Part shown: piece after piece, positions 1 through 49,958 of the stretch
Numbering within the stretch: position 1 is the stretch's first letter
Layout: each line of letters starts with the position of its first letter
Assembly (NCBI GenBank): GCA_016191015.1
Contig: JACPPM010000084.1
Coordinates: 1-49,958 of the forward strand
Direction: 5' to 3'
DNA from: Acidobacteriota bacterium
Lineage (GTDB): Bacteria; Acidobacteriota; CAIWXX01
DNA length: 49,958 nt
Program-made: the position numbers and the translations under genes
The notes under the pieces: generated by a model
The model's input: the letters and a program-made list of their open reading frames with translations, nothing else
Told to the model about the DNA's origin: nothing
Databases searched by the model: none

Positions 1-18
1 AGGGTGGCATCGAACAGA

Positions 19-65
19 CCCCTTCCTGCCTTCCTAACTTCCTGCTTTCCTGAGAGGTGCTCGGA
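19..65 (-). repeat. Dispersed repeat family D, copy 1
   Basis: Read on the minus strand, this stretch matches 30090-30135 on the plus strand, sharing the core CTCTCAGGAAAGCAGGA and the flanking TCCGAGC. A second shared piece follows at 101-122, where GTTGCGGCTC and GCCGCGTTGGG match 30230-30251. The rest of 1-417 holds repeat family A (182-281) and no gene I can support. Open frames here are biased GC-rich shadows with no recognisable protein. Confidence 0.6.
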
Positions 66-181
66 AGGGTCTTGCAGCGTGCCTGGGTCTTGCCTGTTTG
101 GTTGCGGCTCCGCCGCGTTGGGCCGCTTAACGGCCCATTCTTACCAACATGTTGTCAGACCAAACGAGGCCGAAGCCGGAC

Positions 182-281
182 AACCGCAGATTTCGCCGAT
201 TCCGCGGATTCAACCGCTGAGTATTGACGGCCGCGAGATCCGTGCTCTGGGAAATCTGCGCAATCTGCGCAATCGGCGGTT
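182..281. repeat. Dispersed inverted-repeat element family A, copy 1
   Basis: The left arm (182-210) reads as degenerate CGCAGATT-type units. The right arm (250-281) carries the complementary AATCTGCG units repeated in tandem. The arms are imperfect inverted repeats around a loop of about 40 bases. Related sequence occurs at 15020-15152 and 28876-29071. The downstream GCAGGC..CAGCCCTGC region is also loosely shared. It is probably a non-coding mobile or REP-like intergenic element. Confidence 0.6.
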
Positions 282-417
282 TCCCTTCCGGTCTCCCGGC
301 TCCCGCAACGCGGCCTCTCCTTGCAGGCACAGCCCTGCGACGAGCATAGTGTCCACGAAGTTGCGCGTAACACGAAACTGGAAAACTTTCGGGAGTGTGA
401 GATCCCCCTGACCCCTC

Positions 418-1890
418 TCAGGCCACGACGAAATCGATGAACCCCCGCTCGACGTCCGTGTGGAAAAGCTCCACGTGAACGCGATCGCCGACATCCATAC
501 CGTCGAAGCCGCTGACCACCCTCCCCTCGACCGGGGGGTGCAGCAGGCGTACCCAGGTACCCTTGGGAGAAGCGCCCGTGACGATCGCGTCGAAGCGGTC
601 GCCGAGACGCGGCTCGAGCAGCATCGCGGCCGCGGATTTGCCGACGAGCCGTTCGACCTTGGTCGCGTCGTCCGCCTTCTCCGTGCAGCGCCGGGCCAGC
701 TCCAGGAGCTCATCCCGGCCGTACGGGATCGGTGTCTGGGACAACGCGGCCTTCAGGAGTCGCTGGGTGATGAGGTCGGGGAAGCGCCGGTTGGGTGCGG
801 TGGAATGGTTGTAGTCTTTGACCGCCAGTCCAAAGTGCCCGATGGCCGGTTCCCCCGGAAACTCCACGGCGTACTCGCCGGGGCCCATGAGTTTGACGAC
901 ACTCAGAGAAAGATCCGGAAATCGGAGCGGATCCGCTGCTCGTCGCTGTGCGAGGAACTGCTGGAGCGCCTTCGAGTCGGGGTCGGAGGGGAGCTTCGTG
1001 CCATGCCCGGCGGCCAGGTCCACGATGCGCTCCCATCGCTTCGGCGTGCGCACGACGCGGCGCAGCGAAGGGAACTTCCTGGCTGTCAGGTATCTGGCCG
1101 TCACCCCGTTGGCTGCGATCATGAAATCTTCGATAAGCTCCGTCGCGCGGTTCTTGTGCTCGGCGTGCAGATCCCGAATCTCATCGGCTTCGAAAACGGG
1201 CCGGGCCTCGATGGTCTCGAGGTCGAGAGCGCCGCGGTCCAACCGGCTTCTCCGCAAATTCTGCGCGACGCTGTCCTGTAGTCGAAGGTTTCCTGCCAGA
1301 CCATCGACCACCGCGACGCGATCGGGCATCTCGCCATCCCCGGCCAGCCAGTCGCCGACGCTCCTGTAGGCCAGCTTCGCGTGGTTGAGGACGAGGGCGG
1401 AGTAGATCTCGGACTGATTCGTTGATCCCTCGGGGTCGATCACCATTTCAACCACGACCGCCATGCGCTCTTCGCCCTGGCCGAGCGATGTCAGATCCGT
1501 CGAGAGTTTCTCCGGGAGCATCGGGAAGATCTCCGCCGGAGTGTACACGGATGTCGTGTTGTGGCGGGCATGACCGTCGATCGCGGAGCCTTCCTTCACG
1601 AGGGCATCCACGTCGGCGACGGCCACGCGGATCTTCACGCTGCCGTCCCCAAGCGCTTCTGCGAACGAAAGCTGATCGAGGTCCCGCGAGTCGTCGTTAT
1701 CGATCGATGCCCAGAGCAGGTCACGCAGGTCGCGCGGCGTCAGGATGCCGCGGGTTGGAGCGCGCGTGATCCTCTCGAGCTCGCGCTCCGCCGACGGCGA
1801 GAAGTCCGGCTCGAGGCCGCGATCGAGCATGGCTCTCCGGGCAATCCTGCGCAACGTCGCTCGCTGGCGACCGTTCCCCCCATTGACCAT
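418..1890 (-). CDS. RNB-domain ribonuclease (RNase II/R-like, short form)
   Basis: Predicted 3'-5' exoribonuclease of the RNase II/R superfamily. The RNB catalytic centre is visible near residue 75 as IDNDDSRDLDQ, giving the spaced aspartates that bind Mg2+. The second conserved block (KDYNHSTAPNRRFPDL) lies near residue 370. The last 60 residues look like an S1-type OB fold (GDRFDAIVTGA...VRLL). At about 490 residues it is far shorter than RNase R and lacks clear N-terminal cold-shock domains. This matches a known short RNB family, though I cannot say which RNAs it degrades. An upstream in-frame TTG at 1929 is possible; the ATG at 1890 was chosen as the first ATG, and neither has a strong ribosome-binding site. 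It follows the nuclease gene at 1972-2910 on the same strand. Confidence 0.85.
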   Translation of the reverse strand: MVNGGNGRQRATLRRIARRAMLDRGLEPDFSPSAERELERITRAPTRGILTPRDLRDLLWASIDNDDSRDLDQLSFAEALGDGSVKIRVAVADVDALVKEGSAIDGHARHNTTSVYTPAEIFPMLPEKLSTDLTSLGQGEERMAVVVEMVIDPEGSTNQSEIYSALVLNHAKLAYRSVGDWLAGDGEMPDRVAVVDGLAGNLRLQDSVAQNLRRSRLDRGALDLETIEARPVFEADEIRDLHAEHKNRATELIEDFMIAANGVTARYLTARKFPSLRRVVRTPKRWERIVDLAAGHGTKLPSDPDSKALQQFLAQRRAADPLRFPDLSLSVVKLMGPGEYAVEFPGEPAIGHFGLAVKDYNHSTAPNRRFPDLITQRLLKAALSQTPIPYGRDELLELARRCTEKADDATKVERLVGKSAAAMLLEPRLGDRFDAIVTGASPKGTWVRLLHPPVEGRVVSGFDGMDVGDRVHVELFHTDVERGFIDFVVA

Positions 1891-1971
1891 GTGGCTGCGA
1901 GTATAGCCTCGCGGATCGGCCTCGCGCAATCACTCGGCAGGATGAAATGCCTGCGGCGATCTCACGACAAC

Positions 1972-2910
1972 TCAAATCGAAGCGGGAGTGCCGGCCCCAG
2001 TCCACCGAGGGCAGATTTTCTTGAAATTGCACCTATGGCACGACGCCTCATCCTCGGCGTAGTCGAAGGCATCTTCGAGCGCGGCGTTTTTGTCGGGGTC
2101 TTCGAGGAGGAAGCGCATTTCGTCGAGCGAGTCACGAATGTACTGGCGGATCGTCTCGAGGGTCGAGGTGTCGATTGTGCGCGCACGTTCGGAGTTGTCT
2201 GCAAGGTACAGCGCCGTGGCCGTCACCTGCTCGGGGGTCACTCCGTATTTCTCCACAGCGTAGGCAGCGTAGCAGGCCAGCTGGATCTCGCTCTGGTCGC
2301 GGTCGGGCTTGCCCGTCTTCCAATCGTAGATGACGATGCGGTCGCGATCCCGGAATGCCAGGTCGAGCTGGACGTAGACGTCCGTTCCGTCGATCTGGAA
2401 GGTAGCGAGCTGCTCGACCTCGAGCCAGTCCGCCTTCGGGAGCCCTTGCAGCTTGTGGAAGACCTCTGACCTGTAAAAGTTCCGCAGGCTCTCCTCGGCG
2501 TTTCGCGCGTTCTCCTTCCAGACCTCACCGAGCAACGTGGCCTGATACTCATGCTCAAAAAGAGCACAGTACCTCTTGGGGTCCCCGCGATAGAGACCCT
2601 TGCTCGAGTCGCGATAGTCCTGCCGCATGCCATCGAGCAGCCTGGCGGCGGCTGCATCGACATCGGGATGGACCTCGCCGGCACGCATCGCCTCGACCAC
2701 AGTCCTGATCGAGCGGTGGACTTTGTCGCCGGCCCACATCTGGCGGGTCTGGAGCTTCTTCAGAAGATAAGCCTCACGCACCCTCGGCGTCGCCGACCGG
2801 TCCCACCCACCCCAAGATCCGTAGTACTGGAAGAAGTACTTGCGCAGACACTCACGGAACACTTCGTCCCGCGTCTTCGACCAGCTCAGCTTGTTCTCGA
2901 GCATGCCCAT
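1972..2910 (-). CDS. PD-(D/E)XK nuclease-family protein with Fe-S cysteines (RecB/AddB/Cas4-like)
   Basis: A 312-residue single-domain nuclease-like protein. The motif VQLDLAF...VIYDWKTGK near residues 210-235 supplies the D..DxK catalytic signature. The downstream Q of SEIQLACYAAY is the usual RecB-family motif. One cysteine near the N-terminus (FRECLRKYFF) and three near the C-terminus (SCHRCNFKKIC) have the spacing of the 4Fe-4S cluster in AddB and Cas4 nucleases. The start is set at 2910 because GGGGAGG sits 8 bases upstream; an in-frame start at 2970 has no such site. No cas genes or CRISPR repeats are nearby, so a repair or DNA-end-processing role is more likely than adaptation. The role is inferred from family only. 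Confidence 0.85.
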   Translation of the reverse strand: MGMLENKLSWSKTRDEVFRECLRKYFFQYYGSWGGWDRSATPRVREAYLLKKLQTRQMWAGDKVHRSIRTVVEAMRAGEVHPDVDAAAARLLDGMRQDYRDSSKGLYRGDPKRYCALFEHEYQATLLGEVWKENARNAEESLRNFYRSEVFHKLQGLPKADWLEVEQLATFQIDGTDVYVQLDLAFRDRDRIVIYDWKTGKPDRDQSEIQLACYAAYAVEKYGVTPEQVTATALYLADNSERARTIDTSTLETIRQYIRDSLDEMRFLLEDPDKNAALEDAFDYAEDEASCHRCNFKKICPRWTGAGTPASI

Positions 2911-2918
2911 CGTCGTTA

Positions 2919-2925
2919 CCTCCCC
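2919..2925 (-). promoter_or_regulatory. Ribosome-binding site deciding the nuclease start
   Basis: GGGGAGG read on the minus strand, 8 bases before the ATG at 2910. It favours that ATG over the longer open frame. Confidence 0.75.
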
Positions 2926-3072
2926 TTGCCGCCAGCGCAATCCATGTGGCGCGCGAATCAAACCTCGCAATCGCGAGCACGACCAGACCCTGGCTATCAG
3001 CTCACCGCCCGTCTATCATAACCGCATCCGCAGCACGCTCGCGGATCCGTGAAGAAAAGAGGTATGTGATTC

Positions 3073-3561
3073 ATGACATCCGAGGAACGCGGTCGTTTGA
3101 TTGAAAGTTACGAGAACGCGCCGGCGGCGCTCGAGCAGGCCATCAACGGGCTCCCCGACGCTGAGTGGGATTTCAAGCCTGCGCCGGATCGGTGGAGCAT
3201 TCGCGAGATCGTGTTTCACCTCACCGATGCCGACGTGAACGGCTATGTTCGGTGTCGCGCGGCGATCGCCGAGCCCGGTAAAACGATCATGGCCTACGAT
3301 CAGGATCGCTGGACTCAATCCCTGAACCACGAGGGACGAAGCGTGAAGGACGCGCTGGAGCTTTTCCGTTTGATCCGCCGGACAACGGCGCGCCTTTTGA
3401 GGTCGCTCCCGGAGGAGTCATGGTCGCGCACGATCCACCATCCCGAGAGCGGTGTCATGACGCTGGGGAAATGGCTGGAAATCTACGAACGTCACCCGCG
3501 GAGCCACATCGATCAGATGCGAAAGCTGCACGATCAATATCGCCTCAGCCGGGGAGCCTAA
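3073..3561 (+). CDS. DinB-family (DinB_2) metal-dependent protein
   Basis: A 162-residue protein of the DinB/YfiT four-helix bundle family. Sequence features are APDRWSIREIVFHLTDAD near residues 37-54 and ERHPRSHIDQM near the C-terminus, giving the three-histidine metal triad H49, H141 and H145. Family members include thiol transferases (for example bacillithiol or mycothiol dependent) and many proteins of unknown substrate. Nothing here identifies the substrate. It is transcribed divergently from the nuclease gene upstream. It converges tail to tail with the SWIM gene, the two stop codons being one base apart. Confidence 0.85.
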   Translation: MTSEERGRLIESYENAPAALEQAINGLPDAEWDFKPAPDRWSIREIVFHLTDADVNGYVRCRAAIAEPGKTIMAYDQDRWTQSLNHEGRSVKDALELFRLIRRTTARLLRSLPEESWSRTIHHPESGVMTLGKWLEIYERHPRSHIDQMRKLHDQYRLSRGA

Positions 3562-3562
3562 G

Positions 3563-4606
3563 CTATCGACTGAGAGCCTGGGCTCGCTGCCGCGCCTGAT
3601 CGGCGGTCAGGCTCCAGGCCGATTTGAGTGCCTCGCGCGCCCGCCTTCGAAGGTTCAGCGTTCCGTCCCTCTTCTCCCAGACGCCGACAGCCGCTGCGCT
3701 CATCCTGAGCAGCCGCCCCAGCTCAGTGCGATTCAGGGCGAGCCGCTTCCGCAGGGACGCGACATCGCCGCCGGTGATCGTCGCGGGCATGATCGGCACC
3801 GGCTCAGTGCGCCCCCTGCTTGCTGCGGTGCGACCGCGGCGCGGCGTGCTCTTCTTCGCCGTCTCGCGTTCGACTGCCGGCGCCACGACTGGTGTCTCCT
3901 TCTCGATCTCCACCCCGAACACATCCTCGAGATCGGCTTCCGCCAGCCGCCGTCTCCTGCCGACCTTGGTCGCCGCGGCCACGGCGGCCTCGGCCTCGCC
4001 CCCGATCAGCTCCTCGTGGTCCACACCGCGCAGCAGAAACAGGAGAGCCGGCTGTTGATCCAGTCGCGCGCCTACTCCATAGAGCACCGCGGCCACGTGC
4101 TTGCACATCGTGGCCCAGTCGGGGCACGAGCAATCCAGGTCCATCTCGCCCGGCTGAGGGAACAGGCCCGTGCGAGGTTCGGTGACAACGGACATGACGC
4201 CAGCGGAAAGCCGGCCCTGCAGGAGGTCGAGCAGTGAGGCGATCTGTCCGGTGCATCGCTCCTTGATACTCGTCCACGAGGCGGCTGGGAGCGCTCGAAC
4301 TCCTATTTTGACCTTGTACAGCTCGCTCCCGCTGACCCGCGCCACGACCTCGCCTCGCCTGATCTCAAGGTGGCAGACGGATCTATTGCGCACGTAGGTC
4401 CGGCCGCGCGGGAGGCGATTGGCATAGTCGCTGAACTTCTCCAGGTGCATGCACCAGGAGCGTCCCCAGAAGGTCTGAGCGATTGCCCGGCCTGTGATCT
4501 CGACAGGCTGCACACTTTCACCCTTGCCTCGCAATTTGGCCATCTCGCGAGCCGCGAGGACACGTCTCTGGGCCACCGGTACATAGGGTCTCCACTCGTA
4601 ATACAC
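3563..4606 (-). CDS. SWIM zinc-finger protein with C-terminal XRE-like helix-turn-helix
   Basis: A 347-residue protein. The SWIM signature CxC-x6-CxH is seen as C159, C161, C168 and H170 (DCSCPDWATMCKHV). A basic, alanine-rich linker spans about 225-285. The C-terminal 60 residues (SLRKRLALNRTELGRLLRMSAAAVGVWEKRDG) read as an XRE-type DNA-binding helix-turn-helix. The start lies 16 bases after the stop of the SNF2 gene, so the two are almost certainly one operon. SWIM proteins paired with SNF2 ATPases are a recurrent bacterial arrangement, inferred to form a DNA-bound remodelling or repair complex. The fused helix-turn-helix is the less usual part and may target the complex to DNA. Confidence 0.85.
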   Translation of the reverse strand: MYYEWRPYVPVAQRRVLAAREMAKLRGKGESVQPVEITGRAIAQTFWGRSWCMHLEKFSDYANRLPRGRTYVRNRSVCHLEIRRGEVVARVSGSELYKVKIGVRALPAASWTSIKERCTGQIASLLDLLQGRLSAGVMSVVTEPRTGLFPQPGEMDLDCSCPDWATMCKHVAAVLYGVGARLDQQPALLFLLRGVDHEELIGGEAEAAVAAATKVGRRRRLAEADLEDVFGVEIEKETPVVAPAVERETAKKSTPRRGRTAASRGRTEPVPIMPATITGGDVASLRKRLALNRTELGRLLRMSAAAVGVWEKRDGTLNLRRRAREALKSAWSLTADQARQRAQALSR

Positions 4607-4622
4607 GATTCCTCCCCTTACC

Positions 4623-7316
4623 TCAGACTGTCGCGCGGTCGATGTCGAGAGCGACCGTCGCCAGCAGCCGTTCGTTGCTCATCTCGGTCAGCAGCGCTTC
4701 GCCGCCTCCCTCCAGAATGTCCCGCGCCAACGCTGTCTTCTCCTCAATCAGCGCGTCGATTTTCTCCTCGACGGTCCCCTGACACACGAGCTTGTGCACG
4801 AGCACGTTTCGCTTCTGCCCGATCCGGAAGGCCCGGTCCGTCGCCTGATTTTCGACAGCCGGGTTCCACCATCGGTCGAAGTGGATCACGTGCGAGGCCG
4901 CTGTGAGGTTCAGGCCCGTCCCGCCGGCTTTGAGCGAGAGCACGAAGAACGGCGGCCCATCCTCGTCCTGGAAGGCGTCGACGAGACCCTGCCGCTTCTT
5001 CACCGGCGTCTGGCCGTGCAGCACCAGCCCCGGCCGTCCGAACACCCCCGCCAGGAACGCGGCCAGCGGCTCGGTCATCTCACGGAACTGCGTGAAGATG
5101 AGAGCCTTCTCCTGTCGCGATGCGATCTCCTCGCTGAGCTCGGCGAGGCGCGCAAACTTGCCGCTCTCCTCCGGTTCGTAGCGCCCGTCGCCGCGCACCT
5201 GAGCGGGGTGGTTGCATATCTGCTTGAGACGAAGGAGGTATGCCAGGATCAGGCCCCGCCTCTGGATTCCGTCAGAGGTCTCGAGTGCAATCGCGAGCTC
5301 ATTCACCGCCGCCTCGTAGAAGACGGCCTGACTCTTCCTCAAGCCGCAGAACGCGCGCACCTCGGTCTTGTCCGGCAGATCAGCGATGACGCTACGATCG
5401 GTCTTCAGCCTTCTGAGGATGTACGGCCGGACGAGGTTTCGGAGTGGCGCATAGCGCGGACCATCCCCTTGCTCGAGCTCTTTGACGAAATCCTTGAATC
5501 GGGCGGCGGTGCCGAGCAGCCCCGGGCAGAGGAAATCGAAAAGCGACCAGAGGTCCGAAAGGCGGTTCTCCACGGGTGTCCCAGTCAAAGCGACCCGGGC
5601 TCGGGCTTTCAGCTTTTTCACGGCGCGGGTCTGGCGGGTGGATGGGTTCTTTATGGCCTGAGCTTCGTCGAGCGCGACGAGCCGCCAATCGATGCTTTCC
5701 AGCCAGGGCTGGCGCGGGAGCATGCCGTAGGTCGTGAGCACCATGTCGGCGCCCGCGATTCGCGATGAATCCGCGGCGATGACATCGATCTCGTGAGCGG
5801 GTGTGAGCGCCGGATGGAGAAACCACGCGCGCAGAGACGGCGCGAACCGGTCGATCTCCGCCTTCCAGTTGGACAGGAGCGAGGCTGGCAGGATGAGCAA
5901 TGCTGGTCCGGATTCCTTGTCGTCTCGCATCGCGAGGAGAAGAGCCAGGAGCTGGATGGTTTTCCCGAGACCCATGTCGTCGGCCAGGCATGCACCCAGA
6001 CGAAGCTGGCCGAGGAGCCGCAGCCAGTGGACGCCAGACTCCTGGTAGGGGCGCAGCGTCGTTCGAAGCCCGCGCGCAGCCCAGTCGTCCGTCGCCCCGC
6101 CCGGGGCGCGAAGTCGATCGAGAACATCTCCGAGCCAACGGCCGGCTTCGAGGTGCGACCAGGCACGGTGCTCGTCGCGTGCCTCGTCCGCGGCCAGATC
6201 CGACGGAGCGCCCGCGAGCAGTCGCATCCCCTCGACGAACGTAATCCCGCCCTCCGCCACCGTGGCTTCAACCTGACGCCAGTGCGCCAGCGCCTCCTGC
6301 AGGCGCTGCCTGTCGACCTCGACCCACTGCCCCTTGAGCATGACGAGACCGTCGGCGCCCGCGAGCAGAGCCTTCCACTCCTGATCGGTCAGCGCGTCGC
6401 CGCCCACCGCGACCTGGACGTTGAAATCGAGCAACGCATCGCGGCCGAGGGCTGGCCGGGGTGAAGAGCCGATCCGCACAGTCACAGTAGGCCGGCTCTT
6501 CCTGGCCCACCAGTCGGGGACGCGTACGAGCACACCGTTCGCTTCGTACAGAGGGATTTCCTGGAGGAAGCCATAGGCCTCGGGGGGGGTCCATTCGAGC
6601 GGATGGTAGATGTCGCCGGAGTCGACGAGCTCGCGGATGAGCGCGCTCTTGCCGGCCACCTGGTTGATCGGCGTGAGCAGGTGGACGAGCGCTTTGCGAT
6701 TGCGCTCACCGGCGAATTCCTGCAGCGCGCGGCTGAGCGGCTGGTAGCGGACGCGCGCCCCGACGGAAACTCCGGGAGCGTATGTGGCGAGGAACGCGAA
6801 TGGATAGTCCGGGTTCTTCTTGTTTTCCGCCAGGTGAAAGCAGACGCGGCCGACCTGGTGCCACAGCGGCGCACGTGCCTTGAGGAAGGCCTCCAGCCCG
6901 CCGGCGCACGACCCGGCTTCACGGCGGACCCAGGCATCGAGCGATTCCCAAAGGCGGCCGATCAGCTCCGGCGTGAGGTATTCCCCGCCGGCCATCGGTG
7001 GCATGCCGAGCACCATGCGCGCGATGTCGGCGTCGGAGGGAGGCGGGACCGCTTCCATCGCGCCGGCGCCGGCCGGTGAGTGGCAGCGGTCGGTCATGTA
7101 GCGGCAGGCGAAGTCCCGCCAGTACGCGAGCACAGGCGGCAGCCCGCCGCTGATGCTCTGCGCAGCGAGCGCGAAGAGCCCCGCGGACGCGTCATGGCGA
7201 AACGCAGCGGCAACTCGATCCAACGGCGACGAGGTGCCGGCCTGCGAGGAGGCACCTTCCTCCTGCGCGAGTCGCAAGTTACCTGAAGGTGTCAGGATCA
7301 GGGACCAGAGCATCAC
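4623..7316 (-). CDS. SNF2-family DEAD/DEAH-box ATPase
   Basis: An 897-residue Swi2/Snf2 ATPase. The N-terminal ~430 residues form the bacterial SNF2-associated region. Motif I is ADDMGLGKTIQ near residue 445 and motif II is DEAQAIKNP. Motif III is ALTGTPVENRLSDLWSLFDF. The C-lobe shows ALIFTQFREM, SLKAGGTGLNLTAA, VIHFDRWWNPAVENQ and ATDRAFRIGQ (motifs IV-VI). All key residues look intact. SNF2 enzymes translocate on double-stranded DNA using ATP; the bacterial substrate is not defined. The start is GTG at 7316 or ATG at 7313, with no strong ribosome-binding site to decide. It is followed 16 bases later by the SWIM gene. Confidence 0.95.
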   Translation of the reverse strand: MMLWSLILTPSGNLRLAQEEGASSQAGTSSPLDRVAAAFRHDASAGLFALAAQSISGGLPPVLAYWRDFACRYMTDRCHSPAGAGAMEAVPPPSDADIARMVLGMPPMAGGEYLTPELIGRLWESLDAWVRREAGSCAGGLEAFLKARAPLWHQVGRVCFHLAENKKNPDYPFAFLATYAPGVSVGARVRYQPLSRALQEFAGERNRKALVHLLTPINQVAGKSALIRELVDSGDIYHPLEWTPPEAYGFLQEIPLYEANGVLVRVPDWWARKSRPTVTVRIGSSPRPALGRDALLDFNVQVAVGGDALTDQEWKALLAGADGLVMLKGQWVEVDRQRLQEALAHWRQVEATVAEGGITFVEGMRLLAGAPSDLAADEARDEHRAWSHLEAGRWLGDVLDRLRAPGGATDDWAARGLRTTLRPYQESGVHWLRLLGQLRLGACLADDMGLGKTIQLLALLLAMRDDKESGPALLILPASLLSNWKAEIDRFAPSLRAWFLHPALTPAHEIDVIAADSSRIAGADMVLTTYGMLPRQPWLESIDWRLVALDEAQAIKNPSTRQTRAVKKLKARARVALTGTPVENRLSDLWSLFDFLCPGLLGTAARFKDFVKELEQGDGPRYAPLRNLVRPYILRRLKTDRSVIADLPDKTEVRAFCGLRKSQAVFYEAAVNELAIALETSDGIQRRGLILAYLLRLKQICNHPAQVRGDGRYEPEESGKFARLAELSEEIASRQEKALIFTQFREMTEPLAAFLAGVFGRPGLVLHGQTPVKKRQGLVDAFQDEDGPPFFVLSLKAGGTGLNLTAASHVIHFDRWWNPAVENQATDRAFRIGQKRNVLVHKLVCQGTVEEKIDALIEEKTALARDILEGGGEALLTEMSNERLLATVALDIDRATV

Positions 7317-7679
7317 ACGCTTCGTGCATCAACATTCCGTGCGGAAGCATCCTACGGAAAGAATGTCCGCGGTTCAAGCCGGTGTCAGAACGAGTTTGCG
7401 AGCGAGGAACTGAGGGCGCTCGCCGGTCTGTGGGCAGGCAGACCAAGCGTGATGTCAGCTCGGTGATCCCATGCCTGAGATCGTTGTTTCCGGGGCTTGG
7501 CAGGAAGGACGTGCCGCGTCTCCGGAGTCGCGGGCGCACCTATCTACGATAGTAGTAAAAACGAAGTGTTTAGGTTGCCCGACTCAGGAGGGCAGGCAAT
7601 TCCCTGGGGGACCGACTTCTTGTCTGAGACACACCAAAGCTCTTGGAACCTTAAACTTGAAACTTTGAACTCCAGGAGG
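7317..7679. other. Intergenic region between SNF2 gene and tRNA-Phe
   Basis: I see no convincing gene. Near 7648-7672, next to the tRNA 3' end, is a run of degenerate units (CTTGGAACCTTAAACTTGAA, then ACTTTGAACT) resembling short AC/TTGAA microrepeats. A weak inverted repeat CTATC-TAC-GATAG lies near 7541-7553. No T-rich terminator is visible for the tRNA. Confidence 0.4.
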
Positions 7680-7755
7680 TGGTGCCGGGGGAGGGAATTG
7701 AACCCCCCACGCAGGGATTTTCAGTCCCTCGCTCTACCAACTGAGCTACCCCGGC
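7680..7755 (-). tRNA. tRNA-Phe (anticodon GAA)
   Basis: On the minus strand the sequence folds as a full cloverleaf. The acceptor GCCGGGG pairs with CCCCGGC. The D-arm is GCTC-AGTTGGTA-GAGC. The anticodon stem AGGGA/TCCCT closes a CTGAAAA loop with anticodon GAA. The T-arm is GGGGG-TTCAATT-CCCTC. Discriminator A and an encoded CCA end at 7680. The gene is 76 bases long with CCA. Confidence 0.97.
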
Positions 7756-7847
7756 TCAGGGGGGCCTATTCTTTCCGCAAACGATGCATGTGTCAAGATT
7801 GGAGCACGGCCGCACCGGCAGGAATCAGCGTACCGGGAGAGTCCAAT

Positions 7848-8639
7848 CTACGCCAGCAGTGTGCCGCGCATGACGGTGACGGCGTGGCCCGAGAGGAGCA
7901 CGCGGTCGCCGCGGAGGCTCACGCGCACCACCCCTCCGCGCGCCGAGGCCTGGTAAGCGACGAAGTCCTGTTTGCCGAGCCGTGGTGCCCAGAACGGCCC
8001 CAGGCAGCAGTGCGCGGAACCGGTGACCGGATCTTCGTTGATCCCGGAGCCCGGCGCGAAGAAGCGCGAAACGAAATCGTACTGCGGTGAGGCCGAGCGG
8101 CTGGTCACGATGACACCCCGCGCCGAGACGCCTGCCAGCTGCGTGAAGTTTGGCTTCGCATTCCTCACGATCTCATCGGAGGCAACCAGCACGAGAAAGT
8201 CGAACTCGTTCTTGCCGACGTAGGCAGCGCTGACGCCGAGCGCATCGAGCAGGCCCGGTGGTGGCGTGGCTTCGTGTTCGCGTTTCTCCGGAAAATCGAG
8301 CAGGATCCAGGCGCCGTCGCGAGTGGCCTTGAGCAGGCCGCTTCGTGTGTGGAAGCGGATCTCCTGGCCCGCGGCCACATGGCCGTCCTCCCACAGCACG
8401 TGTGCGCTGGCGAGAGTCGCATGGCCGCACAGATCCACTTCGACCTCGGGCGTGAACCATCGAAGCCCGAACCCATCCTCGCGCCGCAGCAGGAACGCAG
8501 TTTCCGACAGGTTCATCTCCCTGGCGACATCCTGCATCCACTCGGCGTTTCGCGGCTCGGGCAGGACGCAGACGGCGGCCGGATTTCCGGCGAACGGCTT
8601 CTCTGTAAAAGCGTCGACCTGCACAACGGGTAGGCTCAT
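7848..8639 (-). CDS. PhzF-family isomerase/epimerase
   Basis: A 263-residue PhzF-like protein. It has the N-terminal VDAFTEKPFAGNPAAVC, the catalytic glutamate in NLSETAF, and FTPEVEVDLCGHATLASA. The C-terminal glycine-rich motif is EDPVTGSAHCCLGP. The fold matches PhzF and diaminopimelate epimerase. Family members isomerise small metabolites, and no phenazine genes are near, so this is a generic housekeeping paralogue of unknown substrate. The start at 8639 is supported by a GGAGGG-type ribosome-binding site and by the 4-base ATGA overlap with the preceding membrane protein gene, implying translational coupling. Confidence 0.9.
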   Translation of the reverse strand: MSLPVVQVDAFTEKPFAGNPAAVCVLPEPRNAEWMQDVAREMNLSETAFLLRREDGFGLRWFTPEVEVDLCGHATLASAHVLWEDGHVAAGQEIRFHTRSGLLKATRDGAWILLDFPEKREHEATPPPGLLDALGVSAAYVGKNEFDFLVLVASDEIVRNAKPNFTQLAGVSARGVIVTSRSASPQYDFVSRFFAPGSGINEDPVTGSAHCCLGPFWAPRLGKQDFVAYQASARGGVVRVSLRGDRVLLSGHAVTVMRGTLLA

Positions 8640-9445
8640 TCCTCTCCCTCCCTTCCACCACTCAAATGGTACAGCTTTTCGGGTTGCGCGTGGAGCATCC
8701 TGTAGACCCAAAGTATGGAGAGTGCGGCGAGGAGGTGCTTCAGCGTGTGGCCGCTCACGATCTCGCCGACCGCATAGATCTGCCTGTCGAGCACCTCGGC
8801 CACTTTCGCGAGGACGTACCAACCGAGGACGCCGCCCAGGTCCTTGAGGCGCGGAAACGGTCCCGCAAAGAGGATCAGGATGAGGGGTATGAGCACCATG
8901 GGATAGAACTGGACCAGGGCGTAGAAGCGCAGATCACCGACGCCTCCTGCCCGCTCGCCCCATCCCCAGACGAAAACGCTGAGAGCTCCGATGATCAGCA
9001 GTGGCCCAAGCAGCATGCGTCCGGCACGTTCCCCGATGCGCGCCGAGATGATCCCGGTCACGAGCGACATGAAGGCGATGGTCATCGGGAGCCGGTCCCA
9101 GATGAGGGTCGAGTTATTCGGGGTGAGATGGTACCAGGTCGACCCGAGCGCGGTCAGGAGGACGCCGTAGAAGACCAGCATCCAGGGCACGCGATCGGCG
9201 GACGTGTCAACGCGGCCGGGCCGCCGCATGAGGAGATCGATTCCGAGCGCAGCGACGATCAGAAGTGCCAGGTTCGAGACGACGTTGAGGCAGTTGGGGA
9301 TTCCGAGAAGAGCGCGCGCGTCAGCCAGGTTGTGGTAACCCGGGTCCTGATGGATCGGCGGCACCAGCAGGAGCGCCCCGCAGGCCAGTGCAGTCACGGC
9401 GAGGATCACCACGGCCCGCCGATCCGTCCGTCGCTCGCTCGGCAT
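8636..9445 (-). CDS. CREST/alkaline-ceramidase-like integral membrane hydrolase
   Basis: A 269-residue protein with about seven hydrophobic segments. The pattern HQDPGYHNLADAR...NCLNVVSN, then GSTWYHLTPNNSTLIWDRLP, then GHTLKHLLAAL fits the CREST superfamily of membrane metal hydrolases (alkaline ceramidase type). The S..YH..D and H..H residues would bind zinc. The substrate is probably a membrane lipid amide, but that is inference. The stop overlaps the PhzF start by four bases (ATGA). It begins 20 bases after the DUF5916 gene, so the three genes may be co-transcribed. Confidence 0.75.
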   Translation of the reverse strand: MPSERRTDRRAVVILAVTALACGALLLVPPIHQDPGYHNLADARALLGIPNCLNVVSNLALLIVAALGIDLLMRRPGRVDTSADRVPWMLVFYGVLLTALGSTWYHLTPNNSTLIWDRLPMTIAFMSLVTGIISARIGERAGRMLLGPLLIIGALSVFVWGWGERAGGVGDLRFYALVQFYPMVLIPLILILFAGPFPRLKDLGGVLGWYVLAKVAEVLDRQIYAVGEIVSGHTLKHLLAALSILWVYRMLHAQPEKLYHLSGGREGEE

Positions 9446-9465
9446 CGATCCCTCCAGCGCGAATC

Positions 9466-11712
9466 TCAGTGCTGAAACGCATACGAGACCTTGAGGAAGA
9501 GCTCGCGCCCGGCAGGCTCGAGCACCTCCCTCTCCGTCAACACCCTGTTGTCACCGTAGCCGACGAAAAGAACCGTCTGCCAGTTGAGCTTATACGAGAA
9601 CAGAGCCGATCCCGCAAACGATCCGCCTGTCTGCGGCACCTCGAATTCGTACAGATCCGGATCTCGATCGACGCGGAAGTACTCTCCGATAAGGCGCAGG
9701 AGCGCTCGCGACGTGAAGTTGTATGTCGCCTTCAGGCGCTCGATCCGCGCCGTGAAGAGCCGCCCGCTTCGACCTGCCGCGCCGTCGACATTCAACCATT
9801 GTTGCGATCCGTTGATCTCCAGTTGCAGATGATCGGTCGGTTTGATCGTGCCGAACAGGTCGATCTGGCCGCCCCTGCCCACACGACGGTGCGCGAAATC
9901 CACGTCCTCTCCCAGCCACCCGTTCAGGCCGACTCGCGAAATCCGTTGCGATGGATCCACCTGGGCGAAGAAAGCGACGTTGGTGATCTCCAGGAGCTTC
10001 TCATCGACCCGCACCTGCTCCTTGAGGAACACATCGACTTCACCGACCAGATTCTTGCGCCCCTGGAACTGGACTCCCGGAAATGTCCGCCGCGAGATGA
10101 CCGCTCCGTGGGAATCGGTGAGGAACCGCACGACCGCCAGGGTCTGGATACGGTTGAAGAGACCCTTCGGATAGAAAGTGTATCCCAGGAAGACTCGCTG
10201 CATCCTGTACCCCACCTGCGGCACGAAGCCGTTGTCGGCCCGAAAATCGTCGCCGAAGTTCTCGTGGGTGATCCGCCATACCCACCGTTCGCTCGTGTGG
10301 AGCCACATCACCTGCAGCGCGGCCGAGGTGAGCCGCCGCCCGTCCCACCGCGGATCCGCCTCCGGCATGTCGGGCGTCCGCGTATCGGAGATCAAGAGCT
10401 GACCGGTGATCTGATCGGTGCCGCTCGGACGGAACTGGAAGTCAGGACCGAAGACACGGTTGTATCCTCCGCCGTCGATTTCGCGATCCGAGAAGAGCAC
10501 GCCACCGAATGAGTCGCCGAAGTCCTGGCGGAGGCGCCCGATGGTGACGAAAGAACGGAAGTCCTGGGGTGCGAAATCCGAGAAGGTTGCCCCCGGAAGG
10601 ATCACGCTGCCGCCGCCCCGGTCCTCCGAGGACAGCACCGTGTAGCTCGAAGATGAGAACTTCCCGGTCGCCCGGACACCCCAGCGGGGGGACGTGATCG
10701 TCCTCGTGTAGACAGCCAGGATCGGCATATCGAATAGATCGACGCTCTCCAGGAAGAAGGGCCTCTTCTCTGGGAAGAACAGCGCGAAGCGGTTGTTGAC
10801 GGCGATCTGGCCGACGTCGGATTCGACCTGCGAGAAGTCGGGGTTCACGGCTCCATCGATCGCCGTGTTCGCGTTCGGGGTCCATTTCACGTCGATCCCG
10901 CCATCGCCCTCGATCGGCTCGTTGACGAAGGCGCTTCCGAGCCCTGCCCGCGGGTGTCCTGACTCCCTCGCGCTCGCGTATGGCGCCGCTACCAAGTTCC
11001 CCCCCGACGGCAAGCCGGTGAGGCCCGTCAATTTGATGCTGCGGCAGATCCAGCAATTCGAGCCGCGCGGAATAGTGCTGCTGTGGATCATGTAACGGAA
11101 CTGACGGGGGTAGTTGCGCCAGATGAGGATCCCCCAGCTCTGTGTTTCGGCCTTCGGGTATCGCAGCGACGAGAACGGAATGCGAAGCTCCGCTGTCCAC
11201 CCCGTCTCCGTGACGCGCGCCGCGGTATCATAGAAGAAGTCCGGAGAGAAATCCTCGTTCCCGTTGGCATCGTTGTACATCGCGTCTCCCTGGATGCCTC
11301 GCGGATTGACGCGGAACTCGATCGCCGATCTCCGGTCGTTCCTCGTGTCCAGGAAAATGGCGACGTTGTCGTCCGTTCCGATCACATTGTCACGGTCGAC
11401 ATAGGGAGCTCGGATCTTGCTGGGCTCGGGATCCTCACACAGCAGTCCGATATAGAAGCTCTTCTCATCGTACGTCACATACGCTATCGTCTTGACGGTC
11501 GGAGGCACGTTTTCGCCCGGACTCGTCTCGTAGAAAGTGTCGATGACCGCTGCTTCCCGCCAGGCCGGATCGGCGAGGTCGCCGTCGATCGAAAGAGAGG
11601 TGGTGGCCTTCGGCACCGCAATGCTCGGTTGGGTATCCTGGCCCGCCGCCAGGCTGCAGATGATGAGAGGGAGGGCCATGCTCGCTCTCCACATTCGTGT
11701 CATAGCCTTCAT
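9466..11712 (-). CDS. DUF5916 protein with N-terminal CBM9-like domain, outer-membrane type
   Basis: A 748-residue secreted protein. A signal peptide is visible in the first ~24 residues (basic start, MALPLIICSLAAG, then QDTQ). Residues ~40-220 match a family-9 carbohydrate-binding-like domain (SLSIDGDLADPAWREA, then DDNVAIFLDTRND). The remainder fits DUF5916, with NPDFSQVESDVGQIAVN and FFPEKRPFFLES as its hallmark motif. The C-terminal half alternates polar and aromatic residues and ends in SYAFQH, as expected for a membrane beta-barrel. The function of DUF5916 proteins is not established. They are common in Bacteroidota and Acidobacteriota and are often encoded near peptidases, as here. Confidence 0.9.
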   Translation of the reverse strand: MKAMTRMWRASMALPLIICSLAAGQDTQPSIAVPKATTSLSIDGDLADPAWREAAVIDTFYETSPGENVPPTVKTIAYVTYDEKSFYIGLLCEDPEPSKIRAPYVDRDNVIGTDDNVAIFLDTRNDRRSAIEFRVNPRGIQGDAMYNDANGNEDFSPDFFYDTAARVTETGWTAELRIPFSSLRYPKAETQSWGILIWRNYPRQFRYMIHSSTIPRGSNCWICRSIKLTGLTGLPSGGNLVAAPYASARESGHPRAGLGSAFVNEPIEGDGGIDVKWTPNANTAIDGAVNPDFSQVESDVGQIAVNNRFALFFPEKRPFFLESVDLFDMPILAVYTRTITSPRWGVRATGKFSSSSYTVLSSEDRGGGSVILPGATFSDFAPQDFRSFVTIGRLRQDFGDSFGGVLFSDREIDGGGYNRVFGPDFQFRPSGTDQITGQLLISDTRTPDMPEADPRWDGRRLTSAALQVMWLHTSERWVWRITHENFGDDFRADNGFVPQVGYRMQRVFLGYTFYPKGLFNRIQTLAVVRFLTDSHGAVISRRTFPGVQFQGRKNLVGEVDVFLKEQVRVDEKLLEITNVAFFAQVDPSQRISRVGLNGWLGEDVDFAHRRVGRGGQIDLFGTIKPTDHLQLEINGSQQWLNVDGAAGRSGRLFTARIERLKATYNFTSRALLRLIGEYFRVDRDPDLYEFEVPQTGGSFAGSALFSYKLNWQTVLFVGYGDNRVLTEREVLEPAGRELFLKVSYAFQH

Positions 11713-11877
11713 CTATCCTCCCTGCGGGGTGAGAAAACACGCATTCCCGCTTTTACCTTTATACGCGGGCCGCTCGAGCGAAGTTCCACGTCAAACCGAA
11801 TCCAGGAATGATGAAACAAAAGCCCGAGAGATCGTGTACGATACAGCGCGTTCGAAGTATTTGGCCGGGAGGAGAAG

Positions 11878-13929
11878 ATGAGAAAGACGCTGGGGTTGGG
11901 ATTTGCGACTGCTCTGCTCGTGAGCGCCACGGTTTCCGCCGAAACACATCCATTTTCCGTCCACGACATGCTCGCCATGGACCGCATTTCCGATCCGCGT
12001 GTGTCGCCGAGCGGCCAGTTGGTGGCGTTCACAGTGCGGGTCACCGATCTGGATGCCAACAAAGGGCGCACCGACATCTATCTCGCGTCGGTTGATGGAT
12101 CGTGGGTCCGGAGAATTACGACGAGCGATGCGAGCGACACGCAGGCGCGCTGGTCCCCCGACGGCCAGGCCCTCTACTTCGTCTCGACGCGGTCGGGATC
12201 CTCGCAGGTCTGGCGCATCGCGAGCGGCGGCGGCGAGGCCGAGCAGGTTACGAAGCTCCCGCTCGACGTCGATGCCCTCGAAGTTTCTCCCACCGGCAAG
12301 TTTCTTGTGATCGCGATGCCTGTTTTTCCAGGCAAGAGCGTGGACGAGACAAAGGCTGCGATGGACGAGAAAGAAAAGACGAAGGCGACCGGCATGCTCT
12401 TCGATCACCTCTTCGTCCGCCACTGGGATACGTGGGCTGACGGAACGCGCAACCATATCTTCGCCTACGACCTCACTGCCGGCAAAGCAACCGATCTGAT
12501 GCCCGCTATGGACGCAGACTGCCCCGGGAAACCATTCGGCGGCAGCGAGGATTTTTCAATCTCGCCGGACGGCAAGACGATCGTTTTTTCGGCGAGGGAC
12601 GCCGGACGCGAAGAAGCTTGGTCTACCAACCTTGATATCTTCAGCGTTCCGAGCGACGCGAGCGCTGCGCCAACGAAGCTGACGACGAACCCGGCTACGG
12701 ACGCCCAACCGCGGTTCTCTCCCGACGGCGCGACGCTCGCCTATCTCGCCATGGACCGCGCGGGGTACGAAGCCGACCGATATCGCATCGTGCTTCGCGA
12801 TTGGGCGACCGGCTCCGAGCGGTCGATCGATCTCCGTGCTGACGCGACGCTGCGCGGCGACCGCTCGCCTGCGGAATACACGTGGTCTGCGGACAACAGG
12901 GAGATTTACTGCACAGCCGATCACATCGGCCAGCACTCGCTTTTCGCCGTGGACATTGCGAACGGCAAGGCGCGGATCGTCGTGAACGACGGCCAGATCG
13001 CGTCGCCGCAGCCGGTAACAGGCGGGCGCATTCTCTACAGCATGAACTCGCTGCTCGGCCCCGCCGAGCTCTATTCAATCGGCGCCGACGACAAGGACAT
13101 CAGATCAGTGACGACTCTCAACTCGGCCAAGGTCGCCTCAGCACGCTTCGGCAAGCCGGAACAGTTCAGCTTCAGAGGCGCCAAGGGCGACACGGTCTAC
13201 GGATACATCGTCCATCCTGCCGATTTCGATGCGACGAAGAAATATCCCGTTGCGTTCCTGATCCACGGCGGACCACAGGGGTCATTCGGCAATGATTTTC
13301 ACTACCGCTGGAACCCCCAGGCCTACGCGGGTGCCGGTTATGCCGCGGTGATGATCGATTTCCACGGCTCGACCGGTTACGGCCAGGCATTCACCGACGC
13401 GATCACCGGCGACTGGGGCGGGGCGCCCTACCAGGACTTGATGCTCGGACTCGATGCTGCCATCAAGAAGTATCCGTTCCTCGACGGCACGCGCGTCGGC
13501 GCGCTCGGTGCTTCCTTCGGCGGCTACATGGTCAACTGGGTTGCCGGCATGGCGCCCACCCGCTTCAAAGCTCTCGTCTGCCACGACGGGAACCTCGACG
13601 AGCGCATGGCCTACTTCGACACCGAGGAGCTCTGGTTCCCAGAGTGGGATCACGCCGGGATGCCGTGGACGAACCCTCTGGGGTACTCGAAGCATAACCC
13701 GATCGATCTCGTGAAGAACTGGAAGACCCCGATGCTCGTCGTCCACGGCGGCAAGGACTACCGCGTCGTCGATACCCAGGGATTGTCCACATTCAACGCG
13801 CTGCAGAGGCGCGGTATCCCGTCGAAACTGCTCTATTTCCCCGACGAGAACCACTGGGTGCTGAAGCCTCACAATTCGATTCTCTGGCACAACACCGTGA
13901 TCGGGTGGCTCGACCAGTGGCTGAAATAG
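11878..13929 (+). CDS. Secreted S9-family peptidase (prolyl oligopeptidase / acylaminoacyl-peptidase type)
   Basis: A 683-residue enzyme with a signal peptide (MRKTLGLGFATALLVSATVSAET). An N-terminal WD/TolB-like propeller shows repeated SPDG and SPTG units (for example RWSPDGQALYF). A C-terminal alpha/beta hydrolase domain follows. The catalytic serine is S546 in GASFGGYM, the aspartate D627 in HGGKDYRVV and the histidine H659 in DENHWV. Family members remove dipeptides or oligopeptides in the periplasm. A GGGAGGAG ribosome-binding site lies a few bases upstream of the ATG. It is divergent from the DUF5916 gene, with about 165 bases between them. Confidence 0.95.
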   Translation: MRKTLGLGFATALLVSATVSAETHPFSVHDMLAMDRISDPRVSPSGQLVAFTVRVTDLDANKGRTDIYLASVDGSWVRRITTSDASDTQARWSPDGQALYFVSTRSGSSQVWRIASGGGEAEQVTKLPLDVDALEVSPTGKFLVIAMPVFPGKSVDETKAAMDEKEKTKATGMLFDHLFVRHWDTWADGTRNHIFAYDLTAGKATDLMPAMDADCPGKPFGGSEDFSISPDGKTIVFSARDAGREEAWSTNLDIFSVPSDASAAPTKLTTNPATDAQPRFSPDGATLAYLAMDRAGYEADRYRIVLRDWATGSERSIDLRADATLRGDRSPAEYTWSADNREIYCTADHIGQHSLFAVDIANGKARIVVNDGQIASPQPVTGGRILYSMNSLLGPAELYSIGADDKDIRSVTTLNSAKVASARFGKPEQFSFRGAKGDTVYGYIVHPADFDATKKYPVAFLIHGGPQGSFGNDFHYRWNPQAYAGAGYAAVMIDFHGSTGYGQAFTDAITGDWGGAPYQDLMLGLDAAIKKYPFLDGTRVGALGASFGGYMVNWVAGMAPTRFKALVCHDGNLDERMAYFDTEELWFPEWDHAGMPWTNPLGYSKHNPIDLVKNWKTPMLVVHGGKDYRVVDTQGLSTFNALQRRGIPSKLLYFPDENHWVLKPHNSILWHNTVIGWLDQWLK

Positions 13930-13997
13930 GGAGCCTTTATCCATTAGCTTTTGGGCCGGACGGGGTGGGGAGCCGTGGGCGCATGGGCGAGGGTGTC

Positions 13998-14963
13998 TCA
14001 GTCTGGCCAACTCCGTAGATCGGTGCGCTCGAAAACCCATTCGGGCGTAACTAGCTCGTGCCGATCGGTTTCGGAGGAGTACCAGGGGCTGAGAGCCGGA
14101 TCGGCCGGGTTACGGAGAATGTGGATCTCCTGGGCCGGCATGTAGCTTTGAGCCAGGAGAAAGACCCTGCGCCCCGTAGCGGGCTGGACGGCGATGTCCA
14201 CGACGATCGCGGCGTGACCCGGAAACCCTCCGTGCACAAAAACGTCACCGGGACTCATGCCCGAGAGATCCCGGAGAGGAGCGAGCTCACGGGCGAGGCT
14301 GAAAGTGCCGGCGTAGGTGAAGACGAAATCGAGGTATGATCGAAGACTGCGATAGGAACCGTCGAACGAGCCGGTGCGTTTCCACACGACACCCGAATCG
14401 GTGACAAACGGGCGATTGCCGCTCCGCCATCGGGCGAAGTCGGCACGGTCGCCGCTCGTCAATTGGAACGTGATATCGCCGGCGCGACCGCTGGCGAAGA
14501 GGTATTCGGCGCGAAGGCGCATCACGGCGTCGGCGCATTGCTGGAGATCCCGCGGGCCGACGTCGACGTCCAACACCGCGACATGGGCATGCTGATTGGA
14601 CTTGCGGGTGCCGTCGTAAAGCAGAACCGGCGGTGTGCCGGGTTTGACGGGGAGGCCGCGGAGCCAGCTGCCGAAGGCGTTCTCTGTTCGCGGCATGCGG
14701 ACGAATCCCGCTGGCGGGGCGATCCGTTGGTCCAGCCGAAGTGACAAGGTTGGAACAGCTCCGTGCTCGCTACACCATGAATACGGCAGCGCCGCAGTGG
14801 CCGGCGGCAGTGTGGTTGCATACACAATCGTCCCGGAGACGGCCCATTGTGATGCCGCCGATACGAGGCGCGCCAAGCTCCCGGCCCTTCGTCGCATCGA
14901 AAGATCGAAACGCGTCTCCGTGGTCATGCTCTCGACTCGACTGATAGAACGCACGGGCCACAT
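13998..14963 (-). CDS. DUF4846-family protein, probably exported
   Basis: A 321-residue protein. The central and C-terminal sequence (QQCADAVMRLRAEYL, then VHGGFPGHAAIVVDIA, then LLAQSYMPAQEIHIL) matches DUF4846. GFPGHA and AQSYMPAQ suggest a cysteine-protease-like or amidase-like fold, but the function is unknown. Start choice is uncertain: ATGs at 14963, 14927 and 14897 are all in frame. The last gives a typical signal peptide (three arginines, then a hydrophobic run to ATAAL). It is encoded opposite to the S9 peptidase upstream and the glycan locus downstream. Confidence 0.7.
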   Translation of the reverse strand: MWPVRSISRVESMTTETRFDLSMRRRAGSLARLVSAASQWAVSGTIVYATTLPPATAALPYSWCSEHGAVPTLSLRLDQRIAPPAGFVRMPRTENAFGSWLRGLPVKPGTPPVLLYDGTRKSNQHAHVAVLDVDVGPRDLQQCADAVMRLRAEYLFASGRAGDITFQLTSGDRADFARWRSGNRPFVTDSGVVWKRTGSFDGSYRSLRSYLDFVFTYAGTFSLARELAPLRDLSGMSPGDVFVHGGFPGHAAIVVDIAVQPATGRRVFLLAQSYMPAQEIHILRNPADPALSPWYSSETDRHELVTPEWVFERTDLRSWPD

Positions 14964-15019
14964 CGGAGGATTTCAGGCTGCTTTGCGATCGAGGACGTCG
15001 TATGCCAGAGAGCGACGCG

Positions 15020-15152
15020 CGCCGACCCGAGAGGGAGGACGAGGTGGCGATTCGGTTGAATGCTGGAAGAATCTGCGTAGTCTGCGAAATCTGCGGTTTC
15101 GCCCGGACCGGACTCGCCCGAATCGGCGCCTCGACTTCGCGGCAGCCCTGCT
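15020..15152 (+). repeat. Dispersed repeat family A, copy 2
   Basis: About 130 bases are closely similar to 28925-29071: shared GCCGACCCGAGAG, TGCTGGAAGAATC, GTAGTCTGCG and GGCGCCTCGACTT blocks in the same order. This copy lacks the left arm that makes copy 3 a long inverted repeat. The rest of the 14964-15391 gap holds no gene that I can support. Confidence 0.65.
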
Positions 15153-15391
15153 TCATCCCCGAATTGACCATCGCAAGTGCTGCTGCTATCCTCCCGTCCG
15201 TGGAAAAGCCCGCTCAGCGGTGGCCGGACGATCCCCGTTGGGGGACTGGGTCCTCAGGGCCTCGTACGCCGTCAATCGCGATGAGTTGACGGTCCAGTCA
15301 GTGGTCCGGTTGTGGTCGCTGGCGCGGTTCAGAAAGGCGCGTGGCGTCCGCCTGTTCGAACGGAGATCTCGAGTGGCGTGATGGGGCGTGC

Positions 15392-17353
15392 ATGACGGTC
15401 CTCCGGGGACTCGCTAAAGCGACAAACGCTGTGCTGGGCCACCTCTGTCGGCTCCAGATCGTCCGCTCAGCCGAGATTGAAGCACTGCGGCGGCGGCATG
15501 AAACTCTTCTGAAGCCTACGTACCGTCCGTCGCGCATTCCCGATGATGCCGCTCGATACTTACGCCCCGACAACCCGAGGCTGATCGAGCTCAGACGAAG
15601 GTACCGCGACTCTCCCGCATCCCGGCTTGACCATTCGGTCTGGACGCGACAGCACGTGGATTGGGGGATCGATCTGCAGTTTTTCCGGGGAGACAACGCG
15701 TTCGTGCATCAAGTCCGGGGCGGATATGCTGAGGCCGCCTATCTCTTGACAGCCTCGTACGTACAGAATGCCGACAAGCTCGAGCTTCTGCGAGCGCTGG
15801 CCGAGGACGATCTTTTCGGAATCTATTCATTCAGTTTCAATGATCAGATGACCATCAGTCGAGACCTGCTCGATTCAATCCTCGAGATCAATTTTCTCGA
15901 GCAAGCGCTCGGCGTCTCGAATCAACCCGGAATCAACGTGCTCGACATCGGAGCCGGCTATGGCCGGTTCGCACACCGGCTCGTGACTGCGTTTCCTCAG
16001 ATGGGCAAGGTGTTTTGCACCGACGTCGTCCCGGAGTCGACCTTTATCGCCGAGTTCTATCTTCGCTATCGTGGCGTTGATCGGAGGGCGATCGTCGTGC
16101 CGGCAGATGAGATCGAAGCCCTGTTTGCGTCTGAGAAGATCGACCTGGCGGTGAATGTGCACAGCTTCTCCGAGTGCACGATGGCAGGCGTCTGCTGGTG
16201 GCTTGATCTGCTCCGAAGACATGCGGTTCGTCATCTGATGATCGTGCCGAACGCTGACGATCACGGGGGAGAGAGGCTTTTGACGACGGAGGGGGATGGC
16301 GCGCGTGTGGATTTTCGGCCTGCGTTGGAGTCCCGTGGCTACAGGCACGTCATCAAGCAGGCGAAGTACCTCGATTCCCGCGTCCAGGAGCATGGTGTCT
16401 CGCCGACGCAGCACTATCTGTTCGAGCTTCAGGCGAGGGGCCAAGCTGTTCTGCCCAGCTCCGACAATCCCTTGGTCTACGTCGTCGTGCTAAGCTGGAA
16501 CCGCTCTGCCACCACACTCAAATGTCTCGAATCCGCTACCCGCAGCCGCTATCCGAATGCTCGAGTGGTTGCAGTCGACAATGCTTCGACGGATGACACT
16601 GTGGAACGGATCCGGGAGGCGTTTCCTGATATCCCTCTCGTCGTAAACACGGCCAACCTTGGGTACGCCGAAGGCAACAACGTGGGAATACGGTACGCAC
16701 TGGAGCGAGGAGCCGAATACGTGCTGGTCCTCAACGATGACGTCGTCGTCGAGCCGGACGCCATCGGTTTCATGGTGGCGTCGGCGGATTCAGGCGTGGC
16801 CGCGGTCGGCTGCAAGGTGCGCGTCTTGGAGATGCCGGATCGTTTGTGGGCAGCCGGCAATCCCAATTTCGGGTGCGCTGAGCCTCTGCCGAAAGATGAC
16901 GGGCGATTCGACACACCTCGCGATCTGGACTACGCCGTCGGTTGTTGCATCCTCCTTCGGGCGAGTGTTCTTCGGGAGATCGGGCATTTCGACCCGGCGT
17001 ATTTCCTCGAGTTCGAAGAGGCTGACTGGTGTTCTCGTGCGCGGAAGGCGGGCCACAGGATTGTTTACGAACCACGAGCTGTGGTTTACCACAAGCAATC
17101 CGTGTCCTTCACCGGCAATCGTTCGCCCGCCTATCACTACCTCTTCGCGCGCAATCGGCTGCTCTTCTGGGAGCGTACCGATGTCATGGTCCGAGGGCGC
17201 CCCCGCGCGCTCTACGGGTTCTTCTCATGGCTGGCCGAGCTTCGGCTCATTCTGCGCACTGGGAGATCCAAGCTGCGACGCATTTCGGCCGCCTCGCGCG
17301 GAGTCGTCGACTATTTTCGCGGGCGCTTCGGGGCTCCGCCGCCAAACCTCTGA
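15392..17353 (+). CDS. Fusion of SAM methyltransferase and GT2 glycosyltransferase
   Basis: About 653 residues in two halves. The N-terminal half has the SAM-binding motif NVLDIGAGYGRFAHRLV near residue 183 and resembles putative sugar O-methyltransferases. The C-terminal half, from about residue 360, is a GT2 enzyme: VVVLSWNRSATTLKCLES, VVAVDNASTDDT, the metal-binding LNDDVVV, and FDPAYFLEFEEADWCSRAR as seen in rhamnosyltransferase-like proteins. An in-frame start at 15341 is possible; neither has a strong ribosome-binding site. As the first gene of the glycan locus it could add and methylate a terminal sugar. The family names follow from sequence; the capping role is inference. Confidence 0.85.
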   Translation: MTVLRGLAKATNAVLGHLCRLQIVRSAEIEALRRRHETLLKPTYRPSRIPDDAARYLRPDNPRLIELRRRYRDSPASRLDHSVWTRQHVDWGIDLQFFRGDNAFVHQVRGGYAEAAYLLTASYVQNADKLELLRALAEDDLFGIYSFSFNDQMTISRDLLDSILEINFLEQALGVSNQPGINVLDIGAGYGRFAHRLVTAFPQMGKVFCTDVVPESTFIAEFYLRYRGVDRRAIVVPADEIEALFASEKIDLAVNVHSFSECTMAGVCWWLDLLRRHAVRHLMIVPNADDHGGERLLTTEGDGARVDFRPALESRGYRHVIKQAKYLDSRVQEHGVSPTQHYLFELQARGQAVLPSSDNPLVYVVVLSWNRSATTLKCLESATRSRYPNARVVAVDNASTDDTVERIREAFPDIPLVVNTANLGYAEGNNVGIRYALERGAEYVLVLNDDVVVEPDAIGFMVASADSGVAAVGCKVRVLEMPDRLWAAGNPNFGCAEPLPKDDGRFDTPRDLDYAVGCCILLRASVLREIGHFDPAYFLEFEEADWCSRARKAGHRIVYEPRAVVYHKQSVSFTGNRSPAYHYLFARNRLLFWERTDVMVRGRPRALYGFFSWLAELRLILRTGRSKLRRISAASRGVVDYFRGRFGAPPPNL

Positions 17354-17411
17354 TCGTGGGCGAATCGGGTTCGTCGTCGTCGATCAGCGTCGTTGTTCCG
17401 ACTCGGAATCA
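17328..17411 (+). repeat. Glycosyltransferase junction duplication, copy 1
   Basis: This covers the last codons of the fusion gene plus the start of a GT2 gene. The same junction occurs at 21464-21552. In the 36 bases up to and including the TGA, 27 match. The next 19 bases match at 16 positions. Both copies place a GTG two bases after the stop. The three radical SAM genes lie between the copies. Confidence 0.7.
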
Positions 17412-17421
17412 CCGCGCACCA
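17356..17421 (+). pseudogene. GT2 glycosyltransferase 5' remnant
   Basis: Translation from the GTG at 17356 gives GESGSSSSISVVVPTRNH, matching the start of the intact GT2 gene at 21499 (GESGSPPFMSVVIPTHNR). Homology is then lost, so only about 20 codons remain. The frame runs on into unrelated sequence. The rest of the 17422-17651 gap shows no gene. The remnant implies that the GT2 gene once directly followed the fusion gene. Confidence 0.7.
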
Positions 17422-17651
17422 CGCTTGACAAGTGCAGCCGGAAGTCCTACTTTCAGCGCGTGTTTCAGCCTCATCTCGCCACGAATCTCGCGTCGGAGCC
17501 CCGTTCCGGCGCCGCTCGCGGAAGGGCGACAGCCGGACGCGAGGGGATTGGATCAAGGCTCGACGACAATCCCGAGCGCCCTATTTCGTAGGATGACCGG
17601 ACACGAGATGATGGCTGCTTCCCTTCCGCGAGATGTCCTGTTGATACCCGA

Positions 17652-18914
17652 ATGACCCGAATGAATCCGAGAACCTTCATGCTCGTCAACGGATCATGCC
17701 ATCGGCGCCAGGAGGAAATCGCCGTGGTCAGGAGATTCCTCCTTCTGAACGAATGGAGCGAGGACGACAATGTCGACCGCGCCGACCTGGTCATACTCTT
17801 TGCCTGTGGCGCGTTTCGTCTCAATGTCGATGAGATGGCGCTGAAGATCACCGACATTTGTAGCAGGCTCAAGCACGGCGCAGAGCTCCTCGTCGGTGGC
17901 TGCTTGCCACTCACTGATCGCGAGAACTTGAAGAAGATTTTCACCGGAAAGACGATCACATACACCGATTGCGCCGCGCTCGATATGCTCCCTGGCGCTG
18001 AAAGACGGTTCGAAACACTGCCCAAGGTATACGGCGACCACGCATCCTGCCCGCCGCTCGTCGTTCCGGGCCTGCCAAAGGTACGCACTCTCCGCCTGAA
18101 CAAGCTGCCGTTGAGGCTCACGCGGCGATTGCTGCGCTACTTGCCGACACCGCCGCTGAGGAAAATCGTTTCCAGGCTCAGGGGAGACGAGCGGATGGAA
18201 ATCAGCATCGCCGCCGGCTGTTCACGAACGTGCCCTTATTGTGCGAAGAGATTCGCCCGCGGCAGCGTGAGGAGCAAGCCGGTCGATCTCATCCTGCAGC
18301 GAATCGCCGAAGGGACAATGCAGGGGTACCAGAGATTCGATCTCTATGCCGATTCAATCGGCGACTACGGGCAGGATCTGGGCACCGACTTCGGGACGCT
18401 CCTCGACAAGATCGCAGACTGCGACGCACACATCAGCATCGGAATCCACGATCTCCATCCCCAGGACTTCGTTCGGTACTACGAGAGAATCATCGGCTTG
18501 TGCGCGGCGGGCAAGGTGCATTTCCTCTACGTCATCACAGAATCGGGGAATGAACGGGTCCTGGAATCAATGCATCGAGGGATCGATACCTTCGATCTGG
18601 TTCAAAAGCTCCTGGCCGTTCGCACCTACAAGGGCGTCTTCCTACAGACAGCCATCATTGTGGGATACCCGGGCGAAGCGGATCACGAGTTCGAGGACAC
18701 TGTGGCTCTCCTCAACAAGGTCGATTTCGACACTGTGTACGTCCATTGTTATTGTGACATGCCGAATACGGAATCCTCCCGGCTCGACGGCAAGATCTCC
18801 CATGAGACCATGTCGAGACGACTACGCCAGATAGCCGCTGCCGGAATCAAACACAGCGTGAGCGAGGCCCGGCGCGAGTGCGATCACGCATTCGGGTCAG
18901 GCCCGATCGGGTGA
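17652..18914 (+). CDS. Methylthiotransferase-like radical SAM protein 1 (no TRAM domain)
   Basis: A 420-residue protein laid out like MiaB/RimO. The N-terminal domain keeps the three cysteines of the auxiliary 4Fe-4S cluster: C16 (NGSCHRRQEE), C52 (LFACGAFR) and C84 (VGGCLP). The radical SAM motif CSRTCPYC is C190/C194/C197. TESGNERVLESMHRG and VGYPGEADHEFEDT correspond to family motifs that read VQSG and GFPGET in the classic enzymes. The chain ends about 50 residues after that, with no TRAM RNA-binding domain. This argues against the tRNA or ribosomal S12 substrates of classic enzymes. The start at 17652 (or 17661) lacks a clear ribosome-binding site. It is the first of three tandem paralogues. 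Confidence 0.85.
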   Translation: MTRMNPRTFMLVNGSCHRRQEEIAVVRRFLLLNEWSEDDNVDRADLVILFACGAFRLNVDEMALKITDICSRLKHGAELLVGGCLPLTDRENLKKIFTGKTITYTDCAALDMLPGAERRFETLPKVYGDHASCPPLVVPGLPKVRTLRLNKLPLRLTRRLLRYLPTPPLRKIVSRLRGDERMEISIAAGCSRTCPYCAKRFARGSVRSKPVDLILQRIAEGTMQGYQRFDLYADSIGDYGQDLGTDFGTLLDKIADCDAHISIGIHDLHPQDFVRYYERIIGLCAAGKVHFLYVITESGNERVLESMHRGIDTFDLVQKLLAVRTYKGVFLQTAIIVGYPGEADHEFEDTVALLNKVDFDTVYVHCYCDMPNTESSRLDGKISHETMSRRLRQIAAAGIKHSVSEARRECDHAFGSGPIG

Positions 18915-18976
18915 TTGATGTGGAACAGCGTTCCAAGAGACCAGTCACGGTCCCGCCGCTCTGCTCTGGAGGGCAC

Positions 18977-20218
18977 ATGAGGTCCTTTCACCTTCTTGAC
19001 AAATCGTGCGATCGCCGGCGGGAGGAAGTATCCATGGTGCGAAGGTTCTTCCTCGTGAACGGCTGGACAGAGGCCGCCAGCGAAGAGAAGGCGGACTGTG
19101 TCATTCTGTTCACCTGCGCGGAAATGCGGTACAAAGTGGTCAACATGACCAAGGAAGTGGAGAGGCTCTCGGGTCGGATCGCTCCGAATTCGGAATTGAT
19201 TGTGGGAAGTTGCTTACCGAAGACCAACAAGGAGGCCCTGGCCAAGGTATTTCAGGGCCGGACAATCACTCCCACCGATTTCAGCGCACTCAACGCCCTG
19301 CCCGACATCACGATCAAGATCGAGGACATGCCGCCGATCTTCGGCAGGAATGCTGCGTTCGAGCCCTTCGACGAGCGACGTCCTCGGGGTGGTGGAGACA
19401 TCACCGCGCTGTCCAGGCTCTCACACTGGGCCTCCGGATTCGTGCATCGCCACTTTCCCATCCCTGGCTCGCAAGACATGGCGGCACGGCTCGCACGAAC
19501 CAGGCGAATGGTCATCTATGTTTCTGCCGGCTGTGCCAAGAACTGCTCCTATTGTGCAATCCGTTTTGCTACTGGGCAGGTCAGGAGCAAGCCGCTGGAC
19601 CTGGTGATGCAGAATATCTCCGAAGGACTCCGCCTGGGATACGGAGCTTTTGACCTTCTTTCCGACTCGATCGGCGGGTACGGCCTGGATCTGGGCACGA
19701 GCCTTGGCGAGCTCTTCGATCGAGTTCTGGCTCATCCCGGCCAGTTCACGGTCGCGATTTCCGATCTGCATCCCCAGGAGCTCATCAGATATTTCGGAAA
19801 GATTCTGTCCTTGTGCCAGGCCGGCAGGATTCATTACCTTTACGTGCCGGTCCAATCCGGAAACGAGCGGATTCTGCGAATGATGAATCGTCCGTGCGAC
19901 GTGAAAGATCTCACGAACAAGCTCATGGCGATACGGAGTTTTGGCGGGGTCTTCTTGCGGACGGGCATCATGGTGGGATTTCCCGGGGAGACAGAGGCGG
20001 AGTTTGAGGAGAGTCTTGTCTTCTTGAAGACTATTGGATTCGATGACGTATTCGTGCACTACTACTGCGATATGCCGAACACCCACTCATCAACCCTGCC
20101 CGGTAAGCTGGACAAGGCCACCATGGCGGAGCGACTGAACAAGGTGAACCGTTCAGGCATCAGATACTGCGTCGAGGCCACTCGTCACGAGTGGGAAAGC
20201 AATCTTGTGATTTCATGA
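18977..20218 (+). CDS. Methylthiotransferase-like radical SAM protein 2 (no TRAM domain)
   Basis: A 413-residue paralogue of its neighbours. Auxiliary-cluster cysteines are C11 (DKSCDRRREE), C47 (LFTCAEMR) and C79 (VGSCLP). The radical SAM cluster motif CAKNCSYC is C186/C190/C193. PVQSGNERILRMMNRP and VGFPGETEAEFEES are close to MiaB-family signatures. The C-terminus stops without a TRAM domain. The ATG at 18977 was preferred over an upstream GTG at 18878 because GGAGGG lies just before it and because the alignment with the paralogues starts there. It begins 62 bases after gene 1 and overlaps gene 3 by four bases. The substrate is unknown. Confidence 0.87.
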   Translation: MRSFHLLDKSCDRRREEVSMVRRFFLVNGWTEAASEEKADCVILFTCAEMRYKVVNMTKEVERLSGRIAPNSELIVGSCLPKTNKEALAKVFQGRTITPTDFSALNALPDITIKIEDMPPIFGRNAAFEPFDERRPRGGGDITALSRLSHWASGFVHRHFPIPGSQDMAARLARTRRMVIYVSAGCAKNCSYCAIRFATGQVRSKPLDLVMQNISEGLRLGYGAFDLLSDSIGGYGLDLGTSLGELFDRVLAHPGQFTVAISDLHPQELIRYFGKILSLCQAGRIHYLYVPVQSGNERILRMMNRPCDVKDLTNKLMAIRSFGGVFLRTGIMVGFPGETEAEFEESLVFLKTIGFDDVFVHYYCDMPNTHSSTLPGKLDKATMAERLNKVNRSGIRYCVEATRHEWESNLVIS

Positions 20219-21456
20219 GCATGGAATTCCTGATCGTCGGCAAAGCGTGCGGTCACCGTCGAGAAGAAATATCGATGGTAAGGAAGTTCCTTCTGTCGAA
20301 CGATTGGAACGAGGCGAGACGATTGCGCAGCGCAGATTTGGTGGTCTTCTTCGCGTGCGCAGGGGTCCGCTATATCGTGGACGAGAATGTGAAGAAGATC
20401 GTAGAAACCAACGAAAAGATGAAGCCCGGCGCCGAGTTGATCGTCGGAAGCTGTCTGCCGGCGATGGACAACGAAAGCTTACGAAGGGGGTTCAGAGGGA
20501 GAACGATCACTCCGACGGATTTTACCGCCTTGAATGATCTTCCCAACATCAAGGTACGGATCGAAGCGATGCCCAAGATGTGGGGGAGTGAAGCTGAATG
20601 CCAGCAGATCAACAGACCTCGGCTGATTGCCGCTGCGCGGATGTGGGCTGAGGACGCTGCCGCTGAGTGCATCAAGTTTGTCATTGAGAAGCGGCCCAGC
20701 CGGTTTCTGAAGCGCACCGCCTTCGAGCTCAAGAAGCGCAGCACTGTTGGGTTTTCAATCGCCGCAGGGTGCCCGGGAAAATGTTCCTATTGTGCGAGGC
20801 CTGCCGCGAGTGGAAGAGTACGGAGCAAGCCGCTGGATGTGGTCGTGGAGAATATCCGCAAGGGACTCAGCTTAGGCTACAGAGGGTTTGATCTATACGC
20901 GGACTCCATCGGCGCCTATGGCTCGGATCTCAACGTCAATTTTGGGGACTTGTTGGATCGAATCATGGAGATCGACGAGCGTTTCAGCATCGGTCTATTC
21001 GACCTTCATCCGCACCATTTCATCAGGTTTTTTGACCCGATCAAACGTCTGAGTCAAGCGGGGAAGCTCCATTTCCTCTATGTCGCCGTGCAATCGGGAA
21101 ACGATCGGATTTTGAAACTGATGAGGCGGGCATGCGACGTGGAGGAACTGGCCACCAAGCTGGCCGAGATACGCCGGTACGAGCAGGTATTCATGCAGTC
21201 GGGCATTATCGCGGGGTTTCCCGGGGAGACGGATGAGGAGTTTGAGGATACACTCCGGCTGTTGAAGAGGATCAACTTTGACAATGTCTATGTTCATTGC
21301 TACTGCGACATGCCGCATACCGAAGCGTCCCGTCTGCCGACCAAGGTGGACAGGGATGCAATGTACCGCCGGCTTTTCGCAATCAAGCGCGCGGGCATCC
21401 ATCATCTCGCTGCCGAGACCGAACATGAGTGGGAGACGACTCCGTTTCCCTGTTGA
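20215..21456 (+). CDS. Methylthiotransferase-like radical SAM protein 3 (no TRAM domain)
   Basis: A 413-residue third paralogue. Auxiliary cysteines are C12 (GKACGHRREE), C48 (FFACAGVR) and C80 (VGSCLP). The radical SAM motif CPGKCSYC is C186/C190/C193. AVQSGNDRILKLMRRA and AGFPGETDEEFEDT are conserved. All three paralogues share YCDMPxTxxSxL near the end, where MiaB-type proteins have a proline-rich RPGT segment before TRAM. ATGA overlap with gene 2 implies coupled translation; the ATG at 20221 is an alternative start. The linker between the two cysteine-rich domains (~115-175) differs strongly among the three, suggesting different substrates or partners. Confidence 0.87.
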   Translation: MSMEFLIVGKACGHRREEISMVRKFLLSNDWNEARRLRSADLVVFFACAGVRYIVDENVKKIVETNEKMKPGAELIVGSCLPAMDNESLRRGFRGRTITPTDFTALNDLPNIKVRIEAMPKMWGSEAECQQINRPRLIAAARMWAEDAAAECIKFVIEKRPSRFLKRTAFELKKRSTVGFSIAAGCPGKCSYCARPAASGRVRSKPLDVVVENIRKGLSLGYRGFDLYADSIGAYGSDLNVNFGDLLDRIMEIDERFSIGLFDLHPHHFIRFFDPIKRLSQAGKLHFLYVAVQSGNDRILKLMRRACDVEELATKLAEIRRYEQVFMQSGIIAGFPGETDEEFEDTLRLLKRINFDNVYVHCYCDMPHTEASRLPTKVDRDAMYRRLFAIKRAGIHHLAAETEHEWETTPFPC

Positions 21457-21460
21457 TCAA

Positions 21461-21496
21461 GGCCGGCGCCCCGGTGCCCCACCGCTCAACCTCTGA
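21461..21496 (+). pseudogene. Remnant of fusion glycosyltransferase 3' end
   Basis: These bases translate as GAPPLNL followed by TGA. They match the true C-terminus GAPPPNL of the fusion gene that ends at 17353, with the same stop and the same spacing to the next GTG. This is part of copy 2 of the duplicated junction (21464-21552). It shows that the duplication spans both the end of one gene and the start of the next. Confidence 0.65.
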
Positions 21497-21498
21497 AC

Positions 21499-22548
21499 GT
21501 GGGTGAATCGGGCTCACCCCCATTCATGAGCGTCGTCATCCCGACGCATAATCGCCTCGTTCACTTGAAGCACACGCTAGGCTGCCTCGAAGCGCAGCAC
21601 TATCCGGCCGGTTCGTACGAAGTGATCGTCGTCGATGACGGTTCTGATGACGAAACAGCGGGCTACCTGCGCGAGCTCGCGGGCGCGGGCCGTGTGCGCC
21701 TCGTGTCCCAGGCGCACGCTGGCCCCGGGGCCGCGCGCAATGCCGGGGTGAGGCTCGCGCGTGGGGAAGTTATTGCGCTCACGGATGATGATTGCCTTCC
21801 GGATCCCGAGTGGTTGGCCGCCCTAGCGGCAAGCTACACGTGCGCGGACGGCACTCCGCGTCTGGCTGTCGGAGGCCGGGTCGAAGAGAAGATCATCGAC
21901 GGCCACTGGCTGCAGAGGTTCTACGCTTGTCGCGCCGAACGGCAGCAGGCACGGGCTCCCGGTGACCTCGGCCTACTGGATTCCGCAAATGCCGCCTGCG
22001 ATCGTTCGACACTCCTGTCTGTCGGAGGTTTTCCGGAGATCCTCCCATTTCCCGGTCTTGAGGACATGGGTCTCAGTTTTCGATTGAAGGATGCGGGGTG
22101 CGAGATTCGCGCTAATCCCGATGCCGTTGTGTGGCACACGAACCGCACGAGTTTCAGCTCGATGATACGACAGGCGTTTGATCGAGGGCGAGGGGCCGGC
22201 GTGCTGATGCTGGAATACCCGCAGCACTTCGAAGACTCCCGGAGCGCGCGGCTGTGTGGGCGAGCACAGCAGAGGCTGGGTCGGTTGATCGCGCGTCTTC
22301 CTCGACCGATTCGGCCGCTTGCCGGCGCGTTCGTCGCATCAGCCGCCCATCTCCCCTTCGCCATTCTCCGATTCGGAATCTGGATTGGTCGCACTCTTCC
22401 CGCTCGCGCCTCCCACTACCGGCGGACGGCCGAATCGAGCCCGCGGTTTGTCTTCTATCTGTGTCTCGACTCGCTCTATTATGTCCTCTACCTGGCCGGT
22501 CAGGTGGCCGGCACCTTCGAACACGTCAGGAAGAGGTCGATAGAGTGA
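21499..22548 (+). CDS. GT2 family glycosyltransferase
   Basis: A 349-residue GT-A fold transferase. It shows SVVIPTHNR, the nucleotide-binding VIVVDDGSDDET, the metal-binding LTDDDCLPDP and a late ED motif (FPGLEDMGLSFRLKDAG). A hydrophobic C-terminal part (~265-340) may associate with the membrane. The donor sugar cannot be told from sequence. The start is GTG at 21499, by analogy with the remnant at 17356, although an ATG at 21526 lies close to the conserved SVVIPT block. Its stop overlaps the GT4 start by four bases (GTGA). Confidence 0.9.
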   Translation: MGESGSPPFMSVVIPTHNRLVHLKHTLGCLEAQHYPAGSYEVIVVDDGSDDETAGYLRELAGAGRVRLVSQAHAGPGAARNAGVRLARGEVIALTDDDCLPDPEWLAALAASYTCADGTPRLAVGGRVEEKIIDGHWLQRFYACRAERQQARAPGDLGLLDSANAACDRSTLLSVGGFPEILPFPGLEDMGLSFRLKDAGCEIRANPDAVVWHTNRTSFSSMIRQAFDRGRGAGVLMLEYPQHFEDSRSARLCGRAQQRLGRLIARLPRPIRPLAGAFVASAAHLPFAILRFGIWIGRTLPARASHYRRTAESSPRFVFYLCLDSLYYVLYLAGQVAGTFEHVRKRSIE

Positions 22549-23834
22549 AGATCTTGTACGTGGCCGGCGACTTCCCGGCCGAACCTCTGAACGGATGCCA
22601 CTGGTTCGCCTACAATCTGATCAATTACGTGGCTCGGTCCCACGAATGCCATCTGATCAGCCCTGGCGTACCGGGACAGATCGCACGCGCCCGCGAGTGG
22701 GAGCGATCCCTTCCGAACCTGCGCGTGATCGATGTTTCTCCACGTCAGCACCCCCACCTGGTGCGGGTGGCGAAAGCCACGAACTACTTCACCGATTTCC
22801 GGCTCCCCCGGCTCGTGCAGTGGATGACGCCCGGATTTACTCAGGCCATCCGAAGGGCGATTCGGGATATCTCCTACGATGTCGTCCATTTCACCGACAT
22901 CACTCTCGTTTACTATCGCGACCTTGTCGGCCGGTTGCCCGTTGTCATTTCCGGGCCTGATCCCGCCTCGCTGCACCTTCAGAGAAACATCCTGTTCGAA
23001 ACGTCGCTTCCAAAGCGTCTGAAGCTCGCGGTGACTGCGCGGGCCTATCGCAACATCGAACGGGCTCATCTACAGACGTTTTCGGAGGTTCACGTCGTCT
23101 CTGCGTCCGATGGTGAATATTTGAGACGAAACGCGGGGCTGGAAAACGTCTCAGTCATCAATCATGCCGTGGACCCGCGGTTCTTCGCACACCCTCTCGA
23201 ACGAGAGCCCAGCACTCCGGGAGTCACACTCTTCAGTTCGGGGACCTTCTCGGTGCCATTCGTCCGGAGGCCTTTCATGAGCTTCTTCGACACGCACTGG
23301 GAGAGCATTCGGCAGGCTCACCCGTTGACTCGTTGGATCGTTGTCGGTCCCGGAGCTCCGCCCGACGCGAAGAGACGCCTCACACACGCCGCGGGCGTGG
23401 AGTACTACGAATGGATCAATGATTATGACGGCGCGCTCGCGCGATCCGACATCGCCCTTTTTCTCGATGGCAGCGGGACGGGCATGAAGACCAGGGTGCT
23501 TCAGGCCATGGCCGCCGGGAAGGCCGTCATCGGCACCCCGTTCGCGTTCGGAGGAATCGACATTGTGCATGGCGTCCACGGTTTCTTGGCTGACGAGCAT
23601 GCATCCGTGTTGGCGGCGATCGGCGCGCTGCTCGAGTCGCCTCAACTGCGACGAGATATAGGCCAGGCCGCCAGGGACTTGGTTCGTGCGAGCTTTACCT
23701 TGGAGATCACGGGTCGGAGCTGGGAGGCTCTCTACGAGCGCGTGTCGCGGCAGTGCCGGGCGAGCTCCGAGATGGTGCCGCTCCAGCCAGGAGAGAACAG
23801 GGATAGCGCTGAGGTCTTGAATGGACGCTCTTGA
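22545..23834 (+). CDS. GT4 family glycosyltransferase
   Basis: A 429-residue GT-B fold protein starting VKILYVAGDFPAEPLNG. The C-terminal donor-binding region contains GSGTGMKTRVLQAMAAGKAV near residue 308, followed by TPFAFGGI. The usual E(x7)E motif is weak. The GTG start at 22545 overlaps the stop of the GT2 gene. The 3' end overlaps the Wzm gene by 14 bases, so the block from 21499 to 25956 reads as one transcription unit. It presumably adds a sugar to the exported chain at the cytoplasmic face. Confidence 0.85.
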   Translation: MKILYVAGDFPAEPLNGCHWFAYNLINYVARSHECHLISPGVPGQIARAREWERSLPNLRVIDVSPRQHPHLVRVAKATNYFTDFRLPRLVQWMTPGFTQAIRRAIRDISYDVVHFTDITLVYYRDLVGRLPVVISGPDPASLHLQRNILFETSLPKRLKLAVTARAYRNIERAHLQTFSEVHVVSASDGEYLRRNAGLENVSVINHAVDPRFFAHPLEREPSTPGVTLFSSGTFSVPFVRRPFMSFFDTHWESIRQAHPLTRWIVVGPGAPPDAKRRLTHAAGVEYYEWINDYDGALARSDIALFLDGSGTGMKTRVLQAMAAGKAVIGTPFAFGGIDIVHGVHGFLADEHASVLAAIGALLESPQLRRDIGQAARDLVRASFTLEITGRSWEALYERVSRQCRASSEMVPLQPGENRDSAEVLNGRS

Positions 23835-24681
23835 GGGTGTTGGGGAGAGAGATCCGCACGCGGGCGCGGCTCACGTGCACGTCGAGCCCAGCCGGGGTTG
23901 GATTGCGCTGAAGCCGGGTGAGTTGTGGGAGTACAGGGAACTGCTCTACTTCCTCACATTGCGCGACATCAAAGTCCGGTACAAGCAGACAGCGTTGGGC
24001 GCGGCCTGGGCGATCATTCAGCCGTTCTTCACCATGCTGGTATTCAGCCTGTTCTTCGGCAGGCTGGCGGGCGTGCCGTCCGACGGCGTCCCCTACCCCA
24101 TATTCGCCTACGTCGCCCTGCTGCCCTGGAACTACTTCGCTGGCTCGCTGGGACTGTCGGCCACGAGCGTGGTCAGCAGCGCGAATCTCATCAAGAAGGT
24201 GTACTTCCCGCGCCTCGTCGTACCGATCTCGGGAGTCCTGTCAGGCCTCCTTGATTTCGCAATCGCCTCTGTGGTGCTTCTGATGATGATGGCGTATTAC
24301 GGAATCAGGCCGACTGCCGCGACGCTCCTCCTGCCTGGGTTCCTTCTCCTGGCGCTCGTCACAGCTCTGGGGATCGGGATGTGGCTCTCGGCTCTGAACG
24401 TCGAATTCCGGGATGTGCGTCATGCCGTGCCGTTCTTGACGCAATTCTGGATGTTTGCGACACCTGTGGCCTATCCGAGCAGCCTGCTCAGCGAGCCGTG
24501 GCGCTCCCTCTACGGCCTGAATCCGATGGTCGGCGTTGTCGAGGGATTCAGGTGGGCGCTTCTGGGCACAACCCCACCCGGGACCATGCTGGCGCTCTCG
24601 GTTCTCATCAGCGTGCTGATATTCGTGAGCGGCGCATACTATTTCCGGCGCATGGAAAAAACATTCGCCGATCTGGTGTGA
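23821..24681 (+). CDS. wzm: ABC-2 polysaccharide export permease (Wzm/TagG-like)
   Basis: A 286-residue permease. The N-terminal amphipathic stretch (LWEYRELLYFLTLRDIKVRYKQ) is typical of Wzm/TagG. Six hydrophobic segments follow from residue 60, with FRDVRHAVPFLTQFW before the last pair. With the adjacent ATPase it moves lipid-linked polysaccharide across the inner membrane after chain synthesis is complete. The start codon lies inside the 3' end of the GT4 gene. Confidence 0.92.
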   Translation: MDALEGVGERDPHAGAAHVHVEPSRGWIALKPGELWEYRELLYFLTLRDIKVRYKQTALGAAWAIIQPFFTMLVFSLFFGRLAGVPSDGVPYPIFAYVALLPWNYFAGSLGLSATSVVSSANLIKKVYFPRLVVPISGVLSGLLDFAIASVVLLMMMAYYGIRPTAATLLLPGFLLLALVTALGIGMWLSALNVEFRDVRHAVPFLTQFWMFATPVAYPSSLLSEPWRSLYGLNPMVGVVEGFRWALLGTTPPGTMLALSVLISVLIFVSGAYYFRRMEKTFADLV

Positions 24682-24687
24682 TGGTTC

Positions 24688-25956
24688 ATGGGCGACACTG
24701 TGGTCCGGGTCGAGAACCTCGGCAAGCGATATCGAATCGGGGAACGACAGGCGCCGTACAAGACGCTGCGGGAGGCGCTTCATCGTGCGACGGCGAAACC
24801 GTGGCGCGTGGCCCGTTCGCTATGGGGCAGGGGGGATGGTGAGGCACGGCAGGATGAGATCTGGGCTCTCAGAGGTGTGTCGTTCGAAGTGAAGCGAGGA
24901 GAGGTCGTCGGCATCATCGGGCGCAATGGCGCGGGCAAGAGCACGCTGCTCAAGATCCTCTCCCGCATCACGGAGCCGACGGAGGGCTGCGCTGATCTCT
25001 ACGGCCGGGTTGGTTCGTTCCTCGAGGTCGGCGCCGGGTTCCATCCAGAATTGACCGGCAGGGAAAACGTCTTCCTCAACGGCGCTATCCTGGGGATGAA
25101 GAAAGCGGAGATCGAGCGGAAGTTTGATGAGATCGTCGCATTCGCCGAGATTGACAGATTCATCGACACACCGGTGAAGCACTACTCCAGCGGCATGCAC
25201 GTGCGACTGGCTTTCGCTGTCGCCGCCCACATGGAGCCCGAGATCCTGATGGTCGATGAGGTCCTGGCCGTCGGCGATCTCGCCTTCCAGAAGAAGTGCA
25301 TCGGGAAGATGGGGGACGTGGCGAGGGGCGGTCGGACCGTCCTGTTCGTCAGCCACAACATGGTAGCGACCGCGGGACTTTGCGATTGGGGAATCGTGTT
25401 GGATGGAGGTCATGTCGCATGCACGGGATCGATCTCAGACGCGATTTCATACTACACGGCTCAATCGTCGTCGCCCGAAGAGGCTGCCGCATCGATCGAT
25501 GACGTCGATCGGAATGGATTCCAGCTCCTCCATCATCTGGGGCGCGCCCAGATTGAGTGCCGCACGCCGATCCGTTTCACCTTCGAGATAGCCTGCCCTT
25601 TTGCGGTCCGAAATGCCACTGCCGGAATCATCCTCTCCGACGCCTTTGACAACCCCGTTTTGGGGACGAGCAGCAAGCTCCAACAGGTGCACGGGTCGGC
25701 GGCGAGCAAGCGTTGGCAGGTGACCTGTGATCTGGGAAATGTCCCGCTCAACAGTGGCTTCTACCATGTCTCCGTCTCGTTCGGAGACGAGTACAGGGAT
25801 CATGCCCGTTTCGAGCGAGCCATCTCCTTCGTCGTCTTGCCGGGCGATCCATTCGGATTCGGCCTCAAAGTACCCAGGAGATGGGGTCACTTCTACTGGA
25901 GCGCCGATTGGGGAATCGCCGCGGTGGATGAGCCCCGCCCATCCTCTAGCCGTTAG
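24688..25956 (+). CDS. wzt: ABC exporter ATPase with C-terminal cargo-binding domain (Wzt-like)
   Basis: A 422-residue protein. The ATPase domain has Walker A GRNGAGKST, signature YSSGMHVRLAFAV, Walker B EILMVDEVLAVGD and the switch histidine in FVSHN. From about residue 265 an additional beta-rich domain (RTPIRFTFEIAC, TAGIILSDAFDNPVLG, SGFYHVSVSFGDE) matches the Wzt C-terminal domain. In studied systems this domain recognises a chemical cap on the finished glycan. Its presence suggests that this glycan too carries a terminal modification, for which the methyltransferase fusion and the radical SAM proteins are candidates. Confidence 0.92.
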   Translation: MGDTVVRVENLGKRYRIGERQAPYKTLREALHRATAKPWRVARSLWGRGDGEARQDEIWALRGVSFEVKRGEVVGIIGRNGAGKSTLLKILSRITEPTEGCADLYGRVGSFLEVGAGFHPELTGRENVFLNGAILGMKKAEIERKFDEIVAFAEIDRFIDTPVKHYSSGMHVRLAFAVAAHMEPEILMVDEVLAVGDLAFQKKCIGKMGDVARGGRTVLFVSHNMVATAGLCDWGIVLDGGHVACTGSISDAISYYTAQSSSPEEAAASIDDVDRNGFQLLHHLGRAQIECRTPIRFTFEIACPFAVRNATAGIILSDAFDNPVLGTSSKLQQVHGSAASKRWQVTCDLGNVPLNSGFYHVSVSFGDEYRDHARFERAISFVVLPGDPFGFGLKVPRRWGHFYWSADWGIAAVDEPRPSSSR

Positions 25957-26630
25957 CCTTTAGCCATTAGCTCCGAGCGGTCGACCGGCGCGAAATGCTG
26001 GATCGCGTTGTTTCCGGCCAATCAGCGGTAACCAAGAGCCGCGGTCCCATTCCGGGGCCAATAGCTAAGTACTTCAGTTCACAAGTTCGGCAACGTATCG
26101 GGACATCGCGGCGATATCCCTGCCGTGGAGAGAATTGAGGTAGACTGCCCGGGCAAATCAGCCACAGAAGGCACAGAAGGCGCAAAGGCACAAAGGGAAT
26201 GTATGGAGGAGTTGTGATGAAGCAGCTTTCGCTGCCAGAAAATTGATTCTGTGATTTCTGTGCCTTTTGTGGTGAGATCTCTTCTCTTCCAGGTCATCAC
26301 TGTCTACCTGACTTGGCAGCCGCAAATGGAGCAAGAATTACTTGGGCATCTATACGACGCCGTACTTATGCCGAGGGGTACTAAGCGCTCATGGCCACGA
26401 AGCAGCGAGCCGAGGGCAGGGGCGCCGACGCGATTCACATAGCTAAGGTGTGGTCCCGTGTTCCGTTCTCGCATTGACCGCCATCCGGTGATGAGCTAGC
26501 TTACTGCCTAAGGGCAGACTTCCATGACTTCAACGGTTCCGCGTCAATCGAGGCAAACGACAACGTCTCCAGCTCCGTGCACAGGTCGCTCCGAGAAGGG
26601 GCTCGTCGTCCGTGAGGGCCGAGTCTGCCG
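25957..26630. other. Repeat-rich intergenic region
   Basis: About 670 bases without a supportable gene. At its start, right after the Wzt stop, are TAGCC(G/A)TTAGC-type units; GCCTTTAGCCATTAGCT matches the 3' flank of the S9 gene at 13933-13949 with one mismatch. The inverted repeat of family B occupies 26159-26276. The remainder shows no recognisable protein or RNA. Confidence 0.5.
26159..26276. repeat. Dispersed inverted-repeat element family B, copy 1
   Basis: The left arm is built of CCACAGAAGG-CACAGAAGG-CGCAAAGG units (26160-26195). The right arm (26247-26275) is the imperfect reverse complement, TCTGTGATTTCTGTGCC then TTTTGTGGTG. A loop of about 50 bases separates them. A second copy with the same unit grammar but different loop lies at 48321-48427. 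Such elements are known in intergenic DNA of several environmental phyla. No function is assigned. Confidence 0.7.
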
Positions 26631-27809
26631 ATGAGCCGGGCCGGCTTCCTCTGGGATTCTCTGAGCAACAACACCGGCGACCAGGCCGTCGGGCTGACGC
26701 TGATGCGGCTGGCGCGGCGCGCCGGGATGCAAGGGCTCGAACCAGTGTCGATTGGTGAGTCGCTTGCGGAGCGCTACGAGCTCCTGGTCATCGGCGGCGG
26801 CGAGCTGCTCCACCCACCGGGCCACCCCTTCTACGACCTCTTCCGCGTCCCCGGCGAGCACGTGCTCAACACCGTGGGCACGTACGGCGAGGTCGAGGCG
26901 AGCTATCTCTCGTCGTATCGGCTGATCACGGTGCGCTCGGCGGCCGACCGCGACAATCTGCGCGGGCTCGCGCGTGAGGCCCGGGTCGCTCCCTGCCTGA
27001 GCGTCCTGTTCGGAGAGATCGCCGAGGACCGGCCGGTGATGATGGGGCAGGACCCACTCTTGCTGCACCTGCATGCGGGGGTGTTCCTGCCGGGCACCGC
27101 CTCAGCGCTCGTCTCGCTTCTGCGCCGGTTGGAGCCCCCCGTCGCCATGCTGCCATTCACCCACCACAACTGCGACGGGGCCCTGCAAGCCGTCCTCGCC
27201 GCAGCCGCCGGCCTCCCGGCGCCCCTCGAGGTCGCCGGCCCGGACCAGGCGTTCGCCGCCATCCGGCGGGCGCGGGCGGTGATTGTCACGTCGCTGCACG
27301 CCGCGATCTTCGCGTACGTCGCGGGAGTGCCGTTCCTGGCGATGCCCTATTCGCCGAAGGTGCGGCACTTTCTGGCCGAGCGGGGACTCGAGCGACGGCT
27401 GCTCCCGGACATCCAGCGCCTGCCCGAGAAGCTCCATCTCCTTACCGCCGGCAGCGTCGACTGGCAGTCGAAGCTCGCAACGGATGTGGCGGCCGCGCGC
27501 GCGACCGCCACTGAGATCCTCGGCCTGGTCGAGGAGACACTGGCGCGGCCGGACGGTAGCCGGGTCGGGCTGGTTCACTGGACCGAGCCGACGCACCCTG
27601 AGCAGGCGCACGCGCAGGCGATCGGCCGCCACGCCGACTACGGTCGCCGCATGGCCCAGGTCGCGTCGGATGAGCTTGCCGGCCGGCACGCGTGGCGGCG
27701 ATCGATCGCCTCGGCTGCCAGAATTTTGGCAAGATCCTTCCCCGCGATCCGACGGCTCGGTTGGGCACGGGCGTTGTGGCGGCGATGGACGGGCGCATAC
27801 GGCATCTGA
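26631..27809 (+). CDS. Polysaccharide pyruvyltransferase-family protein
   Basis: A 392-residue GT-B-like protein. The N-terminal DSLSNNTGDQAVGLTLMRLARR and VIGGGELLH match the family (N.GD.A and GGG motifs). ITVRSAADRDNL corresponds to the RD block, and VTSLHAAIFAYVAGVPFLAMPYS to the C-terminal SLHA motif. Family members transfer pyruvate from phosphoenolpyruvate to sugar hydroxyls, though some act as glycosyltransferases. It probably decorates the surface polysaccharide or LPS. It lies 31 bases before the Kdo hydroxylase and is separated from the export locus by repeats. Confidence 0.8.
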   Translation: MSRAGFLWDSLSNNTGDQAVGLTLMRLARRAGMQGLEPVSIGESLAERYELLVIGGGELLHPPGHPFYDLFRVPGEHVLNTVGTYGEVEASYLSSYRLITVRSAADRDNLRGLAREARVAPCLSVLFGEIAEDRPVMMGQDPLLLHLHAGVFLPGTASALVSLLRRLEPPVAMLPFTHHNCDGALQAVLAAAAGLPAPLEVAGPDQAFAAIRRARAVIVTSLHAAIFAYVAGVPFLAMPYSPKVRHFLAERGLERRLLPDIQRLPEKLHLLTAGSVDWQSKLATDVAAARATATEILGLVEETLARPDGSRVGLVHWTEPTHPEQAHAQAIGRHADYGRRMAQVASDELAGRHAWRRSIASAARILARSFPAIRRLGWARALWRRWTGAYGI

Positions 27810-27840
27810 GGGAGGCGCCCGCGTGGAGCAGGAGAGCCAC

Positions 27841-28719
27841 ATGACGCAGACCGCCACGTCCGCTCTCCCGCTCGACGAACGTCTTGAGCGCGGCGAGCTT
27901 GTCGTTTTCGAGCGCTGTCCGTTCGCACTGCCCGCCGGCGAAGACCTCCGCTTCCTGCTCGCGCGCGAGCTCGACGGTGTCTCGAAGTCCATCACGCTTT
28001 TCCCCGCCTCAGGCCTGATGGGAGGCCATCGCCCCGAGTCGCGGGCCGAGGTGGCGCGCCTCAAAGGACTGCTCGCCGAATTCAACCGCGAAGCTACGGC
28101 CTGGCTGGCGCGCGCGCTGCCCCGCTACCACGCGGCGATGCGGCTCGGCCCCCTGCGCTTCCGGAATGTCGAAGAGCGCGGGCGGAACTACGATCCACGC
28201 CTCACCGGCGCTCTGCTTCACGTCGACGCCAACAGCGACCAGGCGGCCCTCGGGGACAGCTTCCTGCGCGTTTTCGTGAACATCAACCCCGAGCAGGTGC
28301 GTGAGTGGGTGACCTCAGAACAGCTCCCGGCGCTCCTCGACCGCTGGGGCGACCGCGTGCGCGAGCCGGGCGAGGGAGCGCCGGCGATGCCCACGCGGTT
28401 GCGCCTGCGCCTGGGCCGCGCACTCGGCATCGGGTTGCCCGCTGAGACCTCCTACGACCGCCTGATGATGCGCCTGCACTTCTTCGGCAAGACCGATCCA
28501 TACCTGCAGGAGCAGGCGCCGAAGACAAGGTGGGTCTTTCAGCCCGGATCGGCCTGGCTTGTCTTCTCGGACATCGTCAGCCACGCGGTGGTGAGCGGAC
28601 GGTACGCGATCGATCAGACCTACCTGACGCCCGCCGAAAGCTTCCGCGATATCGAACGCTCGGCCCGTGCAGCGATCGAGCGCTTCTGGGCAGGAAAGAC
28701 GGCGACGCTGCCGATTTGA
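27841..28719 (+). CDS. kdoO: Kdo hydroxylase-family dioxygenase
   Basis: A 292-residue Fe(II)/2-oxoglutarate-type oxygenase of the Kdo_hydroxy family. The HxD iron ligands are H127 and D129 (LHVDANSD), followed by FLRVFVNINPEQVREW. The distal histidine is about H248 (DIVSHAVVSGRYAIDQTYL), with the nearby arginine placed to bind 2-oxoglutarate. Characterised members hydroxylate Kdo of the LPS inner core to Ko, making it more acid-stable. The start at 27841 is backed by GGAG upstream and removes a long spurious extension that overlaps the preceding gene. The presence of this gene is good evidence for a Kdo-containing LPS. Confidence 0.85.
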   Translation: MTQTATSALPLDERLERGELVVFERCPFALPAGEDLRFLLARELDGVSKSITLFPASGLMGGHRPESRAEVARLKGLLAEFNREATAWLARALPRYHAAMRLGPLRFRNVEERGRNYDPRLTGALLHVDANSDQAALGDSFLRVFVNINPEQVREWVTSEQLPALLDRWGDRVREPGEGAPAMPTRLRLRLGRALGIGLPAETSYDRLMMRLHFFGKTDPYLQEQAPKTRWVFQPGSAWLVFSDIVSHAVVSGRYAIDQTYLTPAESFRDIERSARAAIERFWAGKTATLPI

Positions 28720-28875
28720 GCTCCGGCGCCAAGCCCGTCCCGCGGTCTGAAAACAGGCCTCACGCGAGCGACGAGGGTGGAGGAGTCACGGGAGGATGAT
28801 CGGCGGCCATTGGGGGCGAATGATGCGCAGAGAGCGACATCGAGCCTCACGAGTCAAGACTACGGCAAAGCCCCG

Positions 28876-29071
28876 GAAACCGCAGATTTCACAGATTGAC
28901 TCGCAGATGTCGCCGATTGCTTCGCGCCGACCCGAGAGTGAGGAGCAAGTTGCTCGTCGGTTGATTGCTGGAAGAATCGGCGTAGTCTGCGTGGAAATCT
29001 GCGCCATCTGCGGCTTCGCACGGAACGGCCTCGCCCGAGTCGGCGCCTCGACTTTGCCGCAGCCCTGCGTC
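28876..29071. repeat. Dispersed inverted-repeat element family A, copy 3
   Basis: This is the longest copy. The left arm at 28876-28918 (ACCGCAGATTTCACAGATT, then CGCAGATGTCGCCGATT) is mirrored by 28975-29014 (AATCGGCG, AGTCTGCG, AAATCTGCG, CATCTGCGG). From 28925 it aligns with copy 2 at 15020-15152. The surrounding gap, 28720-29085, has no supportable gene. Confidence 0.65.
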
Positions 29072-29085
29072 ACGAGTGAGCGAGC

Positions 29086-29129
29086 TTGACTCGTGGATAC
29101 GCCTCGACTAAAGTAGTGCTGAACACTAC
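29086..29129 (+). promoter_or_regulatory. Promoter and operator of first Phd/VapC module
   Basis: A -35 TTGACT (29086-29091) and a -10 TAAAGT (29109-29114) are spaced by 17 bases. The inverted repeat GTAGTG-CTGAA-CACTAC (29113-29129) overlaps the end of the -10 box and ends 18 bases before the antitoxin ATG. This is the expected layout for autoregulation by an antitoxin-toxin complex. Confidence 0.65.
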
Positions 29130-29147
29130 AAGTGAGGTCGGCCAGTC

Positions 29148-29384
29148 ATGAAAACCGTCACCGCCGCCGAGGCGAACCGCCGTTTCTCGAGCGTCCTGCG
29201 TGAAGCCGCTCGGGGCGAGGTCATCACCGTGGTGTCACGGGGCAGGCCTGTCGCAACCATCGGCCCTGTTCAGGCCGACCGCTCCTCGCGCAAGTCGGCC
29301 AAGGCCGCGCTCCTCAAACGGCTTCGGACTCAGCCCGTCGCGGGGCGGCGCACCTGGACCCGCGAAGAGCTCTACCAGCGCTGA
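29148..29384 (+). CDS. Phd/YefM-type antitoxin
   Basis: A 78-residue protein with the family pattern KTVTAAEANRRFSSVLREAARGEVITVVSRGRPVATIGP. This N-terminal part binds DNA and dimerises. The basic C-terminus (LRTQPVAGRRTWTREELYQR) would wrap the toxin active site. Two bases separate its stop from the toxin GTG. The operator immediately upstream suits conditional repression by the complex. Confidence 0.88.
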   Translation: MKTVTAAEANRRFSSVLREAARGEVITVVSRGRPVATIGPVQADRSSRKSAKAALLKRLRTQPVAGRRTWTREELYQR

Positions 29385-29386
29385 CG

Positions 29387-29848
29387 GTGCGGGTTGCGCT
29401 CGACACGAACATTCTCGCCTACGCCGAAGGTGTCGGGGACAAGGCCAGGTGCCACGCGGCTCGTAAGCTCATAGAGGAGCTTCCCGAAACTCTGGTTCTG
29501 TTGCCCGCCCAGACACTGGGAGAGCTCTATCGAGTCTTGACGGGTAAGGCACGATGGAATTGCGACGACACCCGACAGGCGATTCTCGGCTGGGCCGATT
29601 GCTTCCCGGTCGCCGATTCCACCTGGACGGCGTTCCAGTCGGCAGTGGATCTCTCGGTTGCCCATGGCCTGAGTGTCTGGGACGCGCTGATCATCTCGGT
29701 GGCGGCCGAGAATCGTTGCCGAATGCTCCTCAGCGAAGACATGCACGATGGCTTCACATGGCACGGCGTGATCGTGCTCAACCCTTTCGTGTCTCGCACG
29801 CATCCGTTGTTGGTGAGCCTTCTGGAAAGCGCCAAAGAGATGCCATGA
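29387..29848 (+). CDS. PIN-domain toxin (VapC-like)
   Basis: A 153-residue PIN-domain ribonuclease. RVALDTNILAYAEG supplies D6, TLGELYRVL the conserved glutamate, and GLSVWDALIISVAAENRC the third acidic residue. LLSEDMHDGFTWHGVIVLNPF is the usual C-terminal block. Such toxins cleave tRNA or rRNA when the antitoxin is degraded. The start is GTG. Confidence 0.88.
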   Translation: MRVALDTNILAYAEGVGDKARCHAARKLIEELPETLVLLPAQTLGELYRVLTGKARWNCDDTRQAILGWADCFPVADSTWTAFQSAVDLSVAHGLSVWDALIISVAAENRCRMLLSEDMHDGFTWHGVIVLNPFVSRTHPLLVSLLESAKEMP

Positions 29849-29854
29849 CTACGT

Positions 29855-29917
29855 GAAGGATCTCCGCCAGGACCTGTAGCCCAGGCTGGAGATCCTTCGT
29901 CACCGGGCTACGCCCGG
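29855..29917. repeat. Double-hairpin intergenic element (family C)
   Basis: Perfect 11-base arms GAAGGATCTCC (29855-29865) and GGAGATCCTTC (29888-29898) enclose 22 bases. A second hairpin CCGGGC-TAC-GCCCGG follows at 29903-29917. It starts six bases after the toxin stop, so it could end or stabilise the transcript. There is no T-run, so a simple intrinsic terminator is unlikely. Confidence 0.55.
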
Positions 29918-29986
29918 CTCCTCAGGATGACGTCACGTTCATGCCCGGGTACGGTCGCTTCTGAATCTCGGGCCGGCCGGCTCGAG

Positions 29987-30029
29987 TTGACACCTCCAGG
30001 ATAGGTCAATATAGTCATTATGACCTATC
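29987..30029 (+). promoter_or_regulatory. Strong promoter with operator, upstream of second Phd/VapC module
   Basis: TTGACA (29987-29992) and TATAGT (30010-30015) are spaced by exactly 17 bases, close to the sigma-70 consensus. The perfect 9-base inverted repeat GATAGGTCA (30000-30008) / TGACCTATC (30021-30029) straddles the -10 box and the predicted start site. The next gene, the second antitoxin, begins about 240 bases downstream, so the leader is long. Confidence 0.65.
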
Positions 30030-30089
30030 TAGTGTCTAGGAAGTTGAGTGTTGACGCAAAATGGCAAGAAATGTGAGGCGGCTAGATCT

Positions 30090-30135
30090 TCCGAGCTCCT
30101 CTCAGGAAAGCAGGAGGGGAGGAATGCAGGAACGG
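30090..30135 (+). repeat. Dispersed repeat family D, copy 2
   Basis: TCCGAGC, CTCTCAGGAAAGCAGGA and GCAGGAA blocks match the reverse complement of 19-65. The second shared piece (30230-30251) matches 101-122. The element sits within the leader of the second antitoxin gene. Confidence 0.6.
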
Positions 30136-30204
30136 AGCGGTCGTCTCGGCCGATCGGGGTGGCTCGGAAGAACGCTCTCACTCTCCACGCTCCACGCTCT
30201 CACG

Positions 30205-30246
30205 CGCGGCTGAGACGCAACCAATGCAGGTTGCGGCTCAGCCGCG
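30205..30246 (+). repeat. Long near-perfect hairpin before second antitoxin gene
   Basis: The left arm CGCGGCTGAGACGCAACC (30205-30222) and right arm GGTTGCGGCTCAGCCGCG (30229-30246) pair over 18 bases with one mismatch, around the loop AATGCA. The hairpin ends 14 bases before the ATG at 30261, directly against a G-rich stretch that may be the ribosome-binding site. It is positioned to affect translation or RNA stability. Confidence 0.65.
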
Positions 30247-30260
30247 TTGGGGGGCACGTG

Positions 30261-30542
30261 ATGACAAAGATGATGACGGCTGCCGATGCGAAGGCGCATT
30301 TCTCGGATTGCGTTCGAGTCGCGGAGGACGGTCATGCGGTGGTGATCACCCGCCATGGCAAGCCCGTCGCCGTACTCGTGGCCGCCGATGAGCTCAAGCA
30401 GATCGTCAGACTTCGTGCGGCCGGGCCGATGGCCGGCTTGGCGAGTCTTGCCGGAGGATGGAAGGGATCCGATGAATTCGTACGCCAGTTGAATCGGTCT
30501 CGGCGCACACCGCCGCGCGTCGTTGTCGACGACGATGATTGA
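30261..30542 (+). CDS. Phd/YefM-type antitoxin (second module)
   Basis: A 93-residue protein beginning MTKMMTAADAKAHFSDCVRV and containing VVITRHGKPVAVLVAADE, both typical of Phd/YefM. The C-terminus is rich in aspartate (VVVDDDD). A long in-frame extension upstream runs through repeat DNA and was rejected; GTG at 30258 is an alternative start. Its stop overlaps the toxin ATG by one base (TGATG). Confidence 0.87.
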   Translation: MTKMMTAADAKAHFSDCVRVAEDGHAVVITRHGKPVAVLVAADELKQIVRLRAAGPMAGLASLAGGWKGSDEFVRQLNRSRRTPPRVVVDDDD

Positions 30543-30973
30543 TGGCGTACCTGTTCGATACCGACGCGATTTCCGAGGTGCTGAGGAGAAGGCCGGCCCT
30601 CGCCTACCTCCAGTGGCTCAAGACCGTGCCGAGGGCGGACCAGTTCACGAGCACGGTCGTGATCGGTGAGCTGTACAAGGGAGCCTTCAGATCGCCTCAC
30701 AAAGCGATGCATCTGGAAAATATCGAGACGCGCGTGCTTCCCGCGCTGACAGTGTTACCCTTCGATCTGGACGTCTCACGGATCTATGGGGAGATCAGAG
30801 CCAAACTGGAAACGCAGGGTCAGATGCTTGCCGATGCCGATCTTCAGATTGCCGCGACCGCGATCTTTCATGACCTGGAGTTCGTCACGGGAAATCTGCG
30901 TCACTTCGAGCGTGTGCCCGGTTTGAAGATCGCAGCCGTGTTCGCCGACGCGCGCAAGCGCTCGAGAGGGTAG
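30542..30973 (+). CDS. PIN-domain toxin (VapC/FitB-like, second module)
   Basis: A 143-residue PIN protein. YLFDTDAISEVLRR carries D6 and D8, VVIGELYKGAF the glutamate, MLADADLQIAATAIFHD the next acidic pair, and FVTGNLRHFERVPGL the C-terminal N/H motif. It is an RNase by family. It is not closely alike to the first toxin, so the two modules were probably acquired separately. Its end is 28 bases from the converging hrpA stop. Confidence 0.88.
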   Translation: MAYLFDTDAISEVLRRRPALAYLQWLKTVPRADQFTSTVVIGELYKGAFRSPHKAMHLENIETRVLPALTVLPFDLDVSRIYGEIRAKLETQGQMLADADLQIAATAIFHDLEFVTGNLRHFERVPGLKIAAVFADARKRSRG

Positions 30974-31001
30974 AGTCTCTCTCTCTATGACGGCGGCCCT
31001 C

Positions 31002-34000
31002 TCAGGATCGGACCTTCATCCACTGTGCGTCGAGGCGCTTGGGGGAGATGGGGATTGAGGTCTTGAGCTCCTGGGCGAAGAGCGACACGCGCATTTCTTC
31101 CAGCATCCAGCGGAACAGGTCGAGCTCCGCATCGTAGAGCCCGCGCTTGCGGTGCTCATCGCTCCTCTGCTTCCAGTTCTGCCAGTAGGGCCTGATGACA
31201 TCGGCACGTTGCGTGTCGGTCGCAAGGCCGGCTGTGGCCAGCTTCTTGTGGCGAGAGAGGATTGCCGCGAGGTATCGCGGTAGGTGTTCGAGCCAAATCG
31301 GCGGCGTCCTTGCGAGAAACCCCTTGTGGACGAGATGCGCGAGCTGCTCGCGCATGTCCGCGATCGCCGGTTCCCATCCGGGCCGCGGCGGCATGCGGAG
31401 GTCTTTGAGGACCGATTGGTATGGAGCGAGAATAGCGCCCGCCAGACGGGCGGCCTCGGCCACGGCATCCATCACCCGCGATCGCCCCTCGTCCCTCCGG
31501 CGCAGGTACACCTGCTCGGTTCGGATCTCGGCGTCCGCTAGAAAAACCCGATCGGCAACGAGGGCGGCGATATCCGCTTTGAGCTCCTGAGGTGGGCCGA
31601 TCGGAGCGTAGCTGGCACAAATCTGCCGCAGATCGGGAATCCCGATGAACGCTGCGCGAAACTGATCGGCGAGATCGAGAGCGAACAACCGCCGCAGACC
31701 GCCGTGCATCGACAGGCGGGCGGCGTCTTCGGTGTCCACCAGGCAGAGCGACACCGACTCCCCACGGTCGGCCAGCGCCGGGAAGCCGGCCACGGTCATC
31801 CCGTGACTCTCGAACGCGACGCGGCCAGGCAGCTCGCCGAAATCCCATGTCGTGATCCCGTCGCGGTTGAATCCGGATGCGTTCAGCAGCTCCTGTCTTG
31901 TGAGCAGGCGCGTCCCGAGTTTCTTTCGGATCGTGTCCAGATCCCGACCCGACGCCACCTCGCGCCTCTCCTCATCGACAATCTTGAAGTTCATTCGAAG
32001 ATGATCGAGCAGGGCTTGTTGGTTGAAATCCTCTCGCTTGACGGCCACACGACGCTGGCGGGTGAGGAAATCTGCGAGCACGCCGAGCAACGATCCCTCC
32101 CCGATTGTCAGGCTCTCGAATGCCTCCCGCGCGTACTCGGCCACGGGAACGAAGTTCGTTCGGAGATTTCGCGGAAGCGAGCGAATCAGCGCCGTGATCT
32201 TCTCAAGCAGCATTCCCGGCACCAGCCACTCGAACGGCTGATCTCGCAGATTCGCAAGTGCGGCGAGGGGGATGATCGCCGTGACTCCGTCCGCGGGATG
32301 GCCCGGCTGATGGAGGTAGTCGAGTCGGATGTCGACTCCATCGACGGTGAGGACATTGGGGAAGAGGTCGAGTGTCACTTCGCGCGCGTCGCGCAGCATC
32401 AGGTCGGCGCGATCCATGTGGAGCATCCTCGGCTTGACGTGCTCGGCCTGCCTCCTCCACCCCTCAAATGTCTGCCCGCTGTAGACGCCGGCCGGGACGC
32501 GCGCGTCGTAGTAGTCGAAGCGCACCTTCTCGTCGACGAGCACGTCGCGCCGGCGGCCCTTCGCTTCAATCGTCTGGATGTCTTCGATGAGCTGCCGGTT
32601 GTGGCGGAGGAACGGCGCATTGCTTTCGTATTCGCCGAGGACGAGCGCATGGCGGAGGAAGATCTCGCGCGACGTCTTGGGATCGATCGGTCCGTAGTGG
32701 ACGTGACGCTTTTCGACGATCGGCAGATCGTAGAGACAGACGCGCTCGAAGGCAACGACACGCGCCGTCTCATCGTCCCAGTGCGGGTCTGAGTAGGTGC
32801 GGGTCACCAGATGCCCTGCCAATCGTTCTAGCCATTCAGGCTCAATACGCGCCACGGTGCGCGCGTACAGCTTCGTCGTCTGCACCAGCTCGGCGGCCAC
32901 GAGCCACTGCGGCTTCGAGGCGAAGAGGCCCGAGCCCGGAAAAACGTAGAACTTCATCCCACGCGCACCGGCGTACTCGTATGATTCGGTTTTCTGGCCG
33001 ATGTTGCCGAGCAGGCCCGTGAGGAGCGCCCGGTGGATCGACGCGTAGCGCAGCTCTTCGGCGCGGCGCGCATCGGGATGTTTTGCGCGCGGGGCGGGTG
33101 GGGCTAACGGGGCGAGCTCCTTCACCATCCCGTCGAGCTGCGCGTGGATATCGAGCCACTCGCGCATCCTGATGAACGAGAGGAAGTTGGTGCGGCAAAG
33201 TTTTCGGAGCTTGCTGCCGGAGAGCGCCTGCGCGTGCTCGTGGAAGAAGTCCCAGAGTTTCAACAGCCCCATGAAATCCGATTGGCTGTCGCGGAACTTC
33301 GCGTGCGCCTCGCGCGCCGCCTGCTCGTCTTCCATCGGCCGCTCGCGCGGGTCCTGAACCGACAGGGCGGCGGCGATGATCAGCACTTCGCAAAAACAGC
33401 CTTCGGCGCGCGCCGCCAGGATCATGCGCCCGAGGCGCGGGTCGATCGGCAGGCGCGCAAGGTCGCGGCCGATCGCGGTGAGCTCGCCGCGGTCGTCCAG
33501 CGCCTGCAGCTCCTTCAGCGCGAGATAGCCGTCGTTTATTGCGCGGGAGTCGGGCGGATCCACAAAAGGAAAGCTGTGGATGTCTCCCAGCCGAAGATAC
33601 TTCATCTGGAGGATCACGCTGGCGAGGTTTGTTCGGTGGATCTCCGGCGGTGTGTATTCCGCGCGGTCGAGAAAGTTCTCCTCCGAGTAGAGCCGGACGC
33701 AGATGCCGTCGCTGAGGCGCCCGCAGCGGCCCTTTCGCTGGTTGGCTGACGCCTGCGAAACCTCTTCGACCGGCAGCCGCTGCACCTTGGTGCGGGTGTT
33801 GTATCGGCTGATGCGCGCGAAGCCGGGATCGACGACATAGTGGATGCCGGGGACGGTGAGCGAGGTCTCGGCCACGTTTGTAGCAAGGACGATGCGGCGC
33901 CCGCGGTGGGGCTGAAAGACGCGGGCCTGTTCGTGCAGGCTGAGCTTGGCGTAGAGCGGGAGGATGTCGGCTCGGAGCGTGTGATGTTTGCGTAGCGCGT

Positions 34001-34784
34001 CGGCTGTTTCCCGGATCTCGCGCTCACCGCTCAGGAAGATCAGGATATCCCCGGGACCTTCGCCCGCAAGCTCGTCAACCGCCGCGATGATGCCGTCGAT
34101 CTGGCGGATGTCGTCCTCATCGGGATCGTCGCTCGTGAGCGGTCTATAGCGCACCTCGACCGGGAACATTCGTCCCGAAACCTGGACGATGGGTGCTTCT
34201 GCGAAATGCCGGCTGAAGCGTTCGGGATCGATCGTGGCCGAGGTGATGATGAGCTTGAGGTCGGGGCGGTGTGGGAGGAGCTGCTTGAGGCAGCCGAGGA
34301 GGAAGTCGATATTGAGGCTGCGTTCGTGCGCCTCGTCGATGATGATCGTGTCGTACTGGCGCAAGAGCCTGTCGTTTTGCATTTCGGCGAGCAGGATGCC
34401 GTCGGTCATGAGCTTGACGTAGGTGTCGGGACTGACCTTGTCCACGAAGCGCACCTTGTAGCCGACGGCGTGGCCGAGCGGCGAATTGAGCTCCTCAGCG
34501 ATGCGGGCGGCCACCGATCGCGCAGCGATCCTGCGTGGCTGCGTGTGCCCGATCATGCCGGCAACACCGCGGCCGAGCTCGAGGCAGATCTTCGGCAGTT
34601 GCGTGGTCTTGCCCGAGCCGGTCTCGCCGCAAATGACCACGACCTGGTTGCGCTCGATCGCCCTCGCGATCTCGTATCGCCGCTGCACCACGGGGAGTTT
34701 CTCCGGGTACACCGGCTTGGGGAGGTTTGCGCGACGGTCAAGCTGGGCGGCAGCGCGGCCGCGGTGATCCCTCTGCTCTGTCAT
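31002..34784 (-). CDS. hrpA: ATP-dependent RNA helicase HrpA
   Basis: A 1260-residue DEAH-box helicase of full HrpA length. Motif I is GETGSGKTTQLP, motif II IIIDEAHERSL, motif III TSATIDPERF, and motif VI ANQRKGRCGR, all intact. The helicase-associated, OB-fold and long DUF3418-type C-terminal regions follow (for example YYDARVPAGVYSGQTFEGWRR). HrpA acts on RNA, including stalled-ribosome rescue in Escherichia coli. The start at 34784 removes 66 spurious codons and matches the damaged copy at 45699. It diverges from a truncated aminotransferase start 66 bases away. Confidence 0.93.
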   Translation of the reverse strand: MTEQRDHRGRAAAQLDRRANLPKPVYPEKLPVVQRRYEIARAIERNQVVVICGETGSGKTTQLPKICLELGRGVAGMIGHTQPRRIAARSVAARIAEELNSPLGHAVGYKVRFVDKVSPDTYVKLMTDGILLAEMQNDRLLRQYDTIIIDEAHERSLNIDFLLGCLKQLLPHRPDLKLIITSATIDPERFSRHFAEAPIVQVSGRMFPVEVRYRPLTSDDPDEDDIRQIDGIIAAVDELAGEGPGDILIFLSGEREIRETADALRKHHTLRADILPLYAKLSLHEQARVFQPHRGRRIVLATNVAETSLTVPGIHYVVDPGFARISRYNTRTKVQRLPVEEVSQASANQRKGRCGRLSDGICVRLYSEENFLDRAEYTPPEIHRTNLASVILQMKYLRLGDIHSFPFVDPPDSRAINDGYLALKELQALDDRGELTAIGRDLARLPIDPRLGRMILAARAEGCFCEVLIIAAALSVQDPRERPMEDEQAAREAHAKFRDSQSDFMGLLKLWDFFHEHAQALSGSKLRKLCRTNFLSFIRMREWLDIHAQLDGMVKELAPLAPPAPRAKHPDARRAEELRYASIHRALLTGLLGNIGQKTESYEYAGARGMKFYVFPGSGLFASKPQWLVAAELVQTTKLYARTVARIEPEWLERLAGHLVTRTYSDPHWDDETARVVAFERVCLYDLPIVEKRHVHYGPIDPKTSREIFLRHALVLGEYESNAPFLRHNRQLIEDIQTIEAKGRRRDVLVDEKVRFDYYDARVPAGVYSGQTFEGWRRQAEHVKPRMLHMDRADLMLRDAREVTLDLFPNVLTVDGVDIRLDYLHQPGHPADGVTAIIPLAALANLRDQPFEWLVPGMLLEKITALIRSLPRNLRTNFVPVAEYAREAFESLTIGEGSLLGVLADFLTRQRRVAVKREDFNQQALLDHLRMNFKIVDEERREVASGRDLDTIRKKLGTRLLTRQELLNASGFNRDGITTWDFGELPGRVAFESHGMTVAGFPALADRGESVSLCLVDTEDAARLSMHGGLRRLFALDLADQFRAAFIGIPDLRQICASYAPIGPPQELKADIAALVADRVFLADAEIRTEQVYLRRRDEGRSRVMDAVAEAARLAGAILAPYQSVLKDLRMPPRPGWEPAIADMREQLAHLVHKGFLARTPPIWLEHLPRYLAAILSRHKKLATAGLATDTQRADVIRPYWQNWKQRSDEHRKRGLYDAELDLFRWMLEEMRVSLFAQELKTSIPISPKRLDAQWMKVRS

Positions 34785-34816
34785 CTCCGAAATGCCATTG
34801 TACCTGACGCCGGGTT

Positions 34817-34844
34817 TTGAGGAGTGACGAATGCCGGATAGAAT
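34817..34844 (+). promoter_or_regulatory. Orphaned promoter of truncated aminotransferase
   Basis: TTGAGG and TAGAAT with 16-base spacing are identical to 45732-45759 in front of the intact gene. Here they would drive the chimeric reading frame from 34851 into the accessory block. Confidence 0.45.
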
Positions 34845-34850
34845 CGCTGC

Positions 34851-34886
34851 GTGATTGCCAACGTCAACGGAAAGATCTGCCGTGGC
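34851..34886 (+). pseudogene. Truncated aminotransferase 5' end
   Basis: The GTG start and the codons for IANVNGKIC are identical to the start of the intact aminotransferase at 45766. The sequence then jumps: 14 bases (between two TGC triplets) are missing, CCGTGG is shared, and homology ends. The frame stays open to 35057, encoding a 68-residue chimera with a cysteine-rich tail (CKPCEK, YCRFMCRW). That frame may be meaningless or a new small gene. Confidence 0.75.
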
Positions 34887-35049
34887 AATCCCGGGCCCCA
34901 GGACTGCAAGCCGTGCGAGAAGGTAGAGGAAGGGACAGACTATTTGACGGCGCCGTATTGCCGCTTTATGTGTCGATGGCATGTGCTCGACGGGAATCGG
35001 GTGACCAACCCACCGTTTTCATTACACCTAATCAGGTCGACGCCACGCC

Positions 35050-35868
35050 ATGGTTGACCAGAATCAAGACGAGGTACCCCAAGCCGCCATAGGCGCTCTA
35101 CTCGCAAGCGGATTCCCCTTTCAAACCGCCGTTGCGAGCGTAGTAGGGAACCTCGAAGGCTGGGAGGTTCTCAGCGAGGAGTTCCCTTGGCGAGATCAGC
35201 TCGGGCGGGACCAGTTTCTCGATCTGGTCGCGAGCGACGGTCAGTTTGTGGTTACGATCGAGTGCAAGAAGACCCAGAAAGAGACGTTGACCTTCCTCCA
35301 ACCGAGAGCAACCGCCCCTGACGTAACACGGGCACGCATCCTGCAAATCGAGCAGATACGGGATTCGACCAAGCGCATGGACCTGTTCAGCGCTGATAGA
35401 TATGTGTCCCCGCTCTCGCATGAAAGTCAGTTTTGTGTCGTAAGCACCAGCGACTCCGGGAGGGATCAACGTCTTCTTGAGGGGGATGCCCAGAAATTGG
35501 TCCGTGCTGCGGACTCCTACGCAACTCACTACAAGGATAGGTTCAAGATTGATAAGGATCCAGAGCCAGAGCGGTACTTCCTGCCGGTGATTGTGAGCAA
35601 TGCCAAGCTCTTCGTGGCGAAGTACGACCCGAGTTACGTGTCACTTGAGACCGGCCAGTTTGGAACGCCGGATCAGACTGATATTTTGGCGGTGGAGTGG
35701 GTCAGATTCAGAAAGTCGTTCACCTCCTATGGGGGAAAGGACGCTGGTGCTCGCACCGTATTCGTGGTAGCCGCTAAGAGTCTCGTGGCTTTCTTGGGCC
35801 AGCTCGATCTCGTGGACGCGTCGGCGCTCGGCAAGGCTCATTTCGCGCTTCCCGCTGGAGCGGCCTGA
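35050..35868 (+). CDS. Predicted PD-(D/E)XK-type nuclease of unknown family
   Basis: A 272-residue protein. FLDLVAS followed by VVTIECKKTQKE gives D58 and E71-x-K73, the layout of a restriction-endonuclease-like active site. I recognise no closer family. LLASGFPFQTAVASVV near the start could be a helical dimerisation or DNA-binding segment. No strong ribosome-binding site is visible at the ATG at 35050. It is the first gene of the accessory block and precedes the giant helicase-nuclease gene on the same strand, so a shared role in attacking foreign DNA is plausible but inferred. Confidence 0.6.
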   Translation: MVDQNQDEVPQAAIGALLASGFPFQTAVASVVGNLEGWEVLSEEFPWRDQLGRDQFLDLVASDGQFVVTIECKKTQKETLTFLQPRATAPDVTRARILQIEQIRDSTKRMDLFSADRYVSPLSHESQFCVVSTSDSGRDQRLLEGDAQKLVRAADSYATHYKDRFKIDKDPEPERYFLPVIVSNAKLFVAKYDPSYVSLETGQFGTPDQTDILAVEWVRFRKSFTSYGGKDAGARTVFVVAAKSLVAFLGQLDLVDASALGKAHFALPAGAA

Positions 35869-36356
35869 CGGAATAGGCATTCTTGTCGCGGTTGGCTCCA
35901 GCAAACCCGGCGTTGCACCAAGTCCGAAGCCGGGTATTCTGGAATTCGATTTGTTTTCAGGTGGAGCGGTGGGAGGAAGAGGCACAGTCAAGGAGATTGC
36001 CGCGATCGTCTGTTCAAGGTCGCCACTTGGCGATCCCGAGAAGCGGAGGTCACGGGGCATACTTCCGGCGGCGCGTCGGCAGGACTGGAAAGTGAATGGT
36101 TGCCCTGGGCAGGCTTCCGCTTGGGATACGGCACTCGAACGAGTCTCGGCTGTGCGGTCCTGAAGCGCGGGCAGCGCTCCCGTCTCGCCTAATCGCCCTC
36201 TGCGCCACACATCCAGAATTCCTTGTTTTCTCAGAACTCCCGGCTGGGGTATCATGGGATATGCCACGACGCGGTGCGCGAGCGATGTACCTTCGCTTCG
36301 CCGCCCACTGCTGTCGTTCAACTTCTACGCTGACCTGCCCAACATCATGATGACTG
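35869..36356. other. Intergenic region within accessory block
   Basis: Nearly 490 bases between two defence-type genes. An open plus-strand frame over about 35886-36163 contains SPKPGILEFDLFSGGAVGG but matches no family I know. The minus strand is also open without recognisable content. I see no clear promoter, terminator or repeat. Confidence 0.35.
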
Positions 36357-39300
36357 ATGCTCATGGACGAGCACACAGACGTTAGCGGCGTTCGAGACCG
36401 TGCAATAGCCCTCTACACGTTCCTCAAGGAATTCACCGAGCTTCGCGCGAGCACTATCCGTTCGCTCGATCAGTACGAACAGGTTCTCTGGTTCTCCGAC
36501 ATTCCGCGTGAAGCCGAGTGTAACTGCGCAGCGTGGCACCGTGGACAAGACAGTGAGAGCGGAGAGGTCTGGCTAGAGATCCGCCATCCGCGGCTGATCG
36601 CTGCTCCCACGCCCTCGGAAGAGCTCGCCCCGTGGCTAGTGCAAACGCAGGTCGCCGATTCGTCCATCGAGATGCCGGAGCTTCGACCCGAAATCGCAAC
36701 GCGTGTCGAGGATGAGACAGGTGAACAAGGCGTCGAACACAAGCTCCTCACGGACCACCCGGAGATCAAGCCATTATGGGAGCGGTATGTCGAGACACGT
36801 TGGTGGCCGTGGGCGGAAGCAGATCGTCAGGCTCAGGCGGTCCAACGGGTTTACACACAGCTTTTCTCCATTTACCAGAAACAACAGCGGCTTGGTGAGC
36901 AGTACGAGGTCGTAGTTGGATTGGGATTGCTGACATGGCGCACACCAGACGGCCAGGAAATTCGGCGGCATCTCATCGCCGCGAGCACTTCGGTGGCATT
37001 CGATGCAGCTCGGGGCATCATGAGCGTTGGACCGGCTGGAGAGGGCGCCAAGACGCACCTCGAGCAGGACATGCTCGACCCGACGACTCGCCCAGATGCC
37101 CTGGAGCTCCGCGCACTTGAGGGTCAGATCGGAGAAGTCGGAGAACACGTGTGGGATCCCACTTCCATGGACTCCATCCTGGCCGCGTGGGTCCATTCTG
37201 CATCCCCGAGGGGTGTCTACAGTGATGTCCTTCGCCCGCCGGAAAGCGCTTTCACAGATCCGCAGGTGCACCTCGCGCCGGCGTTGATCCTTCGCAAGCG
37301 TACGGAACGATCCTATGTAAAGGCATTCGAAGAAATCATCGGACAGCTGAACGATGGTGCTCCGATTCCTCCCGGAGTCGGCCAGTTCGTGACAGTGACC
37401 GACGATAGGGTTGGCAACCAACTGCAGAGGGAGGTATCAGGCGGCGGCGGATCTACGGGCGATCTGTACTTTCCGCTAGAGTCGAATGAGGCGCAGCAAC
37501 AGATCGTGGAGCGTCTGGCAAGCCATACGGGCGTTCTCGTCCAAGGTCCACCAGGCACCGGTAAGTCTCACTCTATTGTTAACCTCATCTGTCACCTCCT
37601 CGCATCCGGGCAGCGCGTCTTGGTGACCAGCCATGCAGCACGTGCCCTGAAAGTGCTGCAGCGATACATCCGCGAGAGAGCGGCCGAGATCTCCCCTCTC
37701 GCCGTTGTGCTGCTGGGAGATGATCGCGAGGCACTTCAGGCAATGGAGGATTCGGTCCACGGGATAACATATCGCCACAATCAGTGGGACGCCGAGGCAA
37801 GCCTCCGGAGAACACGCCAACTCCAGTCTCAACTCGACGAGGCGCGCAAGGAAGAAGCTACCGTCCTGGCGGAGCTCCGCGCCATTCGGGAAAGAGAGAC
37901 CTATTCGCACCCTGTCCGGTTTGGGGCATACGGCGGCACTTTGCAGGCGCTTGCCACCAGATTGCGACAGGAAGAAGAGTCGTTCGGTTGGATCGAAGAT
38001 CGACCTGCGGAGGACCGAGAGCCACCGTTGTCATCAGAGCAGCTAGGGGACCTGCTCTTTCTACTTCGCGACGTTCAGATCGATGAATGGCATTCAAGAG
38101 GCGTTCATACCTTCGACGCGTCCGCGCTCCCCTCACCGGACTTGATCTCAGCCCTGGTAGATGACGAGTCGCTCGCGAAGACGGCTTACTACCAAGTGTC
38201 GGGTGCGCGGGACAGGCGGGAATACTCTCCCATCGCTGCCGCTCCGAACATTTCGCGCAATCGGCTGGGGGATGGGGTCGCGGAGTTGCTTGCGGTCATC
38301 GACCGGATCGGGAGACACCTGCACACGTGGACGGAGAAGGCGGTGCTGCAAATCCTCGGGGATCAAGACCGCGCTTGGAGGGATCTTTTCGAGGTAACCA
38401 AGGCGCACCTGTCTCGCATCGGCACCCGCGCACACTGGGCGGATGAAACCGCGGTCTCTGGGCTCGGTGAGCGTGATCACCACGAGGTCCGGGCGGACGC
38501 AGAAGCAATGCTCGCGCATCTCGAGAAGGGAGGCGGATGGGGGATTTGGCCGTTCCGGGGTCGAGCTGCGAAGGCGAGGCAGTATCTGCGGCGGGAGATC
38601 AAGGTCGCAGGCAGATCGTGTGAGACGCCGGAGACCCTGAGGGACCTGACAGCTTGGCTTGACGTTGAAGAGCGCCTCAGGTTCATGCGCGAGAGGTGGG
38701 CGCCTTTTCACACCATCGCCAGTCGCAGTTATGCGGCCCAGGTGGGTGACTTGGAGGACCTTTGCGAGCCGCTCGAGGCCGCCTTGAGCCTGCACGAGCG
38801 AGTGCGGCAATTGAGATCTCTGGTCCAGGCTATCCCTGGGCTGGCCGAACCGACATGGCACGATCTGAACGAGCTGCGAGGGCTGCGCGAATGCGTGGCA
38901 GCCGTCTGCCTGGAATTTCATCTCCAGGATGCCGGGCAAACTCTCGTGGAGGAGCGGGATCGGATTGCTTCTCAAGCCCAAGGCGCTGACACAGATCCAG
39001 CTGGGATGGATCTTCTTCGAGCGATTGAAGCGCGCGACGTAGACAGCTATCGGGAATCATTCTCGCGGATACTGCAGAATCAGGAGAGAGCGAATGCTTT
39101 GAAACGGCGGAACGCTTTGTTGTCGCTGCTCCGGGATAGCGCTCCACTTCTCGCGGAGGAGCTCGCATCCACTGCGCGGGACGATGCCTGGGATCACCGG
39201 GCTGTGCAGTTCGCATCGGCTTGGAACTGGGCGCGAACCACAGCGTGGGTAGAGCGGCTTTGCGATCAGGAGATCGAGCAACAATTGCGGCTTCAGCTCG

Positions 39301-41600
39301 ATTCGGCACGCGATCGCATTCGGAACCTTCTCAAGGAGCTCGCGGCCGAGATGGCATGGTCGCACTGCTTCGCCCGGATGACGGAACACGAACGGCAGCA
39401 CCTGGTGGCATGGTCCAAGGCGGTCCGCAGCATTGGGAAAGGAACGGGAAAGTACGCCCCCATGCATCGTCGCAATGCGCGCGAGCACCTGAATGAGTGT
39501 CGATCTGCCATCCCGGCCTGGGTCATGCCCCTCTATCGCGTGGCTGAAACGATCAAGCCGGGCAATGATCTTTTTGATGTTGTCATCATCGACGAAGCAA
39601 GCCAGTCTGGGCCAGAGGCCTTGCTCCTCGCTTATCTGTCGAAAAAGCTTGTGGTCGTGGGGGATGACAAGCAGATCAGCCCTACCTACGCTGGGGTCAA
39701 CCACGAGGACGTGAACCAACTGCGGGCTCGTCATATTATGGACCTGCCGCACGCCGATGCCTACGGCGTTCAACAGAGCTTCTTCGACCTCGCCGAGATT
39801 AGATACCCAGGTCGAATTCGCCTGAGGGAACATTTCCGGTGTATGCCGGAAATCATCCAATTTTCAAACAACCTCTGCTATCAGAGCGAGCCGCTGATTC
39901 CTCTCCGCCAGTTTGGCGGCAGGCGTCTCTCGCCGGTGATCTCCGTGCGACACGTCCCGGAGGGATACCTGAAGGGACATGCCCAGAGCGTGATCAATCC
40001 GCCGGAGGCTCAAGCGATTGTGGACTCGATACTCCGGATTCACGCCGACGCAGCCTACGACGGGAAGACCTTCGGCGTCATCAGTCTGCTGGGCGATTCA
40101 CAGGCACGCGAGATCGAGCGTCTACTGCTGGACAAGCTCGGACCGCCCGAGATGGAGCGCCGACAGCTAGTTTGTGGTGATGCATACGCATTTCAAGGGG
40201 ACGAGCGGGACGTGATGTTCCTCAGCCTCGTATCTGCACCTAGCGAGGACCGTAGGATTGGCACGCTCACCGACGACACCGCACGGCGCCGATTCAACGT
40301 GGCCGCGAGCCGTGCTCGCGATCAACTCTTCCTCTTTCACACGGCGACCCTGAACGATTTGAGTCCGCAGTGTTTTCGCTACGCGCTTCTGGCGTATTGT
40401 CAGAATCCCGCGATCGGACGATCAGTGGTCTCTGGCCTCTCGGTCGCTGATTTCCAGCGCGTGGCGGCAACGGCGGATCGTATGCGGATCCGAGCGCCTG
40501 AGCCATTCGAGAGCTGGTTCGAAGTGGATGTCTTCCTGCAATTGACCGCTCGCGGCTATCGTGTCTTGCCGCAGTATGAGGTAGCTGGGTATCGCATCGA
40601 TCTGGTCGTCGAAGGCATGAACCGTCGGGTTGCCGTCGAGTGCGATGGGGATCGGTGGCATGGCCGCGAACGGTATGAACTGGATATGGCACGGCAACGC
40701 ATGCTTGAGCGGTGCGGATGGAAATTCTGGCGTGTGCGAGGGAGCGCCTTCTCTCTGGATCCAGAGGCCGCACTGGACGACCTTTGGGATACCCTTGCGC
40801 GCGAAGAGGTCTACCCAGAGGGGCACGAGCACTCGATCAAGCCTGAATCCCGCGGCTTTCGGTCTGAATCGCCTGGTTCGAGCTCAGGTGTGCCCGGACA
40901 AGCGGGGCCAGGTACACTCCTATCGGACAACGAGCATCATTGGGACTCAGTCTCCGAACTGGAGAACTCAGCTGCCGTCGCTGATCTCTCGAAAGCGGAT
41001 AATTCAGATAAACACTCGGACCCATTGAGTGCAGACGGAATGCGGGATCTAGCAGATGCCCCTTATGAGGCCTGGTGCTCCGGCGAGAGCCTTCCGAACC
41101 CGGTGGGGGCTCATCTGAGTGATCTAGTCCCTGGATTGGTGAGCATCGTGAGCATCGAAGGACCGATCACTGCGCACCATCTCTATCGAATCTTCGTGAA
41201 GGGAGCCGGCCGCCAGCGGGTTGGCCGGCAATCACGAAGCGCGCTGAACAAGGCGGTATCCAGAGCCGTGCGGGAAGGCCTCATCGACAAGCGAAATGAT
41301 GCCGGTCAACCCGGTGTCGAGTGCCTCATCCTTCGGAAGGCAGGAACGCCCTCTGTCACAGTGAGACCTCGTGGCAACCGAGAATTCACGGAGATTCCAC
41401 CGTCGGAAGTGGCGACCGTCATCCTTCGGCTGAGAGAGTGGAACCCGTTGTTGCTCGACAGGGCGCTGTACCGCGCGGTACTTGATTTCTACGAAACCAA
41501 GCGGATGACCGCGAACATCGAGGTGCGGCTCCGGTGGATCTTCGAGCGGAGACACGAGCTCGCGGGAGTAGAGGGTGCCAATCGTGGCGCTCCCGAGTAG
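36357..41600 (+). CDS. Giant SF1 helicase-nuclease fusion, putative defence protein
   Basis: A 1747-residue protein. The first ~330 residues are unassigned. Walker A QGPPGTGKSHS is at ~396-406. A charged, coiled-coil-like insert spans ~480-520. Walker B VVIIDEASQS is at ~1075, followed by VVVGDDKQISP, FRCMPEIIQFSN, AYAFQGDERDV and RRRFNVAASRARDQL, all SF1 motifs. A Vsr/DUF559-type nuclease follows at ~1384-1485 (YRIDLVVEG, VAVECDGDRWH, WKFWRVRGSAF). Near the C-terminus ITAHHLYRIFVKGAG and SRAVREGLIDK look like the DUF3320 winged helix. DUF4011/DUF3320 helicase-Vsr proteins have been linked to phage defence. The start may be 36357 or 36363. Confidence 0.85.
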   Translation: MLMDEHTDVSGVRDRAIALYTFLKEFTELRASTIRSLDQYEQVLWFSDIPREAECNCAAWHRGQDSESGEVWLEIRHPRLIAAPTPSEELAPWLVQTQVADSSIEMPELRPEIATRVEDETGEQGVEHKLLTDHPEIKPLWERYVETRWWPWAEADRQAQAVQRVYTQLFSIYQKQQRLGEQYEVVVGLGLLTWRTPDGQEIRRHLIAASTSVAFDAARGIMSVGPAGEGAKTHLEQDMLDPTTRPDALELRALEGQIGEVGEHVWDPTSMDSILAAWVHSASPRGVYSDVLRPPESAFTDPQVHLAPALILRKRTERSYVKAFEEIIGQLNDGAPIPPGVGQFVTVTDDRVGNQLQREVSGGGGSTGDLYFPLESNEAQQQIVERLASHTGVLVQGPPGTGKSHSIVNLICHLLASGQRVLVTSHAARALKVLQRYIRERAAEISPLAVVLLGDDREALQAMEDSVHGITYRHNQWDAEASLRRTRQLQSQLDEARKEEATVLAELRAIRERETYSHPVRFGAYGGTLQALATRLRQEEESFGWIEDRPAEDREPPLSSEQLGDLLFLLRDVQIDEWHSRGVHTFDASALPSPDLISALVDDESLAKTAYYQVSGARDRREYSPIAAAPNISRNRLGDGVAELLAVIDRIGRHLHTWTEKAVLQILGDQDRAWRDLFEVTKAHLSRIGTRAHWADETAVSGLGERDHHEVRADAEAMLAHLEKGGGWGIWPFRGRAAKARQYLRREIKVAGRSCETPETLRDLTAWLDVEERLRFMRERWAPFHTIASRSYAAQVGDLEDLCEPLEAALSLHERVRQLRSLVQAIPGLAEPTWHDLNELRGLRECVAAVCLEFHLQDAGQTLVEERDRIASQAQGADTDPAGMDLLRAIEARDVDSYRESFSRILQNQERANALKRRNALLSLLRDSAPLLAEELASTARDDAWDHRAVQFASAWNWARTTAWVERLCDQEIEQQLRLQLDSARDRIRNLLKELAAEMAWSHCFARMTEHERQHLVAWSKAVRSIGKGTGKYAPMHRRNAREHLNECRSAIPAWVMPLYRVAETIKPGNDLFDVVIIDEASQSGPEALLLAYLSKKLVVVGDDKQISPTYAGVNHEDVNQLRARHIMDLPHADAYGVQQSFFDLAEIRYPGRIRLREHFRCMPEIIQFSNNLCYQSEPLIPLRQFGGRRLSPVISVRHVPEGYLKGHAQSVINPPEAQAIVDSILRIHADAAYDGKTFGVISLLGDSQAREIERLLLDKLGPPEMERRQLVCGDAYAFQGDERDVMFLSLVSAPSEDRRIGTLTDDTARRRFNVAASRARDQLFLFHTATLNDLSPQCFRYALLAYCQNPAIGRSVVSGLSVADFQRVAATADRMRIRAPEPFESWFEVDVFLQLTARGYRVLPQYEVAGYRIDLVVEGMNRRVAVECDGDRWHGRERYELDMARQRMLERCGWKFWRVRGSAFSLDPEAALDDLWDTLAREEVYPEGHEHSIKPESRGFRSESPGSSSGVPGQAGPGTLLSDNEHHWDSVSELENSAAVADLSKADNSDKHSDPLSADGMRDLADAPYEAWCSGESLPNPVGAHLSDLVPGLVSIVSIEGPITAHHLYRIFVKGAGRQRVGRQSRSALNKAVSRAVREGLIDKRNDAGQPGVECLILRKAGTPSVTVRPRGNREFTEIPPSEVATVILRLREWNPLLLDRALYRAVLDFYETKRMTANIEVRLRWIFERRHELAGVEGANRGAPE

Positions 41601-41761
41601 TCCCCCGTGCGGGATCGAGACGTTCGTGAGAAACGGATGGATATCTGCACGTTGCTGACAGCACTTTGAGCGCAGAAAACCAACGTCGCGGTGCAGCGTT
41701 GAATACCCGTTTCTGATTTCCGAGATATCCAAGGAGGGGCAGTCGGAGTATAGTTCCGAAT

Positions 41762-42970
41762 ATGGGCTCCCGAATTCCAGCGTTGGTGAACCCTCCCATG
41801 CTCACGTGGGCGAGGGAGGAAGCCGGCTATACGATCGAGTCCGCCGCGGAGCAGACCGGTTTTGCGGTTGGGAGGCTGCGAGCGTGGGAAAGCAACGAGG
41901 CCAAGCCGACCGTTCGACAGGCCCAGGCGCTCGCGAAGTGCTATCACTGGCCATTCGGACTCTTCTTCCTCCCACAGCCACCTTCGCTTCCCCCCCTGGC
42001 TGGCGTGTACCGCCGCTTGCCGGGGATCCAGCCCGGTGTTGAGTCGCCGGAGCTTCGGGTGGCCATACGGATCATGTCGCATCGGCGCGAAGCCGCCCTT
42101 CAGTTGAGTGGCGAGCTGGGAGCACCCGTGGTCGAGTTACCGATGACCATTCATCTGTCCGAGAATCCAGCGGATGCGGGACGTCGACTCCGAAGACAGC
42201 TGGGGGTTTCGGCACAGGAGCAACTTGATTGGCCCGACGAATGGAAAGCCTGGAGGCGGTGGCGCGATGCGGTCGAGACCATTGGAGTGCTGGTCTTCCA
42301 GTTTCCTAAGGTCGGCCTTGACCAAGTGCGGGGTCTTTCCCTCTTGTGCTTTCCATTGCCTGTCATCGGCATCAACACCAAGGAGTCCTCGGCAGGAGCC
42401 CGGTCATTCACACTCCTGCATGAGTTGGTTCATCTCGCTCTGGCTCAGGGGCACGAGGAGCAGGTGGCGCAGACGGAAAAGCGCAGCGAGGCTGGTTGGC
42501 GAGAGGTAGAGCGCTTTGCCGAGGAGGTGGCCAGCACCATCCTGATTCCAGAGGAAGTACTTGCGAGATTTCTAGCGAGAATGTCCGTACCGAAAGACCA
42601 ATGGGATCTGCCGCTCGTCAGGAAACTGGCGAACAGCTTTCGAGTGACTCCGGCAGCGATGGCAACGAGACTGCGGTCACTCGGGGCCCTCACCTGGGAC
42701 GGCTATTGGCGATGGAAACGGCAGTGGGATACTTACATCGGCACACTCAAACCGCGGGGTGGTGGATTTGCTACGCCGGCAGAGAAAGCGTTGAGTCGCG
42801 GCGGGCGTCCCTTTGCTCAGCTAGTCTTGGAGGCACTGGATGCTAATCGCATCACTGCTGTGGATGCTTGCAGGTACCTCGATCTCCGATTTGATCATGT
42901 GGAGAAACTCCGGATGGAACTGAGGACCGGCGTCAGCGCCGGGTCCATGCCCAGGGACCAGGCCGGATAG
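41762..42970 (+). CDS. XRE-family regulator fused to ImmA/IrrE metallopeptidase
   Basis: A 402-residue protein. An N-terminal helix-turn-helix (LTWAREEAGYTIESAAEQTG, then LRAWESNEAKPTVRQ) spans ~13-60. The ImmA/IrrE zinc peptidase motif HELVH is H220-E221..H224. A C-terminal part of ~90 residues completes the family length. In known systems such proteins repress a partner gene and cleave a repressor or partner on a signal. The gene 26 bases downstream encodes a DUF4411 PIN-like protein, a common partner, so the two likely form a toxin-antitoxin-like module. Confidence 0.88.
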   Translation: MGSRIPALVNPPMLTWAREEAGYTIESAAEQTGFAVGRLRAWESNEAKPTVRQAQALAKCYHWPFGLFFLPQPPSLPPLAGVYRRLPGIQPGVESPELRVAIRIMSHRREAALQLSGELGAPVVELPMTIHLSENPADAGRRLRRQLGVSAQEQLDWPDEWKAWRRWRDAVETIGVLVFQFPKVGLDQVRGLSLLCFPLPVIGINTKESSAGARSFTLLHELVHLALAQGHEEQVAQTEKRSEAGWREVERFAEEVASTILIPEEVLARFLARMSVPKDQWDLPLVRKLANSFRVTPAAMATRLRSLGALTWDGYWRWKRQWDTYIGTLKPRGGGFATPAEKALSRGGRPFAQLVLEALDANRITAVDACRYLDLRFDHVEKLRMELRTGVSAGSMPRDQAG

Positions 42971-42996
42971 CCAGAAGGGGAGGCCGAGCGGATTTC

Positions 42997-43470
42997 GTGT
43001 ACAGCATAGACACGAGCTTCTTCATGGACTGGCAGGCGCGCTTCTATCCCTTGGACCTGTTTCCGTCGATGAGCGCACGGATCGAGACATTGATTTCCGC
43101 ACACGCATTCCAAGCCGTCGAACTTGTATTGGAGGAGTTGAAGGCTGTCGGAACTCCGGACCTGCAGGCGTGGGCATTCGCCCACAAGAACGTGTTCGTT
43201 CCCTTGGGATCTGAGATACAGCTGGACGCAGCAGCGATTGAGGCCAGATATCCGGATTTGATGGACGCGAAAGGCGGGTATCAATCCGCCGATGCCTACG
43301 TCATCGCTATGGCTAGGCTGAAGGACTGGGCGGTCGTATCCCAGGAAACCTCGGCCAACGAAAAGCGGAATCCTGCGAAGAGGTACTACATCCCCGATGT
43401 GTGTCGAGATCTGGGTGTGCCCTGTATCAACCTGCTTGGATTGATGCGCCGTGAAAAGTGGGCGTTTTGA
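42997..43470 (+). CDS. DUF4411 PIN-like putative toxin
   Basis: A 157-residue protein. It starts (GTG) with YSIDTSFFMDWQARFYP, giving the first PIN aspartate. It continues with VLEELKA (glutamate), GGYQSADAYVIAMARLKDWAVVSQE (aspartate and final motif) and YYIPDVCRDLGVPCINLLGLM. It matches DUF4411, a PIN-like RNase family usually encoded next to XRE/ImmA genes, as here. GGGGAGG lies about 15 bases upstream. Confidence 0.85.
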   Translation: MYSIDTSFFMDWQARFYPLDLFPSMSARIETLISAHAFQAVELVLEELKAVGTPDLQAWAFAHKNVFVPLGSEIQLDAAAIEARYPDLMDAKGGYQSADAYVIAMARLKDWAVVSQETSANEKRNPAKRYYIPDVCRDLGVPCINLLGLMRREKWAF

Positions 43471-43719
43471 CCTTTGAGCTGAGACCTGCACCAAACACGG
43501 CATCGACCAAGACGTCCAGTTCAGCATGCGCCGCAGTGCGGGGGGGGGCGAGGTGCACATCGTCGCGGAATGCATCGAGCTGTTGGAGAACAGTGATGCG
43601 GATCCAGTCGGCGCCTGACGACCAGCTGTGGGGGATGGTCCCCTTGGCCGCCCCTGAACTGGGCTTTCGAGGGTGCACATCTTCTCGTCAAGTCAGGGAG
43701 TTCCGATGAAGCTGTACTT
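43471..43719. other. Right end of accessory block, degraded sequence
   Basis: About 250 bases between the DUF4411 gene and the hrpA copy. The minus strand has an open frame over 43427-43678 including WIRITVLQQLDAFRDDV and AELDVLVDAVFGAG, which reads like a protein fragment. The ELDxLV pattern weakly recalls C-termini of large DNA methyltransferases, but I cannot identify it. No terminal inverted repeat or integrase is visible. Confidence 0.35.
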
Positions 43720-45699
<1,980 letters not shown>

Positions 45700-45731
45700 C
45701 TCCGAAATGCCATTGTACCTGACGCCGGGTT

Positions 45732-45759
45732 TTGAGGAGTGACGAATGCCGGATAGAAT
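45732..45759 (+). promoter_or_regulatory. Possible promoter of aminotransferase (leaderless type)
   Basis: TTGAGG (45732-45737) and TAGAAT (45754-45759) are spaced by 16 bases. The -10 box ends six bases before the GTG start at 45766, so transcription would begin at or next to the start codon. No ribosome-binding site is seen, which fits a leaderless message. Confidence 0.5.
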
Positions 45760-45765
45760 CGCGGC

Positions 45766-46629
45766 GTGATTGCCAACGTCAACGGAAAGATCTGCGGCGG
45801 GGACGATGCCGTGGTCTCGGTGTTCGATCACGGGTTCGTTTTTGGAGAGGGTGTATACGAGACGCTGAGAACTTACGAACGGCGGCCGTTCCTGCTTGAA
45901 CGCCACCTCCAGCGTCTCCGCGCGTCGGCCGCGATGATCGATCTGGCATTGCCTCTGGATGACGCCGAGATCGGCCGCCGTATCGCAGAGACGATCGCGG
46001 CCGTCGAGGGGGGAACCGAGGTCTACCTGCGTATCCTTGTCACGCCCGGCCCCGGCGAATTCAGCTACGATCCTACGGCTCGCCGCAACCCGACCTTTGT
46101 GATCATTGCGCGGACGTTCGCTCCGCCGTCTCCCGGCCTCTACGCAATGGGCGTGACGATCACCGTGGTCTCGATCTCGCGCAGCCAGCCCAACTCGGTC
46201 AACCCGCTGATCAAATCGAACAACCTGCTCCCCAACGCGATGGCAATGCGCGAGGCGATGCGGCGCGGCGCTTACGAGGGGCTCATGCTGAACTACCGCG
46301 GCGAGATCACCGAGTGCACGCAGTCGAACTTCTTCATCGTCAAGCAGGACGCCATCCTCACCCCGCCGCTCGAATCCGGATTGCTGGCCGGCATCACGCG
46401 TGAGCTGATCATCGAATGCGCGAGAGAGACGGGGGTTCCGCTCGAAGAGACCGTGATTCGCATGCACGACTTGCTGACTGCCGATGAGGCGTTCCTCTCG
46501 AGTACGACCCGGGAGTTGGTCCCGGTTGTGCAGGTGGACCGGCACGTCATCGGCACCGGGCAGCCCGGCGCAGTCACGACGAGGCTGCTCGGAGCGTTCC
46601 GGGAGCGCGCCGTCCGACTGAGCCGGTGA
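45766..46629 (+). CDS. ilvE: Class IV aminotransferase (branched-chain / D-amino acid / ADC-lyase family)
   Basis: A 287-residue fold-type IV PLP enzyme. FDHGFVFGEGVYETLRTY is the N-terminal signature. The PLP lysine is K150 in NPLIKSNNLLPNAMA. The C-terminal ITECTQSNFFIV and LLAGITRELIIECARE are typical. Sequence alone does not separate branched-chain aminotransferase from D-alanine aminotransferase or aminodeoxychorismate lyase, so the symbol is tentative. The start is GTG. The gene is divergent from the damaged hrpA copy; in the ancestral order it presumably diverged from intact hrpA. Confidence 0.82.
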   Translation: MIANVNGKICGGDDAVVSVFDHGFVFGEGVYETLRTYERRPFLLERHLQRLRASAAMIDLALPLDDAEIGRRIAETIAAVEGGTEVYLRILVTPGPGEFSYDPTARRNPTFVIIARTFAPPSPGLYAMGVTITVVSISRSQPNSVNPLIKSNNLLPNAMAMREAMRRGAYEGLMLNYRGEITECTQSNFFIVKQDAILTPPLESGLLAGITRELIIECARETGVPLEETVIRMHDLLTADEAFLSSTTRELVPVVQVDRHVIGTGQPGAVTTRLLGAFRERAVRLSR

Positions 46630-46681
46630 CGCGGCCGTTCGTTTGATTCGGCTCTCGGAGTCTGCTTGAATGTGAGCAATC

Positions 46682-47254
46682 ATGGCTGAACCAGCTCGCC
46701 GCGCCGCCACCTACGAGGATCTGATCAGGTTGCCCGAGCATCTCGTGGGCGAGATCATCGACGGAGATCTGTACGCCTCGCCCAGGCCTACTCCCCGGCA
46801 TACGGTCTCGTCGAGCGGGATCCTGATCGGGGTTGGTGGGGCCTTTGGAGGGAGGGCAGGCGGACCTCCGGGTCCCGGCGGGTGGTGGATCCTCGACGAA
46901 CCTGAGCTGCATCTGGGGGCTGACGTTGTTGTCCCCGATATTGGTGGTTGGCGGCGCGAAAGGATGCCAAAGATTCCGGATGAGGCTTTCTTCAGTCTCG
47001 CCCCCGACTGGGTGTGCGAAGTGATCTCGCCGTCCACCGAGCAGATCGATCGTGTGCGCAAGAAAAGGGTCTACGCCCGGGAGCGTGTTAGCCACATGTG
47101 GATCGTCAACCCGATCGCGCAAACGCTCGAAGTCCTCCGACTCACCGGGGCGTTCTGGCAGGAAATCGGCGTCTTCTCAGGGAACGATGCGATCAACGCC
47201 GAGCCATTCGAGGCTGTGACGCTGGAGATGGCCCGGTGGTGGGAGACCGAGTAG
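46682..47254 (+). CDS. Uma2-family (DUF820) PD-(D/E)XK endonuclease-like protein
   Basis: A 190-residue protein. YEDLIRLPEHLVGEIIDGDLYASP, then DVVVPDIGGWRRERMP, then WVCEVISPSTEQIDRVRKK and YARERVSHMWIVNP match Uma2/DUF820, with the D...ExxSP core of the restriction-like fold. These proteins are abundant in cyanobacteria and some soil phyla. Their role is unclear. It lies about 50 bases downstream of the aminotransferase. Confidence 0.85.
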   Translation: MAEPARRAATYEDLIRLPEHLVGEIIDGDLYASPRPTPRHTVSSSGILIGVGGAFGGRAGGPPGPGGWWILDEPELHLGADVVVPDIGGWRRERMPKIPDEAFFSLAPDWVCEVISPSTEQIDRVRKKRVYARERVSHMWIVNPIAQTLEVLRLTGAFWQEIGVFSGNDAINAEPFEAVTLEMARWWETE

Positions 47255-47305
47255 CGACGAGCCCGCGCGCGCACTCGGAGTCGCCCGAGGTGCTGCCCCC
47301 GATCC

Positions 47306-48007
47306 TCAGTTCGCGCGCGCGGCGGCATCCTTCAGGAGACTTTTCAGTGTGCTCTTGAGTTTCTTTCCGATCTTCTTGCGACAGATCGAATTGAAATTGG
47401 AATCATCATCGCGAAGCGCGCGGAGCAGCATCTCTTCGACTCCACTCCCGGCGCTCGACCGCAGGGCGCTTGCGTTCTCGAGGCAGGGGAGCGTCAGGTA
47501 ATAGTCGCCTTGTGTGGTGTCGAGGCCGGTGACTTCGAGCCCGACACTGTTGCCCGAGATCCAGACTTTCCCCTCGATCGCCACTCGCTGCATTCCGACA
47601 CCCATGTTCTCGCAGGCATAGTCGAGATCGGTGTCGGGACCGCGCACGGCCAGACGCGCATCCGCCGCAACGTCCATGCTGTTGATCACGACGCGGAACT
47701 TACATTTGTATTTCTCGCGCGGGTGGAGCGAGCTGAAGTCCAGCTCCCCCAGATCCAGAGAGAAACTCAGGTCCTCGATACCGAGGGTGACCGTCCAGTC
47801 TCCGTTATCCGAGACGTACTCGGTTTCGAGGGACGAGAGGCTTCCGGTGAAATCCGGGCTGTTCTTGCTGTCACCCACCGTCTCGTTCCAGAAATCCTCG
47901 ACCACGTGCAGAAGATCATCGGTCGCCGGGTCCTTGACGTACGCGGCATTGGCGCCGCCAGGGAGGGCCATCGCAAAGGAAATGATCCACAAAGCTGCCT
48001 TGTTCAT
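47306..48007 (-). CDS. Secreted protein of unknown function
   Basis: A 233-residue protein with a clear signal peptide (MNKAALWIISFAMALPGGANAAY). The mature part is acidic and beta-rich (DWTVTLGIEDLSFSLDLGEL, then KCKFRVVINSMDV), with a basic C-terminal tail (CRKKIGKKLKSTLKSLLKDA). Four cysteines could form disulphides. The start at 48007 is set by GGAGG in front of it; 58 extra upstream codons were rejected. No family recognised. It may be a periplasmic lipid- or ligand-binding barrel, which is only a guess. Confidence 0.7.
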   Translation of the reverse strand: MNKAALWIISFAMALPGGANAAYVKDPATDDLLHVVEDFWNETVGDSKNSPDFTGSLSSLETEYVSDNGDWTVTLGIEDLSFSLDLGELDFSSLHPREKYKCKFRVVINSMDVAADARLAVRGPDTDLDYACENMGVGMQRVAIEGKVWISGNSVGLEVTGLDTTQGDYYLTLPCLENASALRSSAGSGVEEMLLRALRDDDSNFNSICRKKIGKKLKSTLKSLLKDAAARAN

Positions 48008-48550
48008 GTACTCCTCCTTCTCATGAATAAGCCATCCGTGGACATATCCTAGGCCGCGACGCGGCCTGCGGCATCGGAGAAGAGGTGGATCCTGGAATCC
48101 AACTTTAGTCGGAGACGTCTGCCGCCCCGACGAAAGGATGACTGATCGCCATCGACGAAGATGTGGCCGCGGAATTGACATGGCGTATGATCATGGGAGA
48201 GGCACATGGACTTCGAGATTGTGGGCGACATCCTGTGGCCCGAGACAATCGCAGCTGGCCGTGGCATTCGGGAGCTGCGAAGGGCGAATCGAATCGTAAC
48301 TGCTCAGGTCAGATAGAACCCACCACAAAATGCACAAAATGCGCAGAAGTCACAAATGTTCAATACCTCTTTTTTTAGTCCATTCCTTTTGCGACTTTTG
48401 CGCGTTCTGTGCCTTCTGTGGTTAGCCTGCCTGAGGGTCAGGTCCAAAGGCAGAGCTGAGCGCCGCGTTCGGCGCCACAATCTGGCGAGCTGTCGGCGCG
48501 CGTGGCGGAAATCGGCGACGTCGGCTGTCCGGGAACCGCCGTTGGCCCGA
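48008..48550. other. Intergenic region with family B repeat
   Basis: About 540 bases upstream of the secreted-protein gene and beyond the VWA gene stop. It contains the family B inverted repeat at 48321-48427. I see no gene with support in the remainder. Confidence 0.45.
48321..48427. repeat. Dispersed inverted-repeat element family B, copy 2
   Basis: The left arm (CCACAAAATGCACAAAATG, then CGCAGAAGTCACAAA) and right arm (GCGACTTTTGCGCG, then TTCTGTGCCTTCTGTGG) are imperfect inverted repeats. They flank a T-rich loop of about 35 bases. The arms follow the same unit pattern as 26159-26276, while the loops are unrelated. Confidence 0.7.
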
Positions 48551-49958
48551 TCATTCGTACACCTCGTACGCGACCTCGCCGATGGCGAATCGGACGTTGC
48601 GGCCGAGGGCCAGGAACTGGGCGCTCTGCGGCTCCTTGTCGAGCAGGGCGTAGTACTCGGTGGTGCCGAACTGGATGCGCCTGGCCTGCTGCTGCTTCAG
48701 CGTCTGGATCTTCGAATCCACCCAGAAGTTCCCGGCCTGGTAGATGGCGCGCCCCTGGACGTTCTTCGTCTGTGAAGCGAGATTCTGCACTTTGCCGTCC
48801 TTGTCGGTGTAGTCGAGCCGTTTCTTGCCCTGGAAGATCTGGCCGTAATTTTGCGCCTGCTTCAGTGCCTCGACTTCCGAGCTGGCCGTGACGCTGCTCG
48901 CGCCGCTCTTCTGTTGCATCGACCTGTATTCCTCGGCTGCCTTCTGCCTGTTCGCCGGGCTGGCGGCGCCCGGCGCGGCGCCGAAGGTGGCGCGATCCGA
49001 TGTGAGCTCATTGCGGGTGATGCGAGCCGCCTCGTCCTCCACGATCAAATAGCTCGTGTACGGCGTGATGATGCCGAAGCGGCGTGCGAGCTGCGTGACT
49101 TCGTCGATCAGCTCATGCTCTTCGCCGTGCAGGCGGAGCTGGTCGAGCAAGTAGCCGATCCGCTGTGTGGCCCAGAGGGGGGCAAGGAAGGCGTTCTCGC
49201 TCGCCACGGACGGGAGATCGATCTGCTGCTCGAACGATCTAGGCCGCCCCTGCACCGACCCGCTCAATCTGACCACGGCCCTCCCGCCGCCGCTGTAGCG
49301 GCCGAACACGAGAAGCTGCGATCCTTCGAACAGATCCGGGAGACTGCGTGGGTACGTCTGGTAGGTCTTCACGGCCCCTTCGACATCGAGCTTGAGGTCC
49401 ACGAGCACGGGCGTCTTGATCTTCTGGTAGAAGCTGGAGATCTTGAGCTCGAGATCTTCGTTGTTCCGGACGTAGGTGCGATACGCCTTTGTCTCTTCGG
49501 TTATGCGGTCGAGGAGGTGAGTGTTGAGGTCGTCGCCGATGCCGAAGGTGAAGATGCGGGTGGCCGATGTGTTGGCGCGGCGCACCTTGTCGAGCAGGGC
49601 GTCCTCGCCGGTTTCGCCGATCGTGGGCTTTCCGTCCGTGATGAAAATCACGAAGCGGGGTCGCGCGTCGCTCTGGCGATTGGCGTTCAGAGCGAGCGTC
49701 AGCGCTTCGTCGATGTTCGTGCCGCCGATCGGGCGCCACGCGGCGGCAAAAACCCTCGCCCTCGACAGGTTGTCGGGAGAGGCCGGTTGCAGTCGCCCGA
49801 AGAGCGCCTGGGCTTCGGTCGAGAACCGGATCACTTCGAACCGGTCCTGGCTGTTCAGGTTGTCGAGGCAGAACAGGAGCGCCTTGCGGGCCTGGTCGAG
49901 CTTGCCTTCGGTCATGCTGCCGGAGGTGTCGGCGACGAATGTGATGTCCTTCGGCAGG
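48551..49958 (-). CDS. VWA-domain protein, probably VIT+VWA type (5' end outside window)
   Basis: The visible 468 codons start inside a von Willebrand A domain. At the window edge the frame reads ITFVADTSGSMTEGK, the MIDAS metal site (DxSxS), and continues with GGTNIDEAL and FVIFITDGKPTIGE. A beta-rich region follows (LDVEGAVKTYQTYP, then LLVFGRYSGGG), then a helical segment (HELIDEVTQLARRFGIITPYTSYLIVED) typical of VIT/VWA proteins. These are exported or surface proteins of unclear role. The true start lies beyond 49958, so the N-terminal VIT domain and any signal peptide cannot be seen. Confidence 0.88.
   Translation of the reverse strand, partial: LPKDITFVADTSGSMTEGKLDQARKALLFCLDNLNSQDRFEVIRFSTEAQALFGRLQPASPDNLSRARVFAAAWRPIGGTNIDEALTLALNANRQSDARPRFVIFITDGKPTIGETGEDALLDKVRRANTSATRIFTFGIGDDLNTHLLDRITEETKAYRTYVRNNEDLELKISSFYQKIKTPVLVDLKLDVEGAVKTYQTYPRSLPDLFEGSQLLVFGRYSGGGRAVVRLSGSVQGRPRSFEQQIDLPSVASENAFLAPLWATQRIGYLLDQLRLHGEEHELIDEVTQLARRFGIITPYTSYLIVEDEAARITRNELTSDRATFGAAPGAASPANRQKAAEEYRSMQQKSGASSVTASSEVEALKQAQNYGQIFQGKKRLDYTDKDGKVQNLASQTKNVQGRAIYQAGNFWVDSKIQTLKQQQARRIQFGTTEYYALLDKEPQSAQFLALGRNVRFAIGEVAYEVYE

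Follow-up and report, generated by a model that had tools for sequence, protein, structure and literature searches.

All characterised methylthiotransferases, among them those of the MiaB, MtaB and RimO types, have tRNA or ribosomal protein S12 as their substrate, and their auxiliary cysteines follow the motif C-X35-36-C-X32-33-C (PMC5352715). RimO has a TRAM domain yet acts on a protein (PMC5352715), and the specificity of methylthiotransferases is set by all three of their domains (PMC10702137). The enzyme that makes methylthio-F430 is still to be found (PMC10702137). Here we analyse three methylthiotransferase-like radical SAM proteins (rSAM A, B and C) that end before TRAM. Their genes lie in a 49,958-nucleotide stretch of an Acidobacteriota genome (the window), within the following locus:

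15341..17353, + strand, putative NanM-like sugar O-methyltransferase fused to a GT2 glycosyltransferase (PF00535 E 1.6e-21; TIGR04371 NanM 58 bits, cut-off 44); the in-frame ATG near 15392 may be the start
17652..18914, + strand, rSAM A, UPF0004 and radical SAM domains without TRAM, 420 aa, ATG start at 17652
18977..20218, + strand, rSAM B, UPF0004 and radical SAM domains without TRAM, 413 aa, ATG start at 18977
20215..21456, + strand, rSAM C, UPF0004 and radical SAM domains without TRAM, 413 aa, ATG start at 20215
21499..22548, + strand, GT2 glycosyltransferase (PF00535 E 9e-26); alternative ATG at 21526
22539..23834, + strand, GT4 glycosyltransferase (PF13692 E 1.7e-12; TIGR03087 70 bits); GTG start a few codons inside the interval
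23821..24681, + strand, Wzm-like ABC exporter permease (PF01061, ABC2_membrane, E 5.6e-22)
24688..25956, + strand, Wzt-like ATPase with a Wzt_C carbohydrate-binding domain (PF00005 E 4.5e-22; PF14524 34.7 bits)
26631..27809, + strand, polysaccharide pyruvyl transferase-like protein (PF04230 E 3.4e-10)
27796..28719, + strand, Kdo hydroxylase-like protein (PF11004 E 2.5e-57); likely ATG near 27841

An ABC2 permease and a Wzt_C-bearing ATPase are thus found among glycosyltransferase genes (PF01061, PF00005, PF14524, PF00535 and PF13692), as in a Wzm/Wzt export locus, and the domain matches place the trio between glycosyltransferases and upstream of Wzm/Wzt, where the original prediction had put it. 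The top NCBIfam model for the permease is galactan_ABC_perm, matched below its cut-off, and the Kdo hydroxylase-like gene suggests that the locus is linked to LPS. We rejected a RiPP locus, since the gaps hold only unconvincing short frames as a precursor, an absence that is weak evidence. A defence system was also rejected, as PADLOC gave only a 21-bit partial match of rSAM C to PDC-M51A, and so was a composite mobile unit built from the 145-bp repeats on either side of the locus, which are dispersed across the genome. Promoters and terminators were about as frequent as expected by chance.

The three reading frames are open and free of internal stops, and the proteins share 45–47% pairwise identity. 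The stop of rSAM B overlaps the start of rSAM C (ATGA at 20215–20218), while rSAM A and B are separated by a gap of 62 nt, with a GGAGGG ribosome-binding-like site preceding rSAM B. Only B and C are therefore plainly coupled, and the proposal that the whole trio is translationally linked holds for this pair and was slightly overstated for A and B.

All three proteins match Radical_SAM (PF04055) above the cut-off, with E values of 9e-13 to 1e-19. For UPF0004 (PF00919) the scores of A, B and C are 24.9, 29.5 and 22.6 bits against a cut-off of 27, and the fold match of the predicted structure to MiaB/RimO supports the presence of this domain. The trio reaches 171, 179 and 183 bits with TIGR00089 (cut-off 251) and 109–161 bits with the MiaB, MtaB and RimO family models (cut-offs 355–357), in each case below the threshold. 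The auxiliary cysteines C12, C48 and C80 and the CxxxCxxC motif at 186/190/193 (rSAM C numbering) are invariant across the trio. The radical SAM motifs read CSRTCPYC, CAKNCSYC and CPGKCSYC, and the auxiliary cysteines are spaced C-X35-C-X31-C, a three-cysteine motif whose second spacer is one residue under the published one. All three auxiliary cysteines are also present in every aligned TRAM-less sequence. That all six signature cysteines (three of the auxiliary cluster and three of the radical SAM motif) and a PGE-type motif persist at 45–47% identity is consistent with purifying selection.

A Pfam search found no TRAM match in A, B or C, whereas the same type of search detected TRAM in the MiaB and RimO of the same genome. 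The trio extends for about 20 residues beyond the end of the matched core, compared with about 57–85 in ordinary methylthiotransferases. A pseudogene or frameshift as the cause was rejected, because the frames are intact and the 62-nt A–B gap and the B–C overlap are too small for a remnant. The AF2 model of rSAM C (pLDDT 85.8, pTM 0.84) likewise ends without TRAM, and its nearest Foldseek matches are MtaB, MiaB and RimO structures (E 3e-24 to 1e-21, TM ~0.7). The tandem of intact methylthiotransferase-like genes, the retained cysteines of both clusters, the end before TRAM and the MiaB/RimO-type fold all agree with what had been predicted.

Three positions set the trio apart. The first is a near-invariant Asn following the first auxiliary cysteine (58/58 ordinary sequences), which is replaced by Arg (N14R). 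The Asn preceding the second auxiliary cysteine (58/59) is Phe (N45F), and the TTD motif has Ala or Gly in place of its Asp (55/59; D329G/A). The trio may therefore catalyse a reaction other than methylthiolation.

In our careful tree, whose sampling left the e-MtaB and B12-binding cousins outside, the TRAM-less sequences form one side of a branch with UFBoot/SH-aLRT support of 100/100 that recurs in all 200 bootstrap trees. A, B and C form a clade of their own (100/99), and the TRAM-less clade is separate from those of MiaB, RimO and MtaB, of which ordinary copies are encoded elsewhere in the trio's genome. This is the position outside the ordinary tRNA-modifying clades that had been expected, and the finding that would have spoken against it, an ordinary clade with no glycan link, was not obtained. 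The branch apparently has no existing name, and a literature search for TRAM-less methylthiotransferases found no papers. The clade also occurs in other genomes of the same phylum and in phages, two of whose sequences (L206 and L208) sit on very long branches, so that the function in phages need not apply to the trio. The trio genes are absent from the other genome of the window's class, which comprises two genomes, and no such genes were found in the class of genome G016. Among the matches listed, a plasmid search returned only ordinary methylthiotransferases (20–28% identity), and a pattern scan of genome contigs says little about the reach of the clade, as its matches were mostly ordinary methylthiotransferases too.

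We surveyed gene neighbourhoods with glycan-gene models. Among loci with at least 12 kb of readable sequence, glycan genes lie near 4 of 5 TRAM-less loci, which come from three genomes only, and near 0 of 56 ordinary methylthiotransferase loci, a comparison made with models that were partly seeded from the tested loci and are of modest sensitivity (in the E. coli waa cluster they gave waaG only). The 16 ordinary loci from the same phylum had no glycan genes at E 1e-8. Glycosyltransferase densities of 80 in 6.43 Mb, 72 in 5.0 Mb and 35 in 2.4 Mb lead us to expect ~0.2–0.26 glycosyltransferases per 18 kb, and hence a chance of about 0.01 for 4 of 5. In another genome, a sulfotransferase gene ends in an ATGA overlap with the relative L173:9742-10998, which lies beside a GT4 gene and a second sulfotransferase. 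L172 adjoins GT4 and flippase genes and L170 adjoins sugar transferase and O-antigen ligase genes; in both the glycan genes are convergent and thus not co-transcribed. No glycan genes were found in the neighbourhood of L174, or in the short or one-sided loci of L135, L136, L171 and L175. The phage relatives adjoin terminase/portal, replication or tail genes. The anticipated recurrence of glycan genes beside relatives is therefore seen in part, and other relatives, including those in phages, occupy unrelated contexts. Given the glycan-free and the phage members, it would be unsafe to extend a glycan substrate to every member of the clade.

The separate TRAM-less branch and its glycan setting suggest that the target of sulfur insertion may be other than RNA. 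The prediction of a non-classic substrate, which drew on TRAM loss and the glycan setting, is thus partly supported; its argument from TRAM loss does not carry by itself, because RimO has TRAM and modifies a protein and all three domains contribute to specificity, so that absence of TRAM does not exclude RNA. Tentatively, we favour MiaB/RimO-type chemistry (C-H to C-SCH3) by the trio, each enzyme serving one site on the exported glycan or on a precursor of it. The trio would then consist of catalytically complete radical SAM enzymes with a methylthiotransferase fold, the products of tandem duplication within a locus for a glycan that is exported by an ABC system and probably linked to LPS. By analogy to RimO and MiaB, one SAM would methylate a sulfide on an auxiliary [4Fe-4S] cluster, bound by the three N-terminal cysteines, and another SAM, at the CxxxCxxC cluster, would yield a 5'-deoxyadenosyl radical. 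This radical would take hydrogen from an unactivated substrate carbon, and the resulting carbon radical would pick up SCH3. The likeliest substrate would be the growing glycan or a precursor linked to a nucleotide or lipid, modified at the cytoplasmic face before export by Wzm/Wzt, and each paralogue may act at its own position. It is doubtful that a TRAM-less branch of methylthiotransferases works on a surface glycan or precursor by inserting methylthio groups at unactivated C-H bonds, with three paralogues serving three sites.

The enzymes might instead perform other radical chemistry on a glycan sugar (dehydration, epimerisation, dehydrogenation or formation of a C-S linkage), using the auxiliary cluster for electron transfer or substrate binding. 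We consider this somewhat unlikely. Sugar-modifying radical SAM enzymes are known (AprD4, NeoN, BtrN and DesII), and AprD4, a diol dehydratase acting on an aminoglycoside, is among the more distant fold matches (ranks 13–14). The N14R, N45F and D329G/A replacements point the same way. However, the sulfur-donating auxiliary-cluster cysteines are kept in all aligned TRAM-less sequences, and the top fold and sequence matches are methylthiotransferases. A protein or peptide substrate, such as a glycosylated surface protein or a small peptide, is rather unlikely, even though RimO offers a precedent and the packaging, replication and tail settings of the phage relatives fit a protein better: L225 lies between terminase and portal genes, and L227 in a baseplate/tail-fibre module with three further radical SAM genes. 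L135, moreover, is two genes away from an ABC exporter. Against this, the trio lies among glycan genes only, the gaps of its locus hold no convincing precursor peptide gene, and L206 and L208 are very long branches.

That the trio modifies tRNA or rRNA without TRAM, the glycan setting being incidental, strikes us as improbable. Position A37 of tRNA is the target of the nearest characterised relatives, specificity does not depend mainly on TRAM (PMC10702137), and the predicted pI of 8.2–8.7 makes the proteins mildly basic; but the genome already has MiaB and MtaB, and here three divergent additional copies sit in a glycan operon and have relatives repeatedly found near glycan genes. It is highly improbable that the genes are passengers or decaying, travelling with the locus without current function. 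Their GC content of 55–58%, slightly below the ~60–63% of the flanking glycan genes, and their absence from the single sister-family genome suggest lateral gain, whereas the intact frames, the catalytic cysteines kept in three copies at 45–47% identity and a GC3 of 69–73%, similar to that of the adjacent glycosyltransferase genes, speak against decay.

With a TRAM-less clade beside glycan genes, sulfotransferase genes and structural genes of phages, methylthiotransferase chemistry would reach new substrates. Sulfur-bearing surface sugars would gain a route that can be tested, compact enzymes would become available for inserting sulfur at C-H bonds, and with three diverged tandem paralogues site selectivity is directly testable.

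MiaB and MtaB (TIGR01574, TIGR01579) share with the trio the three-cysteine UPF0004-type N-terminal domain, the radical SAM core and the fold (TM ~0.67–0.71). The trio, in contrast, is without TRAM, forms a separate clade, scores far under the cut-offs, has changed Asn residues by the auxiliary cysteines and lies in a glycan setting. RimO (TIGR01125; PDB 4jc0), the top phmmer match among solved structures (E 1e-30), has the same domains apart from TRAM; the trio, however, falls outside the RimO clade, an S12-type substrate is not indicated, and the genome has its own RimO. The methyl-coenzyme M reductase glutamine methylase MgmA (TIGR04014; PDB 9ccb) has a related radical SAM core and appears at fold rank 9, but it is a weaker match than the methylthiotransferases and at the sequence level covers the core only. 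ABC-dependent O-antigen export loci share the permease, the Wzt_C ATPase, the glycosyltransferases and the methyltransferase–glycosyltransferase fusion, and differ from the present locus in its three radical SAM genes. We know of no described Wzm/Wzt O-antigen locus with three such genes. The sulfur of methylthioxylose is introduced by a non-radical route with genes unrelated to the trio, and methylthiotransferase-type radical SAM enzymes are not known to take part. This sugar, carried by mycobacterial lipoarabinomannan (PMC10503756), is a natural methylthio sugar on a surface glycan. Thus, the methylthio decoration of a surface sugar, which had been thought new, has a precedent (PMC10503756), and what would be new is a radical SAM route to it on a glycan.

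The window is one complete contig (C23) of a 6.43-Mb genome and contains three intact radical SAM frames, arranged head to tail:

17652-18914, radical SAM gene A
18977-20218, radical SAM gene B
20215-21456, radical SAM gene C

B and C overlap by ATGA, but A and B lie 62 nt apart; the translational linkage originally predicted for all three is plain for B/C only. The proteins share 45-47% pairwise identity, and domain searches find in each a radical SAM domain together with a diverged UPF0004 match, above the 27-bit cut-off in B (29.5 bits) and below it in A (24.9) and C (22.6), but not TRAM, the C-terminal domain of ordinary methylthiotransferases (MiaB, MtaB and RimO). Against TIGR00089, the general NCBIfam methylthiotransferase model, they score 171-183 bits (cut-off 251), and they fall far below the respective cut-offs of the NCBIfam MiaB, MtaB and RimO models. 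The three auxiliary cysteines (C-X35-C-X31-C) and CxxxCxxC, which the three proteins had been said to keep, are indeed invariant in their alignment. Protein C (20215-21456) also has a weak partial PADLOC match (21 bits) to the phage-defence candidate PDC-M51A.

TRAM is truly absent from the trio, as claimed. The Pfam domain is found in the genome's own MiaB and RimO, whereas its MtaB misses the Pfam threshold despite a long tail, which makes tail length the sounder test. About 20 residues follow the matched core in the trio, compared to about 57-85 in ordinary methylthiotransferases. AlphaFold models protein C (pLDDT 85.8, pTM 0.84; input alignment of window proteins and a limited set of loci) as an N-terminal domain followed by the radical SAM core, after which the chain stops. 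Foldseek places MtaB, MiaB and RimO at the top (E 3e-24 to 1e-21, TM ~0.7), MgmA next and AprD4 further down. Since the genome encodes MtaB (contig C201; 339 bits, slightly below the 357-bit cut-off), MiaB (C128) and RimO (C19) elsewhere, the trio is an addition rather than the housekeeping set. In the quick tree this MiaB pairs with its counterpart from an Acidobacteria gp6 genome (SH-aLRT 94), which makes Acidobacteriota the probable phylum.

In a careful IQ-TREE analysis (48 rows; core columns only, TRAM excluded), the branch that divides 14 TRAM-less proteins from every ordinary one has 100/100 support and is present in 100% of 200 bootstrap trees. The trio forms its own clade (100/99), outside MiaB, MtaB and RimO in a tree built without the archaeal/eukaryotic e-MtaB group or the B12-binding cousins. 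The exact placement of two phage rows is unsure, as their branches are very long; the 11-row TRAM-less split of the earlier, quick tree (70 rows) is independent of them. The residue after the first auxiliary cysteine is Asn in 58/58 ordinary rows and Arg in most TRAM-less ones (CPRR or CxRR, not CxxN). The trio additionally has Phe in place of Asn before the second auxiliary cysteine and lacks the Asp of the TTD motif. The lack of TRAM extends beyond the Arg signature, as three TRAM-less rows (L135, L136 and L142) have Asn at this position like the ordinary enzymes.

Domain searches confirm that the trio lies among glycosyltransferase genes, upstream of Wzm/Wzt:

upstream, one protein that combines NanM-like sugar O-methyltransferase and GT2 domains
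downstream, GT2, GT4, Wzm, Wzt with Wzt_C, a pyruvyltransferase-like protein and Kdo hydroxylase

From its gene content, this looks like a locus for an ABC-exported, LPS-linked glycan. In E. coli O8/O9a, Wzt_C reads a terminal methyl cap, and by analogy the glycan may end in such a cap. The GC content of the Kdo hydroxylase (27796-28719) and pyruvyltransferase-like (26631-27809) genes is 68-71%, compared to 55-63% in the remaining locus, hinting at a mosaic origin. Direct repeats of 140-150 bp (15018-15155 and 28923-29072; ~80-87% identical) bracket the locus; since the element is also scattered through the genome (L176, L177, L178), the bracketing may be chance. Just downstream (29148-30973), Phd-like antitoxin and PIN-domain-like toxin frames apparently form two toxin-antitoxin pairs, as judged by eye.

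The trio was not found in the one other genome of its class (a sample of two). A search of 396 genomes of the phylum ranked two further TRAM-less proteins, in genomes G380 and G210, above ordinary ones, and in the class to which G380 belongs a refined profile detected others (in G428 and G471, three in G403, plus a partial protein in G423). Their neighbourhoods include:

L173 (G403), sulfotransferase gene whose end overlaps the radical SAM start; GT4 and a second sulfotransferase adjoining
L172 (G403), GT4, polysaccharide flippase and PMT-type genes converging on the radical SAM gene; same-strand acyl-CoA carboxylase-like genes before it
L170 (G428), convergent with a sugar transferase and O-antigen ligase

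No glycan genes were found near L174 (G403), nor seen in the short or one-sided loci L135, L136, L171 and L175. Among loci with at least 12 kb of sequence (five, from three genomes), four of five TRAM-less loci have glycan neighbours, compared to 0/56 ordinary loci, by home-made models of modest sensitivity, some seeded from the loci under test; 16 same-phylum ordinary loci gave one weak, distant match (E 6e-6). The L170 GT4 match (E 5e-77) is independent of the seeding. By Pfam counts per genome, an independent yardstick, ~0.2-0.26 glycosyltransferases are expected per 18 kb, at which density four of five has a chance probability of ~0.01. The link between the TRAM-less clade and glycan genes is suggestive, not proven.

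What might the trio do? In RimO/MiaB the auxiliary cluster on three cysteines carries sulfur, which a first SAM methylates, while a second generates the radical (PMC5352715). Because all ligands for this chemistry are retained, C-H methylthiolation is the likeliest reaction, and we tentatively favour it together with the glycan or its precursor as the substrate. Other radical chemistry on the sugar is less likely but a real rival. So is a protein substrate, which ranks slightly lower and draws on TRAM-less relatives in phages, whose settings also argue against a single substrate class for the whole clade. In L225 (IMGVR_UViG_3300036985_004199; 3867-5060) such a gene, without a PHROG family match, is directly flanked by the genes for the terminase large subunit and the portal. 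In the large phage L227 (IMGVR_UViG_3300035182_000466; 8260-13209) four adjacent radical SAM genes, which may modify tail proteins, lie in a baseplate/tail-fibre module; one is TRAM-less and methylthiotransferase-like, and L228 and L235 show this match too. A 354-aa TRAM-less methylthiotransferase-like protein is encoded in L224 (IMGVR_UViG_3300009034_000096; 9998-11062), between endolysin-type peptidase and SNF2/DnaB/primase genes.

The original prediction read TRAM loss, along with the glycan setting, as suggesting a substrate other than tRNA or S12. The loss stands, but taken alone it is a weak argument against RNA, since RimO bears TRAM and yet modifies a protein, specificity being set across all domains (PMC10702137). 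As to novelty, we found no paper on TRAM-less methylthiotransferases in the open-access literature; methylthio decoration of a surface glycan, however, is not new, as shown by the methylthioxylose of lipoarabinomannan (PMC10503756).
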